A stretch of DNA of 64,000 nucleotides, from the NCBI GenBank assembly GCA_014379595.1, contig JACMLM010000032.1:1-64000 (forward strand). Direction: 5' to 3'. The translations under genes and the position numbers were made by a program. Of this stretch, positions 1-64,000 are shown piece by piece (position 1 is the stretch's first letter; every line of letters starts with the position of its first letter). Source of the DNA: Anaerolineales bacterium (GTDB lineage: Bacteria; Chloroflexota; Anaerolineae; Anaerolineales; Villigracilaceae). The notes below the pieces were generated by a model. The model was not told where the DNA came from. It did no database searches and saw only the letters and a list, made by a program, of their open reading frames with translations.

Positions 1-21
1 GGCTAAGATGAGAAAAGGCGG

Positions 22-44
22 TGTCCTGAGCCGGTCGAAGGGCG
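22..44. repeat. short dispersed repeat fragment
   Basis: The segment GTCCTGAGCCGGTCGAAGGG resembles the widespread intergenic repeat of the type 'cctgagcggagtcgaagg'. A longer relative lies at 56221-56273. The surrounding bases 1-204 contain no supported gene and are otherwise AT-rich. Confidence 0.4.
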
Positions 45-204
45 TCCTCAATTTGAATACGCCCTGTTTTGATTTAATAAAGTGTGAGATTTTTATTCGA
101 TTTTAGTGTTGCAGTTTGCAATTTAGTCTGAATTTGCATGGATTATGTCATCTCATAGCAATCTCAGGGAGGTTCTTAAACATGTTGTTTCTGAGAACGC
201 GGTG

Positions 205-777
205 TTAGGCCGCATGATTTGCATGTGCTCTGCTTGCAAACCAACCAAGTAGGTCTGAAAACGCGGCAGGCAATAAGATTAACATACCGAGAATTGCGCC
301 CACGATTCCGCCAGTGTACGACGCCGCAAAAAGAGCAATATTGTTGCTGTCGCCAGTACTGTTCGACCATGAATAAATTTGACCATAAGAGTCAATGGCT
401 TGAAGGATCAGCGCCTTGCCCGGCCCTGATCGCTCACAAAAAGCCGCTGAGGACACAAACCCAATTGCATTGGGAGGTACACCGCAAGCCTCAAGCGCCA
501 ATTCGGAAGGTTTCGGCAAGTCCGAATCGTAGGTAACCCAGCAACCATAAGGACACTCGTCCCAGAAGGCAAGTGTGTAAATGCGACCTGATTGGGATTG
601 CACAAAATTCGGTGCAACAATCTTCACCGGCATTTCTGGTGCCACCCCCAGCAATTGCCAGTTTCCGAATGTGCCTGGTGAACCCTGGCCAACAAATGCA
701 CTCAACGCTAACGCGCCAAAGATTGCCATCAAGACCATAAAGCAGATTCGTTTTGCTAGTATCAATGATTTTCCCAT
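205..777 (-). CDS. membrane-anchored hypothetical protein (190 aa)
   Basis: I do not recognise this family. The N-terminus has one hydrophobic segment (about residues 10-30). A roughly 110-residue presumably extracytoplasmic part follows, with four cysteines (in ECPYGC, EACG and AFCER) that could form disulfides. A second membrane segment lies at about 150-177, with a short basic tail. The upstream Shine-Dalgarno is weak (GGAAA). It is monocistronic as far as can be seen, with 188 bp to the next gene on the same strand. Function unknown; a two-helix exported-loop protein is all that can be supported. Confidence 0.6.
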   Translation of the reverse strand: MGKSLILAKRICFMVLMAIFGALALSAFVGQGSPGTFGNWQLLGVAPEMPVKIVAPNFVQSQSGRIYTLAFWDECPYGCWVTYDSDLPKPSELALEACGVPPNAIGFVSSAAFCERSGPGKALILQAIDSYGQIYSWSNSTGDSNNIALFAASYTGGIVGAILGMLILLPAAFSDLLGWFASRAHANHAA

Positions 778-807
778 ACTATTTCCAGATAGCGGCTAAC
801 TAGTGTT

Positions 808-893
808 TAGACGGTCAGTTCCAACTAACAGCTTATAGACGGACCGTTCCAACTACGTAGTCCCCGTTAGGGGAAACGCCTAATTCAATTAGG
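808..893. repeat. cluster of short direct and inverted repeats
   Basis: Between two minus-strand genes, two 20-bp near-direct copies of TAGACGGTCAGTTCCAACTA lie at 808-827 and 836-855 (spacing 28 bp). They are followed by a small hairpin TCCCC-GTTA-GGGGA near 861-874 and a 15-bp palindrome CCTAATTCAATTAGG at 879-893. The spacing of the direct copies would fit repeated protein-binding sites upstream of the 205-777 gene, but this is inference. Confidence 0.45.
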
Positions 894-965
894 ACGTTAG
901 ATGGTCAAAGATTAAAACTAGATAAACCAAGTATAGCACTGGCTAAGTTATAACTGCCTTTTTGC

Positions 966-1829
966 TTATGGCGTTCGTAATTCAAAATTATCAAATTCAA
1001 ACACAGCTTGCAGATCAGCCTCGAACAATTCAACGGCCACGGCAGCTGTCCCTGTTGCGATGTGGTCGTCAGTCATCTTGCCTACATATTGATCGTTGAT
1101 GAAGAAAGTGAAATGAGGGCCATCAGCGATGACCGTGAGGCGGTTTGTTTCATTGGGCAAAATGACAGATGATCTGGTGAACTCGATCATATCTGTCCAT
1201 TCGCCATCGTAATTTAGCAAACAAAAGAATCCTTCAGTGTCGATTCCAAAATAATATAAATTGCTATCAGGGTCTTCTCGAAACACCAATCCATAGTCAG
1301 ATTGATCCGACCCGCTCACTTGTTTGAGCTCCACGGTCAAATGAAAATTGCTGACAGATTTTGTGTCCGCGGCTACCCAGGCAATCACTGACTGTTTCGC
1401 ACTCACATCCCAGGTATATTTTCCGTCTGTAATTTTGCGCGTGATATTTGCAAATTCATCATCACTGCTGCCAACGATCCAATCATTTTTATTGGAGTCA
1501 AATGTATCTGAAAGCAAAACAGGCCACAGGTTAAGCGAGTCCGTGGCCAAAGCTTCAATGCCTTGAGCTGTTGCAGTGGAGCCTATTATTTGTTGTGTGG
1601 CGGTTAAATTGGGAGGTAAAGTCTCTGTTGCAAGTACCGGAGTTGATATAGCTGTTGAAGACGGCAGAGATTGGACGATCAGAGGTATTTGATCGGGCCT
1701 AAAGAAGAAGAAGACATCCAGCGCAAGACACATGCAGCCCAGGATGGCTATTCCAACAACTACAAATGTAATTGTTCGTGAGCGGGGCTTTTCTTGATCA
1801 AATGGGTTAACTCCAGTATCTCTGTTCAT
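966..1829 (-). CDS. membrane-anchored protein with LamG/DUF1080-like beta-sandwich domain (287 aa)
   Basis: About 18 cytoplasmic residues precede a single transmembrane helix (residues 20-43). A Ser/Thr/Pro-rich linker follows to about 100. The C-terminal 185 residues resemble the concanavalin-like fold seen in DUF1080 (3-keto-disaccharide hydrolase-like) proteins, with the typical strand pattern YGLVFRED...YYFGID...NRLTVIADGPHFTFFIND. No catalytic motif is evident, so sugar binding or a structural role is as likely as hydrolysis. AGGAG lies 10 nt before the ATG. It is adjacent to the alpha-glucan cluster on the same strand but 80 bp downstream of it, so a link is only possible. Confidence 0.6.
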   Translation of the reverse strand: MNRDTGVNPFDQEKPRSRTITFVVVGIAILGCMCLALDVFFFFRPDQIPLIVQSLPSSTAISTPVLATETLPPNLTATQQIIGSTATAQGIEALATDSLNLWPVLLSDTFDSNKNDWIVGSSDDEFANITRKITDGKYTWDVSAKQSVIAWVAADTKSVSNFHLTVELKQVSGSDQSDYGLVFREDPDSNLYYFGIDTEGFFCLLNYDGEWTDMIEFTRSSVILPNETNRLTVIADGPHFTFFINDQYVGKMTDDHIATGTAAVAVELFEADLQAVFEFDNFELRTP

Positions 1830-1909
1830 AAAAAGTTTACTCCTTGATACCTGCTAACCCATTTTTACCACCTAAATCACGTTTAATAAATGCCAGATAT
1901 GTCTTTTTC

Positions 1910-3379
1910 TTATTTCAGTACAATCCCGCTGCGAGGGGGGATTGTGATTTTGTTTCCTGCAATTACAGGTTTTCCGAACAATATATGCGGCTTTGTGCTG
2001 AGAGACAGCTCAATTGTTTTTTCTTCATTTGAGACATTGAAGGCAACAGTCACATTTTCATTTTTGTATGAACGCGTAAATGCCATCACTTCACCTTCAG
2101 CGTAGATGCGTTTATATTCTCCGCGTCGCAGTGAAGCATGTTCTTTGCGTAAGGCAATACAAGCCTTTGCGTATTCACGCAGGTCTTTGTCCCATTTGCT
2201 TTCATCCCATGGGAAGGCCTTACGGCATTCGGGGTCATGAGCGCCGTCCACCCCGATCTCATCACCATAAAATAAACAGGGCGCACCTGAAATTGTAAAC
2301 ATCAAAAGCCACGCAAGCTTGAGCGCATCTTTGTCCCCATTCACACATGAAAGAAAGCGCGGCATATCGTGACTATCCAACAGATTCAACTGCGAAGCGG
2401 TGATGTCAGGTGGATATAGATTCAAAATGCGGTCAATTTCATTTGCGAAATCATGTGCATTGATATTACGTACACGATCTTTGATACCGCCTGCAGCTGA
2501 GACCACGTTCATATTCAAATGTGAGCCTGCGAAGAAACTCAATGAAGCTGCTGTGAACAGATAATTCATCACCGCATCAAACTGATCGCCTTGCAGCCAT
2601 CTCTGTGCCTCGTGCCATATCTCTCCGACAATATATGCTTCGGGATTGATTGCACGCACGCGTCTGCGAAACTCACGCCAAAATTCATCATCGTCTATTT
2701 CGCCGGGTACATCCAGCCGCCAGCCGTCGATTCCAAGCTTCATCCAATACTCCGCAACACCAAATAAAAATTCACGTACGGCAGGCGTTTTGGTATTGAG
2801 CTTTGGCAGCGCAGGTAAATTCCACCATCCGCGATAACCAATGGCAGATAAACTATCTTCATTCTGCAAAGCCTTTTGTTCTTGCGTTGTAGGATACGCG
2901 CCCCAATGTTTTTTTCCGTTTAATCTTTCCTGATCAAAATAAAACCAATCTTTATAAGGCGATGCATCGCCTGTTTCCAAAACATGATGAAACTGCCAGA
3001 AGCCGCGACTGGCGTGATTGAACACGCCATCCAGCACTACGCGAATATTGCGCTTATGTGCTTCGTCTAATAATTTTTTCAATGCGTCGTTGCCGCCCAG
3101 TAACGGATCAACATTGTAATAATCAAACGTGTGATAACGATGATTGGCAGCCGATGCAAAGACTGGTGTGAAATAAATGGCAGTAATTCCCAGATCCTGC
3201 AAATAATCCAACTTCTCAATCACGCCATACAAGTCACCGCCTTTGAAACCATGATGTGTGGGCGCCGAGTCCCATGCTTCAAACTGCATGGAGCTTGCAG
3301 GGTTTTGGTCACTCTTTGCAAAACGATCTGGAAATATCTGATAAAAAATTGCATCTTGTACCCAATCTGGAGTTGACAT
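1910..3379 (-). CDS. GH13 alpha-glycosidase, neopullulanase/cyclomaltodextrinase-like (489 aa)
   Basis: This is a cytoplasmic glycoside hydrolase family 13 enzyme expected to cleave alpha-1,4 (and possibly alpha-1,6) bonds of imported maltodextrins. The four conserved GH13 regions are visible: DGVFNHAS (region I), GWRLDVPGE with the nucleophile Asp, VGEIW with the acid/base Glu, and LLDSHDMPR. It starts directly at the catalytic barrel (DAIFYQIFPDRF) and lacks the N-terminal CBM34-type domain common in neopullulanases, so it is short for that group. No signal peptide. GAGG precedes the ATG. Last gene of the glucan operon, 14 bp after the exported amylase. The exact substrate cannot be fixed from sequence alone. 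Confidence 0.85.
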   Translation of the reverse strand: MSTPDWVQDAIFYQIFPDRFAKSDQNPASSMQFEAWDSAPTHHGFKGGDLYGVIEKLDYLQDLGITAIYFTPVFASAANHRYHTFDYYNVDPLLGGNDALKKLLDEAHKRNIRVVLDGVFNHASRGFWQFHHVLETGDASPYKDWFYFDQERLNGKKHWGAYPTTQEQKALQNEDSLSAIGYRGWWNLPALPKLNTKTPAVREFLFGVAEYWMKLGIDGWRLDVPGEIDDDEFWREFRRRVRAINPEAYIVGEIWHEAQRWLQGDQFDAVMNYLFTAASLSFFAGSHLNMNVVSAAGGIKDRVRNINAHDFANEIDRILNLYPPDITASQLNLLDSHDMPRFLSCVNGDKDALKLAWLLMFTISGAPCLFYGDEIGVDGAHDPECRKAFPWDESKWDKDLREYAKACIALRKEHASLRRGEYKRIYAEGEVMAFTRSYKNENVTVAFNVSNEEKTIELSLSTKPHILFGKPVIAGNKITIPPRSGIVLK

Positions 3380-3393
3380 TATTTTCCTCGTTA

Positions 3394-4998
3394 TTATTTT
3401 GGATTAAATTCTAAAACATACATTACATGTGGATCAAGATTTTCAAAAGGCTTATATGATGAGAATGCTTCGCCGCTTCCTTCTGGACCGATAGCCTGCT
3501 CTGCCCCAAATAAAGTTTCCACACTATAAGCAGATTCTGCCAAGCCTGCATTTTCAAGATTAAGTGTGTAATCTATTATTGCTTCATCTGTGAGGTTTAC
3601 AAACACAAGCAAAGTTTCTTTTTCATCTATAAGCATAGCAGCATAAACAGCAGAGCTATTTGTGTCCACTAAAACCACATCACCCGTTCTCAAAGCCGAA
3701 CGAGAATTGCGAAGCGCGATCAATGTTCGATAATGCTCAAGCAGTGAATTTGAATCGCCCGATTGTAGCTCAACATTGACCTGCTCGTAGTCATTTCCAG
3801 GCGCGCGCCATGGATCTGTCATGGAGAAGCCTGCATATTCATCTGCACTCCATTGCATGGGCAGTCGAATATCTTCATCTGGTTTTTGTCCTTGCATACC
3901 GATCTCTTCGCCATAATAAATAAAAGGCGTACCGGGCGTTGTCAGCATTAGGAATGAGGCTGTTTTCGCTTTATCTATATCTCCACGAAAAACAGACATA
4001 ACGCGATTTTGATCGTGGTTTGTAAGAAAAGTGGCGAAATTGAAATCAGGCATATCTTGCAGCGCAAATTTGATCGCGCTATTCATTCCTGAACTCGAGC
4101 CTCCGTTCGTGCTGTTGACGAATCCACTGGACAGTTCGAAGTTGAAAATATGATCGAGTTGGTCGCCTGTGTAGGATTTAATTACAGAAGAGCCTGCACC
4201 GAACACTTCTCCGACCGCATATGCCTGCGGATTTTGTGCTTTATAGGATGGATAAAAATCTTTAAACCACGTATGGGTGGCAGGTGTATTTTCTACTTTT
4301 TCACCCTCTTCGATTAAGTGCTTCGCTGCATCTATACGGAATCCGTCTACGCCAATATCATTCAGCCAATAATTTGTTACTTTGAACATATCCGTGGTAA
4401 CTGACGAATTGTTGTAATTGAGATCGGGCATGCCTTCCCAGAAGAGGCCAAAATAATATCCTTGATTTCCCTGATGCCAGCTGCTTCCTTTGCTTTCTTC
4501 AGACCAGACGTAATAATCGTGATAGGGTGAATTTGTATTGTTGTTTGCTTCCTTGAACCACGGATGATTACTGGATGTGTGATTGAGGACGAGGTCAATG
4601 ATGATGCGAATATCACGCTTATGTGCTTCTGCAAGGAGATTCTTGAAATCGCCCATCGTGCCGTATTCATGATTGACGTTGTAATAATTTGTCACGTCAT
4701 ATCCATGATAGGAGGGAGATGGATGGATCGGCATCAACCAAATAGCTGTGATGCCAAGGGATTGCAGATAATCCAGTTTTTGAGTAATCCCGTTAAAGTC
4801 ACCAATGCCGTTATTGTCTGTGTCGTAATAGGAGCGCACAAATATTTCATAGAACACTGCATCGCGCCACCATTGCTGGGGGTCAGACTGTTCAGGCGTA
4901 GATTCTGTTTTTGGTGTGGGAACAGGCTCGGACGTGGCAGGAACGCATGCCGATAGAAAAAACAAAAGTAAGAGTGTAGGGAGAATTTGTTTAAGCAT
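3394..4998 (-). CDS. exported alpha-amylase lipoprotein, GH13 (534 aa)
   Basis: The signal peptide ends in a lipobox (LSAC, Cys about residue 18), so the enzyme should be anchored on the outer face of the membrane. The catalytic domain carries DLVLNHTS, DGFRIDAAKH (nucleophile Asp), VGEVF (acid/base Glu) and FLTNHDQNR. The N-terminal region has a calcium-site-like stretch, DTDNNGIGDFNG. Role inferred: extracellular starch or oligoglucan hydrolysis feeding the ABC importer encoded upstream. The start codon has only a weak Shine-Dalgarno. A 45-bp palindrome (5031-5075) lies between the permease and this gene, so it may be partly uncoupled from the operon. Confidence 0.88.
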   Translation of the reverse strand: MLKQILPTLLLLFFLSACVPATSEPVPTPKTESTPEQSDPQQWWRDAVFYEIFVRSYYDTDNNGIGDFNGITQKLDYLQSLGITAIWLMPIHPSPSYHGYDVTNYYNVNHEYGTMGDFKNLLAEAHKRDIRIIIDLVLNHTSSNHPWFKEANNNTNSPYHDYYVWSEESKGSSWHQGNQGYYFGLFWEGMPDLNYNNSSVTTDMFKVTNYWLNDIGVDGFRIDAAKHLIEEGEKVENTPATHTWFKDFYPSYKAQNPQAYAVGEVFGAGSSVIKSYTGDQLDHIFNFELSSGFVNSTNGGSSSGMNSAIKFALQDMPDFNFATFLTNHDQNRVMSVFRGDIDKAKTASFLMLTTPGTPFIYYGEEIGMQGQKPDEDIRLPMQWSADEYAGFSMTDPWRAPGNDYEQVNVELQSGDSNSLLEHYRTLIALRNSRSALRTGDVVLVDTNSSAVYAAMLIDEKETLLVFVNLTDEAIIDYTLNLENAGLAESAYSVETLFGAEQAIGPEGSGEAFSSYKPFENLDPHVMYVLEFNPK

Positions 4999-5030
4999 GT
5001 GAATAAGTCAGGGCTAAAAAATTTCCCTTC

Positions 5031-5075
5031 TTAATAAAGTGACAGTCACCTTTAAGGTGACTGTCACTTTATTAA
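5031..5075. repeat. perfect intergenic palindrome, family copy 1
   Basis: Two 22-bp arms (5031-5052 and 5054-5075) are perfectly complementary around a single central T. The core is AAGTGACAGTCACCTT. The right arm overlaps the stop codon of the MalG-type permease. Related copies lie at 14922-14957 and 54375-54407. It could act as a transcription terminator or mRNA-stabilising hairpin between permease and amylase, or be a mobile REP-like element. Confidence 0.85.
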
Positions 5076-6094
5076 CCTTTAACGCCGCCTGTAGTGAGAC
5101 CGCCGACTATTTGTTTTTGCAGTGCAATATAAACAAAGGCTACAGGCAGAGCAACGATCACAGCCATTGCCGCAAATCGATTCCACGGAATACTGCTGGC
5201 ATATTGACCTGTCATATTATAGAGAGTCATTGCAAGAGTATAGTCCTTCGGCTGCGAGAGAAAAAGCCAGGATGTTACGAATTCCTGCCAATGGCCAATG
5301 AAGCCGAGGAAGAAGGTAACAGCAAGTTGTGGTGCGGCGAGTGGCAGGATAATCTTCCAGAACGTTTGGTTGGCGTCTGCACCGTCAATAGCGGCGGCTT
5401 CTTCGAGTTCTTTTGGAATGGTATCGAGGTAGCCTTTAAGATTCCAAATTGCGAAGGGTAGGGCACCAGCTGTTATGGCAATACCTACACCAAGCAGCGA
5501 GTCACGCAGGTTGAAGATCAATTTTCCTCTTACGCCTTCATCGCAGGCAAATAAAGGCATGAATGCTGTAATATCTTTTCCACAGTCCACTATTCTAAAA
5601 TTATTTAGCAAGAGGTAAAGCGGCGTAGCTAATCCTATCGCTGGCATGAGTAATGGGATAAAAACCAATACCATCAACACTTCGCGCATTTTGAAATTGA
5701 AACGTGAGAATGCATAGGCAGCGGTTACTGCTATCAGCAAAGCTACAAGGCCAACACCAACCGATAGTGTGATGCTATTGCGTAGAAGTTCAGTAAAGGT
5801 GACCGGGTTGCCAGTTGGGTGATCCAATACTTGTTGGTATGCAACCAGGGAAATTTCTTTTGGAAATAATTCCAACGAAGAGGGGCGTGTAGTCTTTGAA
5901 CTGAACGACAAGGTGACAATATACATGATCGGGAACATAACACTGCACAAAATAAGGATGCATACAATTTGCAGAAGTAACTGCCTCCAAAGTGGCAAGT
6001 TGCGGCCGCTTGTATGTCCTGATGTATTCATGTTGAGGAAACGGACGAGAGGATTACCCTTGCTTGGAGTTGAAGCTGGCACTAATGTTGACAT
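5072..6094 (-). CDS. ABC transporter permease, MalG family (340 aa)
   Basis: Inner-membrane subunit of a carbohydrate importer. The EAA loop that docks the ATPase is visible (ELEEAAAIDGADANQTFW). About six membrane segments follow a cytoplasmic N-terminal extension of some 35 residues. GGAGG lies 7 nt before the ATG, inside the end of the upstream permease gene; the two genes are nearly contiguous, as is normal for translationally coupled malF/malG. Odd feature: an insert of roughly 25-30 residues between membrane segments, containing two cysteines (VDCGKD ... LFACDEG), makes it longer than the usual 270-300 aa. Confidence 0.9.
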   Translation of the reverse strand: MSTLVPASTPSKGNPLVRFLNMNTSGHTSGRNLPLWRQLLLQIVCILILCSVMFPIMYIVTLSFSSKTTRPSSLELFPKEISLVAYQQVLDHPTGNPVTFTELLRNSITLSVGVGLVALLIAVTAAYAFSRFNFKMREVLMVLVFIPLLMPAIGLATPLYLLLNNFRIVDCGKDITAFMPLFACDEGVRGKLIFNLRDSLLGVGIAITAGALPFAIWNLKGYLDTIPKELEEAAAIDGADANQTFWKIILPLAAPQLAVTFFLGFIGHWQEFVTSWLFLSQPKDYTLAMTLYNMTGQYASSIPWNRFAAMAVIVALPVAFVYIALQKQIVGGLTTGGVKG

Positions 6095-6096
6095 GA

Positions 6097-7107
6097 CTAT
6101 GCCTCCGAGATGTTTTGTGTTGCACGTGTAATGCGGTTTGTGATAAGCAAAACGACAAGTGCGATAAAGAAAATAATTACTGCGAAAGCAGCAGCAACAC
6201 CAAACCAGCGCAGGTTACGGACGAGATTATAAGCAAATGTGACGAGGATTTCTGTGGAACGCGCAGGTCCACCTCCGGTCATAAAGAAGACGAAGGCAAA
6301 TAAATTGAAGGAAATCGTGAAGCCATATACAGCGGCAGGAATCATGGCGGGCCGGATTAAGGGCACTGTAATATTCCAGAATTGCTGACTGCCTGTTGCT
6401 CCATCAATGGATGCAGCTTCGTAAAGATCTTTTGGGATGCTTTGCAATGCGCCCGTAGCTACAACTGCCATAAAGGGCCACCCGAGCCAAAAATTGGCGA
6501 TCATCATTGAGTAATAGGCCAACGTTAAAGGCGCGCCAGGTAGGAAGCCCGGAATAGGAGGCTTAAATTCAGTCAACCAGCGTATACGGACAACGTCTGT
6601 CTGTCCGAAAAATGTAGTGATTGCAGTTAGAAACTGGTTCATTGCGCCGTATTGCTCATCGAAAATATTACGCCACACGGTTGCAACAACTATGGGAGGA
6701 ACTACAACGGGCAGAATATATAAAGCGCGATAAATACGTTTGCCCCATAAACCTTCTGTGTTCAGGATTACAGCGATCAATACGCCCGCAGGTACGTGAA
6801 AGAATACATTGCTGATCGCCCACCAAAAGTTAAATTCAAGCACACGAAAGAAGTTGAAATTTTCCACTGGCAATGCACCAGTGAATATATCTATATAATT
6901 TTTTAGACCAACAAACTCAAGCTCCGGCGATTTCAACCCAAGCAGAAGATGCTGTGTCTCAAAATTCGTAAATGATATGATGACTTGATAAATTAATGGG
7001 TAGAATGTAATGACCCCCATGATCAGGAACGCTGGCACCAGATAGTAATATGGCAGCATATTACGTTGAATTTTAGCCTTGCGAGTTTGTTTCTTTGCTA
7101 ATTCCAT
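6097..7107 (-). CDS. ABC transporter permease, MalF family (336 aa)
   Basis: Partner permease of the maltodextrin-type importer. It has the EAA loop DLYEAASIDGATGSQQFW near the C-terminal third and about six to seven hydrophobic segments. A basic N-terminus (KKQTRKAKIQR) supports a cytoplasmic start. AGGAG lies 8 nt upstream of the ATG. It is separated from the binding-protein gene by a 97-bp gap with a strong hairpin (7148-7177), a usual arrangement for producing more binding protein than permease. Confidence 0.9.
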   Translation of the reverse strand: MELAKKQTRKAKIQRNMLPYYYLVPAFLIMGVITFYPLIYQVIISFTNFETQHLLLGLKSPELEFVGLKNYIDIFTGALPVENFNFFRVLEFNFWWAISNVFFHVPAGVLIAVILNTEGLWGKRIYRALYILPVVVPPIVVATVWRNIFDEQYGAMNQFLTAITTFFGQTDVVRIRWLTEFKPPIPGFLPGAPLTLAYYSMMIANFWLGWPFMAVVATGALQSIPKDLYEAASIDGATGSQQFWNITVPLIRPAMIPAAVYGFTISFNLFAFVFFMTGGGPARSTEILVTFAYNLVRNLRWFGVAAAFAVIIFFIALVVLLITNRITRATQNISEA

Positions 7108-7147
7108 GATCGTTTCTCCTGATGGACATAATCATTTGCACAGGAAT

Positions 7148-7177
7148 AGGAGCGGACGAGTTACCCCGTCCGCTCCT
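7148..7177 (-). terminator. hairpin between binding protein and permease genes
   Basis: Arms AGGAGCGGACG (7148-7158) and CGTCCGCTCCT (7167-7177) form an 11-bp GC-rich stem around an 8-nt loop. It lies 26 nt after the binding-protein stop codon. No long U tract follows, so partial termination or 3'-end protection of the binding-protein mRNA is likely. The loop region GAGTTACCCC resembles the GC hairpin at 44432-44476. Confidence 0.65.
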
Positions 7178-7203
7178 TGTATTGCAAGTATTACTTTTCA
7201 GAC

Positions 7204-8448
7204 TTACTTGGTTGCGCTTTCGAAAGCAGTTCCGACCCAGTCAGCAGCAGGTGTGCCGGCATCAAAGACCTGGTCAGTTCCGCAGAAGTTGCCCCAGTAA
7301 TTGCCCATGGCTTCCACTTGTGGGCGGAAGTAGGATGTGGCAAAGGCATCGAGCAAACCTTGAATTAGAGGATCAGTTACTTCAACAGTAGTGTTGGCAG
7401 GAACATGACCAGCGTCATTCATCATGAGGGTTTGAGCAGAAGCGTTTGTGAGGTAGAGTGCAACGTCAAGAGCAGCTTCAGGATTGGCGCTATTCGGATT
7501 GAAATAATAGCCATCAACGCCGAGCAGTGGGTTGGAAGGACCACCCGGGCCGGCAGGGATCGGGGCTACAGCAAGTTTATCGCCAAGAGCATTGCGATAA
7601 TCACCCATTGCCCAGTTACCATTGGTGATGGCAGCAACAGTTCCTTCGGTGAAGGGAGCGAGCCCATCGCTATCGTTACGAGGTAACCCGTTTGCTACAG
7701 AAATCTGATAGAGATCGTTCAGGTAGGATACGGCGCTGGCAACATTCGCCTGATTGGCTTCATCAGCAACAAAGTTATAGTCTGCATCGAAGATCTGTCC
7801 ACCGAAGGAGCCGAAGAAGCCCCAGTGGTGATAGCAGCCGTAACTGATCGCGATAGGTGTTCCGCCTTCCATCAACGCTTTAAGTTCGTCGGTGGTGGCA
7901 GGAGGTTCAGGAAGCAAATCAGTGTTGTACCAGAATGCAACGGCTTTCAAGGATTCAGGTATACCGTAAAGCTTGCCTTCATACATCATGCCGCCCTGGG
8001 AGAGTTCACTGTAATCGCCCAGTTTGCCGGCAGCCAGATCGGTAATGTCTAATACTGTACCAGTGCGAACCTGTGTACCGAGATTATCGTTCGGAGCAAT
8101 GAACATGTCTGGGCCTCCACCAGCGGCGACATCGGTGTCGTACTTGGCGAAGACATCATTGAAAGGAACTTGAAGAACATTGATCTTGTATTGGGGAAGA
8201 TCTACAGCAGCCTGTTCAAGAATCGTGGCAAGCGCGGTTTCTTCAGCCGAGCCGGTGCCATAGGCATGCCAGAAAGTAACTTCAATAGGTTCAGAAATAG
8301 GCGCCTCAGTTGCGGCAGGCGCATCGGTTGCAGCGGGTGCATCAGTTGCGGCAGGAGCTTCAGTTGCAGCGGCTCCACCACCGCAGGCGGCGAGAGCCAT
8401 ACTGGCGATTACTAAAATACTAAACAACAAACTTAACTTGGTTTTCAT
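7204..8448 (-). CDS. maltodextrin-type substrate-binding lipoprotein (414 aa)
   Basis: Extracytoplasmic receptor of the MalEFGK-type importer. It has a signal peptide with lipobox LAAC (Cys about 21), then a low-complexity linker of four A-A-T-[ED]-A-P units, then a family-1 solute-binding fold (VTFWHAYGTGSAEE ... GPDMFIAPND ... AAITNGNWAMGD). AGGAG lies 7 nt before the ATG. An isolated, stronger Shine-Dalgarno sequence occurs 94 nt upstream (8543-8553). Neighbours (permeases, amylase, GH13 enzyme, ROK regulator) point to alpha-glucan oligosaccharides as the ligand; the ligand is inferred. Confidence 0.9.
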   Translation of the reverse strand: MKTKLSLLFSILVIASMALAACGGGAAATEAPAATDAPAATDAPAATEAPISEPIEVTFWHAYGTGSAEETALATILEQAAVDLPQYKINVLQVPFNDVFAKYDTDVAAGGGPDMFIAPNDNLGTQVRTGTVLDITDLAAGKLGDYSELSQGGMMYEGKLYGIPESLKAVAFWYNTDLLPEPPATTDELKALMEGGTPIAISYGCYHHWGFFGSFGGQIFDADYNFVADEANQANVASAVSYLNDLYQISVANGLPRNDSDGLAPFTEGTVAAITNGNWAMGDYRNALGDKLAVAPIPAGPGGPSNPLLGVDGYYFNPNSANPEAALDVALYLTNASAQTLMMNDAGHVPANTTVEVTDPLIQGLLDAFATSYFRPQVEAMGNYWGNFCGTDQVFDAGTPAADWVGTAFESATK

Positions 8449-8542
8449 TACTCTTCTCCTTACTTATACATGGTTTTGATTGATCTATTTCGGACAATTT
8501 TATCATGGTGAATATAGCTATTGTTTTTCTACGGGCGAGTTA

Positions 8543-8553
8543 TCACCTCCTTT
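8543..8553 (-). promoter_or_regulatory. orphan perfect Shine-Dalgarno in the binding-protein leader
   Basis: On the minus strand AAAGGAGGTGA directly overlaps the ROK stop codon. It is fully complementary to the usual 16S rRNA 3' tail, yet no ATG, GTG or TTG follows at a usable distance; the real start is 94 nt further on with its own AGGAG. The same 11-mer stands upstream of the xylF-like gene (20110-20120). A 30S-binding mRNA stabiliser, as described for the cry3A STAB-SD of Bacillus, is a possible role (inference). Confidence 0.55.
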
Positions 8554-9826
8554 ATTTGGTTGCATTTACCTGTTTTATCTCCACTGGAAAAATATCTTTG
8601 GAGCCAGGGTTTTTTCTTTCAGTTGCGTCGTGTATGGCAATGTTAATTGCCTGCACGACAGCGCCCATCAATGCAGAGCGTCTGCCAAGCATGGATGTAG
8701 TGATGTGGACGCTTTGTTCAGAAGCGCGCAGGGAGCGCTCGCGGACAGCCTGCCGAATTGGATTTGTCAAAAGATCGCCGGCTTGTGCCACTCCACCGCC
8801 AATAATAACTGCACCTGGATTAAATAAATTTACCAGCCCTGCAATAGCAATACCAATAAATGTGCCTGCACGCATAATAATTTCCTGAGATGGCAAATCA
8901 CCACGACGAGCAGCTTTTGCTACTTCCTGTGCGGTCAAGTTTTCAATAGGAATATTAGAGAGTAAGGTTCGCTTGCCAGATTCAACCAGTTTTTTGGCCT
9001 GAAGTGCAATGGCATTACCGCCAGCAAAAGCTTCCATGCAGCCACGGTTTCCACAGCTACAAAGCGGACCATTTTCATCAATTGTGAGATGACCGATTTC
9101 GCCAGCAGATCCAGTTGTGCCGCCATAAATTTGTTGATTAATGATCAAACCTGCGCCGATACCACTTCCTACTTTTATAAAAGCAAGATTTTTTTCCCCA
9201 CGACCAGCTCCATACGCCCACTCGCCTAATGCACCGAGTTCAGCATCATTATTAAGTGACACTGGGCAGCCCCATTCTTTTTGCAGTGTGTCACGGATCG
9301 GGAAACCATCCCAACCTGGCATGATCGGAGGAGAGACCACCATACCAGCATCGGTAATTACAGGGCCAGGCACGCCAACACCCACGGCCATTACTGTGGC
9401 AATGTCGATTCCATTTTGGTCCAATAATTCATGCAGAATACGGCTAACTGCCGTAAGGCATACTTGTGGGCCTTGCTTTATATCCAGTGGAATATAAGTT
9501 TCTTCAATTATTTTTGCAGAGAAATCTGCCAGGGCTATGTTTACGTGGGTTGCCCCCATCTCAATAGCTGCTACCAAGCCGCGTTTTGGATTAATTTCCA
9601 AAAACACAGGTGGGCGGCCGCTGGGAATGGCACGGCTTTCTGCTTCCAAAATAACCCCATTTTCAAGCAAATCATTGACAATTAAAGTTACTGCTGCACG
9701 TGTTAATCCCATTTCGTCAGCCAGATCCGTTCTTGAAATGCCACTCGCGGCAAAACGAATCAAATCCACTACCGCGTGTTTGTTAAAATTCTTAATATTT
9801 TGATTGGGAGAAATCCAATAAAACAT
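8552..9826 (-). CDS. ROK-family transcriptional regulator (424 aa)
   Basis: The N-terminal winged helix-turn-helix (residues about 12-65: GISRTDLADEMGLTRAAVTLIV) precedes a ROK sugar-kinase-like domain with the zinc-binding motif CSCGNRGCMEA at about 250-262. These are the features of XylR/NagC/Mlc-type repressors rather than of a kinase. It sits between the ATPase gene and the binding-protein gene on the same strand, so it probably senses a glucose-type ligand and controls the alpha-glucan importer. The start codon has only a weak upstream AAGG. Confidence 0.88.
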   Translation of the reverse strand: MFYWISPNQNIKNFNKHAVVDLIRFAASGISRTDLADEMGLTRAAVTLIVNDLLENGVILEAESRAIPSGRPPVFLEINPKRGLVAAIEMGATHVNIALADFSAKIIEETYIPLDIKQGPQVCLTAVSRILHELLDQNGIDIATVMAVGVGVPGPVITDAGMVVSPPIMPGWDGFPIRDTLQKEWGCPVSLNNDAELGALGEWAYGAGRGEKNLAFIKVGSGIGAGLIINQQIYGGTTGSAGEIGHLTIDENGPLCSCGNRGCMEAFAGGNAIALQAKKLVESGKRTLLSNIPIENLTAQEVAKAARRGDLPSQEIIMRAGTFIGIAIAGLVNLFNPGAVIIGGGVAQAGDLLTNPIRQAVRERSLRASEQSVHITTSMLGRRSALMGAVVQAINIAIHDATERKNPGSKDIFPVEIKQVNATK

Positions 9827-9873
9827 GCTTTTTGTGCCTTATTTAACAATCATTGGCCAATTTACTCGTGTTA

Positions 9874-9901
9874 ATAATAGCACATACCTATATTTAATCA
9901 A
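9874..9901 (-). promoter_or_regulatory. candidate sigma70-type promoter for the ROK-importer operon
   Basis: On the minus strand TTGATT (9896-9901) and TATTAT (9874-9879) are separated by 16 bp, 47 nt upstream of the ROK start. A TTGGCCAA palindrome lies between promoter and gene (about 9854-9861) and could be an operator half. Pattern match only. Confidence 0.35.
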
Positions 9902-9950
9902 GTGTTTTAACAAATTAGAACCTTAAAGTTTTTCACTTAACTTAATAAAA

Positions 9951-9982
9951 TACAGGCTGATGAGTTAGTTCATCAGCCTGTA
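9951..9982 (-). terminator. intrinsic terminator after the MalK-type ATPase gene
   Basis: TACAGGCTGATGA (9951-9963) pairs perfectly with TCATCAGCCTGTA (9970-9982) around a 6-nt loop. On the minus strand it is followed by TTTTATTAAG. It lies 24 nt after the ATPase stop codon and separates that gene from the ROK operon. Confidence 0.85.
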
Positions 9983-10005
9983 AAAGCTATTGTCTTATAA
10001 CTTTA

Positions 10006-11106
10006 TTAGTGAATTGATAGTTCAGTTTCAGCATCAAAGATATGGAACTTACCCATATCAAAGACAAACTGAGCCTGATTTCCAACACGCAATTGTGAGC
10101 GTGGATCAACACGGCCTACAAAAGTGTTCTTGCCGCTCACGAGATATAACAAGGTTTCATTGCCCATCAACTCTGTCACATCTACCTTGGCAGACACCTT
10201 CTCGCCGCTGATATTATTTGGAGCAAATTCAGGGTCATGGATATTCTCAGGGCGAATGCCAAAAACTACATTCTTCCCGTCCATATCCTTGTACGGTCCT
10301 GTAGCGCCAGAAGGAATTTGTACCTTGAAATCCTGCGTATCTACAAAAAACTTGCTGCCATCTTTAGTGATCTTGCCAGGGAAGAAATTCATGGCAGGGG
10401 AGCCGATGAAGCCAGCCACAAACAAGTTGTTTGGGTGATCATACAAATTTTGTGGTGTATCCAATTGTTGAAGATCACCTTTGTTGATCACGGCGATGCG
10501 GGTTGCCATCGTCATGGCTTCAGTTTGATCGTGGGTCACATAAATGAATGTAGTCTGCAAACGTTGATGAAGTTTGCTGATCTCGGCACGCATTTGAACA
10601 CGAAGCTTTGCGTCAAGATTTGACAAGGGCTCATCAAAGAGAAAGACTTTAGGCTCACGCACAATAGCGCGTCCTACCGCCACACGTTGACGCTGACCAC
10701 CAGAAAGCTGGCGGGGCTTGCGTTGAAGCAGTTCCTGAATTCCTAAAATATCAGCAGCTTCACTCACACGGCGTTTGATTTCCTCTTTTGGTGTCTTGCG
10801 GAGCTTAAGACCAAATGCCATGTTGTCATAAACAGACAAATGCGGGTACAAAGCATAAGACTGGAATACCATGGCAATGTCGCGGTCTTTGGGCGCTACA
10901 TCGTTCACCAGGCGGTCACCAATTTTAATTTCGCCGCCAGTGATCTCTTCCAATCCCGCAAGCAGGCGTAGGGCAGTTGTTTTGCCGCAGCCTGAGGGGC
11001 CAACCAAAACGAGAAATTCCTTGTCCTGAACCTCGATATCGAGGCTTCTGATGATCGTTAGATCACCAAACTTTTTGTGCACGTTCTCGAATACAACGCT
11101 TGCCAT
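10006..11106 (-). CDS. sugar ABC transporter ATPase, MalK/MsmX/UgpC family (366 aa)
   Basis: Cytoplasmic ATPase energising CUT1-type sugar import. It has Walker A GPSGCGKTT, Q-loop FQSYALYPHL, signature LSGGQRQRVAVGRA, Walker B VFLFDEPLSNLD and the switch His in YVTHDQTEA. The C-terminal 130 residues form the TOBE regulatory domain typical of MalK. GGAGG precedes the ATG by 8 nt. It lies between the two sugar clusters with its own terminator; by family it should serve the MalEFG-type importer (7-8 kb) rather than XylGH, which has its own ATPase, and may be shared with other CUT1 importers. Confidence 0.93.
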   Translation of the reverse strand: MASVVFENVHKKFGDLTIIRSLDIEVQDKEFLVLVGPSGCGKTTALRLLAGLEEITGGEIKIGDRLVNDVAPKDRDIAMVFQSYALYPHLSVYDNMAFGLKLRKTPKEEIKRRVSEAADILGIQELLQRKPRQLSGGQRQRVAVGRAIVREPKVFLFDEPLSNLDAKLRVQMRAEISKLHQRLQTTFIYVTHDQTEAMTMATRIAVINKGDLQQLDTPQNLYDHPNNLFVAGFIGSPAMNFFPGKITKDGSKFFVDTQDFKVQIPSGATGPYKDMDGKNVVFGIRPENIHDPEFAPNNISGEKVSAKVDVTELMGNETLLYLVSGKNTFVGRVDPRSQLRVGNQAQFVFDMGKFHIFDAETELSIH

Positions 11107-11163
11107 AGAAAAATCCTCCAGTCAAATGAGTATAGTGAGGCAATTATAATCGTAAAGATTGAC

Positions 11164-12147
11164 CTAGACAATTACGAGTTTTCCACTTTGAGCTGATTCG
11201 AGTAAGGCCAGAATGACAGCAATGTTTTCGCGGCTATCAGCTAAGGTGACACGCGGAGATTTGCCGCGTATAACGGAATCATACATATCCTCCACTTCGC
11301 CAAGATACAACTCTTCGCCTTTAATATTGATCTTTTGAGTTTTACCGTCGCGTGTCAGGTAAATTTCATTTTTTACACCAGGCTTAAATGGATTGGGAAT
11401 ATTCAAAGATGCATCTGTTCCAACGATCTCAATATAGGACCGATAGGGTGATTTGAATCCAGAATCAAATTGTGTATGGATACCATCTCTGAATTTCATC
11501 TGCCCAACAAATATTTCATCGCTTCCACTCGGACCTGTGACCTGCCAGCCAAATACTTCAACAGGTTCAGCGCCGACGATGGTTCGCGCGTACGAAATTG
11601 GGTAGCAGCCTACATCCCAAATGCTGCCTCCGCCCATGTCTTTGAAATTGCGAATATCATTTTCATTTTTAATTGTATAAGTGAAGGCGCCTTTTATGAG
11701 TTGGATTTTTCCCAACTTGCCGCTATCTACGATTTCCTTTACCTTTAATGTTTGCACATGATGACGATACATAAAGGCTTCGGCCAAAACTTTACCAGTT
11801 TCATTTGCAGCCTGTGTCATTGCATCTACTTCAGCAAGTGATATCGCAAATGGTTTTTCGCATAGCACGTTCTTGCCTGCGCGTAGAGCCTTGATCGTCC
11901 ATTCTGCATGTAGGTGATTTGGCAAGGAGTTGTAGATCACGTCAATTTCTGAATCATTTAACAAGGCTTCATAGCTTCCATGTGCGCGCGGAATTTTCCA
12001 CTCGCGGGCGTATGTATCAGCGGAGGTCTGGCTCCTCGAAGCAACAGCCAGTAATCGGTTACGTTTTGATGCGTTTAGCGGTTTGATCAAGGCGCGGTTG
12101 ATGTGGGCAGTTGAGAGGAGTCCCCAGTTTAAGATTCGGTCGGTCAT
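11164..12147 (-). CDS. Gfo/Idh/MocA-family dehydrogenase (327 aa)
   Basis: NAD(P)-dependent sugar or inositol-type oxidoreductase: N-terminal Rossmann fold (LNWGLLSTAHINRAL) and the conserved EKPFAIS motif (catalytic Lys of the EKP triad). I chose the ATG at 12147 because AGGAG lies a few bases before it; a longer reading frame to 12237 would overlap the upstream gene and adds residues unlike the family. Last gene of the pentose-type cluster, 25 bp after the SDR gene. The substrate is unknown; xylose or glucose-type aldoses are common for this family. Confidence 0.85.
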   Translation of the reverse strand: MTDRILNWGLLSTAHINRALIKPLNASKRNRLLAVASRSQTSADTYAREWKIPRAHGSYEALLNDSEIDVIYNSLPNHLHAEWTIKALRAGKNVLCEKPFAISLAEVDAMTQAANETGKVLAEAFMYRHHVQTLKVKEIVDSGKLGKIQLIKGAFTYTIKNENDIRNFKDMGGGSIWDVGCYPISYARTIVGAEPVEVFGWQVTGPSGSDEIFVGQMKFRDGIHTQFDSGFKSPYRSYIEIVGTDASLNIPNPFKPGVKNEIYLTRDGKTQKINIKGEELYLGEVEDMYDSVIRGKSPRVTLADSRENIAVILALLESAQSGKLVIV

Positions 12148-12172
12148 ATCTTCTCCTGATGTTATTTTGGAA

Positions 12173-13159
12173 TTAACCGGGATACCAAATATTTCGCGGG
12201 TCATCTTTTGCTCGGGCATAATTCCAAGCTGAATCAATTATTTTCTTCATATCAAATTCAGGCCGCCACCCAAGCAGTAATTTTGCTTTTGTATTATCCA
12301 GCCATGTGGAGTGATACTCTGTCTTGATTTCCACAGATGGAAGCCCGCGGCTTGTTTGTAAATATTGACTCATTTCGCCGTAATCAATCGGTTCATCCAT
12401 ACTGATATTAAATAATTGTTGTTTAGCTTTTGGATGATCTAAGGAAAGAAGTATCGCGCTGACCAGATCTTCTACGTGAACAAAATTGCGTTTCACTGGT
12501 TGATTATTAGTGTCAAGCATGACGGGAATGGTTTGCGTCTTTAGGTATTCATCTGCCTGTTGAGACTTGACCAGATCGCGCCAGCGTGGACCGCCAAAGA
12601 CATCTTCACCGAAAGAAAGTTGATATTTGAAATCATCTTTTTCCATGATCCACGGTGCACGTAGGCAGCAGCCATTGAGATCATATTGAATATAGTATTG
12701 TTCAAGCATTACTTCTTCAAGTACTTTTGAAAGCGCATAACAGCCTGGGTATGCCGAATGTTTTTGTGTTTCTGTCACCGGAATTGGATGTGGGTAAACA
12801 AAATGCCCAATGCCTGCATCACCGCCAATTAAAATAAACTGTTTAAATGAGGAACTGCTGCGACAAGTTTCAAGCAACCAAAACAACCCTTTCACAGCCA
12901 CATCCATGATCTGGTCAGGTGTTTCCTTGACAGTTGCTAAGTGGACGACATGTGTGACTCCATCCATCGCTTTTTCAACATCTGCCCGATGTTCAATGGA
13001 GCCATGAATATTTTGTATTCGTTCATGAGGTTCGGGTTCGCGATTATGGCATAAGGCGCGGACTGTGAACGAGTTGAATTTTGGATCTGCCAATAGCCGT
13101 TTGATAAATACGCTTCCCACCTTGCCAGTTGCACCTGTGACTAAAATGATTTTGGACAT
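12173..13159 (-). CDS. extended SDR / NAD-dependent epimerase-dehydratase (328 aa)
   Basis: The cofactor motif GATGKVG at the N-terminus and a catalytic YALSK (YxxxK) are visible. A C-terminal substrate-binding part brings the size to that of sugar-nucleotide epimerases. It could act on a free sugar or sugar acid (uronate-dehydrogenase-like) in the neighbouring catabolic cluster, but no decisive motif separates these options. The ATG at 13159 follows AAGGAA; the longer frame to 13204 lacks a ribosome site. Confidence 0.82.
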   Translation of the reverse strand: MSKIILVTGATGKVGSVFIKRLLADPKFNSFTVRALCHNREPEPHERIQNIHGSIEHRADVEKAMDGVTHVVHLATVKETPDQIMDVAVKGLFWLLETCRSSSSFKQFILIGGDAGIGHFVYPHPIPVTETQKHSAYPGCYALSKVLEEVMLEQYYIQYDLNGCCLRAPWIMEKDDFKYQLSFGEDVFGGPRWRDLVKSQQADEYLKTQTIPVMLDTNNQPVKRNFVHVEDLVSAILLSLDHPKAKQQLFNISMDEPIDYGEMSQYLQTSRGLPSVEIKTEYHSTWLDNTKAKLLLGWRPEFDMKKIIDSAWNYARAKDDPRNIWYPG

Positions 13160-13215
13160 TTGTATTCCTTGAAAAAATCTGAGGTTAGGATTGTAGCCTG
13201 ACAATTTGAGACTTT

Positions 13216-13234
13216 GGCGGGTCTTTAACCCGCC
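13216..13234. repeat. small GC hairpin (GGCGGGT/ACCCGCC)
   Basis: A 7-bp perfect stem with a 5-nt loop lies between two minus-strand genes. Read on the minus strand it contains TAGGGCGGGTTA, close to the core of the hairpin at 44432-44476, so it looks like a degraded member of a GC-hairpin repeat family. No U tract follows. Confidence 0.5.
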
Positions 13235-13247
13235 CTACAGATGCTTA

Positions 13248-14417
13248 TCAGCATTTCGTCCATTTTCCATTTGCTTTACTTGATTCGATAACTCTATTTA
13301 CAAAGCGCACGCCCATCAATCCGTCCCAAGAATTCGGAAAATAAAGAGCCAATGGATTTGCTTCTTTTCCAGCTCTGCGTGCACTGATGGCCTCTGCTGC
13401 ATCTGAATAAATATTGGCAAAGCCTTCATGGAATCCTTCTGGATGACCAGCGACGATTCGACTCGAGCGTTTGGATAAAGGTAATGTGCCTGGTCCGTTA
13501 GGAGTCCTGTTTTCCGAGGGTCCATGCAGAGGCTTGAATGTCAACGCTTGAGGAAATTCCTGCATCCATTCGAGGCTGCCTTTGGTTCCGCTGACACGAA
13601 TGCGCAGACAGTTTTCCACACCGGCAGCGGCTTGTGTTACCCAAAAATTTCCACGGGCGCCGTTTTCAAATCGAAGCAGAGCACCTGCAAAGTCATGTAC
13701 GAGGCGGCCTGGTACGATATTCCCGATCTCAGCTGAGACTTCATCTAGTTCGAGTCCAGTAATAAAACGGGTGAGGTTATGTGCATGAGTTCCAATATCG
13801 CCCATTACCAAAGAAGGTCCGCCACGAGCCGGATCATATTTCCACGGAAGTTTTTCGGGGACGGGTTTTTCTTCGTCAGCTTTTCCACCTTGAACATATT
13901 CAACTTGAATTAATCGAATCGTTCCCAATTGCCTGTCTTCGACCATTGCCTTTGCCTGACGAACCATTGGGTAGCCTGTGTAATTATGAGTAAGGCAAAA
14001 TATTAAACCAGACTCTTGAACCTTTTTATGTAATGCTTCTGCTTCTTCCAGAGTGTTGGTCATTGGCTTGTCGCAGATCACATCAAAGCCATGTTCAAGT
14101 GCAGCCATGGAGTATTCATAATGGCTATCGTTGGGAGTCATGATAGCGACAACATCAATGCCATCTTCACGAGCAGATTCTTTATCAAGCAATTCTTGAA
14201 CGCTCGAATATAAACGGTCGGGATTCATTCCGAGTTCCTGCGCGGCTTTTTTTGATTTGTCGGGATCAGATGAAAGAATGCCTGTGACGACTTCATAACG
14301 GTCATCGAGTCTGGCGGCTTGGCGGTGCATTGCGCCAATAAATGAGCCGGGTCCGCCGCCAATGACAGCGAGACGAAGTCTGCGCCCAAGTGTTGATATA
14401 ACGGGATTTAATTCCAT
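13248..14417 (-). CDS. Gfo/Idh/MocA-family dehydrogenase (389 aa)
   Basis: Second NAD(P)-dependent oxidoreductase of the cluster. The glycine-rich Rossmann motif is AVIGGGPGSFIGAMH and the catalytic EKP-type motif appears as CDKPMTNT. Its 389 residues and the C-terminal segment with SRIVAGHPEGFHEGFANIY match the myo-inositol or sugar-acid dehydrogenase branch. It abuts the UPF0303 gene (1 bp gap). It is only distantly similar to the enzyme at 11164, so the two are probably different steps of one sugar oxidation pathway (inference). Confidence 0.87.
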   Translation of the reverse strand: MELNPVISTLGRRLRLAVIGGGPGSFIGAMHRQAARLDDRYEVVTGILSSDPDKSKKAAQELGMNPDRLYSSVQELLDKESAREDGIDVVAIMTPNDSHYEYSMAALEHGFDVICDKPMTNTLEEAEALHKKVQESGLIFCLTHNYTGYPMVRQAKAMVEDRQLGTIRLIQVEYVQGGKADEEKPVPEKLPWKYDPARGGPSLVMGDIGTHAHNLTRFITGLELDEVSAEIGNIVPGRLVHDFAGALLRFENGARGNFWVTQAAAGVENCLRIRVSGTKGSLEWMQEFPQALTFKPLHGPSENRTPNGPGTLPLSKRSSRIVAGHPEGFHEGFANIYSDAAEAISARRAGKEANPLALYFPNSWDGLMGVRFVNRVIESSKANGKWTKC

Positions 14418-14418
14418 C

Positions 14419-14886
14419 TCACTTCTCCTGCGTCAAAAAATCTCTGATAGTTTGAACCACTAATTTATGATCTTCTTCTTGAGGAAGTCCAGAAACAGTT
14501 ATGGTGCCGATCATGCCAGTATCTTTAATAATAATGGGAAAACAACCGCCATGAGGAGCATAGATACTTTCTGAGATGGTATAAGATTCTTCAAGACTCT
14601 TGCCTTTGCTTTTTAGAAGCTGTCCCATATAAAATGAACTATGTCCGAACCTATATACAAGGCGGACTTTTCGTTTGACCCATTCATCATTATCAGCAGA
14701 TGTTCCATGTAAGCTGGCATGAAAAAGCTGATGATCACCGCGAGTGATGTCAATGGTTACCGAGAGTTTTTCACGCGTTGCCCGCTCAACCAGCTGATTG
14801 CCGATTTGCCATGCGGTTTCTTCGTTGAAGCTTTTGAATTGAAGTTCCTGTTCTTCCTGGAGTAATTGTTGTAATATGTTGTCCAT
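14419..14886 (-). CDS. UPF0303 / GlcG-HbpS-like protein (155 aa)
   Basis: Small cytoplasmic protein of the UPF0303 family (heme-degrading/GlcG-like fold). Recognisable segments are GNQLVERA, GTSADNDEWVKRK, SIYAPHGGCFPI and GMIGTITVSGLPQEEDH. Members are often encoded beside sugar catabolic dehydrogenases, as here, but the biochemical role is not established. It is coupled to the following dehydrogenase gene. A 36-bp imperfect palindrome lies 36 bp upstream of its start. Confidence 0.82.
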   Translation of the reverse strand: MDNILQQLLQEEQELQFKSFNEETAWQIGNQLVERATREKLSVTIDITRGDHQLFHASLHGTSADNDEWVKRKVRLVYRFGHSSFYMGQLLKSKGKSLEESYTISESIYAPHGGCFPIIIKDTGMIGTITVSGLPQEEDHKLVVQTIRDFLTQEK

Positions 14887-14921
14887 ATTGAATCCCTGTA
14901 AATGAGTTGGTTATATTTTTA

Positions 14922-14957
14922 AAGGTGACAACCACTTTGCGAAGTGACTGTCACCTT
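14922..14957. repeat. intergenic palindrome, family copy 2
   Basis: Arms AAGGTGACAACCACTT (14922-14937) and AAGTGACTGTCACCTT (14942-14957) pair at 14 of 16 positions around TGCG. The core matches the palindromes at 5031-5075 and 54375-54407 in inverted arrangement. It lies between the XylH-type permease and the UPF0303 gene. Confidence 0.75.
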
Positions 14958-14981
14958 GTTTTTAAAAAAGCTTATTGATTA

Positions 14982-16145
14982 TTAAGCGTTCTTATTCTTG
15001 TTGTAAACGTCAAAGAAAACCGCGAGTAGCAGAACAAATCCTTTGATTGCCTGTTGCCAGTCGATGCCTACGCCCAGAATGGACATACCGTTGTTCATCA
15101 CCCCGATGAAGAAAGCGCCGATCACAGCGCCGATAATTGTTCCGATACCGCCGCTGGCTGATGCGCCGCCGATGAAACAAGCGGCAATCACATCCAATTC
15201 AAAACCTTCGCCAGCATTGGGTGTGGCGCTGTTTAAACGAGCAGCAACGATCATGCCAGCCAGTGCAGCGAGAACACCCATGTTTACGAAAGTATAAAAT
15301 AACAAGCGCGGCGTATTAACCCCGGAGAGTCTGGCGGCTTTTTCATTGCCGCCCATTGCGAAAATTCGCCTTCCTATTACCGTTTGATTGGTAATAAAAG
15401 CGTAAATTGTGACGAATGGGAAAAGAATAACCAGTACGTTTGGAATGCCTTTATAAGAAGCCATCAAATAGCAGAAGCCCATCACTGCGGCGGTAATGGC
15501 GATATTTTTAATGACAAAAACATAAGTTGGCGTTACTTCAAAGCCATATTTTTGCTGATTTCTTCTAGTTCGAATATCTAAGATGATCAATAAGACTGAA
15601 ACTAATACTCCAATCAGCATCGTAGTGATATGAAAACCTTCATACTTAAAAAAATCAGGAATAAATCCTGAGCTTAGCTTTTGAAATTCAGGTGGGAAAG
15701 GACCAATTGATTCGCCTCGAACTAAGACCAAGGTCAGACCGCGAAAGATCAACATGCCTGCCAAAGTGACAATGAAAGCTGGTATCTTTACATACGCAAC
15801 CCAATATCCGTGCCAGGCTCCAATTAAGCCGCCAATGACTAGACATATCACAATGGCAACCCCATAATTCACGTCATTTTTTACAATCAATACACCTGCA
15901 ATAGCGCCAACGAAAGCGGCAACAGATCCGACCGAAAGATCGATCCAACCTGAGACAATAATCAACAACATACCGAGTGCCATAATAATGATGTAGCTGT
16001 TTTGTAAAACCAGGTTTGTGATATTGACAGGCTTCATCAATATGCCTTCCGTCCGAACCTGGAAGAAGACCATGATCGTGATGAGCGCAATCAACATACC
16101 GTATTCGCGAATATTATCTTTAAAAAGAGTTGACAGGGTTTTCAT
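14982..16145 (-). CDS. sugar ABC transporter permease, XylH/MmsB type (387 aa)
   Basis: Membrane subunit of a CUT2-type (ribose/xylose family) importer with about ten hydrophobic segments. Motifs include [19 protein letters not shown] and the C-terminal [19 protein letters not shown] hydrophilic insertion with two extra helices in the middle gives the length typical of XylH rather than RbsC. It overlaps the ATPase gene by 4 bp, so the two are translationally coupled. Confidence 0.9.
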
Positions 16146-17689
16146 TGTTCCATTACCTCTACCTCTTGTTGGGTCATAATATATTTCATGATTACTTCCT
16201 GAGATGCCTCGCTTGCCGGCACTTCACCAACGATCTTGCCTTCGCGCATCACGTAAATCCGGTCACAAACACCCAAGAGCTCTGGCAGTTCGGATGAGAT
16301 CAGAATGATCCCTTTGCCTTCACTCGCCAGTTGATTCACAATTGTATAAATCTCATATTTTGCTCCCACGTCAATGCCGCGTGTGGGTTCGTCCAGAATT
16401 AATATTTCGGGATTGGCAAACAACCATTTGCTCAAAACAACTTTTTGCTGGTTGCCGCCAGAAAGATTGACAGCTTTTTGCAAAATGCTGGAACACTTAA
16501 TATTAAGTTTGTCACGATATTCCCGGGTAACGGTCAATTCTTTTGGCTCATTCACCAGGCCGCCGTCTGAAATTGCTTCGAGATTCGCCAAGGTAATATT
16601 ATTTTTAATTTCCTGGATCAGGATCAATCCATATGCTTTACGGTCTTCGGTGGCATACGCAATACCGTTGGAGATGGCTTTCTCGATGGTGCTAATGTCC
16701 ACTTCTTTGCCGTGTTTATAAGCTGTGCCGCTGATGCGTGCACCGTACGCGCGCCCAAAAATACTCATTGCCAGTTCGGTTCTTCCAGACCCCATTAATC
16801 CTGCAATGCCAACTACTTCACCTTTGCGAACAGAGATATTTATATTATTGCTGACTTTTCGATCTTCATGGAGTGGATGATATACGTTCCAATCGCGGAC
16901 CTCAAAAATTGTTTCTCCAATATTCGAATCGCGCGGCGGAAAGCGGTGCGTCAAATCGCGGCCTACCATGCCGCGAATGATTCGATCCTCTGTAATTTTG
17001 TCCTTGTGGCAATCCAAAGTTTCAATTGTGGCACCATCACGCAGGATCGTGATGGAATCTGCAACTTTGGATACTTCACTTAATTTGTGAGAGATCAAAA
17101 TAGAGGCGATGCCATGTGCTTTAAATTGGAGTAGTAACTGTAGTAGTTTCTCGCTATCCGTTTCATTGAGCGAGGCGGTTGGTTCATCCAAAATAAGAAG
17201 CTTGACCTTTTTAGCTAACGCCTTGGCAATTTCAACTAATTGTTGTTTGCCTACACCCATATTAGTGATCAAAGTATTGGGTGATTCATGCAACCCTACT
17301 CTGTCTAATAATTCCTTGGTTTTGGAAATGGATTCATTCCAGTCAATTACGCCATATGAAGAGCGTTCATTACCAAGGAACAAATTCTCGGCGATGGAAA
17401 GATAAGGAATAAGAGCGAGCTCCTGATGGATAATAACGAGCCCAACTTCTTCCGATTGATTAATATTGTGAAAGCGGCATTCTTTGCCTAGAAAATAAAT
17501 GTCTCCGCTGTATGAACCATATGGATACACACCGCTCAAGACCTTCATCAAGGTGGATTTCCCCGCTCCATTCTCTCCTACTAAAGCATGTATCTCTCCC
17601 TCTTTGACAGCAAAGCTTACATTATCAAGTGCTTTAACACCAGGAAATGTCTTTGTAATGTTTCGCATTTCCAAAATGACATCAGACAT
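16142..17689 (-). CDS. sugar ABC transporter ATPase, XylG/MmsA type (515 aa)
   Basis: Two fused ABC domains, as in all CUT2 ATPases. The first has a canonical Walker A (GENGAGKST) and Walker [13 protein letters not shown]. The second has the usual degenerate P-loop (GLMGSGRTE) with signature [15 protein letters not shown] and Walker [13 protein letters not shown]. It lies between the duplicated binding-protein gene and the permease in the standard xylFGH order. Confidence 0.92.
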
Positions 17690-17809
17690 GGTCTTCTCGT
17701 CCTTGATCTATATGGAATGAATTACTGTGCTATATATGTAATTCTAATTCAAAAATTCATAAAATTCAAAGAATTACGTTTCTTTGAATTTCTTGCGGCG
17801 ATATATGAG

Positions 17810-17843
17810 TAACGGGTGAGGACATTTCTGCCCTCACCCGTTA
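17810..17843 (-). terminator. hairpin after the duplicated binding-protein gene
   Basis: TAACGGGTGAGG (17810-17821) pairs with CCTCACCCGTTA (17832-17843) around a 10-nt loop, 14 nt after the stop codon. No U tract follows on the minus strand, so partial termination or mRNA 3'-end protection within the operon is the likely function. Confidence 0.7.
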
Positions 17844-17856
17844 TATACAAAACTAC

Positions 17857-19956
17857 TTACTTCAGATCATCAGGATTGATATAACCACTATCAATTAAGA
17901 GTTTCTCGTAATTGGTCAGGTCAACACTGTATGGGGTCAACAAGTAGGAAGGAACGACTTTGACGCCATTATCATAGGTCGTGGTGTCATTGATATCAAC
18001 TGTCTCACCCTTCAAAGCCTGGTCCACCATCTTGGCAACCTGGGCAGCAAGTTCACGGGTGTCTTTGAACACAGTAAACATCTGTTCGCCGGCAATCATA
18101 GCTTTGACGGAGGCAACTTCTGCATCCTGACCGGTGATAACAGGCCAGGGCTGGTCAGCTGTGCCGTAGCCCACGCCTCTTAGTGAGGAGATGATGCCGC
18201 GGCTGAGACCATCATAAGGTGAAAGGACTGCGTCCACACGCTTGTCGGTGTAATTAGCACTCAACAAGTTATCCATGCGAGCCTGGGCAACTGTACCATC
18301 CCAACGCAATGTGCCAACTACATCCATACCCATTTGACCGGATTGAACTACTAATTTTCCGCTGTCGATATAAGGTTGCAGAACAGACATGGCGCCGTCA
18401 TAGAAGTAAAAGGCGTTGGTATCGTCTGGAGAACCACCGAACAGTTCAACGTTGAATGGACCTTCGGCATTTTCGAGGTCAAGCCCTTCAATGATCTGAG
18501 TACCTTGGATGACGCCAACACCAAAGTTGTCGAAGGTGGCGTAGTAATCCACATTCTCAGTCTTGGAGATCAAGCGGTCATAGGCAACTACAAGAACGCC
18601 TTCGTCACGTGCACGTTGAAGCACATCAGAGAGGGTGGAGCCATCGATGGCTGCGATGATGAGAACATCAGCACCTTTAGTAACCATGTTTTCGATCTGG
18701 GCAAGCTGATTGGGGATGTCATTGTCTGCAAATTGCAGATCAGTTTCATAACCAAGCGCTTCGAAGGAAGCAACCATGCTCTCGCCGTCAGAAATCCAAC
18801 GGGTGGATGTCTTGGTGGGCATAGAGATGCCTACCAGTTTAGCTTCACCAGAAGGAGCTTCGCCCTCAGGTGCAGCGGGTAGATCTTCGGCCTTGATATA
18901 ACCGCTATCAATTAAGAGTTCTTGGTAATTGGAAAGGTCAACGCTGTGAGGAGTCAAGAGATAAGAAGGAACAACTTTGACACCATTATCGTAGGTCTTG
19001 GTATCGTTGATATCAACTGTCTCGCCCTTCAAAGCCTGGTCCACCATCTTGGCGGTTTGCGCGGCAAGCTCACGAGTATCTTTGAACACTGTGTAAGTCT
19101 GTTCACCAGCTATCATTGCAATAACAGAAGCAACTTCCGCATCCTGACCGGTGATGACAGGCCAGGGCTGGTCGGCAGTGCCGTAACCAACGCCTCTTAG
19201 TGAGGAGATGATGCCGCGGCTGAGACCATCGTAAGGAGACAAAACTGCATCAACGCGTTTGTCGGTGTAATTGGCACTCAGCAAATTATCCATGCGAGCT
19301 TGGGCAACAGTGCCATCCCAGCGCAAGGTGCCGACCACGTCCATACCCATTTGACCGGATTGAACTACTAATTTTCCGCTGTCGATGTAAGGTTGCAGAA
19401 CAGACATCGCGCCATCATAGAAATAGAAAGCGTTCGTGTCGTCTGGAGAACCACCGAACAGTTCAATGTTGAAGGGGCCTTCTGCATTTTCGAGGTCAAG
19501 CCCTTCAATGATTTGAGTACCTTGAATGACGCCAACGCCGAAATTATCGAAGGTGGCGTAGTAATCCACATTCGCAGTCTTGGAGATGAGGCGGTCATAA
19601 GCAATCACGAGCACGCCGGCATCATGTGCCTTCTGCAAAACATCAGAGAGGGTGGAGCCGTCAATGGCTGCGATCACGAGAACATCAGCACCCTTGGTGA
19701 TCATGTTTTCGATCTGAGCAAGCTGATTGGGGATGTCGTTATCAGCAAACTGCAGATCAGTTTGATAGCCCAGATCTTCAAAGGACTTAACCATACTCTC
19801 GCCGTCAGAAATCCAACGGGTGGATGTCTTGGTAGGCATGGAGATTCCTACTGTTTTGGCATCTGAATCAGGTGCAGCTCCGCCACCGCATGCAGAAAGT
19901 ATAAGACTAGCCAGTATCAGAACAGCTAGAAGATTGTAAAGCAATTTCTTAGACAT
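17857..19956 (-). CDS. XylF/ChvE-type sugar-binding lipoprotein with two tandem ligand domains (699 aa)
   Basis: Receptor lipoprotein of the XylGH-type importer. The signal peptide ends in SAC (Cys 23). It then carries two complete periplasmic-binding domains, residues about 34-360 and 373-699, joined by the linker [13 protein letters not shown]. The copies are offset by exactly 339 codons. Both begin [20 protein letters not shown] and end close to LLIDSGYI. Long stretches are identical in protein (for example around [19 protein letters not shown]) while the DNA differs at scattered, mostly synonymous sites, so this is an old in-frame duplication rather than a copying artefact. Normal family length is about 340-370 aa. 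AGGAG precedes the ATG. Confidence 0.92.
17860..19857 (-). repeat. in-gene tandem duplication with 1017-bp period
   Basis: Unit A spans 18841-19857 (with linker) and unit B 17860-18840. For example, CATTTGACCGGATTGAACTA occurs at 18331 and again at 19348. The two units differ at scattered positions, mostly third codon bases. Confidence 0.93.
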
Positions 19957-20109
19957 TTTCTTCTCCTTGGTATGTATAGATGTTAACTTGGCGTAATATT
20001 GAACAAGAGCAGCATAATCATCAAAGGGTGATAGGCCACCTTGCTTAAGAGTCGCGCCTCAGACGCCATATTGCTGATGCGCACTATGATTTTTTATTTG
20101 CCTTGAGCC

Positions 20110-20120
20110 TCACCTCCTTT
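20110..20120 (-). promoter_or_regulatory. orphan perfect Shine-Dalgarno in the xylF-like leader
   Basis: AAAGGAGGTGA on the minus strand, 153 nt upstream of the binding-protein ATG and 55 nt after the LacI-type stop codon. No start codon follows at a usable distance. It is the same 11-mer as in the leader of the other binding-protein gene (8543-8553). The rest of the 219-bp gap (19957-20175) holds no supported gene. Confidence 0.55.
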
Positions 20121-20175
20121 TAGTTTCGCTTCCATTTTCTTTAGGTATATACATTAGAAGCGGGGTGGAATATTA

Positions 20176-21219
20176 TTAAACAATTTTTGAACTTTCACGA
20201 ACAATCAGGGTTGGTTGTATAAACCTTGATTGCGCGATGATGGATTTGTTTCCCTGTCCAGCCTGGATCATCTCCACGACATTTTGAACAGCTTGTTCGC
20301 CAAGCAATTGGAGGTCTTGAGAAACTGTTGTTAATGAGGGATAAAAAAAAGCCGACTCAGGAATATTGTCGAAGCCCACCACTGTCAATTCTTCAGGAAC
20401 CCTGATTCCTCGTCGATGTGCTTCACGCAAAACGCTTAGCGCCATCTGATCGTTGCCAACAAAAATTGCATCCATATCTGGAAACGAATCAAGAAGTTGA
20501 ATAAAAGCCTGCTCTCCGCTGGAAGATGACCAATTGCCTTCAGCACAGTGTTGTTCTGAAGTATCAAAGTCTGCTGCATTTAGGGTTTCGCACCAGCCGC
20601 GCTTGCGCTCATTCGCTTCCCACCAGCCAAGCGGGCCTGAAATATGACCGATCTTTTTTCGGCCGCAATCCAACAGGTGTTGTATCGCCATCACAGCACC
20701 TTGATAGTTATCTGTTGCAATGCTCGGGATATTATGACGTGGCCGCATCGCGAGGAACAACACTGGTACAGAAATTCTATCCATGCGCTCATCGACCCAG
20801 GTGTGATTATTACCAATCTCCGGCGCCACCCATATGATCCCATCTACCTGGCGGGCAAGGAGTGAATCTATTACATCTCCAATCCTGTTTGTATCGAAAT
20901 TATCAAGTTCTTTTATCAATAACATGTAACCTAATTCATCTGCTTTATCGGCTATACCATTAAGAGTACGTGATGGTCCTATGTATTTCAGACCAAAGGT
21001 GACAACTCCCAAAGTATAGCTGCGCTGTTGAATTAAACTACGTGCCAGAGTACTTGGGTGATAACCTAATTGTTCCACTACTTTTTCCACACGCTGACGA
21101 GTTTCATCTGAAACGTAGGAAAACTTATTCATTACACGCGAAACCGTCTGTGTAGAAACTCCCGCTGTCTGCGCTACATCTTTGATGGTGATACGCTTTC
21201 TTCTTTCAGTAGGGAACAA
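20176..21219 (-). CDS. LacI-family transcriptional regulator (347 aa)
   Basis: N-terminal LacI helix-turn-helix ITIKDVAQTAGVSTQTVSRV (residues about 10-29) with hinge PSTLARSL, then a periplasmic-binding-like effector domain (GVVTFGL ... FVGNDQMALSVL ... VVGFDNIPESAFF). The start is TTG at 21217-21219, with AAGGA 7 nt upstream; the next in-frame ATG would delete the DNA-binding helix. Tandem palindromic operators lie 22 bp upstream, so autoregulation and control of the adjacent pentose-type transport operon are likely. Confidence 0.9.
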   Translation of the reverse strand: MFPTERRKRITIKDVAQTAGVSTQTVSRVMNKFSYVSDETRQRVEKVVEQLGYHPSTLARSLIQQRSYTLGVVTFGLKYIGPSRTLNGIADKADELGYMLLIKELDNFDTNRIGDVIDSLLARQVDGIIWVAPEIGNNHTWVDERMDRISVPVLFLAMRPRHNIPSIATDNYQGAVMAIQHLLDCGRKKIGHISGPLGWWEANERKRGWCETLNAADFDTSEQHCAEGNWSSSSGEQAFIQLLDSFPDMDAIFVGNDQMALSVLREAHRRGIRVPEELTVVGFDNIPESAFFYPSLTTVSQDLQLLGEQAVQNVVEMIQAGQGNKSIIAQSRFIQPTLIVRESSKIV

Positions 21220-21240
21220 AATATTATCCTTTCGGGTAAT

Positions 21241-21274
21241 GTTATCGATAACATGTTATCGATAACATGTTATC
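21241..21274. promoter_or_regulatory. tandem LacI-type operators
   Basis: The 12-bp palindrome GTTATCGATAAC occurs at 21241-21252 and 21255-21266, followed by a half site GTTATC at 21269-21274, all with a 14-bp period. The central CG and symmetrical form are typical of LacI-family operators. It lies just upstream of the regulator's own start codon. Confidence 0.85.
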
Positions 21275-21372
21275 AAATATGCTAATCAGAGTCAAGAGGA
21301 ATTTTTACTTTGTAATATTGGTTAACTCAAGTTGGTATCGTCTGTTCTTTAGTCTGCTTTTAACTTGGTTGT

Positions 21373-21441
21373 TTTAACGCAAAGCCGCCAAGGCGCTCAG
21401 ATTTAATGTTTTTCTTTGCGACTCTGCGACTTTGCGTTAAA
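21373..21441. repeat. AACGCAAAG-type dispersed inverted repeat
   Basis: The left arm TTTAACGCAAAGCCGCCAAG (from 21373) and right arm CTTTGCGACTCTGCGACTTT (21414 on, ending GCGTTAAA) form a partly complementary pair. This is the widespread non-coding repeat type built from AACGCAAAG and GCNAAG units. It fills most of the gap between the regulator and enolase and may also act as the eno terminator. Confidence 0.7.
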
Positions 21442-21464
21442 TTGCGCTCAAATTCTTAAATAAC

Positions 21465-22847
<1,383 letters not shown>

Positions 22848-22951
22848 TTATATGTGAAAGGCTGGTCAAATATGCCTTATAGGTACATCAGAAAATACCA
22901 CAGGGATTTAAGCATTAATTATTTGTAAAGAGTGATTTTTTAGCACTGCTG

Positions 22952-22957
22952 TATAAT
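22952..22957 (+). promoter_or_regulatory. candidate -10 box of the TIR gene
   Basis: TATAAT, preceded by TG, lies 35 nt upstream of the TIR start codon. No good -35 hexamer is seen at 16-18 bp spacing. The local sequence is AT-rich. Confidence 0.35.
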
Positions 22958-22992
22958 ATATCAATATTTCAAGCTGGGAGTGATCAATCAAA

Positions 22993-23628
22993 ATGCCTCG
23001 CAAAAACAAGACTCCAAATAACAATACCGCAAGCGACAAAAGCATTATTATTAATGGCGATGTGAATAATTCAAATATCATCATTGGGGATAACTCAAGT
23101 TTGAGTAAGTCTGCGTCTACAGAGCAACAGCTCGAAAAAATACCTGCCAGCCCGCTCCAAATTGTTGTAGGAAGTGAATCTACAGGGTCTAAACTCATTC
23201 CATTTCTTTGTTATGCCAAGGAGAATTCCCCAGATGTTCGTGAATTTCGTGAACGTCTAAAAGCCGAAGATTGGGTCGACCCGTGGTTTGATGAAGAGGA
23301 TATACTCCCCGGACAAATGTGGGAAGCGAGCGTTACTGAAGCCGTTTACAATTGCCATGCTGTAATTATATTTCTTTCATCTATTGCAGTCAGAACAGAA
23401 GGTTTTTTTCATAAAGAGCTAAAACTCGCCCTTGATGCTGCCGCTGAAAAACCAGATGGGACGATTTTTATCATCCCCATTCGGCTTGATGTTTGTGATG
23501 TGCCTGACCGTTTGCAGCCATATCAATACGTCGATTATTTTGGCGATAAAGAGCATAAAGAAAATGTGTACTCCAGTTTAATCACCGCTCTCAAGACCCG
23601 TGCAGAGAATTTAGGTATCAAGATATAG
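22993..23628 (+). CDS. stand-alone TIR-domain protein with N-terminal beta motif (211 aa)
   Basis: Residues 66-211 form a TIR domain: IPFLCYAKENS (strand A), WFDEEDILPGQMWEASV (BB-loop region), AVIIFLSSIAV and FFHKELKLALD. Glu142 in HKEL aligns with the NADase glutamate of SARM1 and bacterial TIRs. The N-terminus is polar and low complexity, with the motif INGDVNNSNIIIGDNSS at residues 20-36, also found in the ROCO protein (39451) and the NB-ARC protein (51551). There is no sensor domain, so it looks like an effector that is recruited or assembled through the motif. A GGGAG lies 12 nt before the ATG. Flanked by housekeeping genes. Confidence 0.85.
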   Translation: MPRKNKTPNNNTASDKSIIINGDVNNSNIIIGDNSSLSKSASTEQQLEKIPASPLQIVVGSESTGSKLIPFLCYAKENSPDVREFRERLKAEDWVDPWFDEEDILPGQMWEASVTEAVYNCHAVIIFLSSIAVRTEGFFHKELKLALDAAAEKPDGTIFIIPIRLDVCDVPDRLQPYQYVDYFGDKEHKENVYSSLITALKTRAENLGIKI

Positions 23629-23719
23629 ATATGGCGGCAAACACTCCATCGTTCTAGGAGACATATCATTCTTGAAAGGCTAACATAATTGTTAGCAAAA
23701 AAGGCTTGACTCCTCTTGC

Positions 23720-23776
23720 TTTATTTTACAGACGGAGTAAAATAAATTAAATTCAATCTTAGGAGACCTTCCTAAG
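23720..23776. promoter_or_regulatory. two inverted repeats upstream of the Flp pilin gene
   Basis: TTTATTTTAC (23720-23729) mirrors GTAAAATAAA (23737-23746), and CTTAGGA (23758-23764) mirrors TCCTAAG (23770-23776). Both lie within 85 nt of the pilin start and could be operators or 5'-UTR hairpins. A TTGACT at 23706-23711 has no well-placed -10. Confidence 0.45.
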
Positions 23777-23804
23777 AAATATAACTAGAAAGGAGATTAC
23801 CCAC

Positions 23805-23960
23805 ATGTTATTTTCACCTAAAGAAAAAGGTCAGGGTCTTGTTGAATACGCTTTAATTCTCGTTTTGGTAGCTATTGTCGTTATTGCAGCCCTCATGATC
23901 CTCGGACCAATCATCGGCGGCGTGTTCAGCAAAATCAACACCAGCCTCAGCGGCGTGTAA
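23805..23960 (+). CDS. Flp/Fap-type pilin component (51 aa)
   Basis: Short protein starting MLFSPKEKGQGLVEYALIL. The segment GQGLVEYALILVLVAIVVIA is the hallmark of type IVb Flp pilins: basic leader, G cleavage site, E at +5, tyrosine, then one hydrophobic helix. AAAGGAG lies upstream of the ATG with 9-10 nt spacing. No tad assembly genes are in this window, so the secretion machinery must be encoded elsewhere. A strong hairpin terminator follows. Confidence 0.85.
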   Translation: MLFSPKEKGQGLVEYALILVLVAIVVIAALMILGPIIGGVFSKINTSLSGV

Positions 23961-23990
23961 TCTTCGCCCATTCGTAATTAGTAGTAAATA

Positions 23991-24028
23991 TAAAATAAGA
24001 CCTCGTTGAAAAACGAGGTCTTATTTTA
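23991..24028. terminator. bidirectional terminator between pilin and pyrG
   Basis: A 17-bp perfect stem (23991-24007 with 24012-24028) closed by a GAAA tetraloop has A-rich and U-rich flanks in both directions. It lies 30 nt after the pilin stop and 13 nt after the pyrG stop, so it serves both convergent genes. Confidence 0.92.
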
Positions 24029-24041
24029 TATTGAAGAATGC

Positions 24042-25655
<1,614 letters not shown>

Positions 25656-25722
25656 TTATCTCCATGTCACACCTGCACTTGCGTGCGGTGCAAGTATTGC
25701 GAGGCGCACTTGTACTTAGCCC

Positions 25723-25784
25723 AAAGCAATCTCCCACACAGTTGGGGATTGCTTCGTCGAGAAGAGCACTCTCCTCGCAATGAC
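25723..25784. repeat. dispersed repeat AAGCAATCTCC...TCGCAATGAC, copy A
   Basis: The sequence starts with AAGCAATCTCC, folds back to GGATTGCTTCGTCG and ends CTCCTCGCAATGAC. A second copy with the same layout lies at 38519-38580. It is located between pyrG and the roadblock gene. Confidence 0.75.
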
Positions 25785-25793
25785 GATATAAAA

Positions 25794-25833
25794 ATACAAA
25801 AAAGAATGGGGAGGGCGTTTAAGCCCTCCCCAT
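25794..25833 (-). terminator. terminator of the roadblock gene
   Basis: ATGGGGAGGGC (25806-25816) pairs with GCCCTCCCCAT (25823-25833) around a 6-nt loop. On the minus strand the stem is followed by TCTTTTTTGTATTTTT. It lies about 40 nt after the stop codon. Confidence 0.88.
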
Positions 25834-25874
25834 TTGGGGTTGCGTACGTTACGGGGTGTGGATGTTTTTTTCTA

Positions 25875-26249
25875 TCATCCGACCAATTTCACTAAGTCTT
25901 CTGCGGCACGCCGCATTTCCAAAAATATCATACCGAGTTTTGCTTCCTGACGTGCCATTGCGGTGAGTACAGCCTCTTCACCGATAGCAGTCAGCACGAT
26001 CGAACCTTGATTGCCTTTGATGTAAACCTGTTCGAGACCACCGCGCCCAAGCTCCCCTGAGATGCGTTCACCAAGGCTGAGCATAGCCGCAGACATGGCC
26101 GAAACGCGATCCTCTTCCACTCCTTGCTGTAAGGCAGATGCCATAATGAGACCATCTACAGAAACAACGGCGGATGCTTCGATATCAGGGGCCGCTGCCT
26201 GCATATTACGCAAGCGCTCCACCATTTGTTCAGATCGGGATTTTGCCAT
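25875..26249 (-). CDS. roadblock/LC7-domain protein (124 aa)
   Basis: Single roadblock/LC7 (longin-like) domain of the MglB type: SAVVSVDGLIMASALQQGVEEDRVSAMSAA and GEEAVLTAMARQEAKLGMIFLEMRRAA. Such proteins are GTPase-activating or scaffold partners of small Ras-like GTPases. No MglA-type GTPase is adjacent; the only GTPase domain in the window is the Roc domain of the ROCO protein at 39451. The ATG at 26249 has AGGAG 8 nt upstream; the longer frame to 26345 lacks such a site. Confidence 0.85.
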   Translation of the reverse strand: MAKSRSEQMVERLRNMQAAAPDIEASAVVSVDGLIMASALQQGVEEDRVSAMSAAMLSLGERISGELGRGGLEQVYIKGNQGSIVLTAIGEEAVLTAMARQEAKLGMIFLEMRRAAEDLVKLVG

Positions 26250-26471
26250 AACTCGGTCTCCTAAGTAAGCGGGTCTCCCCGCCGTGGTTGTGTATTTGAA
26301 TCGCTTGAGTTTACCAGAAAAATAATTATTCGAGAATTGTTTCACGTTTTTAGTATGTAGTTGTGATGCCGTTCTTATTTCTGTGACAACTTGGGCTTCA
26401 TCACTTCTCCCTTGCAGCGATATAACGAGATTTGACCTTGCCTCTTCTTCATGTTAAACTTATCGATTGCC

Positions 26472-27050
26472 ATGTTGAAAACATCTCTTATTTTTTTGCT
26501 TTTCTATATGCAAACAGCAGATATTTCAATTACATCTCCTCAGCCTGGGGATATATTGCGTGGACAAGTAGAGATCATTGGAAATATGAATGTTCCCAAT
26601 TTTGCATCAGCTGAACTGGCTTTCTCATATACACCAGACTCTGCGTGGTTCACTATCCAAACATTTCCTCAGCCGGTGGAAAGCCCAACCATGGCAATTT
26701 GGGATACAGCTTCACTTACAGACGGAGATTACGTCTTGCATTTGCGAGTGATCCTTCAGGATGGCTCTTCTCAAGATGTTGTCATTTCTGATCTAAAGAT
26801 TCGGAATGACGAGCCTTTGCCAACGGATACTCCCCTTGCAACATTGCCTGCTCAATTTGAGAGCCCGCTTTCAACTTCGACCGTTCAATCTGTTACTGCC
26901 CTACCGACATTTCCATCGTCCACTCCGTTGCCTGCTAATCCCGCGTCTGTAACGACTTCTTCCATTTATTCCACCTTTGTGCGCGGCGGACTGACCACAT
27001 TGGTCTTGTTCCTCTTCTTTTCCTTTTTGCTTCGCCTTCGCAAAAACTGA
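26472..27050 (+). CDS. exported membrane-anchored protein with Ig-like domain (192 aa)
   Basis: Signal-like N-terminus (MLKTSLIFLLFYM), then an Ig-like/fibronectin-type region beginning ISITSPQPGDILRGQVEIIG and ending near LKIRNDEP, then a Thr/Ser/Pro-rich linker (about 115-165) and a C-terminal hydrophobic helix with a basic tail. This is a surface protein held by its C-terminus. The start is uncertain: ATG at 26472 best exposes the signal, but no clear ribosome site precedes it; 26451 is an alternative. It is 17 bp upstream of pth and probably in the same operon. Confidence 0.6.
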   Translation: MLKTSLIFLLFYMQTADISITSPQPGDILRGQVEIIGNMNVPNFASAELAFSYTPDSAWFTIQTFPQPVESPTMAIWDTASLTDGDYVLHLRVILQDGSSQDVVISDLKIRNDEPLPTDTPLATLPAQFESPLSTSTVQSVTALPTFPSSTPLPANPASVTTSSIYSTFVRGGLTTLVLFLFFSFLLRLRKN

Positions 27051-27067
27051 CCTTAGGTATTTAATAC

Positions 27068-27655
27068 ATGACATCTGATACTTCCTATCTCCTTATTGGT
27101 CTCGGTAACCCGGGCCGCGAATACAAAGACAGTCGTCACAACATTGGTTTTATGTTGGTTGACCGCCTTGCAGTACGACTTAATGCTCGTGGTATGAAAT
27201 TGCAATCCAAAGCCATTGTTACATCTGCGCTTTATGAGGAGCATAAGATCATCCTCGCCAAACCGCAGACTTATATGAATCTTTCTGGTCAGTCGGTACA
27301 AGGACTGTTAAATTTCTACAAACTCCCCATTGAGAATTTACTCGTTGCTCATGATGACTTGGACATTCCATTTGGCACAATTCGGATTCGCCCCGGTGGC
27401 GGCCCTGGCGGTCAACGCGGGATGGCTTCCACAATTGAAAAACTTGGCACAAAAGATTTTCCTCGTTTACGCCTCGGCATTGGACGTCCTCCTGGCCGCA
27501 TGGACCCAAAAGATTATGTCTTACAAGATTTCTCGAAAGATGACCAGAAATTTCTTCCTGGAGTGTTAGACCGCGCCGCCGATGCTGCACTTGAATTTGT
27601 AATCAACGGGTTGAATGCTTCGATGAATAAATTCAACGGTGGTATTGAATCGTAA
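27068..27655 (+). CDS. pth: peptidyl-tRNA hydrolase (195 aa)
   Basis: Recycles peptidyl-tRNA released from stalled ribosomes. Conserved elements: LGNPGREY, DSRHNIGF with the catalytic His, YMNLSGQS with the substrate Asn, and VAHDDLDIPFG with the catalytic Asp. Full length. Only 6 bp separate it from mfd. Confidence 0.96.
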   Translation: MTSDTSYLLIGLGNPGREYKDSRHNIGFMLVDRLAVRLNARGMKLQSKAIVTSALYEEHKIILAKPQTYMNLSGQSVQGLLNFYKLPIENLLVAHDDLDIPFGTIRIRPGGGPGGQRGMASTIEKLGTKDFPRLRLGIGRPPGRMDPKDYVLQDFSKDDQKFLPGVLDRAADAALEFVINGLNASMNKFNGGIES

Positions 27656-27661
27656 ATTAGC

Positions 27662-30600
27662 ATGAAGTCTCTTCTAGAAAATATTCGTGCACTACCCCAA
27701 TATCAGCAGGTGCTGAAACAAATACAAGCAGAGAAGCAAATCTTCGGCTTGGCGCGTAGCGTGCCGCGCGCTGCACGCCTGCCTATCGTTGCTTCATTGC
27801 ATTCTGATTTAAATATTCCAATAGTACTCATCACGGACCGTGCCGACCATGCTTTGTCATTATTTGATGAACTTGGCTTTTGGGTGAAATCTCCGCGTTA
27901 TTTGTTTGCAGAACCGAATCCACTTTTTTATGAAGAAGCTGCATGGGGAGTAGCAACGCGCCGTGATCGTTTACAAGTATTAACAGCGCTCTCCACTTAC
28001 CATTTACCATTTACCAAAAAATCTGAAACCCCACCAATCATCGTTACATCCGCGCGTTCATTGATGACACGTACATTGCCGCGCCGCGATTTTCTCAAAG
28101 CGTGCAAAAAACTATCAGTAAGCCAGACCATTCAACCCGATGTATTGATCCGTGAGTGGGCGAGGATCGGTTACCAGCGTGTAAACACTGTGCTTGAGCC
28201 TGGTCAATTTTCACATCGTGGAGGTCTGCTGGATGTTTGGCCCGCAACGGAAGAGAATCCAGTTCGACTTGATTTCTTTGGTGATGAGATCGAAACCATT
28301 GGTCAGTTTGACCCTGCCACGCAAAGGACAGTTACGAAACTCGAACAAATTCTTATCACGCCTGCGCGCGAGTTTTTAGCTGACACGGTTGATGGCGCGA
28401 TACAACTTTCTGAATTTCATATTCCGCTTCTTCATCAAATACCTGCATCGTTATTAGATTATCTTCCACAAAAATCTTTGATGTTGGTGGATGACCTTAG
28501 TCTCGTGGAAGCCATGGCAAATGAAGTGGAAGAGCAGGCAGTTAAATTCAGGCAGGAGAGTATCAATGAAGGCACGCTGGCTTCAAGTTTTCCCGTACCG
28601 TATCTTCCATGGTCGGAATTGCTTGATAATCTTGGAAGCTTTCCTTCGCTTGAAATGGGACACTCAACGCGTACAGAAATAATGGATCATGACCAAAACA
28701 GCCTTGCAGAATATTTTGGTCATGATGAAAGATTTGGCGGAAGGCTAAAACCTTTCATTGATTATCTTGCTCAGATCGTTGAAAAGGGTGAACAGATTTT
28801 TATCGTCTCGCGACAATCTCAGCGTTTGCGCGAACTTTGGATCGAGCATTATCCAGATTCTGAGTTAAAGAATCTGGAATTTATTGAAGCTTCGCTTTCT
28901 GAAGGTTTCACTATTAATGTTGATTCGCAATTATCGACTCATCTCATCACTGATTCGGAAGTCTTCGGTTGGGAGAGGCCGCAAGCGCGTGTTCGTCAAA
29001 AACAAACGGCTGAGACGCCTGAATCACTTTACGCAGATTTATTGGTTGGCGACTATGTTGTCCACGTGGATCATGGCATAGGACGTTTTGCGGGTCTGAC
29101 TCAGCGACAGTTGGACGGCCACGAAAGAGAGTATCTTGCTGTTGAATACGACCGTGAAGACACGCTCTTCGTCCCTGTGCATCAAGCTGATCGCCTCACG
29201 CGTTACGTAGGAGCAGATGGCGGCAAGCCTTCGCTCGATCATCTGGGCGGGCAGGGTTGGTCTGAAACAAAAGCGCGCGTCAAAGAAGCGGTGCAAAGAG
29301 TCGCTGAAGATCTATTGGATTTATATGCGCGTCGCCTGGTTGTGGAAGGTTTTGCATTTGCGCCTGATTCGCAATGGCAGCAGGAACTCGAAGATAGCTT
29401 CCCTTATGTGGAAACCGAAGATCAAAAACGCGCCATCACAGATATCAAACGTGATATGGAACGCGCCCGTCCCATGGATCGTTTATTATGCGGCGATGTT
29501 GGTTATGGTAAGACTGAAGTTGCATTGCGAGCCGCTTTTAAAGCCGTAATGAGCGGCAGGCAGGCAGCCGTGCTTGTGCCGACTACTGTTCTTGCACAAC
29601 AGCATTTTGAAACTTTTTCACAGCGGCTTGCTGCATTCCCTGTGAAAGTGGAAATGCTCTCACGCTTTCGCACGCCGAAGGAACAAACTGAAATTTTACG
29701 TCAACTGGCGTTGGGTGAAGTGGATATTGTTATCGGCACACATCGTTTGATCTCATCTGATGTAGTGTTCAAAGATTTGGGCCTTGTTGTCATTGACGAA
29801 GAACAGCGCTTTGGCGTGACTCATAAAGAGCATCTCAAAAAACTTCGCACCGAAGTGGATGTGCTTACATTAACTGCCACGCCGATTCCGCGCACATTAT
29901 ATATGGCACTTACAGGCGTGCGTGATATTTCAAATTTGAATACGCCTCCAGAAGAACGTTTGCCAATTGTCACACATGTAGGGCCGTATTCACCCAGGCT
30001 TGTACGACAGGCCATTTTGCGCGAACTGGAACGTGGTGGACAAATATTTTTTGTCCATAACCGCGTGAATACCATTGAAGCAATGAAGGCGCATCTTAAT
30101 AAACTTGTCCCTGAGGCGCGGGTAGATATTGGTCATGGTCAAATGGTTGAGACTCAACTAGCGAGCGTGATGCATCGATTCAATATGGGTGAGATCGATA
30201 TTCTGCTTTGCACAACGATCATTGAATCTGGGTTGGATATTCCCAATGCAAACACATTGATCGTGGACCGCGCCGACACATTCGGTCTTGCACAGCTCTA
30301 TCAATTGCGTGGGCGCGTTGGGCGTGGTGCAATGCGTGCTTATGCTTATTTCTTTCGACATAATAAAATGTCTCCAACACAGGATGGTCAGCAAAGACTT
30401 GAGGTGATTGCTGAAAATACACAGCTTGGCGCAGGATATTCAATTGCCATGCGTGATCTTGAGATCCGTGGTGCGGGCGATCTGCTTGGCACACGTCAGC
30501 ATGGATTTATTCAATCAGTTGGCTTTCATCTTTATACAAGAATGCTGGCTGACGCAGTTCGAAGATTGCGTAAACTCGCAGGTGACCAATTGAAAATGGA

Positions 30601-31084
30601 TACATCTCAAATGGAAAGCGCCTTCACAAGTTTTAATTTGCCTGTTTCAATCCCAGTAAATGTTGATCTGCCTCTTGCGGTTGGCATTCCAAGTGAATAT
30701 ATTTCTGATCAAGATTTACGTCTGCGCTTGTATCGCCGTATAGCAGACCTGCGCGATGAAACCGAGCTCGACGCTCTCGGTTCTGAATTCCGTGATCGTT
30801 TTGGTCAACTGCCTGAAATGGTGCAAAATCTTTTGTACCAAATGCGTGTGAAACTACGTGCTGAAAAAGCGGGGCTAACCTCTGTCAGCTGGGAATCAGG
30901 GCAGATACTGCTCAAAATGACTCCAGCAGTTGACGCGGCGGCGGATGCGAAGCGTCTGTCTGATTTAGGTAACGGCGTGCGAGGTGGAAAATCCGCTTAT
31001 TGGGTGACCATTGCTAAGGAAGAAGTCTGGACGGTAAAGCTTTTGGATGTGCTGAATCAATTGGACGATAAGATAAAAGCCTGA
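27662..31084 (+). CDS. mfd: transcription-repair coupling factor (1140 aa)
   Basis: Removes stalled RNA polymerase and recruits nucleotide excision repair. Domains in order: UvrB-like N-terminal module (residues 1-about 330), RNA-polymerase-interaction CarD-like domain around 450-520 ([17 protein letters not shown]), the RecG-like helicase with Walker [13 protein letters not shown] and DEAD-type box VIDEEQRF, second helicase lobe with QLRGRVGRG, and the C-terminal TRCF domain. Intact. It converges with the minus-strand glycosyltransferase, with only 3 bp between stop codons. Confidence 0.96.
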
Positions 31085-31087
31085 AGC

Positions 31088-33142
31088 TTATTGAAAATTC
31101 TCGCATTGCAAATCGTTTTTCAAATTATTAATTGTCTCATCACGCTCTTGTGATGGGGGCGCACTTGCAGTAAGCCTATCTAGCGCAGTGCATAAACTCG
31201 GCTCCAATCCTTCAGTGATCCGCTTTGCAAGCTTGGTCAGTGATTTTACTTGTTCCCAGTTTTCCTGATGGCCATGGCCTTCAATGAAGGGAACATATTC
31301 AAATCCGTTATCTGCACGTTCACCAATCGATTGAGATTCTTCCCAAAGCCGTACAACTTCATCCCATTGCTTGTATTGACGCGCAAGATCAGCTTTTTCA
31401 AAGTAGTAACACCAAGTCTGATTGTTTTGCTTTCCATAAATACTTTCAGGTAGTGATGGCTCTATGCCGTCGTTTTGTTTTATCAGATTAATATCCGAGC
31501 CTGCGCTTAACTGACGCATGTCTTCACTGATGAGACGCAGGTTTGTATCCTGCGGTTGCAAGATCCATAGGCATCTCTTCATCTCCGGATTGAATGAAAG
31601 CAACAGCATTTTGTTACTATTCCCTGAAAAATTCATGGTGAGTTTGCGGTCTTCCAAAGGCACACCTTGCAGGAAATCATTTACATTAGGGTGGGTGTAA
31701 TAAAATGGGAAATACCAATAAGGAGGCGTTTGAATGTCACCGGGCTGATAGGAAGTATTGATCGAAAAGGCAACAGAGTAGCCTCCCATAAAACCAAGGA
31801 TTTCTTCATCGGGAACGAGAGCTGTCCCGGGTTCGATCTGTGGAGCACGCCAGATAAGTTGTTGAGCGAAGCGTTCCTGTTTTTCCCATGAATAGGCGAA
31901 ATCTTTTTCATTAGTCAGATGCATTGAAACTGCCAGCGCAACACCTGCGGCGATGACCGCGATCTTCTTTTTATTGTCAATTAAACGTTCAACGATCACG
32001 GCGGCGATCAGCGCCGCGCCGAGTGTAGAGCCAATACCGTATCGCGATCCTGCGAACTGATTCTTGTGTGTCACAATATCTTGTCCGATGATCCAAATGG
32101 GCAACATACCCAACAAGAGCAGGAGCAGCCCCAAGGTTAAAGGCTGAACGAGCCAGTTCTCATTATTATTGACATTCTCTTTTAACTGCTTTAGATGAAT
32201 GAATGTAATGATAAAAGCAAGTATGGATGCAAAGATCACGAACCAACTAAAAATTGAACGAAATGCGAATAGCTCCGGTACAAGGGTTTGATACCAACTT
32301 GTGAAGGCGATTATGATCGAGTCTTGCAATGCGATCCGGATCAAATATGAAAGGGTTGGCAATGGATTGCTTAACAAAGCGAACAAAATCTCAGGCGAGT
32401 TGCGATCTCCTGTGGGTGGCGGGATATATAAGAATAACCTCCATATCACATACGCGCCGAGCGCAATGAGATATGGAATCCAGTGCGTAATTACTTTTGT
32501 TGCACGTTGGCGGAGACTTAGGTCATGTCCACGTAAAATCCAATAAAGAATAAATGGGCGAATCAGGACCATGCCCACGAAATATTCGCTCGTAAAAAGG
32601 TGCATAGCTTCAAGAATGACAGCTAATATTGTCAGAGGAATCCGATATTTCGGTTCGGTTGCATTGCGAGCCATGATCAAAAGGCTGGCTGCGAAGAATA
32701 AATATCCTGCCCAATATAAAATTGAATTGACCGCATAGGACTGGATCAAAAAGAATGGATGAACGATGAATATAAATATTGAAAATGTAACTTGCCTTAA
32801 GTGGTTGGGCCAAATACGGCGGAATAAATACCATACCAGCGTGGCAGTCAGCCAGCGGAAAACGATAGCAGTAAGGTGCCACATGATCGGCTTGAAACCC
32901 AGTACATTAAACATGCTAATGTAGAGCCAGGCTGAATTTGGGCGGCCGTCATAATACAATTCCTGCGCTATACTCGGGATACCTTTATTGAATGCGTAAA
33001 AGATATACGGCCAATCATCCTGATAATATCCAAGGCGGTTTGCGAGCAAGCCGAAGCCGATGAAGGCAATGACCAGAAATACAAACGGTGTATATTTTTC
33101 TTTGATAGAAATTTTCTGCAGGTAGGATTGAATGGTTTTCAT
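31088..33142 (-). CDS. GT-C type membrane glycosyltransferase-like protein (684 aa)
   Basis: About eleven to thirteen hydrophobic segments occupy residues 20-400, followed by a soluble domain of some 280 residues. The first external loop contains YYQDDWPYIFYAF, where the acidic pair matches the catalytic position of GT-C/PMT-like transferases that use lipid-linked sugars. Family-level assignment only; donor and acceptor are unknown. It stands alone on the minus strand between mfd and uvrB. Confidence 0.65.
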   Translation of the reverse strand: MKTIQSYLQKISIKEKYTPFVFLVIAFIGFGLLANRLGYYQDDWPYIFYAFNKGIPSIAQELYYDGRPNSAWLYISMFNVLGFKPIMWHLTAIVFRWLTATLVWYLFRRIWPNHLRQVTFSIFIFIVHPFFLIQSYAVNSILYWAGYLFFAASLLIMARNATEPKYRIPLTILAVILEAMHLFTSEYFVGMVLIRPFILYWILRGHDLSLRQRATKVITHWIPYLIALGAYVIWRLFLYIPPPTGDRNSPEILFALLSNPLPTLSYLIRIALQDSIIIAFTSWYQTLVPELFAFRSIFSWFVIFASILAFIITFIHLKQLKENVNNNENWLVQPLTLGLLLLLLGMLPIWIIGQDIVTHKNQFAGSRYGIGSTLGAALIAAVIVERLIDNKKKIAVIAAGVALAVSMHLTNEKDFAYSWEKQERFAQQLIWRAPQIEPGTALVPDEEILGFMGGYSVAFSINTSYQPGDIQTPPYWYFPFYYTHPNVNDFLQGVPLEDRKLTMNFSGNSNKMLLLSFNPEMKRCLWILQPQDTNLRLISEDMRQLSAGSDINLIKQNDGIEPSLPESIYGKQNNQTWCYYFEKADLARQYKQWDEVVRLWEESQSIGERADNGFEYVPFIEGHGHQENWEQVKSLTKLAKRITEGLEPSLCTALDRLTASAPPSQERDETINNLKNDLQCENFQ

Positions 33143-33270
33143 AACGGCGTGATTATACTTTCAGTTCTGCACCTTGTTTGACTTGGGGCTGTTCTTGCCT
33201 TAACTGGCATTCTCAGCCAGTTTGAAGTAAAATAGAACACCCGTTCACTTACTCATTTGGAAGAAAAACT

Positions 33271-35307
33271 ATGGACTTCAAACTAAACGCTCCCTTTATC
33301 CCCATGGGCGACCAGCCCGATGCCATTCGCGACCTTGTACAAGGTGTGAGAGATGGCAAGAAGAATCAAGTGCTGCTTGGCGCCACTGGCACAGGCAAGA
33401 CCTTTACGATTGCGTCTGTCATTCAGGAATTACAAAAGCCAGCATTGATTATGGCGCACAACAAGACTCTGGCGGCTCAGCTATATGCTGAATTCAAAGA
33501 ATTCTTTCCAGAGAATGCAGTCTCTTATTTTGTTAGCTACTATGACTACTATCAGCCTGAGGCGTATGTGCCGCGGCACGACCTTTTCATTGAGAAAGAA
33601 ACCGATATCAATGAAGAGATCGAACGTTTGCGTCTTGCAGCCACGGCTTCGCTGATCTCTCGGCGCGATGTGATCATTGTAGCTTCGGTCTCATGTATTT
33701 ATGGCTTGGGTTCACCAGAAGAATTCGGCAAAGGGACGGTGACTCTTAAAGTGGGTGAGATCTATCGCCGCAATGCCCTGCTTCGTCAGCTGATCGAGAG
33801 TCAGTATCAACGTAATGATATGGAAATACGTTCAGGCACATTTCGCGTAAGAGGCGATACGCTGGAGATCATTCCTGCACATGAAGATAAGCGTGGATAC
33901 CGCATTACGTTCTTTGGTGATGAAGTGGAACGTATTATGCAATTTAGTCCAGTCAGTGGTGAAATATTTGACGAGCCGAATGAAATTTCCATCTTTCCTG
34001 CCAAGCAATATTTAACAGATGCTGATAGATTAAAAGAATCAATCACTCATATTGAAGCAGAATTGGAAGAACGGCTGAAATACTATAAAGATAATGGGAA
34101 GTTTCTGGAAGCCCAACGAATTGAACAGCGTACACGGTATGACTTGGAGATGTTAAAAGAAGTTGGATATTGTTCTGGTATTGAGAATTATTCCCGCCAT
34201 TTGGATGGACGTGCACCAGGTTCACATCCGTGGACGATGATCGATTTTCTTCCGAGTGATTATTTGCTTGTACTGGATGAGAGTCACATGACTGTGCCGC
34301 AAATTCGCGGTATGTATAACGGTGACCGAGCTCGCAAGGAAACCCTCGTAGAATATGGATTCCGTTTACCCTCTGCAATGGATAATCGCCCGCTTAAGTT
34401 TGATGAGTTTGAAGCAGTTATGGGTTCAACGATCTATACCTCTGCGACTCCGTCACATTATGAAATGGAACATGCGGATCAGGTTGTCGAGCAGATCATC
34501 CGCCCGACGGGATTGGTGGATCCTGAAGTGGATGTTCGCCCTACCAAGGGTCAGGTGGATGATCTAGTCGGAGAGATCAAGCTGCGGGTAGAAAGACGAG
34601 AGCGTGTTTTGGTCACGACTCTGACAAAACGTATGTCGGAAGACTTGACCACGTATCTTAAAGAATTGGGAATTAAAGTCAATTATTTGCATTCAGAAGT
34701 GGAGACGCTTGAGCGTATAGGGATTCTACGTGACCTGCGTTTGGGCACCTTCGATGTGTTAGTGGGTATCAATCTCCTGCGTGAGGGGCTCGACTTGCCT
34801 GAAGTTTCTTTAGTGGCAATTTTGGATGCAGATAAAGAAGGATTTTTGCGTTCGGATACGGCCTTGATCCAAACAATCGGGCGCGCGGCGCGTAACGTGA
34901 ATGGACGTGTGATCATGTATGCGGATCGCGTGACCGATTCGATGAAGCGTGCTTTGGATGAAACGAATCGCCGCCGTGCGAAGCAGGTGAAATTTAACGA
35001 AGATAATGGCATCATGCCGATCAGCATTCATAAGGAAATCCGCCAGCTGACTGAGATGATGAGTTCTAAAGCAATCGGTGAAGCCAAGGGACAATACAAG
35101 ACGGCGGCTGATGGAATGCCGCGCGGCGAATTACGCAAGATCGTTGATGAAGTGGAATTGAAAATGAAGGAAGCAGCGAAGAATCTTGAATTTGAAAAAG
35201 CTGCGGCATATCGTGATGAGTTATATGACTTGAGGAATTTGCTGGCTGAGGATGAGAGCTTAAAGCCGTGGGAACGGATCAAGTTGCTAATGGGCGACGA
35301 TGAATGA
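33271..35307 (+). CDS. uvrB: excinuclease ABC subunit B (678 aa)
   Basis: Damage-verifying helicase of nucleotide excision repair. It shows Walker [13 protein letters not shown], the beta-hairpin segment [12 protein letters not shown], box [11 protein letters not shown], helicase motif [10 protein letters not shown] and a C-terminal UVR motif ([20 protein letters not shown]) for UvrC binding. Full length and intact. It lies close to mfd, which acts in the same pathway. Confidence 0.97.
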
Positions 35308-35317
35308 TTTTATTCTT

Positions 35318-35388
35318 CACCACGGAGCACATAGAGAGCACTGAGATTCTTAAAAGACTTTCTCTGTGGACTCCGTGATCTCAGTGGT
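35318..35388. repeat. CACCACGGAG-type dispersed inverted repeat
   Basis: The left arm CACCACGGAGCACATAGAGA and right arm TCTCTGTGGACTCCGTGATC (ending CTCAGTGGT) are imperfectly complementary. This is the common intergenic repeat built from 'ccacgga' and 'ctcagtgg' blocks. It lies between uvrB and a small membrane protein. Confidence 0.65.
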
Positions 35389-35425
35389 AGATTCTTTAGA
35401 CCTATTAAAACCAACGTGCAAACCT

Positions 35426-35695
35426 ATGCAAACCGACCCAGCCTCCCTTGACCCTGAAGAACGAACAAATAAATTCTATGCGCTTGCTTCTGCAGCGCTG
35501 GGGCTGTTTAGCTTATGCGGTGCACTTATCCCTGCCTTTGGTACGATCCTTGGGATTCTGGGAATAATTTTGGGTATATTAGGAAGAAGATCTGAAAATA
35601 AAAGGGCGGCGACGGTAGGAATTGCTCTTTCGATTATAGGATTGCTGACGGCGATCATTTATTCTATATTGGTTTATATAGCGTCGCTACCGTAG
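35426..35695 (+). CDS. DUF4190-type small membrane protein (89 aa)
   Basis: Two glycine-rich hydrophobic segments separated by a basic RRSENKR turn (ASAALGLFSLCGAL ... LGILGIILGILGRR ... GIALSIIGLLTAIIYS) match DUF4190-like proteins; function unknown. The ATG at 35426 is preferred to a GTG at 35366, because the extra residues would be encoded by the dispersed repeat. No clear ribosome site is seen. Confidence 0.65.
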   Translation: MQTDPASLDPEERTNKFYALASAALGLFSLCGALIPAFGTILGILGIILGILGRRSENKRAATVGIALSIIGLLTAIIYSILVYIASLP

Positions 35696-35796
35696 GGGCG
35701 ACCCTATAGGGCTTAACCGTCGTATTGGCTGGTGTAGAACAATTGCATACAATCGCCTTTGATGGCATTGGCGGGTTGCCCTTACTTTGCTAAGAA

Positions 35797-36594
35797 TTAC
35801 GACCCAGTGCCTGTATAGCTGTTGACACCCTTTGTCCACACCCAATAGGTTAATGCGAAGAGACCAATGCCGATCACAGGGGAGAAATAAATTAGTGAGG
35901 ACACATCCTGTGGCCGCAAAAATAATTGGGATGGATAGAAGGATACGAATCCGATGGGGATGATGAACGTAAAAGCAAAGCGGAATGCGCCATCGAAGAT
36001 GGTCATTGGGTAAGGGGAAAATTCACGGAGTTTCCATGCCAGCCCAAGCACAGGATATGAGTCGAGCACCCAGAAAGATGCACAGGATGCGATTACAACG
36101 ATGGAAATCTGTACCAATGCCGCACTAAAAAGTGTAATGAAAAGTAGTGCAATCCGAATCAGAGTCCAGTCAAGGTTAAGTTGGAGCGATGCGTAAACTA
36201 ACAGGACGATTCCTACTGCGAGTTGAGTTAATCCTTTCAAGTCAAATATCTCAGACATGTAATAGAACATCATATTGAGCGGGCGGAAATAATATTTCAG
36301 GAATGTACCTTGTTGAATATGAAAACGTAACTGCCAGGCATGGTCAAACAGGATCTGCATGGGAGATATCGCGATCATGTAAAAGGCGTAGATAAAAACC
36401 ATTTCCATCAGCGACCAGCCTGCTAGGTCAGGCACTGATTCGAAGATCACCCAAAAAATCCCGAGCGTTGCCAAACTTGAAAAGAACATGCCAATTGAAC
36501 TGATAATAAAGTCCGCGCGGTATTGCATACGCCCTTTGATATATTGGGCTTCGATCATGAAATACAAACGGAGATATTCGCCAATGCTTCGCAT
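35797..36594 (-). CDS. ABC-2 family permease (265 aa)
   Basis: About six hydrophobic segments, with an amphipathic N-terminus (RSIGEYLRLYFMIEAQYIKGRMQYRADF) typical of the DUF990/ABC-2 exporter permeases. It follows the second permease with 1 bp between them, forming an ATPase-permease-permease operon. Exported substrate unknown; the same arrangement is annotated elsewhere as viologen exporter or DUF990 transporter. Confidence 0.85.
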   Translation of the reverse strand: MRSIGEYLRLYFMIEAQYIKGRMQYRADFIISSIGMFFSSLATLGIFWVIFESVPDLAGWSLMEMVFIYAFYMIAISPMQILFDHAWQLRFHIQQGTFLKYYFRPLNMMFYYMSEIFDLKGLTQLAVGIVLLVYASLQLNLDWTLIRIALLFITLFSAALVQISIVVIASCASFWVLDSYPVLGLAWKLREFSPYPMTIFDGAFRFAFTFIIPIGFVSFYPSQLFLRPQDVSSLIYFSPVIGIGLFALTYWVWTKGVNSYTGTGS

Positions 36595-36595
36595 A

Positions 36596-37387
36596 TTAGC
36601 CTCCGCTGATCCGCAGTACTTTTATAGCCTGGTTGTAAAAAAGGCGCGTGGCTATAAATAGAATAACAACCCAAAATATCTGCACGAACAACATCGGCAG
36701 AAAAATGTTCCAGCTTTGATCGGGTCTCGTTATCATCATCAGCGGGGTATGATAAATGGCCTGAAAGGGAAGCCATAGCAAAACTTTTTGCAGAGCTTCG
36801 GGGAAGAAATGCAAAGGGATCAGTGCGCCAGAGAACACGGTTACGATAATTTCCTTGACCGTGCTTAGTCCCCAAACTGATTCCGAATGGAAGCCGAGCA
36901 AGCCCACAAAGTAATCAATGTAGAAGCTGACTAAGAATGCCATAAACAAACTTAAGGGAAAAATGATCAGCCCTGGCCCAAGCACAAATTCCACTTTGAA
37001 AACAAAGATCAGCATGATCAAAGTAGGTATTGTGATGGCGGCCAAATTCATGAGGAGCGAACCGAAACTAGCGAAGAGTGTGTACAAACCAAAGTCAATT
37101 GGCTTGATCAGGTAGCTGGCGATGGCGCCTTCACGGATCTCGAAATTCAGGATCCAATCCACATATGTTTTTAGCAGAATAAATATCGCACTGCCGAGAC
37201 CGACATAGATAAAAGTTTCATTGAAAGTTAATCCACGGATGGTATCGGAAGACCGATAAATACTCTTCCACAGAAAGAAGGCGACGCTAAGATAAATGAT
37301 GTTGCCCAGAATGGTGAAAAGAAAACCAAAACGATACACCACACTGACCATAAAACTGCCGCGCATGACGGCCAGATAGCCTCTCAT
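36596..37387 (-). CDS. ABC-2 family permease (263 aa)
   Basis: Companion permease with about six hydrophobic segments; the N-terminus RGYLAVMRGSFMVSVVYRFGF resembles ABC-2/DUF990 members. It overlaps the ATPase gene by 4 bp. The two permeases are related in layout but diverged in sequence, consistent with a heterodimeric exporter. Confidence 0.85.
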   Translation of the reverse strand: MRGYLAVMRGSFMVSVVYRFGFLFTILGNIIYLSVAFFLWKSIYRSSDTIRGLTFNETFIYVGLGSAIFILLKTYVDWILNFEIREGAIASYLIKPIDFGLYTLFASFGSLLMNLAAITIPTLIMLIFVFKVEFVLGPGLIIFPLSLFMAFLVSFYIDYFVGLLGFHSESVWGLSTVKEIIVTVFSGALIPLHFFPEALQKVLLWLPFQAIYHTPLMMITRPDQSWNIFLPMLFVQIFWVVILFIATRLFYNQAIKVLRISGG

Positions 37388-38406
37388 GTTAATGCTCCAT
37401 CATAAACTTTGCGCACCACATTTTCCATTGAGATCTCGACGATGCGCACATCCATGACTGTGAAGTTGGTCATAAGATGATTTAGCACTTCTGAGAGAGG
37501 AGTGCGGGCTTGATCTATCGTGACATCCGTCCAAGACTCCTCATTTTCACTGATCGTGATTCCGTGGTCAGTGCCAAACTTTTCGGTCAATTTATCGTTC
37601 AAAGTTTGTAACGTAGTTTCGTTAAACTGATCAATTTGTAATTTCAATGTGCGATATGCACCGAATAGAGCATTCACTTTCTTGATATCACCGTCATATA
37701 ATATTTTGCCTTTATCAATGATGATGATGCGATTGCATAAAGCTTCCACATCTCCAAGGTCATGTGTGGTGAGAATGATCGTGGTGTTACGTGTTCGATT
37801 TAATTCCTTGATGATAGTGCGCATCTTCGCCTTGACTGAAATATCAAGGCCGATGGTGGGTTCATCTAAAAATACGATTTGCGGATTATGCAAAAATGAC
37901 GCAGTAATGTCACACAACATGCGCTGCCCGAGTGACAGCGTGCGCACTTGTTGCGAATATAATTCCTTCAAGCCCACCAATTCGTTAAACATATCCATGT
38001 GTTCGTCAAAAGTCTTTTGGTCAACCTTGTAAATTTCCTTCAAGATCTTAAACGACTCGATTACGGGCAGGTCCCACCACAACTGTGTGCGTTGACCAAA
38101 CACCACGCCCATGATCTGCGCCTGGCGGATTCGATTTTCGTATGGCACCAATCCATTGATCTCAATCAGTCCACCCGATGGTTTTAGGATGCCCGTCATC
38201 ATTTTTATCGTCGTGGATTTGCCTGCGCCGTTGGGTCCAATATAGCCAACGATCTCGCCCGCATCAATATCAAACGAGATGCCCGCTACTGCTTCGACAG
38301 TGCGGAAGTCGCCCGAGAACAGGTCACGGAATGCGCCGCCCAATCCCTCGCGGCGGTTGAGAATTTTGAAATGCTTGCTAAGGTCTTTGACGTGTATGAG
38401 GCTCAT
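37384..38406 (-). CDS. ABC exporter ATPase (340 aa)
   Basis: The N-terminal ABC domain has Walker A GPNGAGKST, Q-loop FGQRTQLWWDLP, signature TLSLGQRMLCDI, Walker B VFLDEPTIGLD and H-loop TTHDLGD. A C-terminal regulatory extension runs from about residue 240. The N-terminal segment GGAFRDLFSGDFRTVEAV is typical of the ATPases paired with DUF990 permeases. A good sigma70-type promoter lies 34 nt upstream. First gene of a three-gene exporter operon. Confidence 0.9.
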   Translation of the reverse strand: MSLIHVKDLSKHFKILNRREGLGGAFRDLFSGDFRTVEAVAGISFDIDAGEIVGYIGPNGAGKSTTIKMMTGILKPSGGLIEINGLVPYENRIRQAQIMGVVFGQRTQLWWDLPVIESFKILKEIYKVDQKTFDEHMDMFNELVGLKELYSQQVRTLSLGQRMLCDITASFLHNPQIVFLDEPTIGLDISVKAKMRTIIKELNRTRNTTIILTTHDLGDVEALCNRIIIIDKGKILYDGDIKKVNALFGAYRTLKLQIDQFNETTLQTLNDKLTEKFGTDHGITISENEESWTDVTIDQARTPLSEVLNHLMTNFTVMDVRIVEISMENVVRKVYDGALT

Positions 38407-38439
38407 GTGAATTTCCCAATCTAGAATATGTGACAGATG

Positions 38440-38468
38440 ATTCTAGAATGAGTGTTCTAAATTGTCAA
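38440..38468 (-). promoter_or_regulatory. sigma70-type promoter of the ABC-2 exporter operon
   Basis: On the minus strand TTGACA (38463-38468) and TAGAAT (38440-38445) are separated by exactly 17 bp, 34 nt upstream of the ATPase start codon. A TTCTAGAA palindrome overlaps the -10 box and might be an operator. Confidence 0.7.
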
Positions 38469-38518
38469 GGTAGAGTTTCATGTCGTCGCGAGAAGCGAAC
38501 GATAGTGAACGACTAAGG

Positions 38519-38580
38519 AAGCAATCTCCTCATCGTGTTGGAGATTGCTTCGTCGGGAAGAGCACCCTCCTCGCAATGAC
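38519..38580. repeat. dispersed repeat AAGCAATCTCC...TCGCAATGAC, copy B
   Basis: Same organisation as 25723-25784: AAGCAATCTCC, a short variable loop, GGAGATTGCTTCGTCG, then AGCACCCTCCTCGCAATGAC. The AAGCAATCTCC and GGAGATTGCTT parts pair as an 11-bp stem. Confidence 0.75.
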
Positions 38581-38585
38581 ATAGC

Positions 38586-39434
38586 CTACTCTGGCGGAAA
38601 CACTTCTATCACTGTGAAATCCACCCAGAATAATGCTTTGGTATTTGGTACTTCATCAATCAACAGTTGACCTATTTCACCAGGCGGGTCTTCAAGATAC
38701 TTCCACCAGATTCGATCTGCAGGATATCCATATTGAAAACCAACAGGTGCTGGAGCGAATGTTCTTCCCCATTCAGTAAAGTCTCTCATCAGATGTTCAA
38801 ATGACTCGAATTGCTGGCTGTCGTTGACAAAGAGAATCCCATCGCGGAAGGCGGGGGGCATCCATCTTGCATCCCAGTGTTTGAGAAAGAGCCGATAATT
38901 TGGGTTATGTTTTTGAACTGCCTTTACCCAGCGTTCGGCAACTTCGTCTGAGATCGGTGTTCCTTCTGGCCCATCCGTGGACTGATACCATTCCACATCT
39001 ACACCAAAACCGACAACACTAGGATGATGCTTGTATTGATTCAAGACAATATCGATCAATTCATCCATATCAGCATTGCCCGCTTCCACCTGGAGCCAGA
39101 CATCGAATCCCTGCTCATCGAAAGTAGTGAGCAGATCTTCGTTCATATCTACAAAGCCACAGCGGATATTTGGATCTTCCGTTTCACAAGGTAAGTTGAG
39201 ATAAGTTCCATTCCCATTTACGTTGCCCACGATCCAGATCGTGGCTGGCTTTGCACCCGTGAATTTCGTGGCCATTTGTTTGCCAACTTGAGGCCAATAT
39301 TCTGGCCCTGGATTATAGGTTGGGCCATATGTCGAATATCGGAAACCTGCTTCGAGGACCAAATCAACTGGTTTTGCTGGTGCACAGCTTGCGATGAAAA
39401 GAATTGCGAATAGAAGAATTAAGAATCGTTTCAT
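38586..39434 (-). CDS. lipoprotein of unknown function (282 aa)
   Basis: The signal peptide ends in lipobox IASC (Cys about 17). The mature part looks like an alpha/beta, possibly TIM-barrel-type fold with several aromatic and acidic residues (WLQVEAGNADMDELID, VVGFGVDVEWYQ, RLFLKHWDARWMP), suggestive of a glycoside-hydrolase-like protein; no family signature is certain. It lies 16 bp after the ROCO gene on the same strand and is probably co-transcribed with ROCO, LRR-TIR and fni. Confidence 0.6.
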   Translation of the reverse strand: MKRFLILLFAILFIASCAPAKPVDLVLEAGFRYSTYGPTYNPGPEYWPQVGKQMATKFTGAKPATIWIVGNVNGNGTYLNLPCETEDPNIRCGFVDMNEDLLTTFDEQGFDVWLQVEAGNADMDELIDIVLNQYKHHPSVVGFGVDVEWYQSTDGPEGTPISDEVAERWVKAVQKHNPNYRLFLKHWDARWMPPAFRDGILFVNDSQQFESFEHLMRDFTEWGRTFAPAPVGFQYGYPADRIWWKYLEDPPGEIGQLLIDEVPNTKALFWVDFTVIEVFPPE

Positions 39435-39450
39435 ATAATTTCCCTAAGAG

Positions 39451-41607
39451 TTATTTGCGCTTCTTTTTTGATTTCGATCCCAATTGGTTTTTGTCGCCAG
39501 CAAGTATGTTACTGTCTTGTACGTTACAATGAATATGAATTTCCGTTCGGCTAGTATCTATTTCAATTCGTCTTAACACTTTTTTGACTATCAAATCCAC
39601 AATTTGATTTCCCGCTTGCACAGGCACTGATTCGCGACCTTCGCCTGCAAGACGTCGTAGAAATTCTAAGTCAATGGGAGTGGCCTCAGGAGCATTTGGA
39701 AGGGGGATTTTTTCTGTTGCATCAATTTTTGCAATAGTTTTATGAATAGCTGAAAATTCAGCTCGTATGACCGCAAGAAATTCCCTGCGTGTTCTTTTAT
39801 TTCCATTAATCCAAATATAGATTTTTCTGTCTTCCACATCAGCTTTAACCAAAGCCAAGTTATTGCCACTTTTGAGTACGACCCCTGTTCGCCAAATAGT
39901 CTTATAGATAAAAGCATTCATGCGCACGATGAAGCGCGAGATGATACTCGAAGGCAGAACGTTATAGTGGATTTGAAAAGCTAGGGCACCATCCCATTCG
40001 CCTGTGAAGGGCTCATCCTTAGGGAGCAGGTCGGGAATAAGGAAGGATTTGTCGGGTTCAATGTCATAACACAGCTCGAATTTCTTCATCATATCCACGA
40101 TGAACAGACGTTTATTACTCGGATATTCAGGCAGGTTGAGGATACTGTTCAACATGAGAAGGTTGAGCTGGCCCTGATTTTGAAAGAGTTCATGTGAGTT
40201 GAGGATTTTATATACGCCATTGGTAACCCACTGTGGGTTGAGAATGCCAAGATTTTCAAGGCGTGGGTCATCTTGAAAATGTAAAACAACACCCAAGTCA
40301 TGTAAAAACCCAATTAATGTATGCTTACTGATTTCATCCTTGACATCATTTTTATCGCATAGGTCCAGATATTCATCCTGCGTAAAAAAGTTTTTATTCT
40401 TACCTAGTTCTTCCAATTGGGTTTTGACCGCGAACCACGTCTCAGGTAATAGATCGCGGACATGTGGCAGGGTGTCCACCTGTTCCGCGATCTCAGCTTT
40501 GAGCATTTCAATGCCTGCTCCCGTTGCTGCAGAAGTCTCAAGGATCCCCACGATATTTGGATATTTCTTCTGTAAGCCCGTGCGGTCAATATCGAGCGGG
40601 TGCTGGTCGGTCTTGTTGCCGATGATCAGTACAGGCGACTCGCCGCCAAAGGATTGAATGATCTTGAGCCAGTACTCGACGCGGTTTTCCTCCTGCGTCA
40701 AGCGCGCATCCAGAACCAGCAGGTAGAGACTTCGCTTAGTGAGAAAGAATTGGTGAGTGGCATGCATGATTTCTTGCCCACCAAAATCCCAGATATTGAG
40801 GCGGATGGTAGAATCATGATTTTGAATTGAAGAGTTCCCTTTTCCCCAATTTCTAAAAATTGATTCAGGCTGCTTATTACCCCCAATTTGCCACTGCTTA
40901 ATTGATATTCCATCTGTTTTATCTTGGTTTGGATCAAATTTATTATGCAAAATTTGATGAACTACTGACGTTTTGCCAACAGAGCCCTGCCCTATAAGTA
41001 TAAGTTTGAGTTCATTAATTCGTTTTCGTTTTTTATCAATTAAAGAGAAATAATAGTTTAAGATAGCTTGTGGATCATTAATTTTTTCAATAATTTCTGG
41101 AGGAATAGACAGTTGATTTCCTCGTAAATCAAGTAATACTAATTTCTTGAGGTTTAGTAGTTCGGATGGTATTTTATTTATTTCATTATCGCTCAAGTAT
41201 AGTTTTTTTAAGTTTGTGAGCTGACCAATTTCTGGAGGTATTTTTTGTAGTTTATTTCTGGAAATCGAAAGAGTCTCTAGTCTTTTAAGTTTAAATATAG
41301 CAGAAGGGATACTAATGAATTGGTTGTTTAGCAAATAAAGGGTTTTTAAGTTTTGAAGCATTCCAAAGTTGATAGGTATTGATGAAAATTTGTTGAATGA
41401 AAGATCAATTTCTACTAAATTTACAAGCTCTCCAATCTCGTCCGGTAATATTCTTATTTCATGTCTCGGTAAATATAAAAACCTTAGGTTTTTCAAAAGG
41501 CCTATTTCTGCCGGCAATTCTTCAATTTCTTCTTCAAGTAAACCCATGCTCGTAACATTGAGGTTTGCTACTTTTTTTATTGTCTTTATTAATTCAACTT
41601 TGCCCAT
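39451..41607 (-). CDS. LRR-Roc-COR (ROCO) GTPase with C-terminal beta motif (718 aa)
   Basis: Leucine-rich repeats (residues about 25-172; unit LxxLxxLYLxxNxIxxIPxEI) lead through the linker PPEIIEKINDPQAI into a Roc GTPase with P-loop GQGSVGKTS (206-214), switch II DFGGQE, NKTD and SAATGAG. A COR-type dimerisation region follows to about 640. The C-terminus carries EIHIHCNVQDSNILAGDKNQ (39487-39543) and a lysine-rich tail. That motif recurs in the TIR protein at 22993 and the NB-ARC protein at 51551. The ATG at 41607 has GAGGT 8 nt upstream. A nucleotide-controlled signalling scaffold; input and output are unknown. It lies 29 bp after the LRR-TIR gene. Confidence 0.85.
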   Translation of the reverse strand: MGKVELIKTIKKVANLNVTSMGLLEEEIEELPAEIGLLKNLRFLYLPRHEIRILPDEIGELVNLVEIDLSFNKFSSIPINFGMLQNLKTLYLLNNQFISIPSAIFKLKRLETLSISRNKLQKIPPEIGQLTNLKKLYLSDNEINKIPSELLNLKKLVLLDLRGNQLSIPPEIIEKINDPQAILNYYFSLIDKKRKRINELKLILIGQGSVGKTSVVHQILHNKFDPNQDKTDGISIKQWQIGGNKQPESIFRNWGKGNSSIQNHDSTIRLNIWDFGGQEIMHATHQFFLTKRSLYLLVLDARLTQEENRVEYWLKIIQSFGGESPVLIIGNKTDQHPLDIDRTGLQKKYPNIVGILETSAATGAGIEMLKAEIAEQVDTLPHVRDLLPETWFAVKTQLEELGKNKNFFTQDEYLDLCDKNDVKDEISKHTLIGFLHDLGVVLHFQDDPRLENLGILNPQWVTNGVYKILNSHELFQNQGQLNLLMLNSILNLPEYPSNKRLFIVDMMKKFELCYDIEPDKSFLIPDLLPKDEPFTGEWDGALAFQIHYNVLPSSIISRFIVRMNAFIYKTIWRTGVVLKSGNNLALVKADVEDRKIYIWINGNKRTRREFLAVIRAEFSAIHKTIAKIDATEKIPLPNAPEATPIDLEFLRRLAGEGRESVPVQAGNQIVDLIVKKVLRRIEIDTSRTEIHIHCNVQDSNILAGDKNQLGSKSKKKRK

Positions 41608-41636
41608 TTGTCTGTACCTCAAGATATATATCTGTA

Positions 41637-42977
41637 TTATTTGGTTAATCCTAGATTGGTAGCTCGCACAGAAAGAGCCTTTAATAAAAGATTGTAGCCG
41701 TTCTTTTCAAATAATTTTACCCAGTGTCTCTTGCTTAATCTTTGAGGAACTTCGCAACTCTCTAAAAGTGAGGGAATAATAAAGATTGTCCCTTCTGGCT
41801 TTTCTTCTGCTTTATCTAATGCAAATCGAATTTCTTTTTGGACAAATCCTTCTTTAGAAACAGAATTGTTTGATAAACAGATAATAATTGCATCTGAATT
41901 AGCTACAGCTTTTGAAATCTCGTATTCCCAATCTTGACCTGGTAAGAGATTCTTTTCATCTAGCCAAACATCAATACTGTCGTCAATAAGCCTTTTGTAA
42001 AGTTTGCGAATTTGAGGTTTATCATAACTTGAATGGCACAAAAATACACGTAGTTTCCGTTTTGGGGTAGGTGGTCCGCCTCTAAAATATGTCTCAAAAA
42101 TTGCGGCAGGGTCATTTACCTTTTCAAGAATCTCGGGCGATATGGAAAGTGGATTTCCTCTAAGGTCAAGGATTTTGAGCTTCCTAAGATGTGTAAGTTC
42201 TAATGGCAGTTCTGAAATTTCGTTGTCATAATCTGTTTCTCCAGCCCAATAACGAAGTCCTGCACCACCATTGCCTAAATTAAGTTGTCTTAAATTCTTG
42301 AGCTTTGAAATATCGGAGCTAATATTCGTTATGTGATTTTCACCCGCGTACAGCTCTTCAAGATCATTTAAGTTGAATAGTTCATTTGGTATTTCTGTAA
42401 AATCATTTCTGCTTATATCCAGATTTTTCAAATTTGCTAGATTACCAAACTCGGTAGGTAGGCTAGTAAGCAGATTCGCATTTATATCAAACTCTTCGAG
42501 TTGGGTTAGGCTTCCAATTTCTGCTGGCAGGTATTCAATTTGATTCCCCATTATATATAAACCCTCCAAATTGGTTAACTTTGTAATTGCAAATGGGAAG
42601 TAACCTGAATTGTTATCGTCAAAGTCTAGTTGCTTCAAACTTTTTAAATTAGCAAATTCAAGAGGCAAATCCCTTATCTGATTGAAGTCCAGATTGAGTA
42701 TTTCTAGCGAGACTAAATTGCCAATTTCTCTTGGTAATGTTTGTAACTTATTGTCTAAGAGATTTAGCTCTTTGAGGCTTCCTAGCAAACCAATTTCTTT
42801 TGGTAAAGACTTTAAGCCAACACTTTCAAGGTCTAATTTTTCTAGCCAGGTAAGGTGGCCAATTTCTGTGGGTAGTTTTTCTAAATTCATTTCCGTTAGA
42901 TCAAGTTCAGTTTCCCTTAAACGAATAACACTTTCGATCCGTTCTAGCGCGATCTGTTCATGTGTTTTTTCTTCCAT
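41637..42977 (-). CDS. LRR-TIR protein (446 aa)
   Basis: About eleven leucine-rich repeats (residues 24-280) end in PEILEKVNDPAAIFETYF, the same cap-and-linker as in the neighbouring ROCO protein. Instead of Roc-COR a TIR domain follows (residues 308-446): LRVFLCHSSYDK, WLDEKNLLPGQDWE, AIIICLSNNSVSKEGF. Glu382 in VQKEIRFALD matches the NADase glutamate. The TIR resembles that of the 22993 protein (C-termini RATNLGLTK and RAENLGIKI). It lacks the beta motif. Probably an LRR sensor with an NAD-consuming or signalling output; 16 bp after fni. Confidence 0.85.
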   Translation of the reverse strand: MEEKTHEQIALERIESVIRLRETELDLTEMNLEKLPTEIGHLTWLEKLDLESVGLKSLPKEIGLLGSLKELNLLDNKLQTLPREIGNLVSLEILNLDFNQIRDLPLEFANLKSLKQLDFDDNNSGYFPFAITKLTNLEGLYIMGNQIEYLPAEIGSLTQLEEFDINANLLTSLPTEFGNLANLKNLDISRNDFTEIPNELFNLNDLEELYAGENHITNISSDISKLKNLRQLNLGNGGAGLRYWAGETDYDNEISELPLELTHLRKLKILDLRGNPLSISPEILEKVNDPAAIFETYFRGGPPTPKRKLRVFLCHSSYDKPQIRKLYKRLIDDSIDVWLDEKNLLPGQDWEYEISKAVANSDAIIICLSNNSVSKEGFVQKEIRFALDKAEEKPEGTIFIIPSLLESCEVPQRLSKRHWVKLFEKNGYNLLLKALSVRATNLGLTK

Positions 42978-42993
42978 GTTTGTTCCTGATGAT

Positions 42994-44028
42994 TCACTGT
43001 GGATCGTTTACTAATTTCCCAACCTTCAAACCTTCCAACGTTCCAACTCCGGCTGCAAACATTGCAACCTCAATTTGTCTCTTAGTCAACTTCATCATCT
43101 CAGCGGCTTTCTCTGTTGAAATCGCCGCTGCTTTCAAGAAATTCCCAGCCATTCCTCCAAGTGTCGCGCCTAATGCAATGCACTTGGCGATGTCGAGTCC
43201 GTCTTTGATTCCGCCGCTGGCGAAGATGGTCATTTCAGGAACGGCTTTCTTTACATTCAAAATTGATTCCGATGTTGGGATTCCCCAGCCAACAAATGTG
43301 GCCGCAAGTTGACGAGTGAATTCATCTGGCGCGCGGTGCATTTCTACTTGTGACCAGCTTGTCCCGCCTGCGCCTGCCACGTCAATAGCTTGCACGCCAC
43401 AATCAGATAATAACTTTGCACTGCGTTCTGAGATTCCCCAGCCAACTTCTTTCGCAATCACGGGCACTTCTAATTTTTTACAAACTTCCTCGATCTTCTT
43501 TGCAAGACCTTCAAAGTTTGTATCACCCGCATCTTGTACGGCTTCCTGCACTGGATTCAAATGTAAATACAAAGCATCTGCCTGGATCATATCCACTGCT
43601 TTTTTGCATTCATCAATCCCATAGCCATAATTGAATTGCACAGCGCCGAGATTCGCAAATAATAAAATATCTGCTGCAACTCTGCGTACTTGAAATGTAG
43701 AGGCTTGTTCAGGATGTTCAATTGCAGCGCGTTGGCTCCCAACTCCCATGGCAATGCCACATTCCTGGGCTGCTTCGGCGAGTCGCAGGTTGATTGTCTC
43801 TGCTTCACTCGTCCCGCCGGTCATGGAGCTGACGAGGATGGGCGAATTTAATTTTTTACCGAACAGGCTGAGGCTTGTGTCGATTCGGTTTAGATCCAGC
43901 TCAGGTAATGCCTCGTGAATGAAGCGATAGTTTTCGAGTCCAGTCGTCAACGCAGAGCGGACATCCTGCTCCAAATTGATTTTGATGTGATCTGCTTTTC
44001 TTTGGTCTATGGGCGCAACTTTTGTCAT
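42994..44028 (-). CDS. fni: type 2 isopentenyl-diphosphate delta-isomerase (344 aa)
   Basis: FMN- and NADPH-dependent interconversion of IPP and DMAPP. Matches include [14 protein letters not shown] at the N-terminus, [39 protein letters not shown] and [21 protein letters not shown] (phosphate/FMN-binding TIM-barrel region). Full length. First gene of a possible operon with LRR-TIR, ROCO and the lipoprotein, which places signalling genes behind an essential isoprenoid gene. Confidence 0.93.
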
Positions 44029-44065
44029 GGGGGGGTGTTCCTGAGTGTGATAGACTAATAATGGC

Positions 44066-44093
44066 TTGACAACGGTTTATATACCGATAGAAT
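44066..44093 (+). promoter_or_regulatory. sigma70-type promoter of acpP
   Basis: TTGACA (44066-44071) and TAGAAT (44088-44093) with 16-bp spacing lie 32 nt upstream of the acpP start codon. The same hexamer pair occurs in front of the ABC exporter (38440-38468). Confidence 0.7.
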
Positions 44094-44125
44094 AAAGCCA
44101 ATCAAATTTAAAACAGGAGGTTGTC

Positions 44126-44362
44126 ATGTCTGACACATATACTGAACTCAAAGGGATCGTGAAAGATTTACTCGGTGCAGATGAGGCGAAGATCACGCCT
44201 GAAGCCCGTTTCCGCGAGGACCTTGAAGCTGATTCACTCGATCTCGTTGAGCTGATCATGGCTTTTGAAGATAAGTTCGGCGCCGAAATTTCTGACGAAG
44301 CTGCTCAGAAGATCACGACAGTGGGCGAAGCCGTTGCATATATTGATGCAAACAAAAAGTAA
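44126..44362 (+). CDS. acpP: acyl carrier protein (78 aa)
   Basis: Carries the growing fatty acid on 4'-phosphopantetheine attached to Ser37 in the motif [16 protein letters not shown]. Acidic four-helix protein of normal length. AGGAGG lies 5 nt before the ATG. Monocistronic between its own promoter and a strong terminator. Confidence 0.96.
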
Positions 44363-44384
44363 TTAATGTAGGGTGATTATAACG

Positions 44385-44426
44385 TAGAGCCGCCTGACTT
44401 TTGGTCATGGCGGCTCTATTGTTTTT
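44385..44426 (+). terminator. intrinsic terminator of acpP
   Basis: TAGAGCCGCC (44385-44394) pairs with GGCGGCTCTA (44409-44418), extended by TGAC/GTCA inside the loop, and is followed by TTGTTTTT. It is about 22 nt after the acpP stop. Confidence 0.92.
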
Positions 44427-44431
44427 AAATA

Positions 44432-44476
44432 AATGATTGTGTAGGGGCGGGGTTACCCCGCCCCTACACAATCATT
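44432..44476. repeat. perfect 21-bp GC hairpin overlapping the sucD stop
   Basis: Arms at 44432-44452 and 44456-44476 are perfectly complementary with a TTA loop; the core is TAGGGGCGGGG/CCCCGCCCCTA. The right arm includes two bases of the sucD stop codon (44475-44477). The core resembles the smaller hairpin at 13216-13234. It can act as the sucCD terminator or be a mobile palindrome of the 'gtaggggcg' type. Confidence 0.88.
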
Positions 44477-45335
44477 AAAACAACGTAGGAATTTCTTCTG
44501 GGTGTTTGGCAACTTTCACGCCAGCGGCTTCGAGCGCTTTGATCTTATCTGCGGCTGTGCCTGCTCCGCCTTCGATGATCGCACCAGCGTGCCCCATCCG
44601 TTTGCCGGGAGGAGCGGTTTGCCCTGCAATGAAGCCTGCTACAGGCTTGGTCATTTTGGTTGCAATATATTCTGCGGCTTTTTCTTCCTCATTTCCGCCG
44701 ATCTCGCCGATCATAATAACTTTTTCAGTTTTAGGATCATGCTCGAACATCATCAACACATCGCGGAAGTTCGTGCCATTGACCGGATCACCGCCAATGC
44801 CAACGCAGGTGGATGCACCCATGCCCAGATTCTTCATGGCGTAAAGTACTTCATAGGTCAATGTGCCAGAGCGTGAGACCACACCGATATTTCCAGCGAT
44901 TGCAATATCACCGGGGATAATGCCAACTTTTGCTTCGCCGGGAGTTAATAAACCGGGGCAATTCGGACCGATAAGACGTACTTTTTTCTGGTCAAGATAA
45001 TTGCGCACGCGCATCATATCCTGTACGGGTACGCCTTCAGTAATACAAATAATTAGTGGAATACCTGCATCTGCCGCTTCATACATGGCATCCGGTGCAA
45101 AACGCGCAGGGACAAAAATGATGGTTGCATTGGCATCTGTTGTTTCTTTTGCTGCTTTGATCGAATCAAAGACTGGAAGCTTGCCGTCCAGGACCCATTC
45201 GCCGCCTTTGCCCGGGGTCACACCGCCGACAACGTTCGTTCCATATTCAACCATTTGCGTGGTGTGAAATAAACCTTCGTTACCGGTAATGCCTTGAACA
45301 AGCAGGCGTGTATTTTTATCTACTAGGATACTCAT
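44475..45335 (-). CDS. sucD: succinyl-CoA synthetase, alpha subunit (286 aa)
   Basis: TCA-cycle enzyme subunit that binds CoA and carries the phosphohistidine. Visible: [13 protein letters not shown] at the N-terminus, CoA-binding [23 protein letters not shown] and the active-site region [18 protein letters not shown]. Full length. Second gene of sucCD, 4 bp after sucC. Confidence 0.96.
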
Positions 45336-45339
45336 GAAA

Positions 45340-46479
45340 TTATTTCCCTTTTTTTGCGGCTGCTACAGATTTTTTCGCCGCATCTGCCAGAGTTTCAGCA
45401 GTGATCATATTTGCATTCTCAAGCAGCTTGCGTCCCTCTTCAGCATTTGTACCGACTAAACGAACTACCATCGGAACCTTGGGCTTCACTTCTTCCATGG
45501 CCGCTAAAATTCCGCGTGCAACTTCGTCACAGCGTGTGATGCCGCCAAAGATATTAAACAATATGGCTTTTACATTCGGATCAGAAAGAATAATGCGCAT
45601 GGCCGCGGCTACTTTTTCTGCGCTCGCACCGCCGCCTACATCGAGGAAGTTGGCTGGTTCGCCGCCGAAGAGTTTGATCACGTCCATGCTGGTCATTGCG
45701 AGACCTGCACCGTTGACCATACAGCCAATGTCTCCATCGAGCTTGATGAAGGACAATCCATATTTGCGGGCTTCAATTTCAGAGGGCGCATCTTCATCTG
45801 TATCACGCATTTCATTCAAGGCAGGCTGACGATAGAGAGCGTTGTCATCGATCATCATCTTGCCATCGAGCGCGATCATCTTCTTATCTTTCGTGATCAC
45901 CAGCGGATTGATCTCTGCCAATGAAGCATCTGTCTCTTTATAGACGTTCCACAAGTTCATAGCGATCTTTACGAAATCTTTCCAATACTCGCGCGGCAAA
46001 TCAATTGCTATTGCCACATCACGTGCCTGATATTCTCTTAAGCCAAGCAATGGATCAATATGAACTTTGATGATCTTTTCGGGAGTCTTTATTGCTACTT
46101 CTTCAATATCGATGCCGCCTGCGGCAGAAGCAATGATGACAGGCTTCTTCGCGGCGCGGTCATCTGTGATGGCAAAGTAAATTTCCTGGTCAATGGCAGA
46201 TGCCTCATCCACAAGGACCTTGCGAACGGGGAGTCCTTTGATGTCCATGCCGAGGATCTGTCTGGCAAGCTGTTCGGCTTCGGCAGGATCTTTGGCAAGT
46301 TTTACGCCGCCTGCTTTACCGCGTCCGCCTACCAGTACTTGCGATTTAATAACAACGCGGCCACCAAGCTCTTCTGCAATTTGTCTTGCTTCTTGAGGGG
46401 TGGCCGCAACCCTTCCCCTGGGGATCGGAATGCCGTATTTTGAAAAAATTGTTTTTGATTGGTATTCGTGGAGTTTCAT
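45340..46479 (-). CDS. sucC: succinyl-CoA synthetase, beta subunit (379 aa)
   Basis: ATP-grasp subunit of succinyl-CoA synthetase: [21 protein letters not shown] at the N-terminus, nucleotide-binding [15 protein letters not shown], metal-binding AEINPLV and [18 protein letters not shown]. Full length with a short alanine/lysine-rich tail. Together with sucD it gives the ligase for substrate-level phosphorylation in the TCA cycle. Confidence 0.96.
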
Positions 46480-46544
46480 TATGCTCTCTTCGTGATTGTT
46501 TTGTGAAAAGCCCGGCGATTATACCACCATAAAAATTTGCAACA

Positions 46545-46585
46545 ATAAAAGACCCGCAGACTATTTTTATCTGCGGGTCTTTTAT
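46545..46585 (-). terminator. intrinsic terminator after the Agl23-like gene
   Basis: A 16-bp perfect stem (46545-46560 with 46570-46585, core GACCCGCAGA/TCTGCGGGTC) with a 9-nt loop lies 8 nt after the stop codon and ends in TTTTAT. It separates the large glycosyltransferase gene from sucC. Confidence 0.92.
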
Positions 46586-46592
46586 AAAAAAC

Positions 46593-49500
46593 TTAAGGTA
46601 ATGTAAATCTCATCAAACGATTATTTACACTATCCGTCACCCATACATGGCCTTCATTATCTATGGCAATGCCTGAGGCAAGACCAAAGCTTGAATTGCT
46701 ATCGCCGAAATCACCCCAGGTGCGAATCAATTCGCCGTTCGGGTCAAATTCCATGACGCGGTATGCATCAGGATCTGTAATGAAAACATGCAGATCATCA
46801 TTGACTGCGATAAACGGTTTGTTTTCCAACGATTGAGTGAACCAACCGTACACGTCCCATTGTTTTTCAGGAATGAAGGACAGAACTCCATCAGTTTCGA
46901 ATGGAGTAAAGGTCTGCACACGTTGATTCCATGTGTCTACTACATAAACGGTTCCACTTTTATCAACTGTGATGCCGACTGGTTCATCAAATAGACCCGG
47001 CTCCAAGCCCGCGCCGCCAAATTGAGTGATGAATTCGCCGTTCGAGTCAAACACAACGATGCGCTTGTTCCCGGTATCAGTAACAAATACGCGTCCCTGA
47101 GAGTCTACTGCTATTCCACGCGGGCCGTAAAATGGTGTATCGATGTTATCGAGCGGATAAGAAGTCCACATCTCAATGAATTTGCCGCTGGCTGTAAATT
47201 TTTGAACTCGAAAGTTCCAGGTATCGGTTACATAGACACTTCCATCCGGCCCAACAGCAACTCCCCAAGGTTCGTTGAAAGTTGATGGAGCTGCATCGGG
47301 CATGGGACTGCTGGGATCCGTTCCGGATGTTGTGCCCCATTGATGGAGAATGCCGCCGCTCGAGTCGAAATGAATAATGCGGTTGTTGCGTGAATCTGCC
47401 ACATATATAGTCCCATCTTTTGCGAAAGCTAGTGAACGCGGTGCGTTCAAAGGAATTTGATCTGCGTTGGCATCCAAAATAAGATCAGCTGGGAGCAAAA
47501 TATATTTGCCTTCGGTTGGGTCTTCGACAGTTTCAAGCGGACTCGGTGCTATGCCATAGTTCCATATTTGGGAGGCAACATCCTGACGAATATACAAGCG
47601 CATCTTATCTGAAGGATTCCAATTGCTAATTGTCAGATCTTCACGGCCCTTGGCTTGTGCATATAAGGTGTAATCACGGTTGAGCCATATTTGGATAATG
47701 CCCGCTCGAATAGCAGGATTAGTAAATCCTTCGCAAAATGGTGTGTAATCTTTGGATTTGATTAATTTTAAAACACTCAACAAACCGCTGCATGCATAAT
47801 CTGCAGGGAACGGTTCTTCTGCATTACGATCAAATGACATACTGAAATAATCCTGCATTGGCCACCACATACGGATGTAATCAATGCGGTAATAGCCCGG
47901 GCCTAGCGCAGTTTCGATGCTGTCAAAATTCTTTTCGTCAACGATCACGACGACTGATTCACGTATTGAACGTGTGGGCTTGTCGAACGAGCGCTGATTG
48001 GTGAAGTCACGCAGATACCAAACAAAAGGCCATGAAACGCCCGTATCGGGCGAACTGGCGTCATAGGCAAGGGAGACGCCCATTCCGCCTGTGGTTCGTT
48101 GGGATATTTCCTCTGCCTGACTGATTATTTCTTTAATACCTGTTGCACCGTGTGCATAGACAAGGAACTCAGTTGCCTCGTCATAAGTGATATAGGAAGC
48201 GCGGAATGCTGCGCGAGCTGTAAGCACAGCGAGAAATCCGAAGAATACGAGAACAAAGACATGCCTGATCTCGCTAAAGGTCCATTCCTTAAATAGATAG
48301 GTGACGCCAATTGCACTTAGGATGGCAATGACTGTTGGTAAAAGGAATGCACTCGTTGCCTGTAACTGGTCCAGCTCCTGTCCTTGAAACGGGGGAGTGG
48401 ACCCACCCAAGGCGAGGAGCATTCCCATAATGCTAACCACAAATATTGCAAGTGCCGCTAGTGTCAGCGGAATGCGTTGTTCTTTTAATTTTTCCCAGTT
48501 GGTTGTATCAATAATGCGCCCCAATGCCCAGCCTGTGATCAGGATCATGGGCCAGGCTATGTGAAGCGTGAGCCACGGCATTCTTTCACCTGCATAGGTG
48601 AATGCAGCGATACTTATAAAACTCCAGAAGACAAGCAGACTAAATGTATTCGGATAATTCTTTTCTTCCGTATAAACAATCTCTTCTGATTCTTGTGACT
48701 CAAGCAGGCCGATGACCTCATCGTCATTAACAACATCTTCTTCAATAGTATTAAGTTTTGGCTTTCTTCTGAACCCAAGAAAGAGAGCAAGGATCAATCC
48801 AAGCGCGGGTAGGAATTCGTAAATTGGAACTTGAACCAGTATATAGTAATACCACGGCTGACTTCCGCGTTCTACATCTTGTTGAACGATCCAATATCCA
48901 AGAGAGCCAATGACGCCTGTGAAAAAGCCATCGCTGTTTGTGAAGACGGTTGTATATAAAATGGTAAATGGAACCCAAAAGATCAAGGCGATCTTTAACC
49001 ATTTTTCTTTATTCCACAACACGCCTATTACAGCGGAAAGAGCGAACATGAGAATTAAAAGCCCTACGATAGTCAGAATGGATTTTATATCTCCGGACAA
49101 TGCCTGAACTTCAGGCGCAGTTGTGGGAATGGCAATATGCAGCCAGCGCTCCATGACCTTAATAACAAAGGCTGAACCCATCGGAAGGACAATGGTTCCT
49201 AGAACCATCAACAAGTCAAACGAGCGTTCATTACGTAGGCGTTCCCATGTATAGCCTCGTATTAGGAAGAAAGCTGCAACAACGATCGCGATCACAACAA
49301 ATAGAGCGAGGATCAATGTTGGAGAAATAGAAGCAGTTTCCGGCGCGGCCAGAGGCGATTCTGTTAGTGCGGGATCGCTCGGTAGGGCAGTCTCAGCTCC
49401 AGTGAGAGTTGAAACGTCGCGTGTGTAGAGTCCATATCCTACGGTAAGACCTGCCAACAGGACCGTGATACCAAGCGTGATAATAAAAGAGCGGTAATCT

Positions 49501-50150
49501 TTTTCTGAATCTCTCCAGGGGCGGCGCGTAACCTGCACGATGAAATAGATCGTCAGATAAATAAGCGCTTCTGCAGTATAGATGAAGGAAGTTTCTTTTG
49601 AAGTAAAGTGAAGCGCAAGCGCTCCAGCCAATAGGAAGAGATATTTTTTACCGCCCACTTCCAGATGGCGAAGCATCGCGTACAACATAACGATGCCTGA
49701 GAATCCGACAAACGATTCGTTACGAACGTAACGACCGTAATAAAGCATATATGGTGATATGACCATTAGCAAGGCTGCGATCAATGCACCCCAGTTGCCC
49801 AGATATCGACGCCATTGCCAAACCATGCCAACTATCGCAATACTAAAAAGTGCCGCGGGTATACGTGAAGTGAAATCGCTTGCGCCAAACAGAAAGTATA
49901 TAAGTGCCACGAAATGAAATTGGAACGGACCATGCATCATGGGCGAATGTTCATAGCCCTGTCCGCGATAGAGCAGCCACGAAAAATAAGTATGTAAACT
50001 TTCATCATGACTCATTACACGTGTTTCGAGATCGTAAAAACGTGTAATGATTGCGAGCAATATAATGCCCACAAAGATCACGATCTCATTTGTAAAAGTA
50101 GGTAAAGCAGGGTGGATGGGGCGTTCGAGCCAGTTTTGTTTTTGTTCCAT
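46593..50150 (-). CDS. Agl23-like membrane glycosyltransferase fused to NHL repeats (1185 aa)
   Basis: Residues 1-about 680 form a polytopic GT-C/PMT-like domain of the TIGR03663 (flippase-associated Agl23) type, with the acidic loop motif MSHDESLHTYFSWLLYRGQG and about 16 hydrophobic segments. A soluble part of some 200 residues follows. The C-terminal 320 residues hold five to six NHL repeats (for example GSVYVTDTWNFRVQKF, GRVFVTDTGNKRIVVF, GHVWVTDSVNNRLMRF), forming an extracytoplasmic beta-propeller. Role inferred: glycosylation of surface protein or polysaccharide with a propeller for substrate or cell-wall binding. AT-rich upstream region; no operon partner. Confidence 0.82.
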   Translation of the reverse strand: MEQKQNWLERPIHPALPTFTNEIVIFVGIILLAIITRFYDLETRVMSHDESLHTYFSWLLYRGQGYEHSPMMHGPFQFHFVALIYFLFGASDFTSRIPAALFSIAIVGMVWQWRRYLGNWGALIAALLMVISPYMLYYGRYVRNESFVGFSGIVMLYAMLRHLEVGGKKYLFLLAGALALHFTSKETSFIYTAEALIYLTIYFIVQVTRRPWRDSEKDYRSFIITLGITVLLAGLTVGYGLYTRDVSTLTGAETALPSDPALTESPLAAPETASISPTLILALFVVIAIVVAAFFLIRGYTWERLRNERSFDLLMVLGTIVLPMGSAFVIKVMERWLHIAIPTTAPEVQALSGDIKSILTIVGLLILMFALSAVIGVLWNKEKWLKIALIFWVPFTILYTTVFTNSDGFFTGVIGSLGYWIVQQDVERGSQPWYYYILVQVPIYEFLPALGLILALFLGFRRKPKLNTIEEDVVNDDEVIGLLESQESEEIVYTEEKNYPNTFSLLVFWSFISIAAFTYAGERMPWLTLHIAWPMILITGWALGRIIDTTNWEKLKEQRIPLTLAALAIFVVSIMGMLLALGGSTPPFQGQELDQLQATSAFLLPTVIAILSAIGVTYLFKEWTFSEIRHVFVLVFFGFLAVLTARAAFRASYITYDEATEFLVYAHGATGIKEIISQAEEISQRTTGGMGVSLAYDASSPDTGVSWPFVWYLRDFTNQRSFDKPTRSIRESVVVIVDEKNFDSIETALGPGYYRIDYIRMWWPMQDYFSMSFDRNAEEPFPADYACSGLLSVLKLIKSKDYTPFCEGFTNPAIRAGIIQIWLNRDYTLYAQAKGREDLTISNWNPSDKMRLYIRQDVASQIWNYGIAPSPLETVEDPTEGKYILLPADLILDANADQIPLNAPRSLAFAKDGTIYVADSRNNRIIHFDSSGGILHQWGTTSGTDPSSPMPDAAPSTFNEPWGVAVGPDGSVYVTDTWNFRVQKFTASGKFIEMWTSYPLDNIDTPFYGPRGIAVDSQGRVFVTDTGNKRIVVFDSNGEFITQFGGAGLEPGLFDEPVGITVDKSGTVYVVDTWNQRVQTFTPFETDGVLSFIPEKQWDVYGWFTQSLENKPFIAVNDDLHVFITDPDAYRVMEFDPNGELIRTWGDFGDSNSSFGLASGIAIDNEGHVWVTDSVNNRLMRFTLP

Positions 50151-50435
50151 TGAGTTTCACCATGTGTACATAGTATCGCGTAATTTATTAAACCGAAATT
50201 GTATACTGTAGTCGCAATTCGTGCTAAAAAGTTTAATTATCTATGAGTCCGGCGATAAAGTTATCTCACTATACTTTAATTAATTTATTCTGACAAGAAA
50301 TGATAAGTACAACTTCATGTGAAATAAATTATGCCAATGATATTCGTTTCAGTTTAATTGAATGTGAGAGACGAAAGATAAATAACCCTCTTAGCTTGCG
50401 CATAGTCATTATGGTGCATAGCATCGAGTTTTTAT
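50151..50435. other. 285-bp AT-rich intergenic region
   Basis: Longest gene-free stretch of the window. No ORF with a ribosome site, no clear hairpin and no convincing promoter were recognised on either strand. It presumably contains the promoter of the large glycosyltransferase gene. Confidence 0.5.
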
Positions 50436-51482
50436 TTATGCTGAAGTTGCAAGTTGACCGCAACCAGCGTTGATATCGATCCCTCGGCGCATGCGGATCG
50501 TGCACTCGATCCCGGCTTGTTCCAGCGTTTCTTTGAATATCATCGCCCGCTGACGATCTGTCGCTTCGCCATGATAACCTGAGGTGGGATTAAGCGGAAT
50601 CGCGTTGACATGACATAACAATCCTTTGAGCCGTGATGCGAGTTTTCGTGCTACTTCGGGTGTGTCGTTTACTCCACTAATCAATGCCCATTCAAATGTG
50701 ACTCGGCGGTGCGTTTTTTCAACGTAATATCTGCAAGCTTGGATTACATCGTCAATTTTATATCTCTTATTTACAGGCATGATCGCGAGTCGTTCATTGT
50801 CGTCTGCCGCGTGTAATGAGATAGCGAGATTGACCTGTCGTTTTTCATCCGCAAATTTTTTGATCTGTGGCACAAGCCCAACTGTGGAAATGGTAAATCG
50901 CCGTGCGCCGAAATTATATCCATCTGCGTCATTGAGTGTATCAATGGCCGCCATGGAATTATCATAATTATGAAAGGGTTCGCCCATTCCCATAAAGACA
51001 ATGTTTGTGACAGTTAGATTCTCTTCCTGCAATGCGCGCGCATAGTGCATCACTTGTGCAATGATCTCGCCTCTGGACAAATGACGAGCGAATCCCATTT
51101 GACCCGTGGCGCAGAATACGCATCCCATGGCGCAACCAGCCTGCGTGGAGATGCAAAGTGTGCGGCGGCCTTTGCCAGAGTTTGTATTTGGGTCATAGCG
51201 CATCAGCACGGCTTCTATTAAGTGACCATCGACTAGCTCAAATAGCGTCTTACGCGTCTGACCATCAGAAGAATCCTGAAATAATTTTACTTTGAGAGGG
51301 GCAAAGTTTAATCTTTCAGCCAGCTTCTCGCGCAGAGACTTGGATAAATTTGTGAATTCATCGGGTGAATTATATAAATGTTGATACAAACCCTGCCAGA
51401 CTTGTTTTGCGCGGTAGGCGGGTTCATCCCATTGTTGCAGCAGGTTTGTGAGAGTGGGTAAATCTAAATCGTAAATAATCAT
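50436..51482 (-). CDS. rlmN: 23S rRNA (adenine2503-C2) methyltransferase (348 aa)
   Basis: Radical SAM enzyme that methylates A2503 of 23S rRNA (and A37 of some tRNAs). The cluster motif CAMGCVFCATG (CxxxCxxC), FMGMGEPFHNYDN, ISLHAADDNER and the C-terminal GIDINAGCGQL with the second catalytic cysteine are all present. Full length, single gene. Confidence 0.96.
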   Translation of the reverse strand: MIIYDLDLPTLTNLLQQWDEPAYRAKQVWQGLYQHLYNSPDEFTNLSKSLREKLAERLNFAPLKVKLFQDSSDGQTRKTLFELVDGHLIEAVLMRYDPNTNSGKGRRTLCISTQAGCAMGCVFCATGQMGFARHLSRGEIIAQVMHYARALQEENLTVTNIVFMGMGEPFHNYDNSMAAIDTLNDADGYNFGARRFTISTVGLVPQIKKFADEKRQVNLAISLHAADDNERLAIMPVNKRYKIDDVIQACRYYVEKTHRRVTFEWALISGVNDTPEVARKLASRLKGLLCHVNAIPLNPTSGYHGEATDRQRAMIFKETLEQAGIECTIRMRRGIDINAGCGQLATSA

Positions 51483-51550
51483 GGAGATATGATACCAGAC
51501 CTGCGAATTCTTACCTACCAGGCATTACGCAAATAACCCGCGGTCCCTGG

Positions 51551-54352
51551 TTATTCTAACAAATCTAAAAAACTTTTCACATTTTCTATCGTAGGATGTT
51601 CTAGCGGCAAGAATTTCTTGTACATCTGTAAAGCAAGTTCAAAATAATTTTTTGCCTTTTCATTATCACCCTCATCACGGTTAATAACACCAAGCCACCA
51701 CAAACTATGTGCAATTTCCGGGTGTTCTATTCCAAATTTTTTCTCTCTAATTTTTAGGGCGTGCTCGAAAGCCACACGAGCGCCGACCAAATCGCCTTGG
51801 TCTCTCATTACACCACCTAGGTTGTTAATGCGACGCGCGACCTTAGGGTCATCAGGACCAAAGGATGTTTCATCTATTTTCAATGCGCGCTCAAAAGCGG
51901 CACGTGCGCCATCCAATTCACCTTGTTCTACCATCACACTACCTAAGTTGCTGACGTCAATAGCAACTTTGGGGTTATCAGGACCAAAAGAGGCTTCATC
52001 TATTTTCAAGGCGCGCTCGAAAGCGGCACGTGCGCCATCCAATTCACCCTGGTTTTTTATCACAGTGCCTAGGTTGTTGAGGCGAATCGCAATGTAGTGA
52101 TGGTCAGGACCGAAAACGGCTTTGTCTATTTCTAAAGCATGCTCGGCAACAGAACGTGCGACAGAATAATCAGCAATCACATTAAGAAAGAAGCCGTAAT
52201 TGCTCCATAACCAACCTGCTGATTCTACTTTTGCACTCTCACTATGTGCTGCAAGAAGGGGCATATGTGGTTTAATCGGCAAGAATTGAGAAGGTATACC
52301 AGTGTTTAACGCAGCATCTGACAATCTGGCAAATGTGTTGACCAGTGTTTCAAGAATTTTGATGTTCTCGCGCGCTAAAACACTCGCGTACTCAGCCAGC
52401 AAGGGGTGGATTGTGGGCAGGTTGTTTTCGCTCTGGCGCAATAGTCCCAGGCCGTAAAGCAAAGTTAAAGCTTCATCGCATTGGTCGCTTGAAATTTCCA
52501 ATGCCTTCTCAAATATTTCCAGCGGGATGGCAGTGTTCGGTGCTAGGTAGCCAGCTGATTGAAATATCTTTTGAGCTGTTTCATCCTTTAGCGCAAGCCA
52601 CGAAATGGCAAAGGTGCGTTGCAGATCAAGATCGTGTCCGGTGGATGCAGGCAGATCAATGCGCCAGCCTTTCATCGAAGCATGTCCAATAGCTTCTTTG
52701 CTTTGCTCAAGATAGGCAGACACATTCAGACGCGGATGATCGTTCAAGAAGCGGCTTGCCAATTCCAGCGCCAGAGGAAGATACCCAAGTTTTTCAACTA
52801 ACGTATTTAGTTCATAATCCTTATCCTTACGCTTCTTCATTGATTCTTTTAAGAAGGCAAGGCTCTCTTCTTTGGAAAATAATTCAAGTGGGATGGAAGA
52901 TAAGCCAGTTGTGGCCGGCCAATCAGAATGCCGCGAAGTGACAAGCAGGCGAATGTTTGAATGTCGCAAGCGCGATAAGACATGATTTGCCTGCGGGAGA
53001 TCTTCAAAGTTATCAAGGATCAACAAACGAGGGCCTTGTGCTTTCCACGTAAGCTCGGTCATGGTTACTTGGGAAGGTTGGTTATCGGGCCAATTATCCA
53101 ATCCCATTTTCCCCCCACATAAAGCAATTTCAGAATCCAGCGTTGTCGGGTCAGCGAGATTCAACCAGTGTACACCCTGAAAATATTTTCCATACCGATA
53201 GGCAAATTCAACTGCGAGTTGAGTCTTGCCGAGTCCGCCCATGCCGGTAACTGCCTGTGTGATGACAGTCCCAGCTTGTGTGTGGTTTACAAGCGCATCG
53301 GCAAGTTTACGCAAATCATCTACACGCCCTGTGAAGAGGGGATTGGGAGAGAAAGGGAAATATGAACCGAGAGGTAAATCACCAACAGGAGGAATTTCAT
53401 TTGTATAACTTCGGGGAGGAGTTTTAGATGGGGAAATTGATGATTTATTGCTTGCTTGATTATTGTTTCCTGTAACTAAGTTTGAGTCAACAACATTACC
53501 ATGGATGGTTATGTTTACGCTTCCTGTATTAATAGGTGAAATATTTTTCTTTTCTGATTTACGAGGTTTTTTTTCGCTTATCTTTCTTGCTTTATCTGAA
53601 TTTGCTCCAAGTATTTTTACGGAAATAAGCCCCATGCTTTTTAGCCGAAAATCATTGTTTTCAAACAATTTCAACAATCGGTTTGCGGCGGCAAGACTTA
53701 ATTCTAGTTCTAAAACAATGCTGCCTGGCGAAATGCGAAGAACACGAATCGAGTTCTTTTCTACATGTAATAAAGCCGACAATACACCAATAATATCTTC
53801 TTGTTTTTCTTTGTTGAATTCAGAAAATTCCCCATCTAAGATTAATTGAATATTTTCTGTTTGTTGCGATGGTTTTGGGGATAGAGATGATTTTTCTTCT
53901 AAAGGTTTATGATTTCCAAGTTCCTTTTTCATTTGTTGCGCACGCATATTTAGTGCTCTTACAAGTCTTTCATACCCGTCAGGTGCCGTATAGTCACCCC
54001 ATTGAATATCCTGTAAATCAAACGGTGTTTTGCTTTTTTCTAAATTTAATGGGATCAGAAAAATTGTGCCTCGTGGCTTCTCGTCTTGAAAATCTTGGGC
54101 AAACTTGATTTCTTTTTGTATATAGCCCTCTTTTGCAACAGAAACTTTCGAGAGACAGACAATCACAGCATCGCTGGCGCGCATACCTCTTTTAATTTCC
54201 AAGTCCCAATCCATGCCGGGTAGCAATACTGCGCTATCTAGCCAAGGTTCAAAGCCCGAATCTGTTAAACGATCAAACAAGCCTTGAATGATCGGCTTGT
54301 TCTCACTGGCGTGACATAGAAATACTTTGAGTTTCCCTTTTGCTTTTGCCAT
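51551..54352 (-). CDS. TIR - TRADD-N-like - NB-ARC - TPR STAND protein (933 aa)
   Basis: Residues 7-138: TIR (VFLCHASENK, WLDSAVLLPGMDW, AVIVCLSKVSV) with Glu81 in IQKEIKFAQD at the NADase position. About 168-248: an alpha/beta segment (LILDGEFSEFNKEKQEDII ... ISPGSIVLELEL) that resembles TRADD-N domains. 281-298: beta motif ITIHGNVVDSNLVTGNNN. 332-about 600: NB-ARC with P-loop GMGGLGKTQ, LLILDNFED, LLVTSRH and GYLPLALELA. From about 740: kinesin-light-chain-like TPRs. A complete NLR-like immune or stress sensor. The ATG at 54352 follows GGAG by 6 nt, better than the ATG four codons earlier. Single gene with a palindrome upstream. Confidence 0.85.
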   Translation of the reverse strand: MAKAKGKLKVFLCHASENKPIIQGLFDRLTDSGFEPWLDSAVLLPGMDWDLEIKRGMRASDAVIVCLSKVSVAKEGYIQKEIKFAQDFQDEKPRGTIFLIPLNLEKSKTPFDLQDIQWGDYTAPDGYERLVRALNMRAQQMKKELGNHKPLEEKSSLSPKPSQQTENIQLILDGEFSEFNKEKQEDIIGVLSALLHVEKNSIRVLRISPGSIVLELELSLAAANRLLKLFENNDFRLKSMGLISVKILGANSDKARKISEKKPRKSEKKNISPINTGSVNITIHGNVVDSNLVTGNNNQASNKSSISPSKTPPRSYTNEIPPVGDLPLGSYFPFSPNPLFTGRVDDLRKLADALVNHTQAGTVITQAVTGMGGLGKTQLAVEFAYRYGKYFQGVHWLNLADPTTLDSEIALCGGKMGLDNWPDNQPSQVTMTELTWKAQGPRLLILDNFEDLPQANHVLSRLRHSNIRLLVTSRHSDWPATTGLSSIPLELFSKEESLAFLKESMKKRKDKDYELNTLVEKLGYLPLALELASRFLNDHPRLNVSAYLEQSKEAIGHASMKGWRIDLPASTGHDLDLQRTFAISWLALKDETAQKIFQSAGYLAPNTAIPLEIFEKALEISSDQCDEALTLLYGLGLLRQSENNLPTIHPLLAEYASVLARENIKILETLVNTFARLSDAALNTGIPSQFLPIKPHMPLLAAHSESAKVESAGWLWSNYGFFLNVIADYSVARSVAEHALEIDKAVFGPDHHYIAIRLNNLGTVIKNQGELDGARAAFERALKIDEASFGPDNPKVAIDVSNLGSVMVEQGELDGARAAFERALKIDETSFGPDDPKVARRINNLGGVMRDQGDLVGARVAFEHALKIREKKFGIEHPEIAHSLWWLGVINRDEGDNEKAKNYFELALQMYKKFLPLEHPTIENVKSFLDLLE
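51846..52097 (-). repeat. near-identical 126-bp TPR-coding repeats
   Basis: Units 51846-51971 and 51972-52097 encode consecutive 42-residue TPRs (GELDGARAAFERALKIDE core in both) and are nearly identical in DNA. Neighbouring units are more diverged. This points to recent repeat expansion in the sensor arm. Confidence 0.8.
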
Positions 54353-54374
54353 ACCCAACTCCATAAGAGCCCAT

Positions 54375-54407
54375 AAGTGACAGTCATCTTTAAGATGACT
54401 GTCACTT
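54375..54407. repeat. perfect intergenic palindrome, family copy 3
   Basis: AAGTGACAGTCATCTT (54375-54390), a central T, and AAGATGACTGTCACTT (54392-54407). Compared with copy 1 (5031-5075) one position in each arm differs (C to T, G to A) so that pairing is kept. It lies between the HAD phosphatase gene and the STAND gene. Confidence 0.88.
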
Positions 54408-54421
54408 GTTACATGCCTATT

Positions 54422-55207
54422 TTACTTCACCAACGCACTCAAACTATCCGTGATTATATTAGGTTGCGGATTCCATTCCTTTGACTGTTCCAATGTGCTT
54501 ACTCCTGACAACACCAAAGCGGTCGGGCAGCCCACACTTTGGCCTGCGGCAATATCTGTTTCGAGTCTGTCGCCCACAACGAGTGTCTCTCCTTTTTTTG
54601 TACCAAGTCTTTCAAGCGAGAGTTCCATTAAATATGGAAAAGGCTTGCCGGCGATGATTGGTTCAATGCCTGTGGCTGTTGTAACAATGGAAACCCATGC
54701 GCCCGAGCCAGGGATTTCTCCGCGCGGAGTTGGGAATGTTTTATCTGTGTTCGTTGTATAAAATGGAATGCCAGCCCGCACAAGCAATGTGGCTTCAGCG
54801 ATTTTTTCAAAGTTAATGCCGCGGTCAATGCCCATCACAACGGCTTGTGCCTCAGTAGCATTTTTAACGGAGAGAATCTCAAATCCTTTTTCTTCAAGCG
54901 CCACACGGATTCCATCTTCGCCGATCATGAAGATCTTTGTCCCACGCGGATATTTTTGAGCAAGGATGAAGGCAATGCCCATGGCAGAAGTCACCACTTG
55001 CCAGGGTTCAATATCCACACCGAGGCCGGCTAATTTTTGCTGATATTCTTCAGGCGTTTTGGTTCCGTTATTTGTGGCAAAGACAAATTTTAATCCGCGT
55101 TTGCGGATGCGCGCAAAAATTTCTGAGAGATTACCAATCGGAGCATCTGCTTTCCAGACGACTCCGTCCATGTCGAGGATGAGGGCTTTTATGTTTGATG
55201 GGATCAT
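54422..55207 (-). CDS. HAD-IIA family phosphatase, NagD-like (261 aa)
   Basis: Cytoplasmic sugar- or nucleotide-phosphate phosphatase by family. Motif I is LDMDGVVWK, motif II TNNGTKTPE, motif III around IIAGKPFPYLME and motif IV VVGDRLETDIAAG. The C2a cap is of HAD-IIA type and the length is normal. The natural substrate cannot be told from sequence. Flanked by the palindrome and by GGTGGTCGAGTA repeats. Confidence 0.87.
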   Translation of the reverse strand: MIPSNIKALILDMDGVVWKADAPIGNLSEIFARIRKRGLKFVFATNNGTKTPEEYQQKLAGLGVDIEPWQVVTSAMGIAFILAQKYPRGTKIFMIGEDGIRVALEEKGFEILSVKNATEAQAVVMGIDRGINFEKIAEATLLVRAGIPFYTTNTDKTFPTPRGEIPGSGAWVSIVTTATGIEPIIAGKPFPYLMELSLERLGTKKGETLVVGDRLETDIAAGQSVGCPTALVLSGVSTLEQSKEWNPQPNIITDSLSALVK

Positions 55208-55231
55208 TTATGTTCTCTTTTATCCATACCC

Positions 55232-55353
55232 GGTGGTCGAGTAATTCCGAGCCGCTTTTAGCGCGGAATGTATCGAGACCACCAAGTTCCTTGTAAATTT
55301 TACTTACGTGGTCTCGATACGCCCGCGAAGAACGCGCGGGCTACTCGACCACC
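55232..55353. repeat. two inverted copies of a GGTGGTCGAGTA...TATCGAGACCACC element
   Basis: Copy a (55232-55283) starts GGTGGTCGAGTA and ends TATCGAGACCACC. Copy b (55308-55353) is the same element in the other orientation, GTGGTCTCGATAC to CTACTCGACCACC, with an internal CCCGCG/CGCGGG stem. A third copy lies at 57041-57084. The pair fills the gap between the HAD and DUF1028 genes. Confidence 0.85.
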
Positions 55354-55358
55354 AGAAT

Positions 55359-56198
55359 TTATTTAAATTTCTTCAAAAGATATTTCATCACAGGCTTATC
55401 GATCCATTGCCCATTTGTATCTGCGCGTTCTTCAAAATTCTCGTTTCCAATAAATTCATAAAATGCACTTTGATAGGATCTGTTCTTTTTCAAATATCCC
55501 TGGCGTTTCAAGATCGCGGACATTTGCTCAAGAGACTTTCCCTTTAAGGCAAGCCGTTCATTATCAGAGCTTTTGCCGAAATACAATTCATGCATCTCGA
55601 TCAATTCACCGAGGCGCGGCACAGGGTTATCGTGATCGTCTACTCGATAATCGATCCAGCGGTCAACGAAGCCGCCGTAGCCGCCATTTGGTTTCACTAC
55701 ATAGATTGCCGCAGATTGGCGTCCGCGTTTGTCACCGCCTGCACGGTCACCGGCTAAAAGCGCAGAATGTAAACGAGTTGGGAGGTCACCTTTGGCTGCA
55801 AGAAATTTCTTTTCCATTGCAGGGACAACTTTGGCATTGGCTAAAATATTTCCCTGAATCGCATATCCTTTGCCAGTTATTCCGCCTGCCCATGGAAAAC
55901 ATCCACTGCCCGTAAATGTTGCGGCGTTGCCTTGTGCATCCACAAGCCCAGTCTGGCGAAGCTCCCGCTCTCCATCTTCCATGAGCAATTTTGCAAGCGT
56001 TTCATCGGCAGAGAGTCCACTGGCCATCATTTGCAATCCGCGTGGACCATAGGATGTATTTGCAAACGACTGGGTCGCTACTGCACCAGCATCCGCTTGT
56101 GCCCATGGGACAACTGCGCCAACCCCCGGGAATTTGGATGCAACAGCAATTCCCCAGCTTTTTTCTTTTAAGTCACATGCAACAATTGAAAAGGTCAT
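55359..56198 (-). CDS. DUF1028 family protein (279 aa)
   Basis: The N-terminal ~200 residues match DUF1028 (Ntn-hydrolase-like fold): FSIVACDLKEKSWGIAVASKFPGVGAVV, ATQSFANTSYGPRGLQMM and GKGYAIQGNILAN. The C-terminal ~70 residues form a separate domain (LYFGKSSDNERLALKGKSLE), comparable to peptidoglycan-binding-like extensions found on some members. Function unproven; hydrolase or amidase activity has been suggested for the family. AGGA precedes the ATG. Confidence 0.8.
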   Translation of the reverse strand: MTFSIVACDLKEKSWGIAVASKFPGVGAVVPWAQADAGAVATQSFANTSYGPRGLQMMASGLSADETLAKLLMEDGERELRQTGLVDAQGNAATFTGSGCFPWAGGITGKGYAIQGNILANAKVVPAMEKKFLAAKGDLPTRLHSALLAGDRAGGDKRGRQSAAIYVVKPNGGYGGFVDRWIDYRVDDHDNPVPRLGELIEMHELYFGKSSDNERLALKGKSLEQMSAILKRQGYLKKNRSYQSAFYEFIGNENFEERADTNGQWIDKPVMKYLLKKFK

Positions 56199-56220
56199 AT
56201 TTTGGTTTCCTTATATCCAA

Positions 56221-56273
56221 ACTTCATCCTGAGCGGAGTGACGAACGTTCTTTGAGGAACGAAGTCGAAGGAC
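56221..56273. repeat. dispersed repeat TTCATCCTGAGCGGAGTGAC type
   Basis: A common intergenic repeat reading TTCATCCTGAGCGGAGTGAC then GAGGAACGAAGTCGAAGGAC, immediately upstream of the DUF1028 gene. A short relative occurs at 22-44. Confidence 0.65.
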
Positions 56274-56342
56274 ATTATAAACGCAAGACCTCGAAGATTT
56301 CTCCTCGAGGTCTGTACTGATCACTATAAACTGATTACTGTT

Positions 56343-56963
56343 TTACTTTACAGCTTTTACAAACTTCTCTGGTGACTCAATGATCTGATCTACCAAGCCA
56401 TAATCCACAGCTTGTTGTGCATCAAGATAGAAGTCGCGGTCAGCATCGCGCTCAATTACTTCAAGCGGTTGGGCGGTGTGTTTGGCAATGATGCCAGTCA
56501 GCAAAGTCTTCAAGCGCAAAATTTGTCTGGCTTGAATTTCAATATCAGTTGCCTGACCTTGCGCGCCGCCAAGAGGCTGGTGCATGTGGATCGTCGCATG
56601 TGGCAGGGCGTAGCGTCTGCCTTTCGTGCCGGCAGTCAGCAAAACGGTCCCGAATGAAGCGGTAACGCCAATTGCCATTGTGCTGATCGGATTCGAAATT
56701 GCCTGCATCGTGTCGTAGATCGCAAGTCCTGCATAGATCACGCCACCAGGTGAATTGATGTACATGCGAATTTCTTTTTCAGGATCTTCGTGATTCAGGA
56801 AAAGCAATTGCGCAACAATTACATTCGCAACCTGATCGTCAATTGGCGTGCCTAGAAAAATAATTCGCTCTTTGAGCAGGAGCGAGTAAATATCATAAGC
56901 GCGCTCGCCGCGGCCAGTATTTTCAACGACCATCGGTACTATATTCTTAAAGTCTGGAATCAT
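56343..56963 (-). CDS. clpP: ATP-dependent Clp protease proteolytic subunit (206 aa)
   Basis: Barrel-forming serine protease subunit. The catalytic serine lies in [12 protein letters not shown], the histidine in [11 protein letters not shown] and the aspartate in [22 protein letters not shown]. The ATG at 56963 is chosen because AGGAG lies 6 nt upstream and the product then begins like the family (IPFKNIVP-type N-terminus); a longer frame to 57086 would be translated from a dispersed repeat. It follows tig, the usual tig-clpP order; clpX is not in the window. Confidence 0.93.
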
Positions 56964-57040
56964 ATTTGTCTCCTTTTTAGTTGGGACAATCATACACAAA
57001 ATATGTTGGATTTTTATTAAAGTTTGATAGACATTTTCAT

Positions 57041-57084
57041 GGTGGTCGAGTAGAGCGAATGACTTTCTCGCTCGTATCGAGACC
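57041..57084. repeat. GGTGGTCGAGTA...TATCGAGACC element, third copy
   Basis: Starts GGTGGTCGAGTAGAGCGAAT and ends TATCGAGACC, between tig and clpP. Translating it would give a spurious N-terminal extension of ClpP. Confidence 0.8.
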
Positions 57085-57112
57085 AAACCTGCCAGCCATT
57101 AATCCACAAATC

Positions 57113-58525
57113 CTACTCTGCGGCTTTTTCCTGTTCACCTTCAACCTGGGCAGTTTCTTCCTTAACTTCAGCTTCTTCCTTAACTTCGGCTTCTTCAACC
57201 GTCTCTTCCGCAGGTTTGTATTCGCCCATTGCAATAGACTTGAGGGTATTAAGCGCTTTGCGCGTCATTACGCGGCTGGCAGATTCCATGGCGATGGCTT
57301 CGCTCAATTGTTTCTGCCCTTTCTTTCCGCCGCGGATCTTGCCGAAATCCATGCCTTGTGCGGCAAGGCCATTGAGCGTGGTGTTGTATTCTGCATCAAG
57401 CGCTTCATTATCGAGCTGGAGCTTTTCCTTGCGCACAACCTCGTCCAGGATCAAGCTGCGTTCCAGGCGTTTCTTTGCAACAGGATTCACTTCTTCTTCT
57501 ATGAATTTTTCGCGAGTTGTTTCGCGTACCTTGAAATAAGTTTCCAAGTCCATACTTTGTTGTGCGAGTCGATTAGACAGGTCTGAGAGCACATGTTCGC
57601 CTTCGTGCTCAAGCGTATGTTCATTATATTTAATGGTCGCGCCTTCTTTGATCTTTTCGATCAGATCCACAAAATATACGTCATCGTATGAATCTTGCGA
57701 ACGTTTTTCTACATCTTTTTTCACTGCTTCGGTCAAAGCGTCCATTGTATCGCCGGCACCGGTCATTTTTGCAAATTCGTCATTGAGTTCTGGCAGGGTT
57801 ACACCGCGTACTGTTTTAACAGTAGTTTCGATCTCAACATCTTTTCCTTTGAGTTCTTCCACTTCCCAATCTTCTGGGAACGTATGTTTGATGGTTTTGT
57901 TTTCACCAGTTTTTAAGCCAAGCAATTCTTTTGCGAATCCGCTGAAGGGCCACTCATTATCACGGTCTTCCTTGCGGATAAAGGTTGCGAAGCCTGTGCG
58001 GTTAAGCTCTGTCGTTTCAGACTTTACATCCACCAAGACATAATCTCCCTCTTCAATTGGGCGATCTACATTCTCCGTAGTGGCATACATTTGACGTAAT
58101 TCTTCAATGGCAGCATCGAAGTCTTTTTGTTCAGGAGATTTCCACTCATAGGGCATACGCACAGAATGATAATCACCGAGGTCAACATCCGGGGCGAGAG
58201 GCACACGGAAGGTGAGTTTGGGCGGCGCGAGATTATCTATGGATTCGAGGGAACCGGCTGCACCGGGATTCACATCCGCTTCTTTAAGAATGTTGCTGTA
58301 TTCCGCATCGATCAGTAAATCTATGGCTTGCTCGGTAATGGCGGCATCACCAAATGTGCGCACGACAACGTCATACGGCGCTTTGCCCGGGCGGAAACCC
58401 GGAACTTTACTGCGCGAAGAGATCTTCGTGGCTGCGCGGCGTTTGTAAGTATCCATTTTTTCCTGCTCAACATCAACAATAAGTTTTACAGAATGGTCTT
58501 CCTGATATTGCTTTTCGATATTCAA
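57113..58525 (-). CDS. tig: trigger factor (470 aa)
   Basis: Ribosome-bound chaperone and peptidyl-prolyl isomerase. The ribosome-docking signature appears as VPGFRPGKAPYDVV (residues about 41-54). The FKBP-type domain follows (about 155-245) and then the helical C-terminal chaperone arms. An acidic Glu/Val-rich tail of about 30 residues ends the protein. The start is TTG (58523-58525), with GGAGG 6 nt upstream. First gene of tig-clpP. Confidence 0.95.
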   Translation of the reverse strand: MNIEKQYQEDHSVKLIVDVEQEKMDTYKRRAATKISSRSKVPGFRPGKAPYDVVVRTFGDAAITEQAIDLLIDAEYSNILKEADVNPGAAGSLESIDNLAPPKLTFRVPLAPDVDLGDYHSVRMPYEWKSPEQKDFDAAIEELRQMYATTENVDRPIEEGDYVLVDVKSETTELNRTGFATFIRKEDRDNEWPFSGFAKELLGLKTGENKTIKHTFPEDWEVEELKGKDVEIETTVKTVRGVTLPELNDEFAKMTGAGDTMDALTEAVKKDVEKRSQDSYDDVYFVDLIEKIKEGATIKYNEHTLEHEGEHVLSDLSNRLAQQSMDLETYFKVRETTREKFIEEEVNPVAKKRLERSLILDEVVRKEKLQLDNEALDAEYNTTLNGLAAQGMDFGKIRGGKKGQKQLSEAIAMESASRVMTRKALNTLKSIAMGEYKPAEETVEEAEVKEEAEVKEETAQVEGEQEKAAE

Positions 58526-58615
58526 AATTTTCCTCCAGACACTAAATCTAATAATTTAGAGCCTAATTTTTGGTATGTACTTTTTAGTAAACGCCAGTAG
58601 CAGATTGCATTCAAG

Positions 58616-58697
58616 TGAGGACGGTGGGAGTCGAACCCACACGCCTTGCGGCACATGATCCTAAGTCATGCTTGTCTGCCAATTCCAACACGTCCCC
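58616..58697 (-). tRNA. tRNA-Leu (anticodon UAG)
   Basis: Minus strand. The acceptor stem GGGGACG (58691-58697) pairs with CGTCCTC (58617-58623, one G-T pair). Anticodon stem CATGA/TCATG encloses the loop CTTAGGA (anticodon TAG). There is a class II variable arm TGCCGCAAGGCGT and a T arm GTGGG-TTCGACT-CCCAC. Discriminator base A at 58616; CCA is not encoded. Confidence 0.96.
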
Positions 58698-58869
58698 GGG
58701 GTACTTTGGTGCAATAAGCGTGCGAAATTATAATGCCTAAAGTGTAGATTTGTAAATTTTTTGAGCACTTCTAATTTTATGAATTGGAGCCCACTTTCAT
58801 TACAGAGTGCTCTGGATTTTTACAGTTATAATTGCGGACATTCATTATTAATTTTGGAGAAAGTTTGAC

Positions 58870-59337
58870 ATGCCTATTGCTGCTGGAATCCCCGCGCCTG
58901 ATTTTGAGTTGTTAGATGATACGAATACCCTAAGAAAATTATCTGATTACCTTGGCAAAAATGTTATTCTATATTTTTATCCTGCCGATGATTCACCAGG
59001 CTGTACAAAGGAAGCCTGTAATTTTCGCGATGATTATTCTGCCTATGAAAAGGCGGGCGTGGTCATCCTTGGTGTAAGTCCAGATGATGTTGCATCACAT
59101 GTTAAGTTTAAGAAGAAATTTCAATTGCAATTTCCTTTGCTGGCCGATGAAGGTCATAAAGTTTGTGATGCATATGGGGTATGGGGACCAAAAAAATTCG
59201 TGGGCAAGGAATATGACGGGGTACTTCGTACTACATTTTTAATAGATGAAGATGGAAAGATCAAACAGGTGTATGAGAATGTGCGGCCTGCTGAGCATAG
59301 CGCGAAGCTGTTAGCTGATCTTGGTTTGGCCCAGTAA
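58870..59337 (+). CDS. bcp: peroxiredoxin, Bcp/PrxQ type (155 aa)
   Basis: Thiol peroxidase. The peroxidatic and resolving cysteines are five residues apart in SPGCTKEACNFRDDY, the PrxQ arrangement; ADDSPG and GVWGPKKFVGKEYDGVLRTTF are typical. GGAG lies 10 nt before the ATG, and a TATAAT at 58827-58832 is a possible -10. Single gene between tRNA-Leu and the oxidase operon. Confidence 0.93.
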   Translation: MPIAAGIPAPDFELLDDTNTLRKLSDYLGKNVILYFYPADDSPGCTKEACNFRDDYSAYEKAGVVILGVSPDDVASHVKFKKKFQLQFPLLADEGHKVCDAYGVWGPKKFVGKEYDGVLRTTFLIDEDGKIKQVYENVRPAEHSAKLLADLGLAQ

Positions 59338-59479
59338 TTAACGTATCGTCATTCTGAAAGTTGGTTTTTTATTAAATGTTATATGCTTAGGGTGTGATTT
59401 TGTCAGTTGGTTAGAATCAGGTTTCAGTTACAGGCAGAGCGCTACACTAGAAAAAGGCTTACAAAGTCTATAAAAAATA

Positions 59480-59508
59480 GTGACAATTGGAAGAGAATTT
59501 GGTATATT
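59480..59508 (+). promoter_or_regulatory. candidate promoter of the oxidase operon
   Basis: GTGACA (59480-59485) and TATATT (59503-59508) with 17-bp spacing, about 108 nt upstream of the subunit II start. The 278-bp gap from the peroxiredoxin gene holds nothing else recognised. Confidence 0.45.
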
Positions 59509-59615
59509 AGTCAGGTTGTGAAAATAATGACAATTCATCCAGAATTTATCCAGTTTTTTATTATTAAACTTGGGGTGGTTTTTTCCCCGTTTGAAATTCC
59601 ATCAGGAGAGAGCGT

Positions 59616-60644
59616 ATGCGCCACTATGTAACTGTGGGAATATTGGTCATTGTCGTGACCATTCTCACGTATGCCGGCCTGTACTCTGTAGATCTTTTGC
59701 CGGTAGCGGCGAGTTTGCAGGCAGGGTCAATTAATGATGTGGGGTCCATAGACTGGTTATGGAACTGGGAACTCGTTGTTATGTGTTTCCTATTCTCACT
59801 TATTGCTGTACCTATGTTTTATAGCTTCGTTGTATTTCGACGGAGAAAAGGCGATACTAGTGATGGCGAACATATGGAAGGCAATACGAACTTAGAAATT
59901 GCGTGGACTGTCCTTCCCCTCATCCTGGTATTTGCTTTTGCATATATGGGTGCCTACTCTCTGGGTGATATTCGCCGCATGGATCTCGATGCAATGAGTA
60001 TTAAAGTAAGAGCGCAGCAATTTACATGGACATTTGAATATCCCGAATACGGATTCTTTAGCAATGAATTGCATTTGCCTGTAGATCAACAAGTAGTATT
60101 GAAGATGACCTCGACGGATGTGATCCACTCATTCTGGGTGCCTGAATTCCGCATTAAGCAGGACGTTGTGCCTGGTCGCATCACCGAATATATCGTTACT
60201 CCGACATTGATCGGCCCATATGAAGTCCGTTGTGCAGAGTTATGTGGCACTTCTCACTATAATATGGAAAATGCTGTTATTGTAGAATCACGTGCTAATT
60301 TTGATATATGGGTTGCAGAGCAGGTAGCGATTGCAGCTGCAGCAGCTCAAACTCCTGAGGGACAGGGTCAGTTGCTTGCAGTAAAGAATGGCTGTTCAGG
60401 TTGTCACTCAGTGGATGGGACAAGGCTTACTGGCCCTACCTGGTTTGGCATTTATGGCGCCGATGTTGAGCTGGCAGATGGCAGAACAATAGTTGTGGAT
60501 GATGCCTTCATTATTGAATCCATACTTGACCCGAAGGCAAAGGAAGTAGCTGGGTTTTCCCCCACATCCATGCCTACGTATGCAACAGTTTTAACTGAAG
60601 AAGAAATCGCAAATATTATTGCTTATATTAAGACGCTGAGATAA
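59616..60644 (+). CDS. coxB: caa3-type cytochrome c oxidase subunit II with fused cytochrome c (342 aa)
   Basis: Signal or first helix at 5-25, second helix at about 50-70, then the cupredoxin domain with the CuA ligands in EVRCAELCGTSHYNM. The C-terminal 90 residues are a cytochrome c domain with heme motif GCSGCHS and a distal Met in SMPTY, which defines the caa3 type. It accepts electrons from cytochrome c or another donor outside the membrane. AGGAG lies 7 nt before the ATG. First gene of coxB-coxA-coxC. Confidence 0.94.
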   Translation: MRHYVTVGILVIVVTILTYAGLYSVDLLPVAASLQAGSINDVGSIDWLWNWELVVMCFLFSLIAVPMFYSFVVFRRRKGDTSDGEHMEGNTNLEIAWTVLPLILVFAFAYMGAYSLGDIRRMDLDAMSIKVRAQQFTWTFEYPEYGFFSNELHLPVDQQVVLKMTSTDVIHSFWVPEFRIKQDVVPGRITEYIVTPTLIGPYEVRCAELCGTSHYNMENAVIVESRANFDIWVAEQVAIAAAAAQTPEGQGQLLAVKNGCSGCHSVDGTRLTGPTWFGIYGADVELADGRTIVVDDAFIIESILDPKAKEVAGFSPTSMPTYATVLTEEEIANIIAYIKTLR

Positions 60645-60661
60645 TTGGCGGAGGCCTTAGG

Positions 60662-62563
60662 ATGAAGAAATTTCTTTCTAGTTCATTAGCACGTGGTTTA
60701 GTGTGGCAGGTGATCGGTACCATTGTGGGTATTGGCCTGATTACAGGTATTCGTGCAGCTATGGGATTACCTACAACTGATTCTGTATTTTTCTTTACTG
60801 AACCCGCCTGGGTATTGGGCGCTTTCCTGGGTGGTTTGTTTTTCCTTTCTGCCAATGGTTCAGTAAGTGATTGGTTCAAGTGGGCACGCGGTATTGATAC
60901 GCCTGAGCATCATGAAGAGCATTACAAAGGCTGGGAGAAATTTGTCAATGTTTCTCTTGACCATAAAGTGATCGGTGTTCAATACACCATGCTTTCTTTA
61001 ATACTTATCTGTGTCGGCGGTTTATTCGCTTTGATCTTCCGTACAGAACTTGCCGCTTCCGAGCTTCAATTCCTTACACTTGATATGAAGCTGTTCAACC
61101 AGAACGGCCCACAGCTTTTTAATACAATGATGTCTTTGCACGGTATGCTGATGATCCAAGGTATTTTGTTGGGCGTCGCCGGCATTATTAACTATGTGGT
61201 TCCGCTTTTGCTTGGCGCGCAGGATATGGCTTTCCCGCGCATGAATGCCTTTTCATTCTGGCTTGGGGTTCCCGGATCGATCATATTGTTGTCGAGTATA
61301 GTGCTTGGCGGCTTTGATACAGGTTGGACGGGTTATCCGCCGCTTTCGGCGCGTGCTCCCGTGGGCGTGCAGATGTTCTTCCTCGGCGTGTTTTTTCTTG
61401 GCTGGTCATCCATCCTCGGCGGCTTGAATGTAGTAGTGACAGTTGTCCGCGTCCGTGCTCGAAGCATGAACGCATTCCGTATGCCTATTTTTGTGTGGGC
61501 ATCCGTGGCTACTTCAATTATCACGATGACCGCTACACAGTTGATCGGTCTCTCGTTCCAATTGGTTATGTTCCAACGTCTCCTCGGTATGGGTTTCTTT
61601 GACCCCGCCAAGGGAGGTAATCCTGTTCTCTATCAACACTTGTTCTGGTTCTATTCACATCCCGCAGTCTATGTATTTGTTTTGCCTGGTCTGGGTGTGA
61701 TCTCTGAACTCTTGCCTGTCTTTGCCCGCAAACCGCTATTTGGTTATCGCTGGATTGCAATGTCTTCACTGGGCATCGCATTGGTCGGTTTTGTAGTTTG
61801 GGCACATCATATGTTCGCTTCCGGCATGAATGAATACCTGCGTGTACCGTTTATGTATAGCACATTATTGGTGGGAGTTCCTACAGGCGTAAAATTCTTT
61901 TCCTGGGTTGCGACCATTTGGAAGGGAAAAATTGATTTCCACACCCCAATGCTTTTTGTGCTGGGAGCCATTGTAGTGTTCCTTTTGGGAGGTATTACCG
62001 GTCCTGTGCTTGCTGCTATTTCGGTGGATCTGCATCTGACGGATACATACTTCATTGTGGGACACTTTCACGATACGATCTTCGGCGGCTTTGTATTCCC
62101 GTTCTTCGCCGCACTGTATTATTGGTTCCCCAAAGCAACGGGCCGTCGCATGAGTGAGACACTAGGCAAGATTCACTTTTGGATTATGACTCCTTCGTTC
62201 CTCGTTTTGCAATTTGGCATGATGCGGATCGGCTTGCTTGGTATGCGCCGACGCATTGTGGACTATGATCCTGCGATGGGTTTTGATTCTACCCATCTCG
62301 TTTTGACCATTGCGGGCTATCTGATTGGCATCTCAGTAGCGATCTTCCTTTACAATTTCTTCAATAGTATGAAGAATGGTGAAAAAGCAGAAGGGAACAT
62401 TTGGAACTCCCGCTCACCCGAATGGCAGGTTCCATCACCCATGCCCATGCACAACTATGACCAGCCTTTTGAAGTTGTTGGTGAACCGTACGACTATGGT
62501 TTGCCTGGATCAAAATATGTTGAATTCGCCGCTGCTACTACGCCTGCTAAGAGCAAGCATTAA
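60662..62563 (+). CDS. coxA: cytochrome c oxidase subunit I, A2 type (633 aa)
   Basis: Catalytic subunit with heme a ligand in SLHGMLM, CuB ligands in YSHPAVYVFVLPG and WAHHMF, and heme a3/a ligands in VGHFHDTIF. The helix VI motif YSHPAVY, instead of GHPEVY, marks the A2 subfamily, in which Tyr-Ser replaces the proton-channel glutamate. About 90 extra N-terminal residues with two hydrophobic segments precede the usual start (DHKVIGVQYT). It lies 17 bp after coxB. Confidence 0.94.
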   Translation: MKKFLSSSLARGLVWQVIGTIVGIGLITGIRAAMGLPTTDSVFFFTEPAWVLGAFLGGLFFLSANGSVSDWFKWARGIDTPEHHEEHYKGWEKFVNVSLDHKVIGVQYTMLSLILICVGGLFALIFRTELAASELQFLTLDMKLFNQNGPQLFNTMMSLHGMLMIQGILLGVAGIINYVVPLLLGAQDMAFPRMNAFSFWLGVPGSIILLSSIVLGGFDTGWTGYPPLSARAPVGVQMFFLGVFFLGWSSILGGLNVVVTVVRVRARSMNAFRMPIFVWASVATSIITMTATQLIGLSFQLVMFQRLLGMGFFDPAKGGNPVLYQHLFWFYSHPAVYVFVLPGLGVISELLPVFARKPLFGYRWIAMSSLGIALVGFVVWAHHMFASGMNEYLRVPFMYSTLLVGVPTGVKFFSWVATIWKGKIDFHTPMLFVLGAIVVFLLGGITGPVLAAISVDLHLTDTYFIVGHFHDTIFGGFVFPFFAALYYWFPKATGRRMSETLGKIHFWIMTPSFLVLQFGMMRIGLLGMRRRIVDYDPAMGFDSTHLVLTIAGYLIGISVAIFLYNFFNSMKNGEKAEGNIWNSRSPEWQVPSPMPMHNYDQPFEVVGEPYDYGLPGSKYVEFAAATTPAKSKH

Positions 62564-62581
62564 TAAAGGGCTGAGACTTAA

Positions 62582-63373
62582 ATGACACATACACACGATA
62601 AATCTTCTGCTCTCCGTCAGGGTGTTTTGATCTTTGTTTATTTGACGGTATTGACCATTCTTGAATATTTTGTAGCAGTCACATTTAATGCCACTTCCAT
62701 TTTGGTAGTTGTGGCTGTTATCAAAGCTGCCTTGGTCATGTATTACTACATGCACATTTACAAGCTGAATGAAGAAAACGAAGGCGATGAAAACTCCTAT
62801 GCATACAAAACAGGAACCAATCGCCTCGGCTTATGGTTCTTCCTGCTTTCCGATGCGTTTGTATTCGCTGGGTTGCTGGTCATGCGCCTCAACCTGCTTG
62901 GTTTTACTCGTCCTCCGTTAAATCAAACCCTTGGCTTTGCTGTTACTGCTGTATTGCTGTTCTCTTCATTTTTTATGAATCGCGGCGAAACTGCCATGGC
63001 ACATGGAGATACAAAGGGTTTTATGAATAATGTATTGATCACCTTTGTAATGGGTCTTGGCTTTTTACTGGGTGTGGTAATGGTGGAATGGCGTATCGCT
63101 GCAGAAGAAGGGCTGATCGCCAGCTTTGGCAATCCTGCTACAGGTCCCATGGGCGCGGTCTTCTACATGATGACCGGTATGCATGCCTTCCATGTGTTAA
63201 CAGGTTTGATCTTCCTTTTTGTGGTCTGGAACAATGCGCGTAAAGGCGTATACTCTGCCGAAAAGCATTGGGGTGTCGAAGCTGCCGCAGTCTACTGGCA
63301 CTTTGTAGATCTGGTATGGATATTCTTCTACCCCGCCTTGTATCTGATCGGTACACTTGTACATTTAGATTGA
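62582..63373 (+). CDS. coxC: cytochrome c oxidase subunit IV-III fusion (263 aa)
   Basis: The first ~65 residues (LRQGVLIFVYLTVLTILEY ... IKAALVMYYYMHIY) resemble the small subunit IV with its K/YYMH helix. The rest is subunit III (LGLWFFLLSDAFVFAGLLV ... MHAFHVLTGLIFL ... YWHFVDLVWIFFYP). Separate genes in many caa3 operons appear joined here. Subunit III stabilises proton uptake. It is followed by a strong terminator. Confidence 0.88.
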   Translation: MTHTHDKSSALRQGVLIFVYLTVLTILEYFVAVTFNATSILVVVAVIKAALVMYYYMHIYKLNEENEGDENSYAYKTGTNRLGLWFFLLSDAFVFAGLLVMRLNLLGFTRPPLNQTLGFAVTAVLLFSSFFMNRGETAMAHGDTKGFMNNVLITFVMGLGFLLGVVMVEWRIAAEEGLIASFGNPATGPMGAVFYMMTGMHAFHVLTGLIFLFVVWNNARKGVYSAEKHWGVEAAAVYWHFVDLVWIFFYPALYLIGTLVHLD

Positions 63374-63409
63374 TAATCTGTACTAGTATGAATAAAGTAC
63401 GTAGATCAT

Positions 63410-63438
63410 CGGGGCGGCCTAAGGGTCGCCCCGTTTTT
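63410..63438 (+). terminator. intrinsic terminator after the oxidase operon
   Basis: CGGGGCGGCC (63410-63419) pairs with GGTCGCCCCG (63424-63433, one G-T pair) around TAAG, and is followed by TTTTT. It lies 37 nt after the subunit III stop. Confidence 0.93.
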
Positions 63439-63453
63439 GGAGCATTACTATAA

Positions 63454-64000
63454 ATGGATAAAAGGATTCTCTGGGTTGGTCTTTCATCTCTGGCTGTTGT
63501 AGCAATAGCCGCGTTATTGACTTTGCTTTTTGAAAAACCTGCAAGTTTTCGTGGCACAGCATATGGTGAGCCTTACCCGCCTGCCCCGGAGTTTGAACTA
63601 ACACATGCAAGCGGAGAATCATTTCGGCTGAGCGACGAGCGTGATAAGATTGTTTTGCTCTTTTTTGGGTATACATCCTGCCCTGATGTTTGCCCCACAA
63701 CTCTGGCTGAACTGAATGCGGCTTTGTATGAAATTGGCGAAAAAGCGGATTCCGTTCAAGTTGTTTTAGTCTCAGTAGACCCTGAACGAGATAGCCCGCA
63801 AAAGATACAGGAATATGTGGCACGTTTCAATCCATCTTTTATCGGGTTGAGCGGTTCACAGGAAGAACTTGAAAAAATATGGCAGGCCTACGGCGTTTTT
63901 CGTGAAATTGTAGAAGGTGACTCTGCCATGGGCTATATTGTTAACCATACTGCGCGTACCACATTGATCGACACAACTGGCAGCCTGCGCCTCTCTTACG
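63454..64000 (+). CDS. SCO1/SenC copper chaperone (partial, truncated by window end)
   Basis: Membrane-anchored thioredoxin-fold protein that delivers copper to CuA of subunit II. N-terminal helix (LWVGLSSLAVVAIAALLTLL), copper ligands in TSCPDVCPTT (CxxxC) and the distal His in VNHTART. The frame is open to the end of the window; 182 residues are visible. It is positioned directly after the oxidase genes, as in many cox clusters, but behind a terminator. No strong ribosome site is visible. Confidence 0.92.
   Translation, partial: MDKRILWVGLSSLAVVAIAALLTLLFEKPASFRGTAYGEPYPPAPEFELTHASGESFRLSDERDKIVLLFFGYTSCPDVCPTTLAELNAALYEIGEKADSVQVVLVSVDPERDSPQKIQEYVARFNPSFIGLSGSQEELEKIWQAYGVFREIVEGDSAMGYIVNHTARTTLIDTTGSLRLSY

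Follow-up and report, generated by a model that had tools for sequence, protein, structure and literature searches.

We examined a 64,000-nt stretch of DNA from an Anaerolineales bacterium (Chloroflexota; contig JACMLM010000032.1 of assembly GCA_014379595.1, positions 1–64,000), hereafter the window. On its minus strand, an ATG-started open reading frame (ORF) at 17857..19956 (stop codon included) encodes a 699-aa lipoprotein that the ChvE model, NF040907, matches twice. A LacI-family regulator gene (20176..21219; PF00356 and PF13377) lies upstream in the same orientation. Downstream, and also on the minus strand, come in order a GguA-type double ATPase (16142..17689; NF040905, 879.7 bits, cut-off 810), a GguB-type permease (14982..16145; NF040906, 581.8 bits, cut-off 450), an HbpS-like protein (14419..14886; PF03928, with NF002696 above its cut-off), a Gfo/Idh/MocA oxidoreductase with a probable role in sugar catabolism (13248..14417; PF01408 and PF22725), an NAD-dependent epimerase/dehydratase (12173..13204; PF01370) and a second Gfo/Idh/MocA oxidoreductase (11164..12237; PF01408). 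The adjacent GguA and GguB genes expected of a ChvE-family receptor are therefore present.

The receptor begins with a signal peptide (19888..19956, minus strand) whose lipobox, L20-S21-A22-C23, was recognized by eye and provides a single lipid anchor at Cys23; the leaders of single-domain orthologues are similar. It is followed on the same strand by a membrane-proximal ChvE domain (residues 34–360; 18877..19857), a 12-residue linker (residues 361–372; 18841..18876) and a membrane-distal ChvE domain (residues 373–699; 17860..18840). The linker contains no lipobox and the reading frame is kept through it. The duplication spans the mature domain but leaves out the lipidated Cys, so a single chain, held by one lipid anchor, bears both receptors. 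An earlier note on this DNA had described a sugar-binding lipoprotein with two ligand domains and a 1017-bp in-frame repeat, and its coordinates, frame and unit length proved exact: we recovered the same ORF, and an unprompted repeat search of the window returned a direct repeat with a spacing of 1017 nt (17864–18163 versus 18881–19180, 83%). The lipobox and the two ChvE domains likewise support its description of the protein.

The whole protein scored 1067.7 bits against NF040907 over the two matches, and the halves scored 543.1 and 536.7 bits separately, each above the cut-off of 460; with 302 of 327 paired residues identical, the doubling is real and far beyond chance. The XylF model, TIGR02634, gave 396.7 bits (cut-off 389.55) solely as the sum of both domains, each of which would contribute about half, and we rejected XylF membership for the halves. 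The label 'XylF/ChvE-type' in the earlier note thus narrows to ChvE. Each of 80 named ChvE loci encodes one substrate-binding domain per chain and this ORF has two, so the receptor is a two-domain variant made from ChvE domains. Elsewhere in the source genome, the domain has a single match, at 25% identity. Both halves align over their full length with the solved ChvE structure 3urm, which was also the closest PDB match of an AlphaFold2 model of the tandem (TM 0.97 by target length). That model, built from a 22-sequence alignment, contains a complete set of helices and strands in each half (mean pLDDT 81.5), with pLDDT below 50 at linker residues 362–370 and a pTM of 0.55, the mutual placement of the two domains being without confident prediction. 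The alignment covered mainly the N half, since its conserved columns lie at residues 37–353.

Directly upstream of the LacI gene, a tandem-repeat search found a double palindrome, GTTATCGATAAC, in two copies 14 nt apart (21241..21266, no strand assigned). Allowing at most one mismatch, the motif occurs twice in the window against 0.10 occurrences expected, and the pair is a probable operator. The exact motif was present in 24 of 26 ChvE loci of relatives (L004–L029) and in 41 of 172 loci searched, many of which overlap or come from the same genome; among those 172, L015, L025, L033, L036 and L039 were some of the loci that lacked it. In all ten ChvE loci L120–L129, no more than ~125 nt separate it from the 5' end of a LacI-like frame. 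The order LacI–substrate-binding protein–ATPase–permease also surrounds single-domain orthologues (for example L122, L123, L125, L128 and L129), which are up to 91% identical and sit in the same operon. The shared gene order and palindrome thus place the tandem in the operon orthologous to that of its single-domain relatives, under regulation that is probably similar.

Elsewhere in the window we noted a TIR-domain protein (PF13676; 22993–23628, plus strand), between genes that we take to be enolase and CTP synthase, and a 126-nt tandem repeat of 2.3 copies (51844–52131) inside a 937-aa ORF (51551–54364, minus strand).

Divergence and constraint in the two halves

The earlier note had attributed the combination of a near-identical protein with diverged DNA to strong purifying selection or gene conversion. 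Between residues 34–360 and 373–699, protein divergence is ~7%, and 837 of 981 nucleotides are identical, with 111 of the 144 differences at third positions and no identical run longer than 47 nt. Of 327 codon pairs, 206 are identical and 121 differ, 96 silently and 25 with replacement; one replacing pair, P360/K699, compares linker with C-terminus and has no true homology, which leaves 24 aligned differences and 120 differing codons. The synonymous divergence (dS) between halves was 0.73, lower than the 1.25–1.99 separating them from ten other rows, although values above 1 are near saturation and only their rank order is safe. The dN/dS between halves was 0.067, within the orthologue-like range of 0.03–0.11 obtained for the window against other rows, which supports purifying selection.

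Phylogenies placed the two halves as sisters, with support of 100/99 in a DNA tree and 95/75 in a protein tree. The protein tree held 46 rows (matches of >300 bits from L004–L030 and L033–L046, plus joined rows), and the DNA tree the same rows minus 11 (L030, L033–L038 and L041–L044); in the latter, the window halves fall inside a clade with single-domain proteins of three relatives (G125, G010 and G027). Using these as outgroups, we polarized the 120 differing codons as N-like, C-like or neither and obtained 39, 42 and 39 with G125, 43, 45 and 32 with G027, and 52, 37 and 31 with G010. The symmetry of divergence between the halves thus varies with the outgroup, being unequal with G010. Gene conversion found no such support: identity runs, of which the longest spans 15 codons, show no clear excess in length over permutations of the data (p 0.09). 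The pattern is explained by a single ancient duplication, after which both halves evolved under ordinary purifying selection, and conversion is not needed.

We then compared the halves with 107 single-domain ChvE rows (102 distinct, including one joined row, G009a), most of them from 80 named ChvE loci in the genome collection, none of which had two ChvE domains in one ORF. Among these rows, 115 columns show a constancy of 98% or more, and both halves match the consensus at 114 of them; 23 of the 24 aligned differences fall in columns that vary among the 107. This retention argues that the two domains have the same specificity, a comparison that relied on column conservation in place of the ChvE sugar-contact residues. 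The earlier note had also raised two ligand specificities, and the tandem domains of GlnPQ are reported to differ in ligand (PMC8025302). With protein divergence of ~7% and all but one of the constant columns kept in both halves, however, such a division of ligands finds no support here, and we consider it highly improbable.

Tandem receptors in relatives and in other bacteria

How unusual is a doubled receptor? In a set of 201 genomes (the source and 200 relatives), a search with the N half gave matches in 92 at E 1e-3, and at least 23 carried a tandem receptor of ChvE or a related family. This count is a lower bound, as tandems were chosen by open-frame length among the matches listed and most, rather than all, long frames were fetched; L168, a stray 1-kb stretch, was left out. 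In 16 of the 23 genomes, a single ORF contains both domains in full; in the other seven (G002, G031, G107, G123, G125, G142 and G166), one domain is complete or nearly so and the other is cut by a contig end. A further candidate among the matches listed, in G055, resembles a tandem and stands outside the 23. By family, two are ChvE (the window and G002), three are XylF doubles, one (G166) belongs to another related family, and the rest fall in a ChvE-like clade ~40% identical to ChvE, which we call clade B. In G002 (locus L118), contig C306 starts within one ChvE domain, after which a linker of 15 residues leads to another, interrupted by a frame break in that assembly; the dS between these halves is 0.31, and they are sisters in the DNA tree (93/94) and unjoined in the protein tree.

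These relatives bear on whether the window gene is real. As the earlier note had pointed out, alleles of two strains joined by misassembly could mimic a tandem, as could joined paralogues, and the source genome is an assembly of 72 contigs (95% completeness). Identical runs between the halves, however, do not exceed 47 nt, the junction is in frame through a linker without a lipobox, and two strain alleles would hardly be expected to reach a dS of 0.73, beyond usual strain variation, while remaining each other's closest kin. A ChvE tandem of separate origin lies on one contig of G002, a congener, and 15 further relatives' genomes have both domains complete on one ORF. We therefore regard a chimera as very unlikely.

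ChvE tandems themselves are rare, with two genomes found here. In an order-level search, 20 of 301 genomes had a match at E 1e-100; 19 of these had single-domain proteins, leaving the source genome as the only one with a tandem. A draw of 400 genomes from the phylum gave matches at E 1e-40 in 126, with at least four tandems (G000, G145, G439 and G539) among the matches listed. With the same model at E 1e-50, none of 53 matches in Pseudomonadota and none of 51 in Bacillota (35 of 249 genomes with a match in each) were two in one frame; in these two sets and the phylum draw, 5–8 candidates were scored per genome. Relative to Pseudomonadota and Bacillota combined (0 of 70), tandems were enriched in the relatives set, where at least 21 of the 57 genomes with a match at E 1e-40 had one (p 4e-9; at least 22 of 57 with G055 added, p 1e-9). 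Phylum-wide enrichment, tested in the same way, was not shown (at least 4 of 126 versus 0 of 70, p 0.30). Both tests are only indicative, because queries and thresholds differ, few candidates per genome were scored in the sets just named, and the 57 and 21 were counted by hand from the matches listed. The earlier note's description of the double receptor as unusual holds among ChvE orthologues, and the architecture recurs among relatives.

The three XylF doubles, of a kind that the earlier note had proposed looking for, are at L115:5323–7491 and L142:13280–15502, where TIGR02634 matches twice, and at L117:5275–7443, assigned by similarity. Their halves are 88–100% identical. For clade B, we built a tree of 61 rows, leaving out ChvE loci, L132, L155, L167, L169, L170 and half-domains of at most 240 positions, and representing L131 by its N-terminal domain. 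Locus L132 itself (1–5847, minus strand; G009) holds a 1949-aa frame that combines ChvE-like and YtfQ-like domains with immunoglobulin/fibronectin-like matches. In the tree, the N and C domains of L154, L133, L130 and L117 are each other's sisters; together with the window and G002, this gives six apparent separate births of tandems, unless repeated conversion mimics them. In three groups (L136–L139, L113/L149/L150 and L148/L152), N domains cluster across species and C domains do likewise, suggesting that those tandems are older than the species and have been retained.

Such a record could also arise if unequal recombination between low-complexity linkers often makes tandems that are neither useful nor harmful and soon disappear. 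Across 21 tandems, the dS between halves ranges from 0 to 0.87, as expected from steady births, the linkers look like those that follow the lipobox in single-domain proteins, and the rarity of ChvE tandems would fit as well. Assembly error is hardest to exclude for the near-identical pairs in G040, G031 and G439. Against transience, the window halves are still open and constrained at a dS of 0.73, and the groups with distinct N and C domains across species indicate that tandems persist. We judge neutral turnover of this kind to be quite unlikely.

Clade B also includes 11 heterotandem genes (721–840 aa), in which one ChvE-like domain is joined to a different second part. Seven of the second parts were identified: GlcS-like in L140, L134, L114 and L146 (below the GlcS model cut-off), SBP_bac_6 in L143 and L145, and Bmp (Bmp/PnrA) in L147; Pfam gave no identification for those of L116, L141, L142 and L144. 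A BPD_transp_1 permease gene lies near the heterotandems of L140, L144, L143, L141 and L134, and a CUT2-type ATPase and permease lie near that of L134 and, by similarity to the window's, those of L140, L141 and L144. Fourteen clade-B loci (11 homotandem, three heterotandem) encode fusions of an N-terminal ABC ATPase with a C-terminal histidine kinase (536–561 aa), such as L136:2756–4366, L151:3682–5361 and L140:272–1882. Three fusions compared with NCBIfam have a MctS/LiaS/UhpB-like kinase part. A response-regulator gene lies near the fusion ORFs, that of L136 being NarL-type with an extra receiver domain. Judged from domain content, the fusion is possibly a transporter-coupled two-component sensor. 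The window contains neither heterotandems nor such fusions, and we rejected a link between its tandem and a fusion, as no frame in the source genome covers both parts.

Taken together, these loci raise the possibility, which we hold tentatively and rate below even odds, that Anaerolineales repeatedly concatenate sugar receptors adaptively. Homotandems (doubled ChvE, XylF or clade-B domains) would raise receptor density per anchor, heterotandems with GlcS-like, SBP_bac_6 or Bmp parts would physically link receptors belonging to different types of importer, and clade B would be wired through the ATPase/histidine-kinase fusion and response regulator so as to report sugar to a two-component system.

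Roles of the two domains

The one constant column at which the halves part is residue 279 (window 19120–19122): the N half carries Ile there, whereas Lys stands in the C half and in all 107 single-domain rows. The codons at this column, ATT in the N half and AAA, are two nucleotides apart. This residue is the sole lead for an altered role of the membrane-proximal domain, in which one function may be lost or altered. In that case the domain carrying Ile279 might be losing docking or binding and be left chiefly with the task of a spacer or regulator, holding the distal receptor clear of the membrane. The older clade-B tandems, in which domains of different species group according to their N or C position, make lasting separate roles conceivable. 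However, the other 114 constant columns are intact in both halves, constraint on the two halves is similar, and at residue 279 the doubles of clade B and XylF carry Gln and Asn, indicating that Lys is unnecessary for the fold. We consider such a division of labour doubtful.

The reading we prefer, with a probability of roughly 0.6, is that the gene is a real in-frame duplication of a ChvE-type monosaccharide receptor in an otherwise ordinary GguAB operon, and that the duplication yields equivalent receptors, giving more binding sites per anchor and no new specificity. The evidence in hand consists of two intact domains of the same family, one lipobox, one adjoining importer, purifying selection and recurrence in relatives. 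We hypothesize that the N-terminal receptor would sit beside the membrane and the C-terminal receptor farther out on the short flexible linker. The domains would share their sugar ligand or ligands, each would close on its ligand independently, and the two would alternate in docking on the single importer, GguB; the last two steps are proposed by analogy with GlnPQ. The gain would lie in receptor density, or number per anchor, at the pump, and in reach. However, single-domain orthologues do well, in 19 of the 20 genomes of the order-level search and at 80 of 80 named loci, a counterpoint to any benefit of the tandem.

The question touched here is how the number of receptor sites and the length of the tether affect an ABC importer, and the work we found on it concerns permease-fused GlnPQ and OpuA. 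A freestanding, near-identical double receptor decouples receptor number from both specificity and fusion to the pump. The single-domain orthologues, at most 91% identical and in the same operon, are natural controls, and the recurrence of tandems of all ages in one order offers a comparative series on receptor concatenation.

Comparison with known systems

In OpuA-type importers, every subunit carries one receptor fused to its permease rather than two on a chain. As in the window, two receptor domains lie near one importer (PMC11065425). GlnPQ-type importers likewise have two receptor domains in tandem that serve one importer, on a short linker of 14 residues against 12 in the window, but their tandem forms part of the permease chain and its domains differ in ligand, whereas the window chain is a separate lipoprotein with domains 93% identical (PMC8025302). 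The GlnPQ domains are reported to retain their structures and affinities on this linker, to bind independently without cooperativity and to compete for docking, with longer linkers slowing transport (PMC8025302). By analogy, the window tandem may work like that of GlnPQ, yet it is not a member of that system, since its chain has no permease domain and the permease is encoded by the separate gene at 14982–16145.

Each half of the window protein is a full domain of the ChvE family (NF040907, multiple monosaccharide ABC transporter substrate-binding protein; structures 3urm and 3uug), beside GguA and GguB as in that family. The 80 named ChvE loci are single-domain, whereas the window has two domains in one lipoprotein on one anchor. 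XylF (TIGR02634) belongs to the same superfamily and is itself doubled in relatives (L115, L142 and L117), but the window halves pass its cut-off only when summed. In a literature search that left most subscription papers beyond reach, every tandem receptor encountered was part of a permease and no freestanding double sugar receptor came up, a silence that is weak evidence of novelty. The ChvE family and permease-fused tandem receptors are thus known; what appears new is the freestanding double version, recurring in one lineage.
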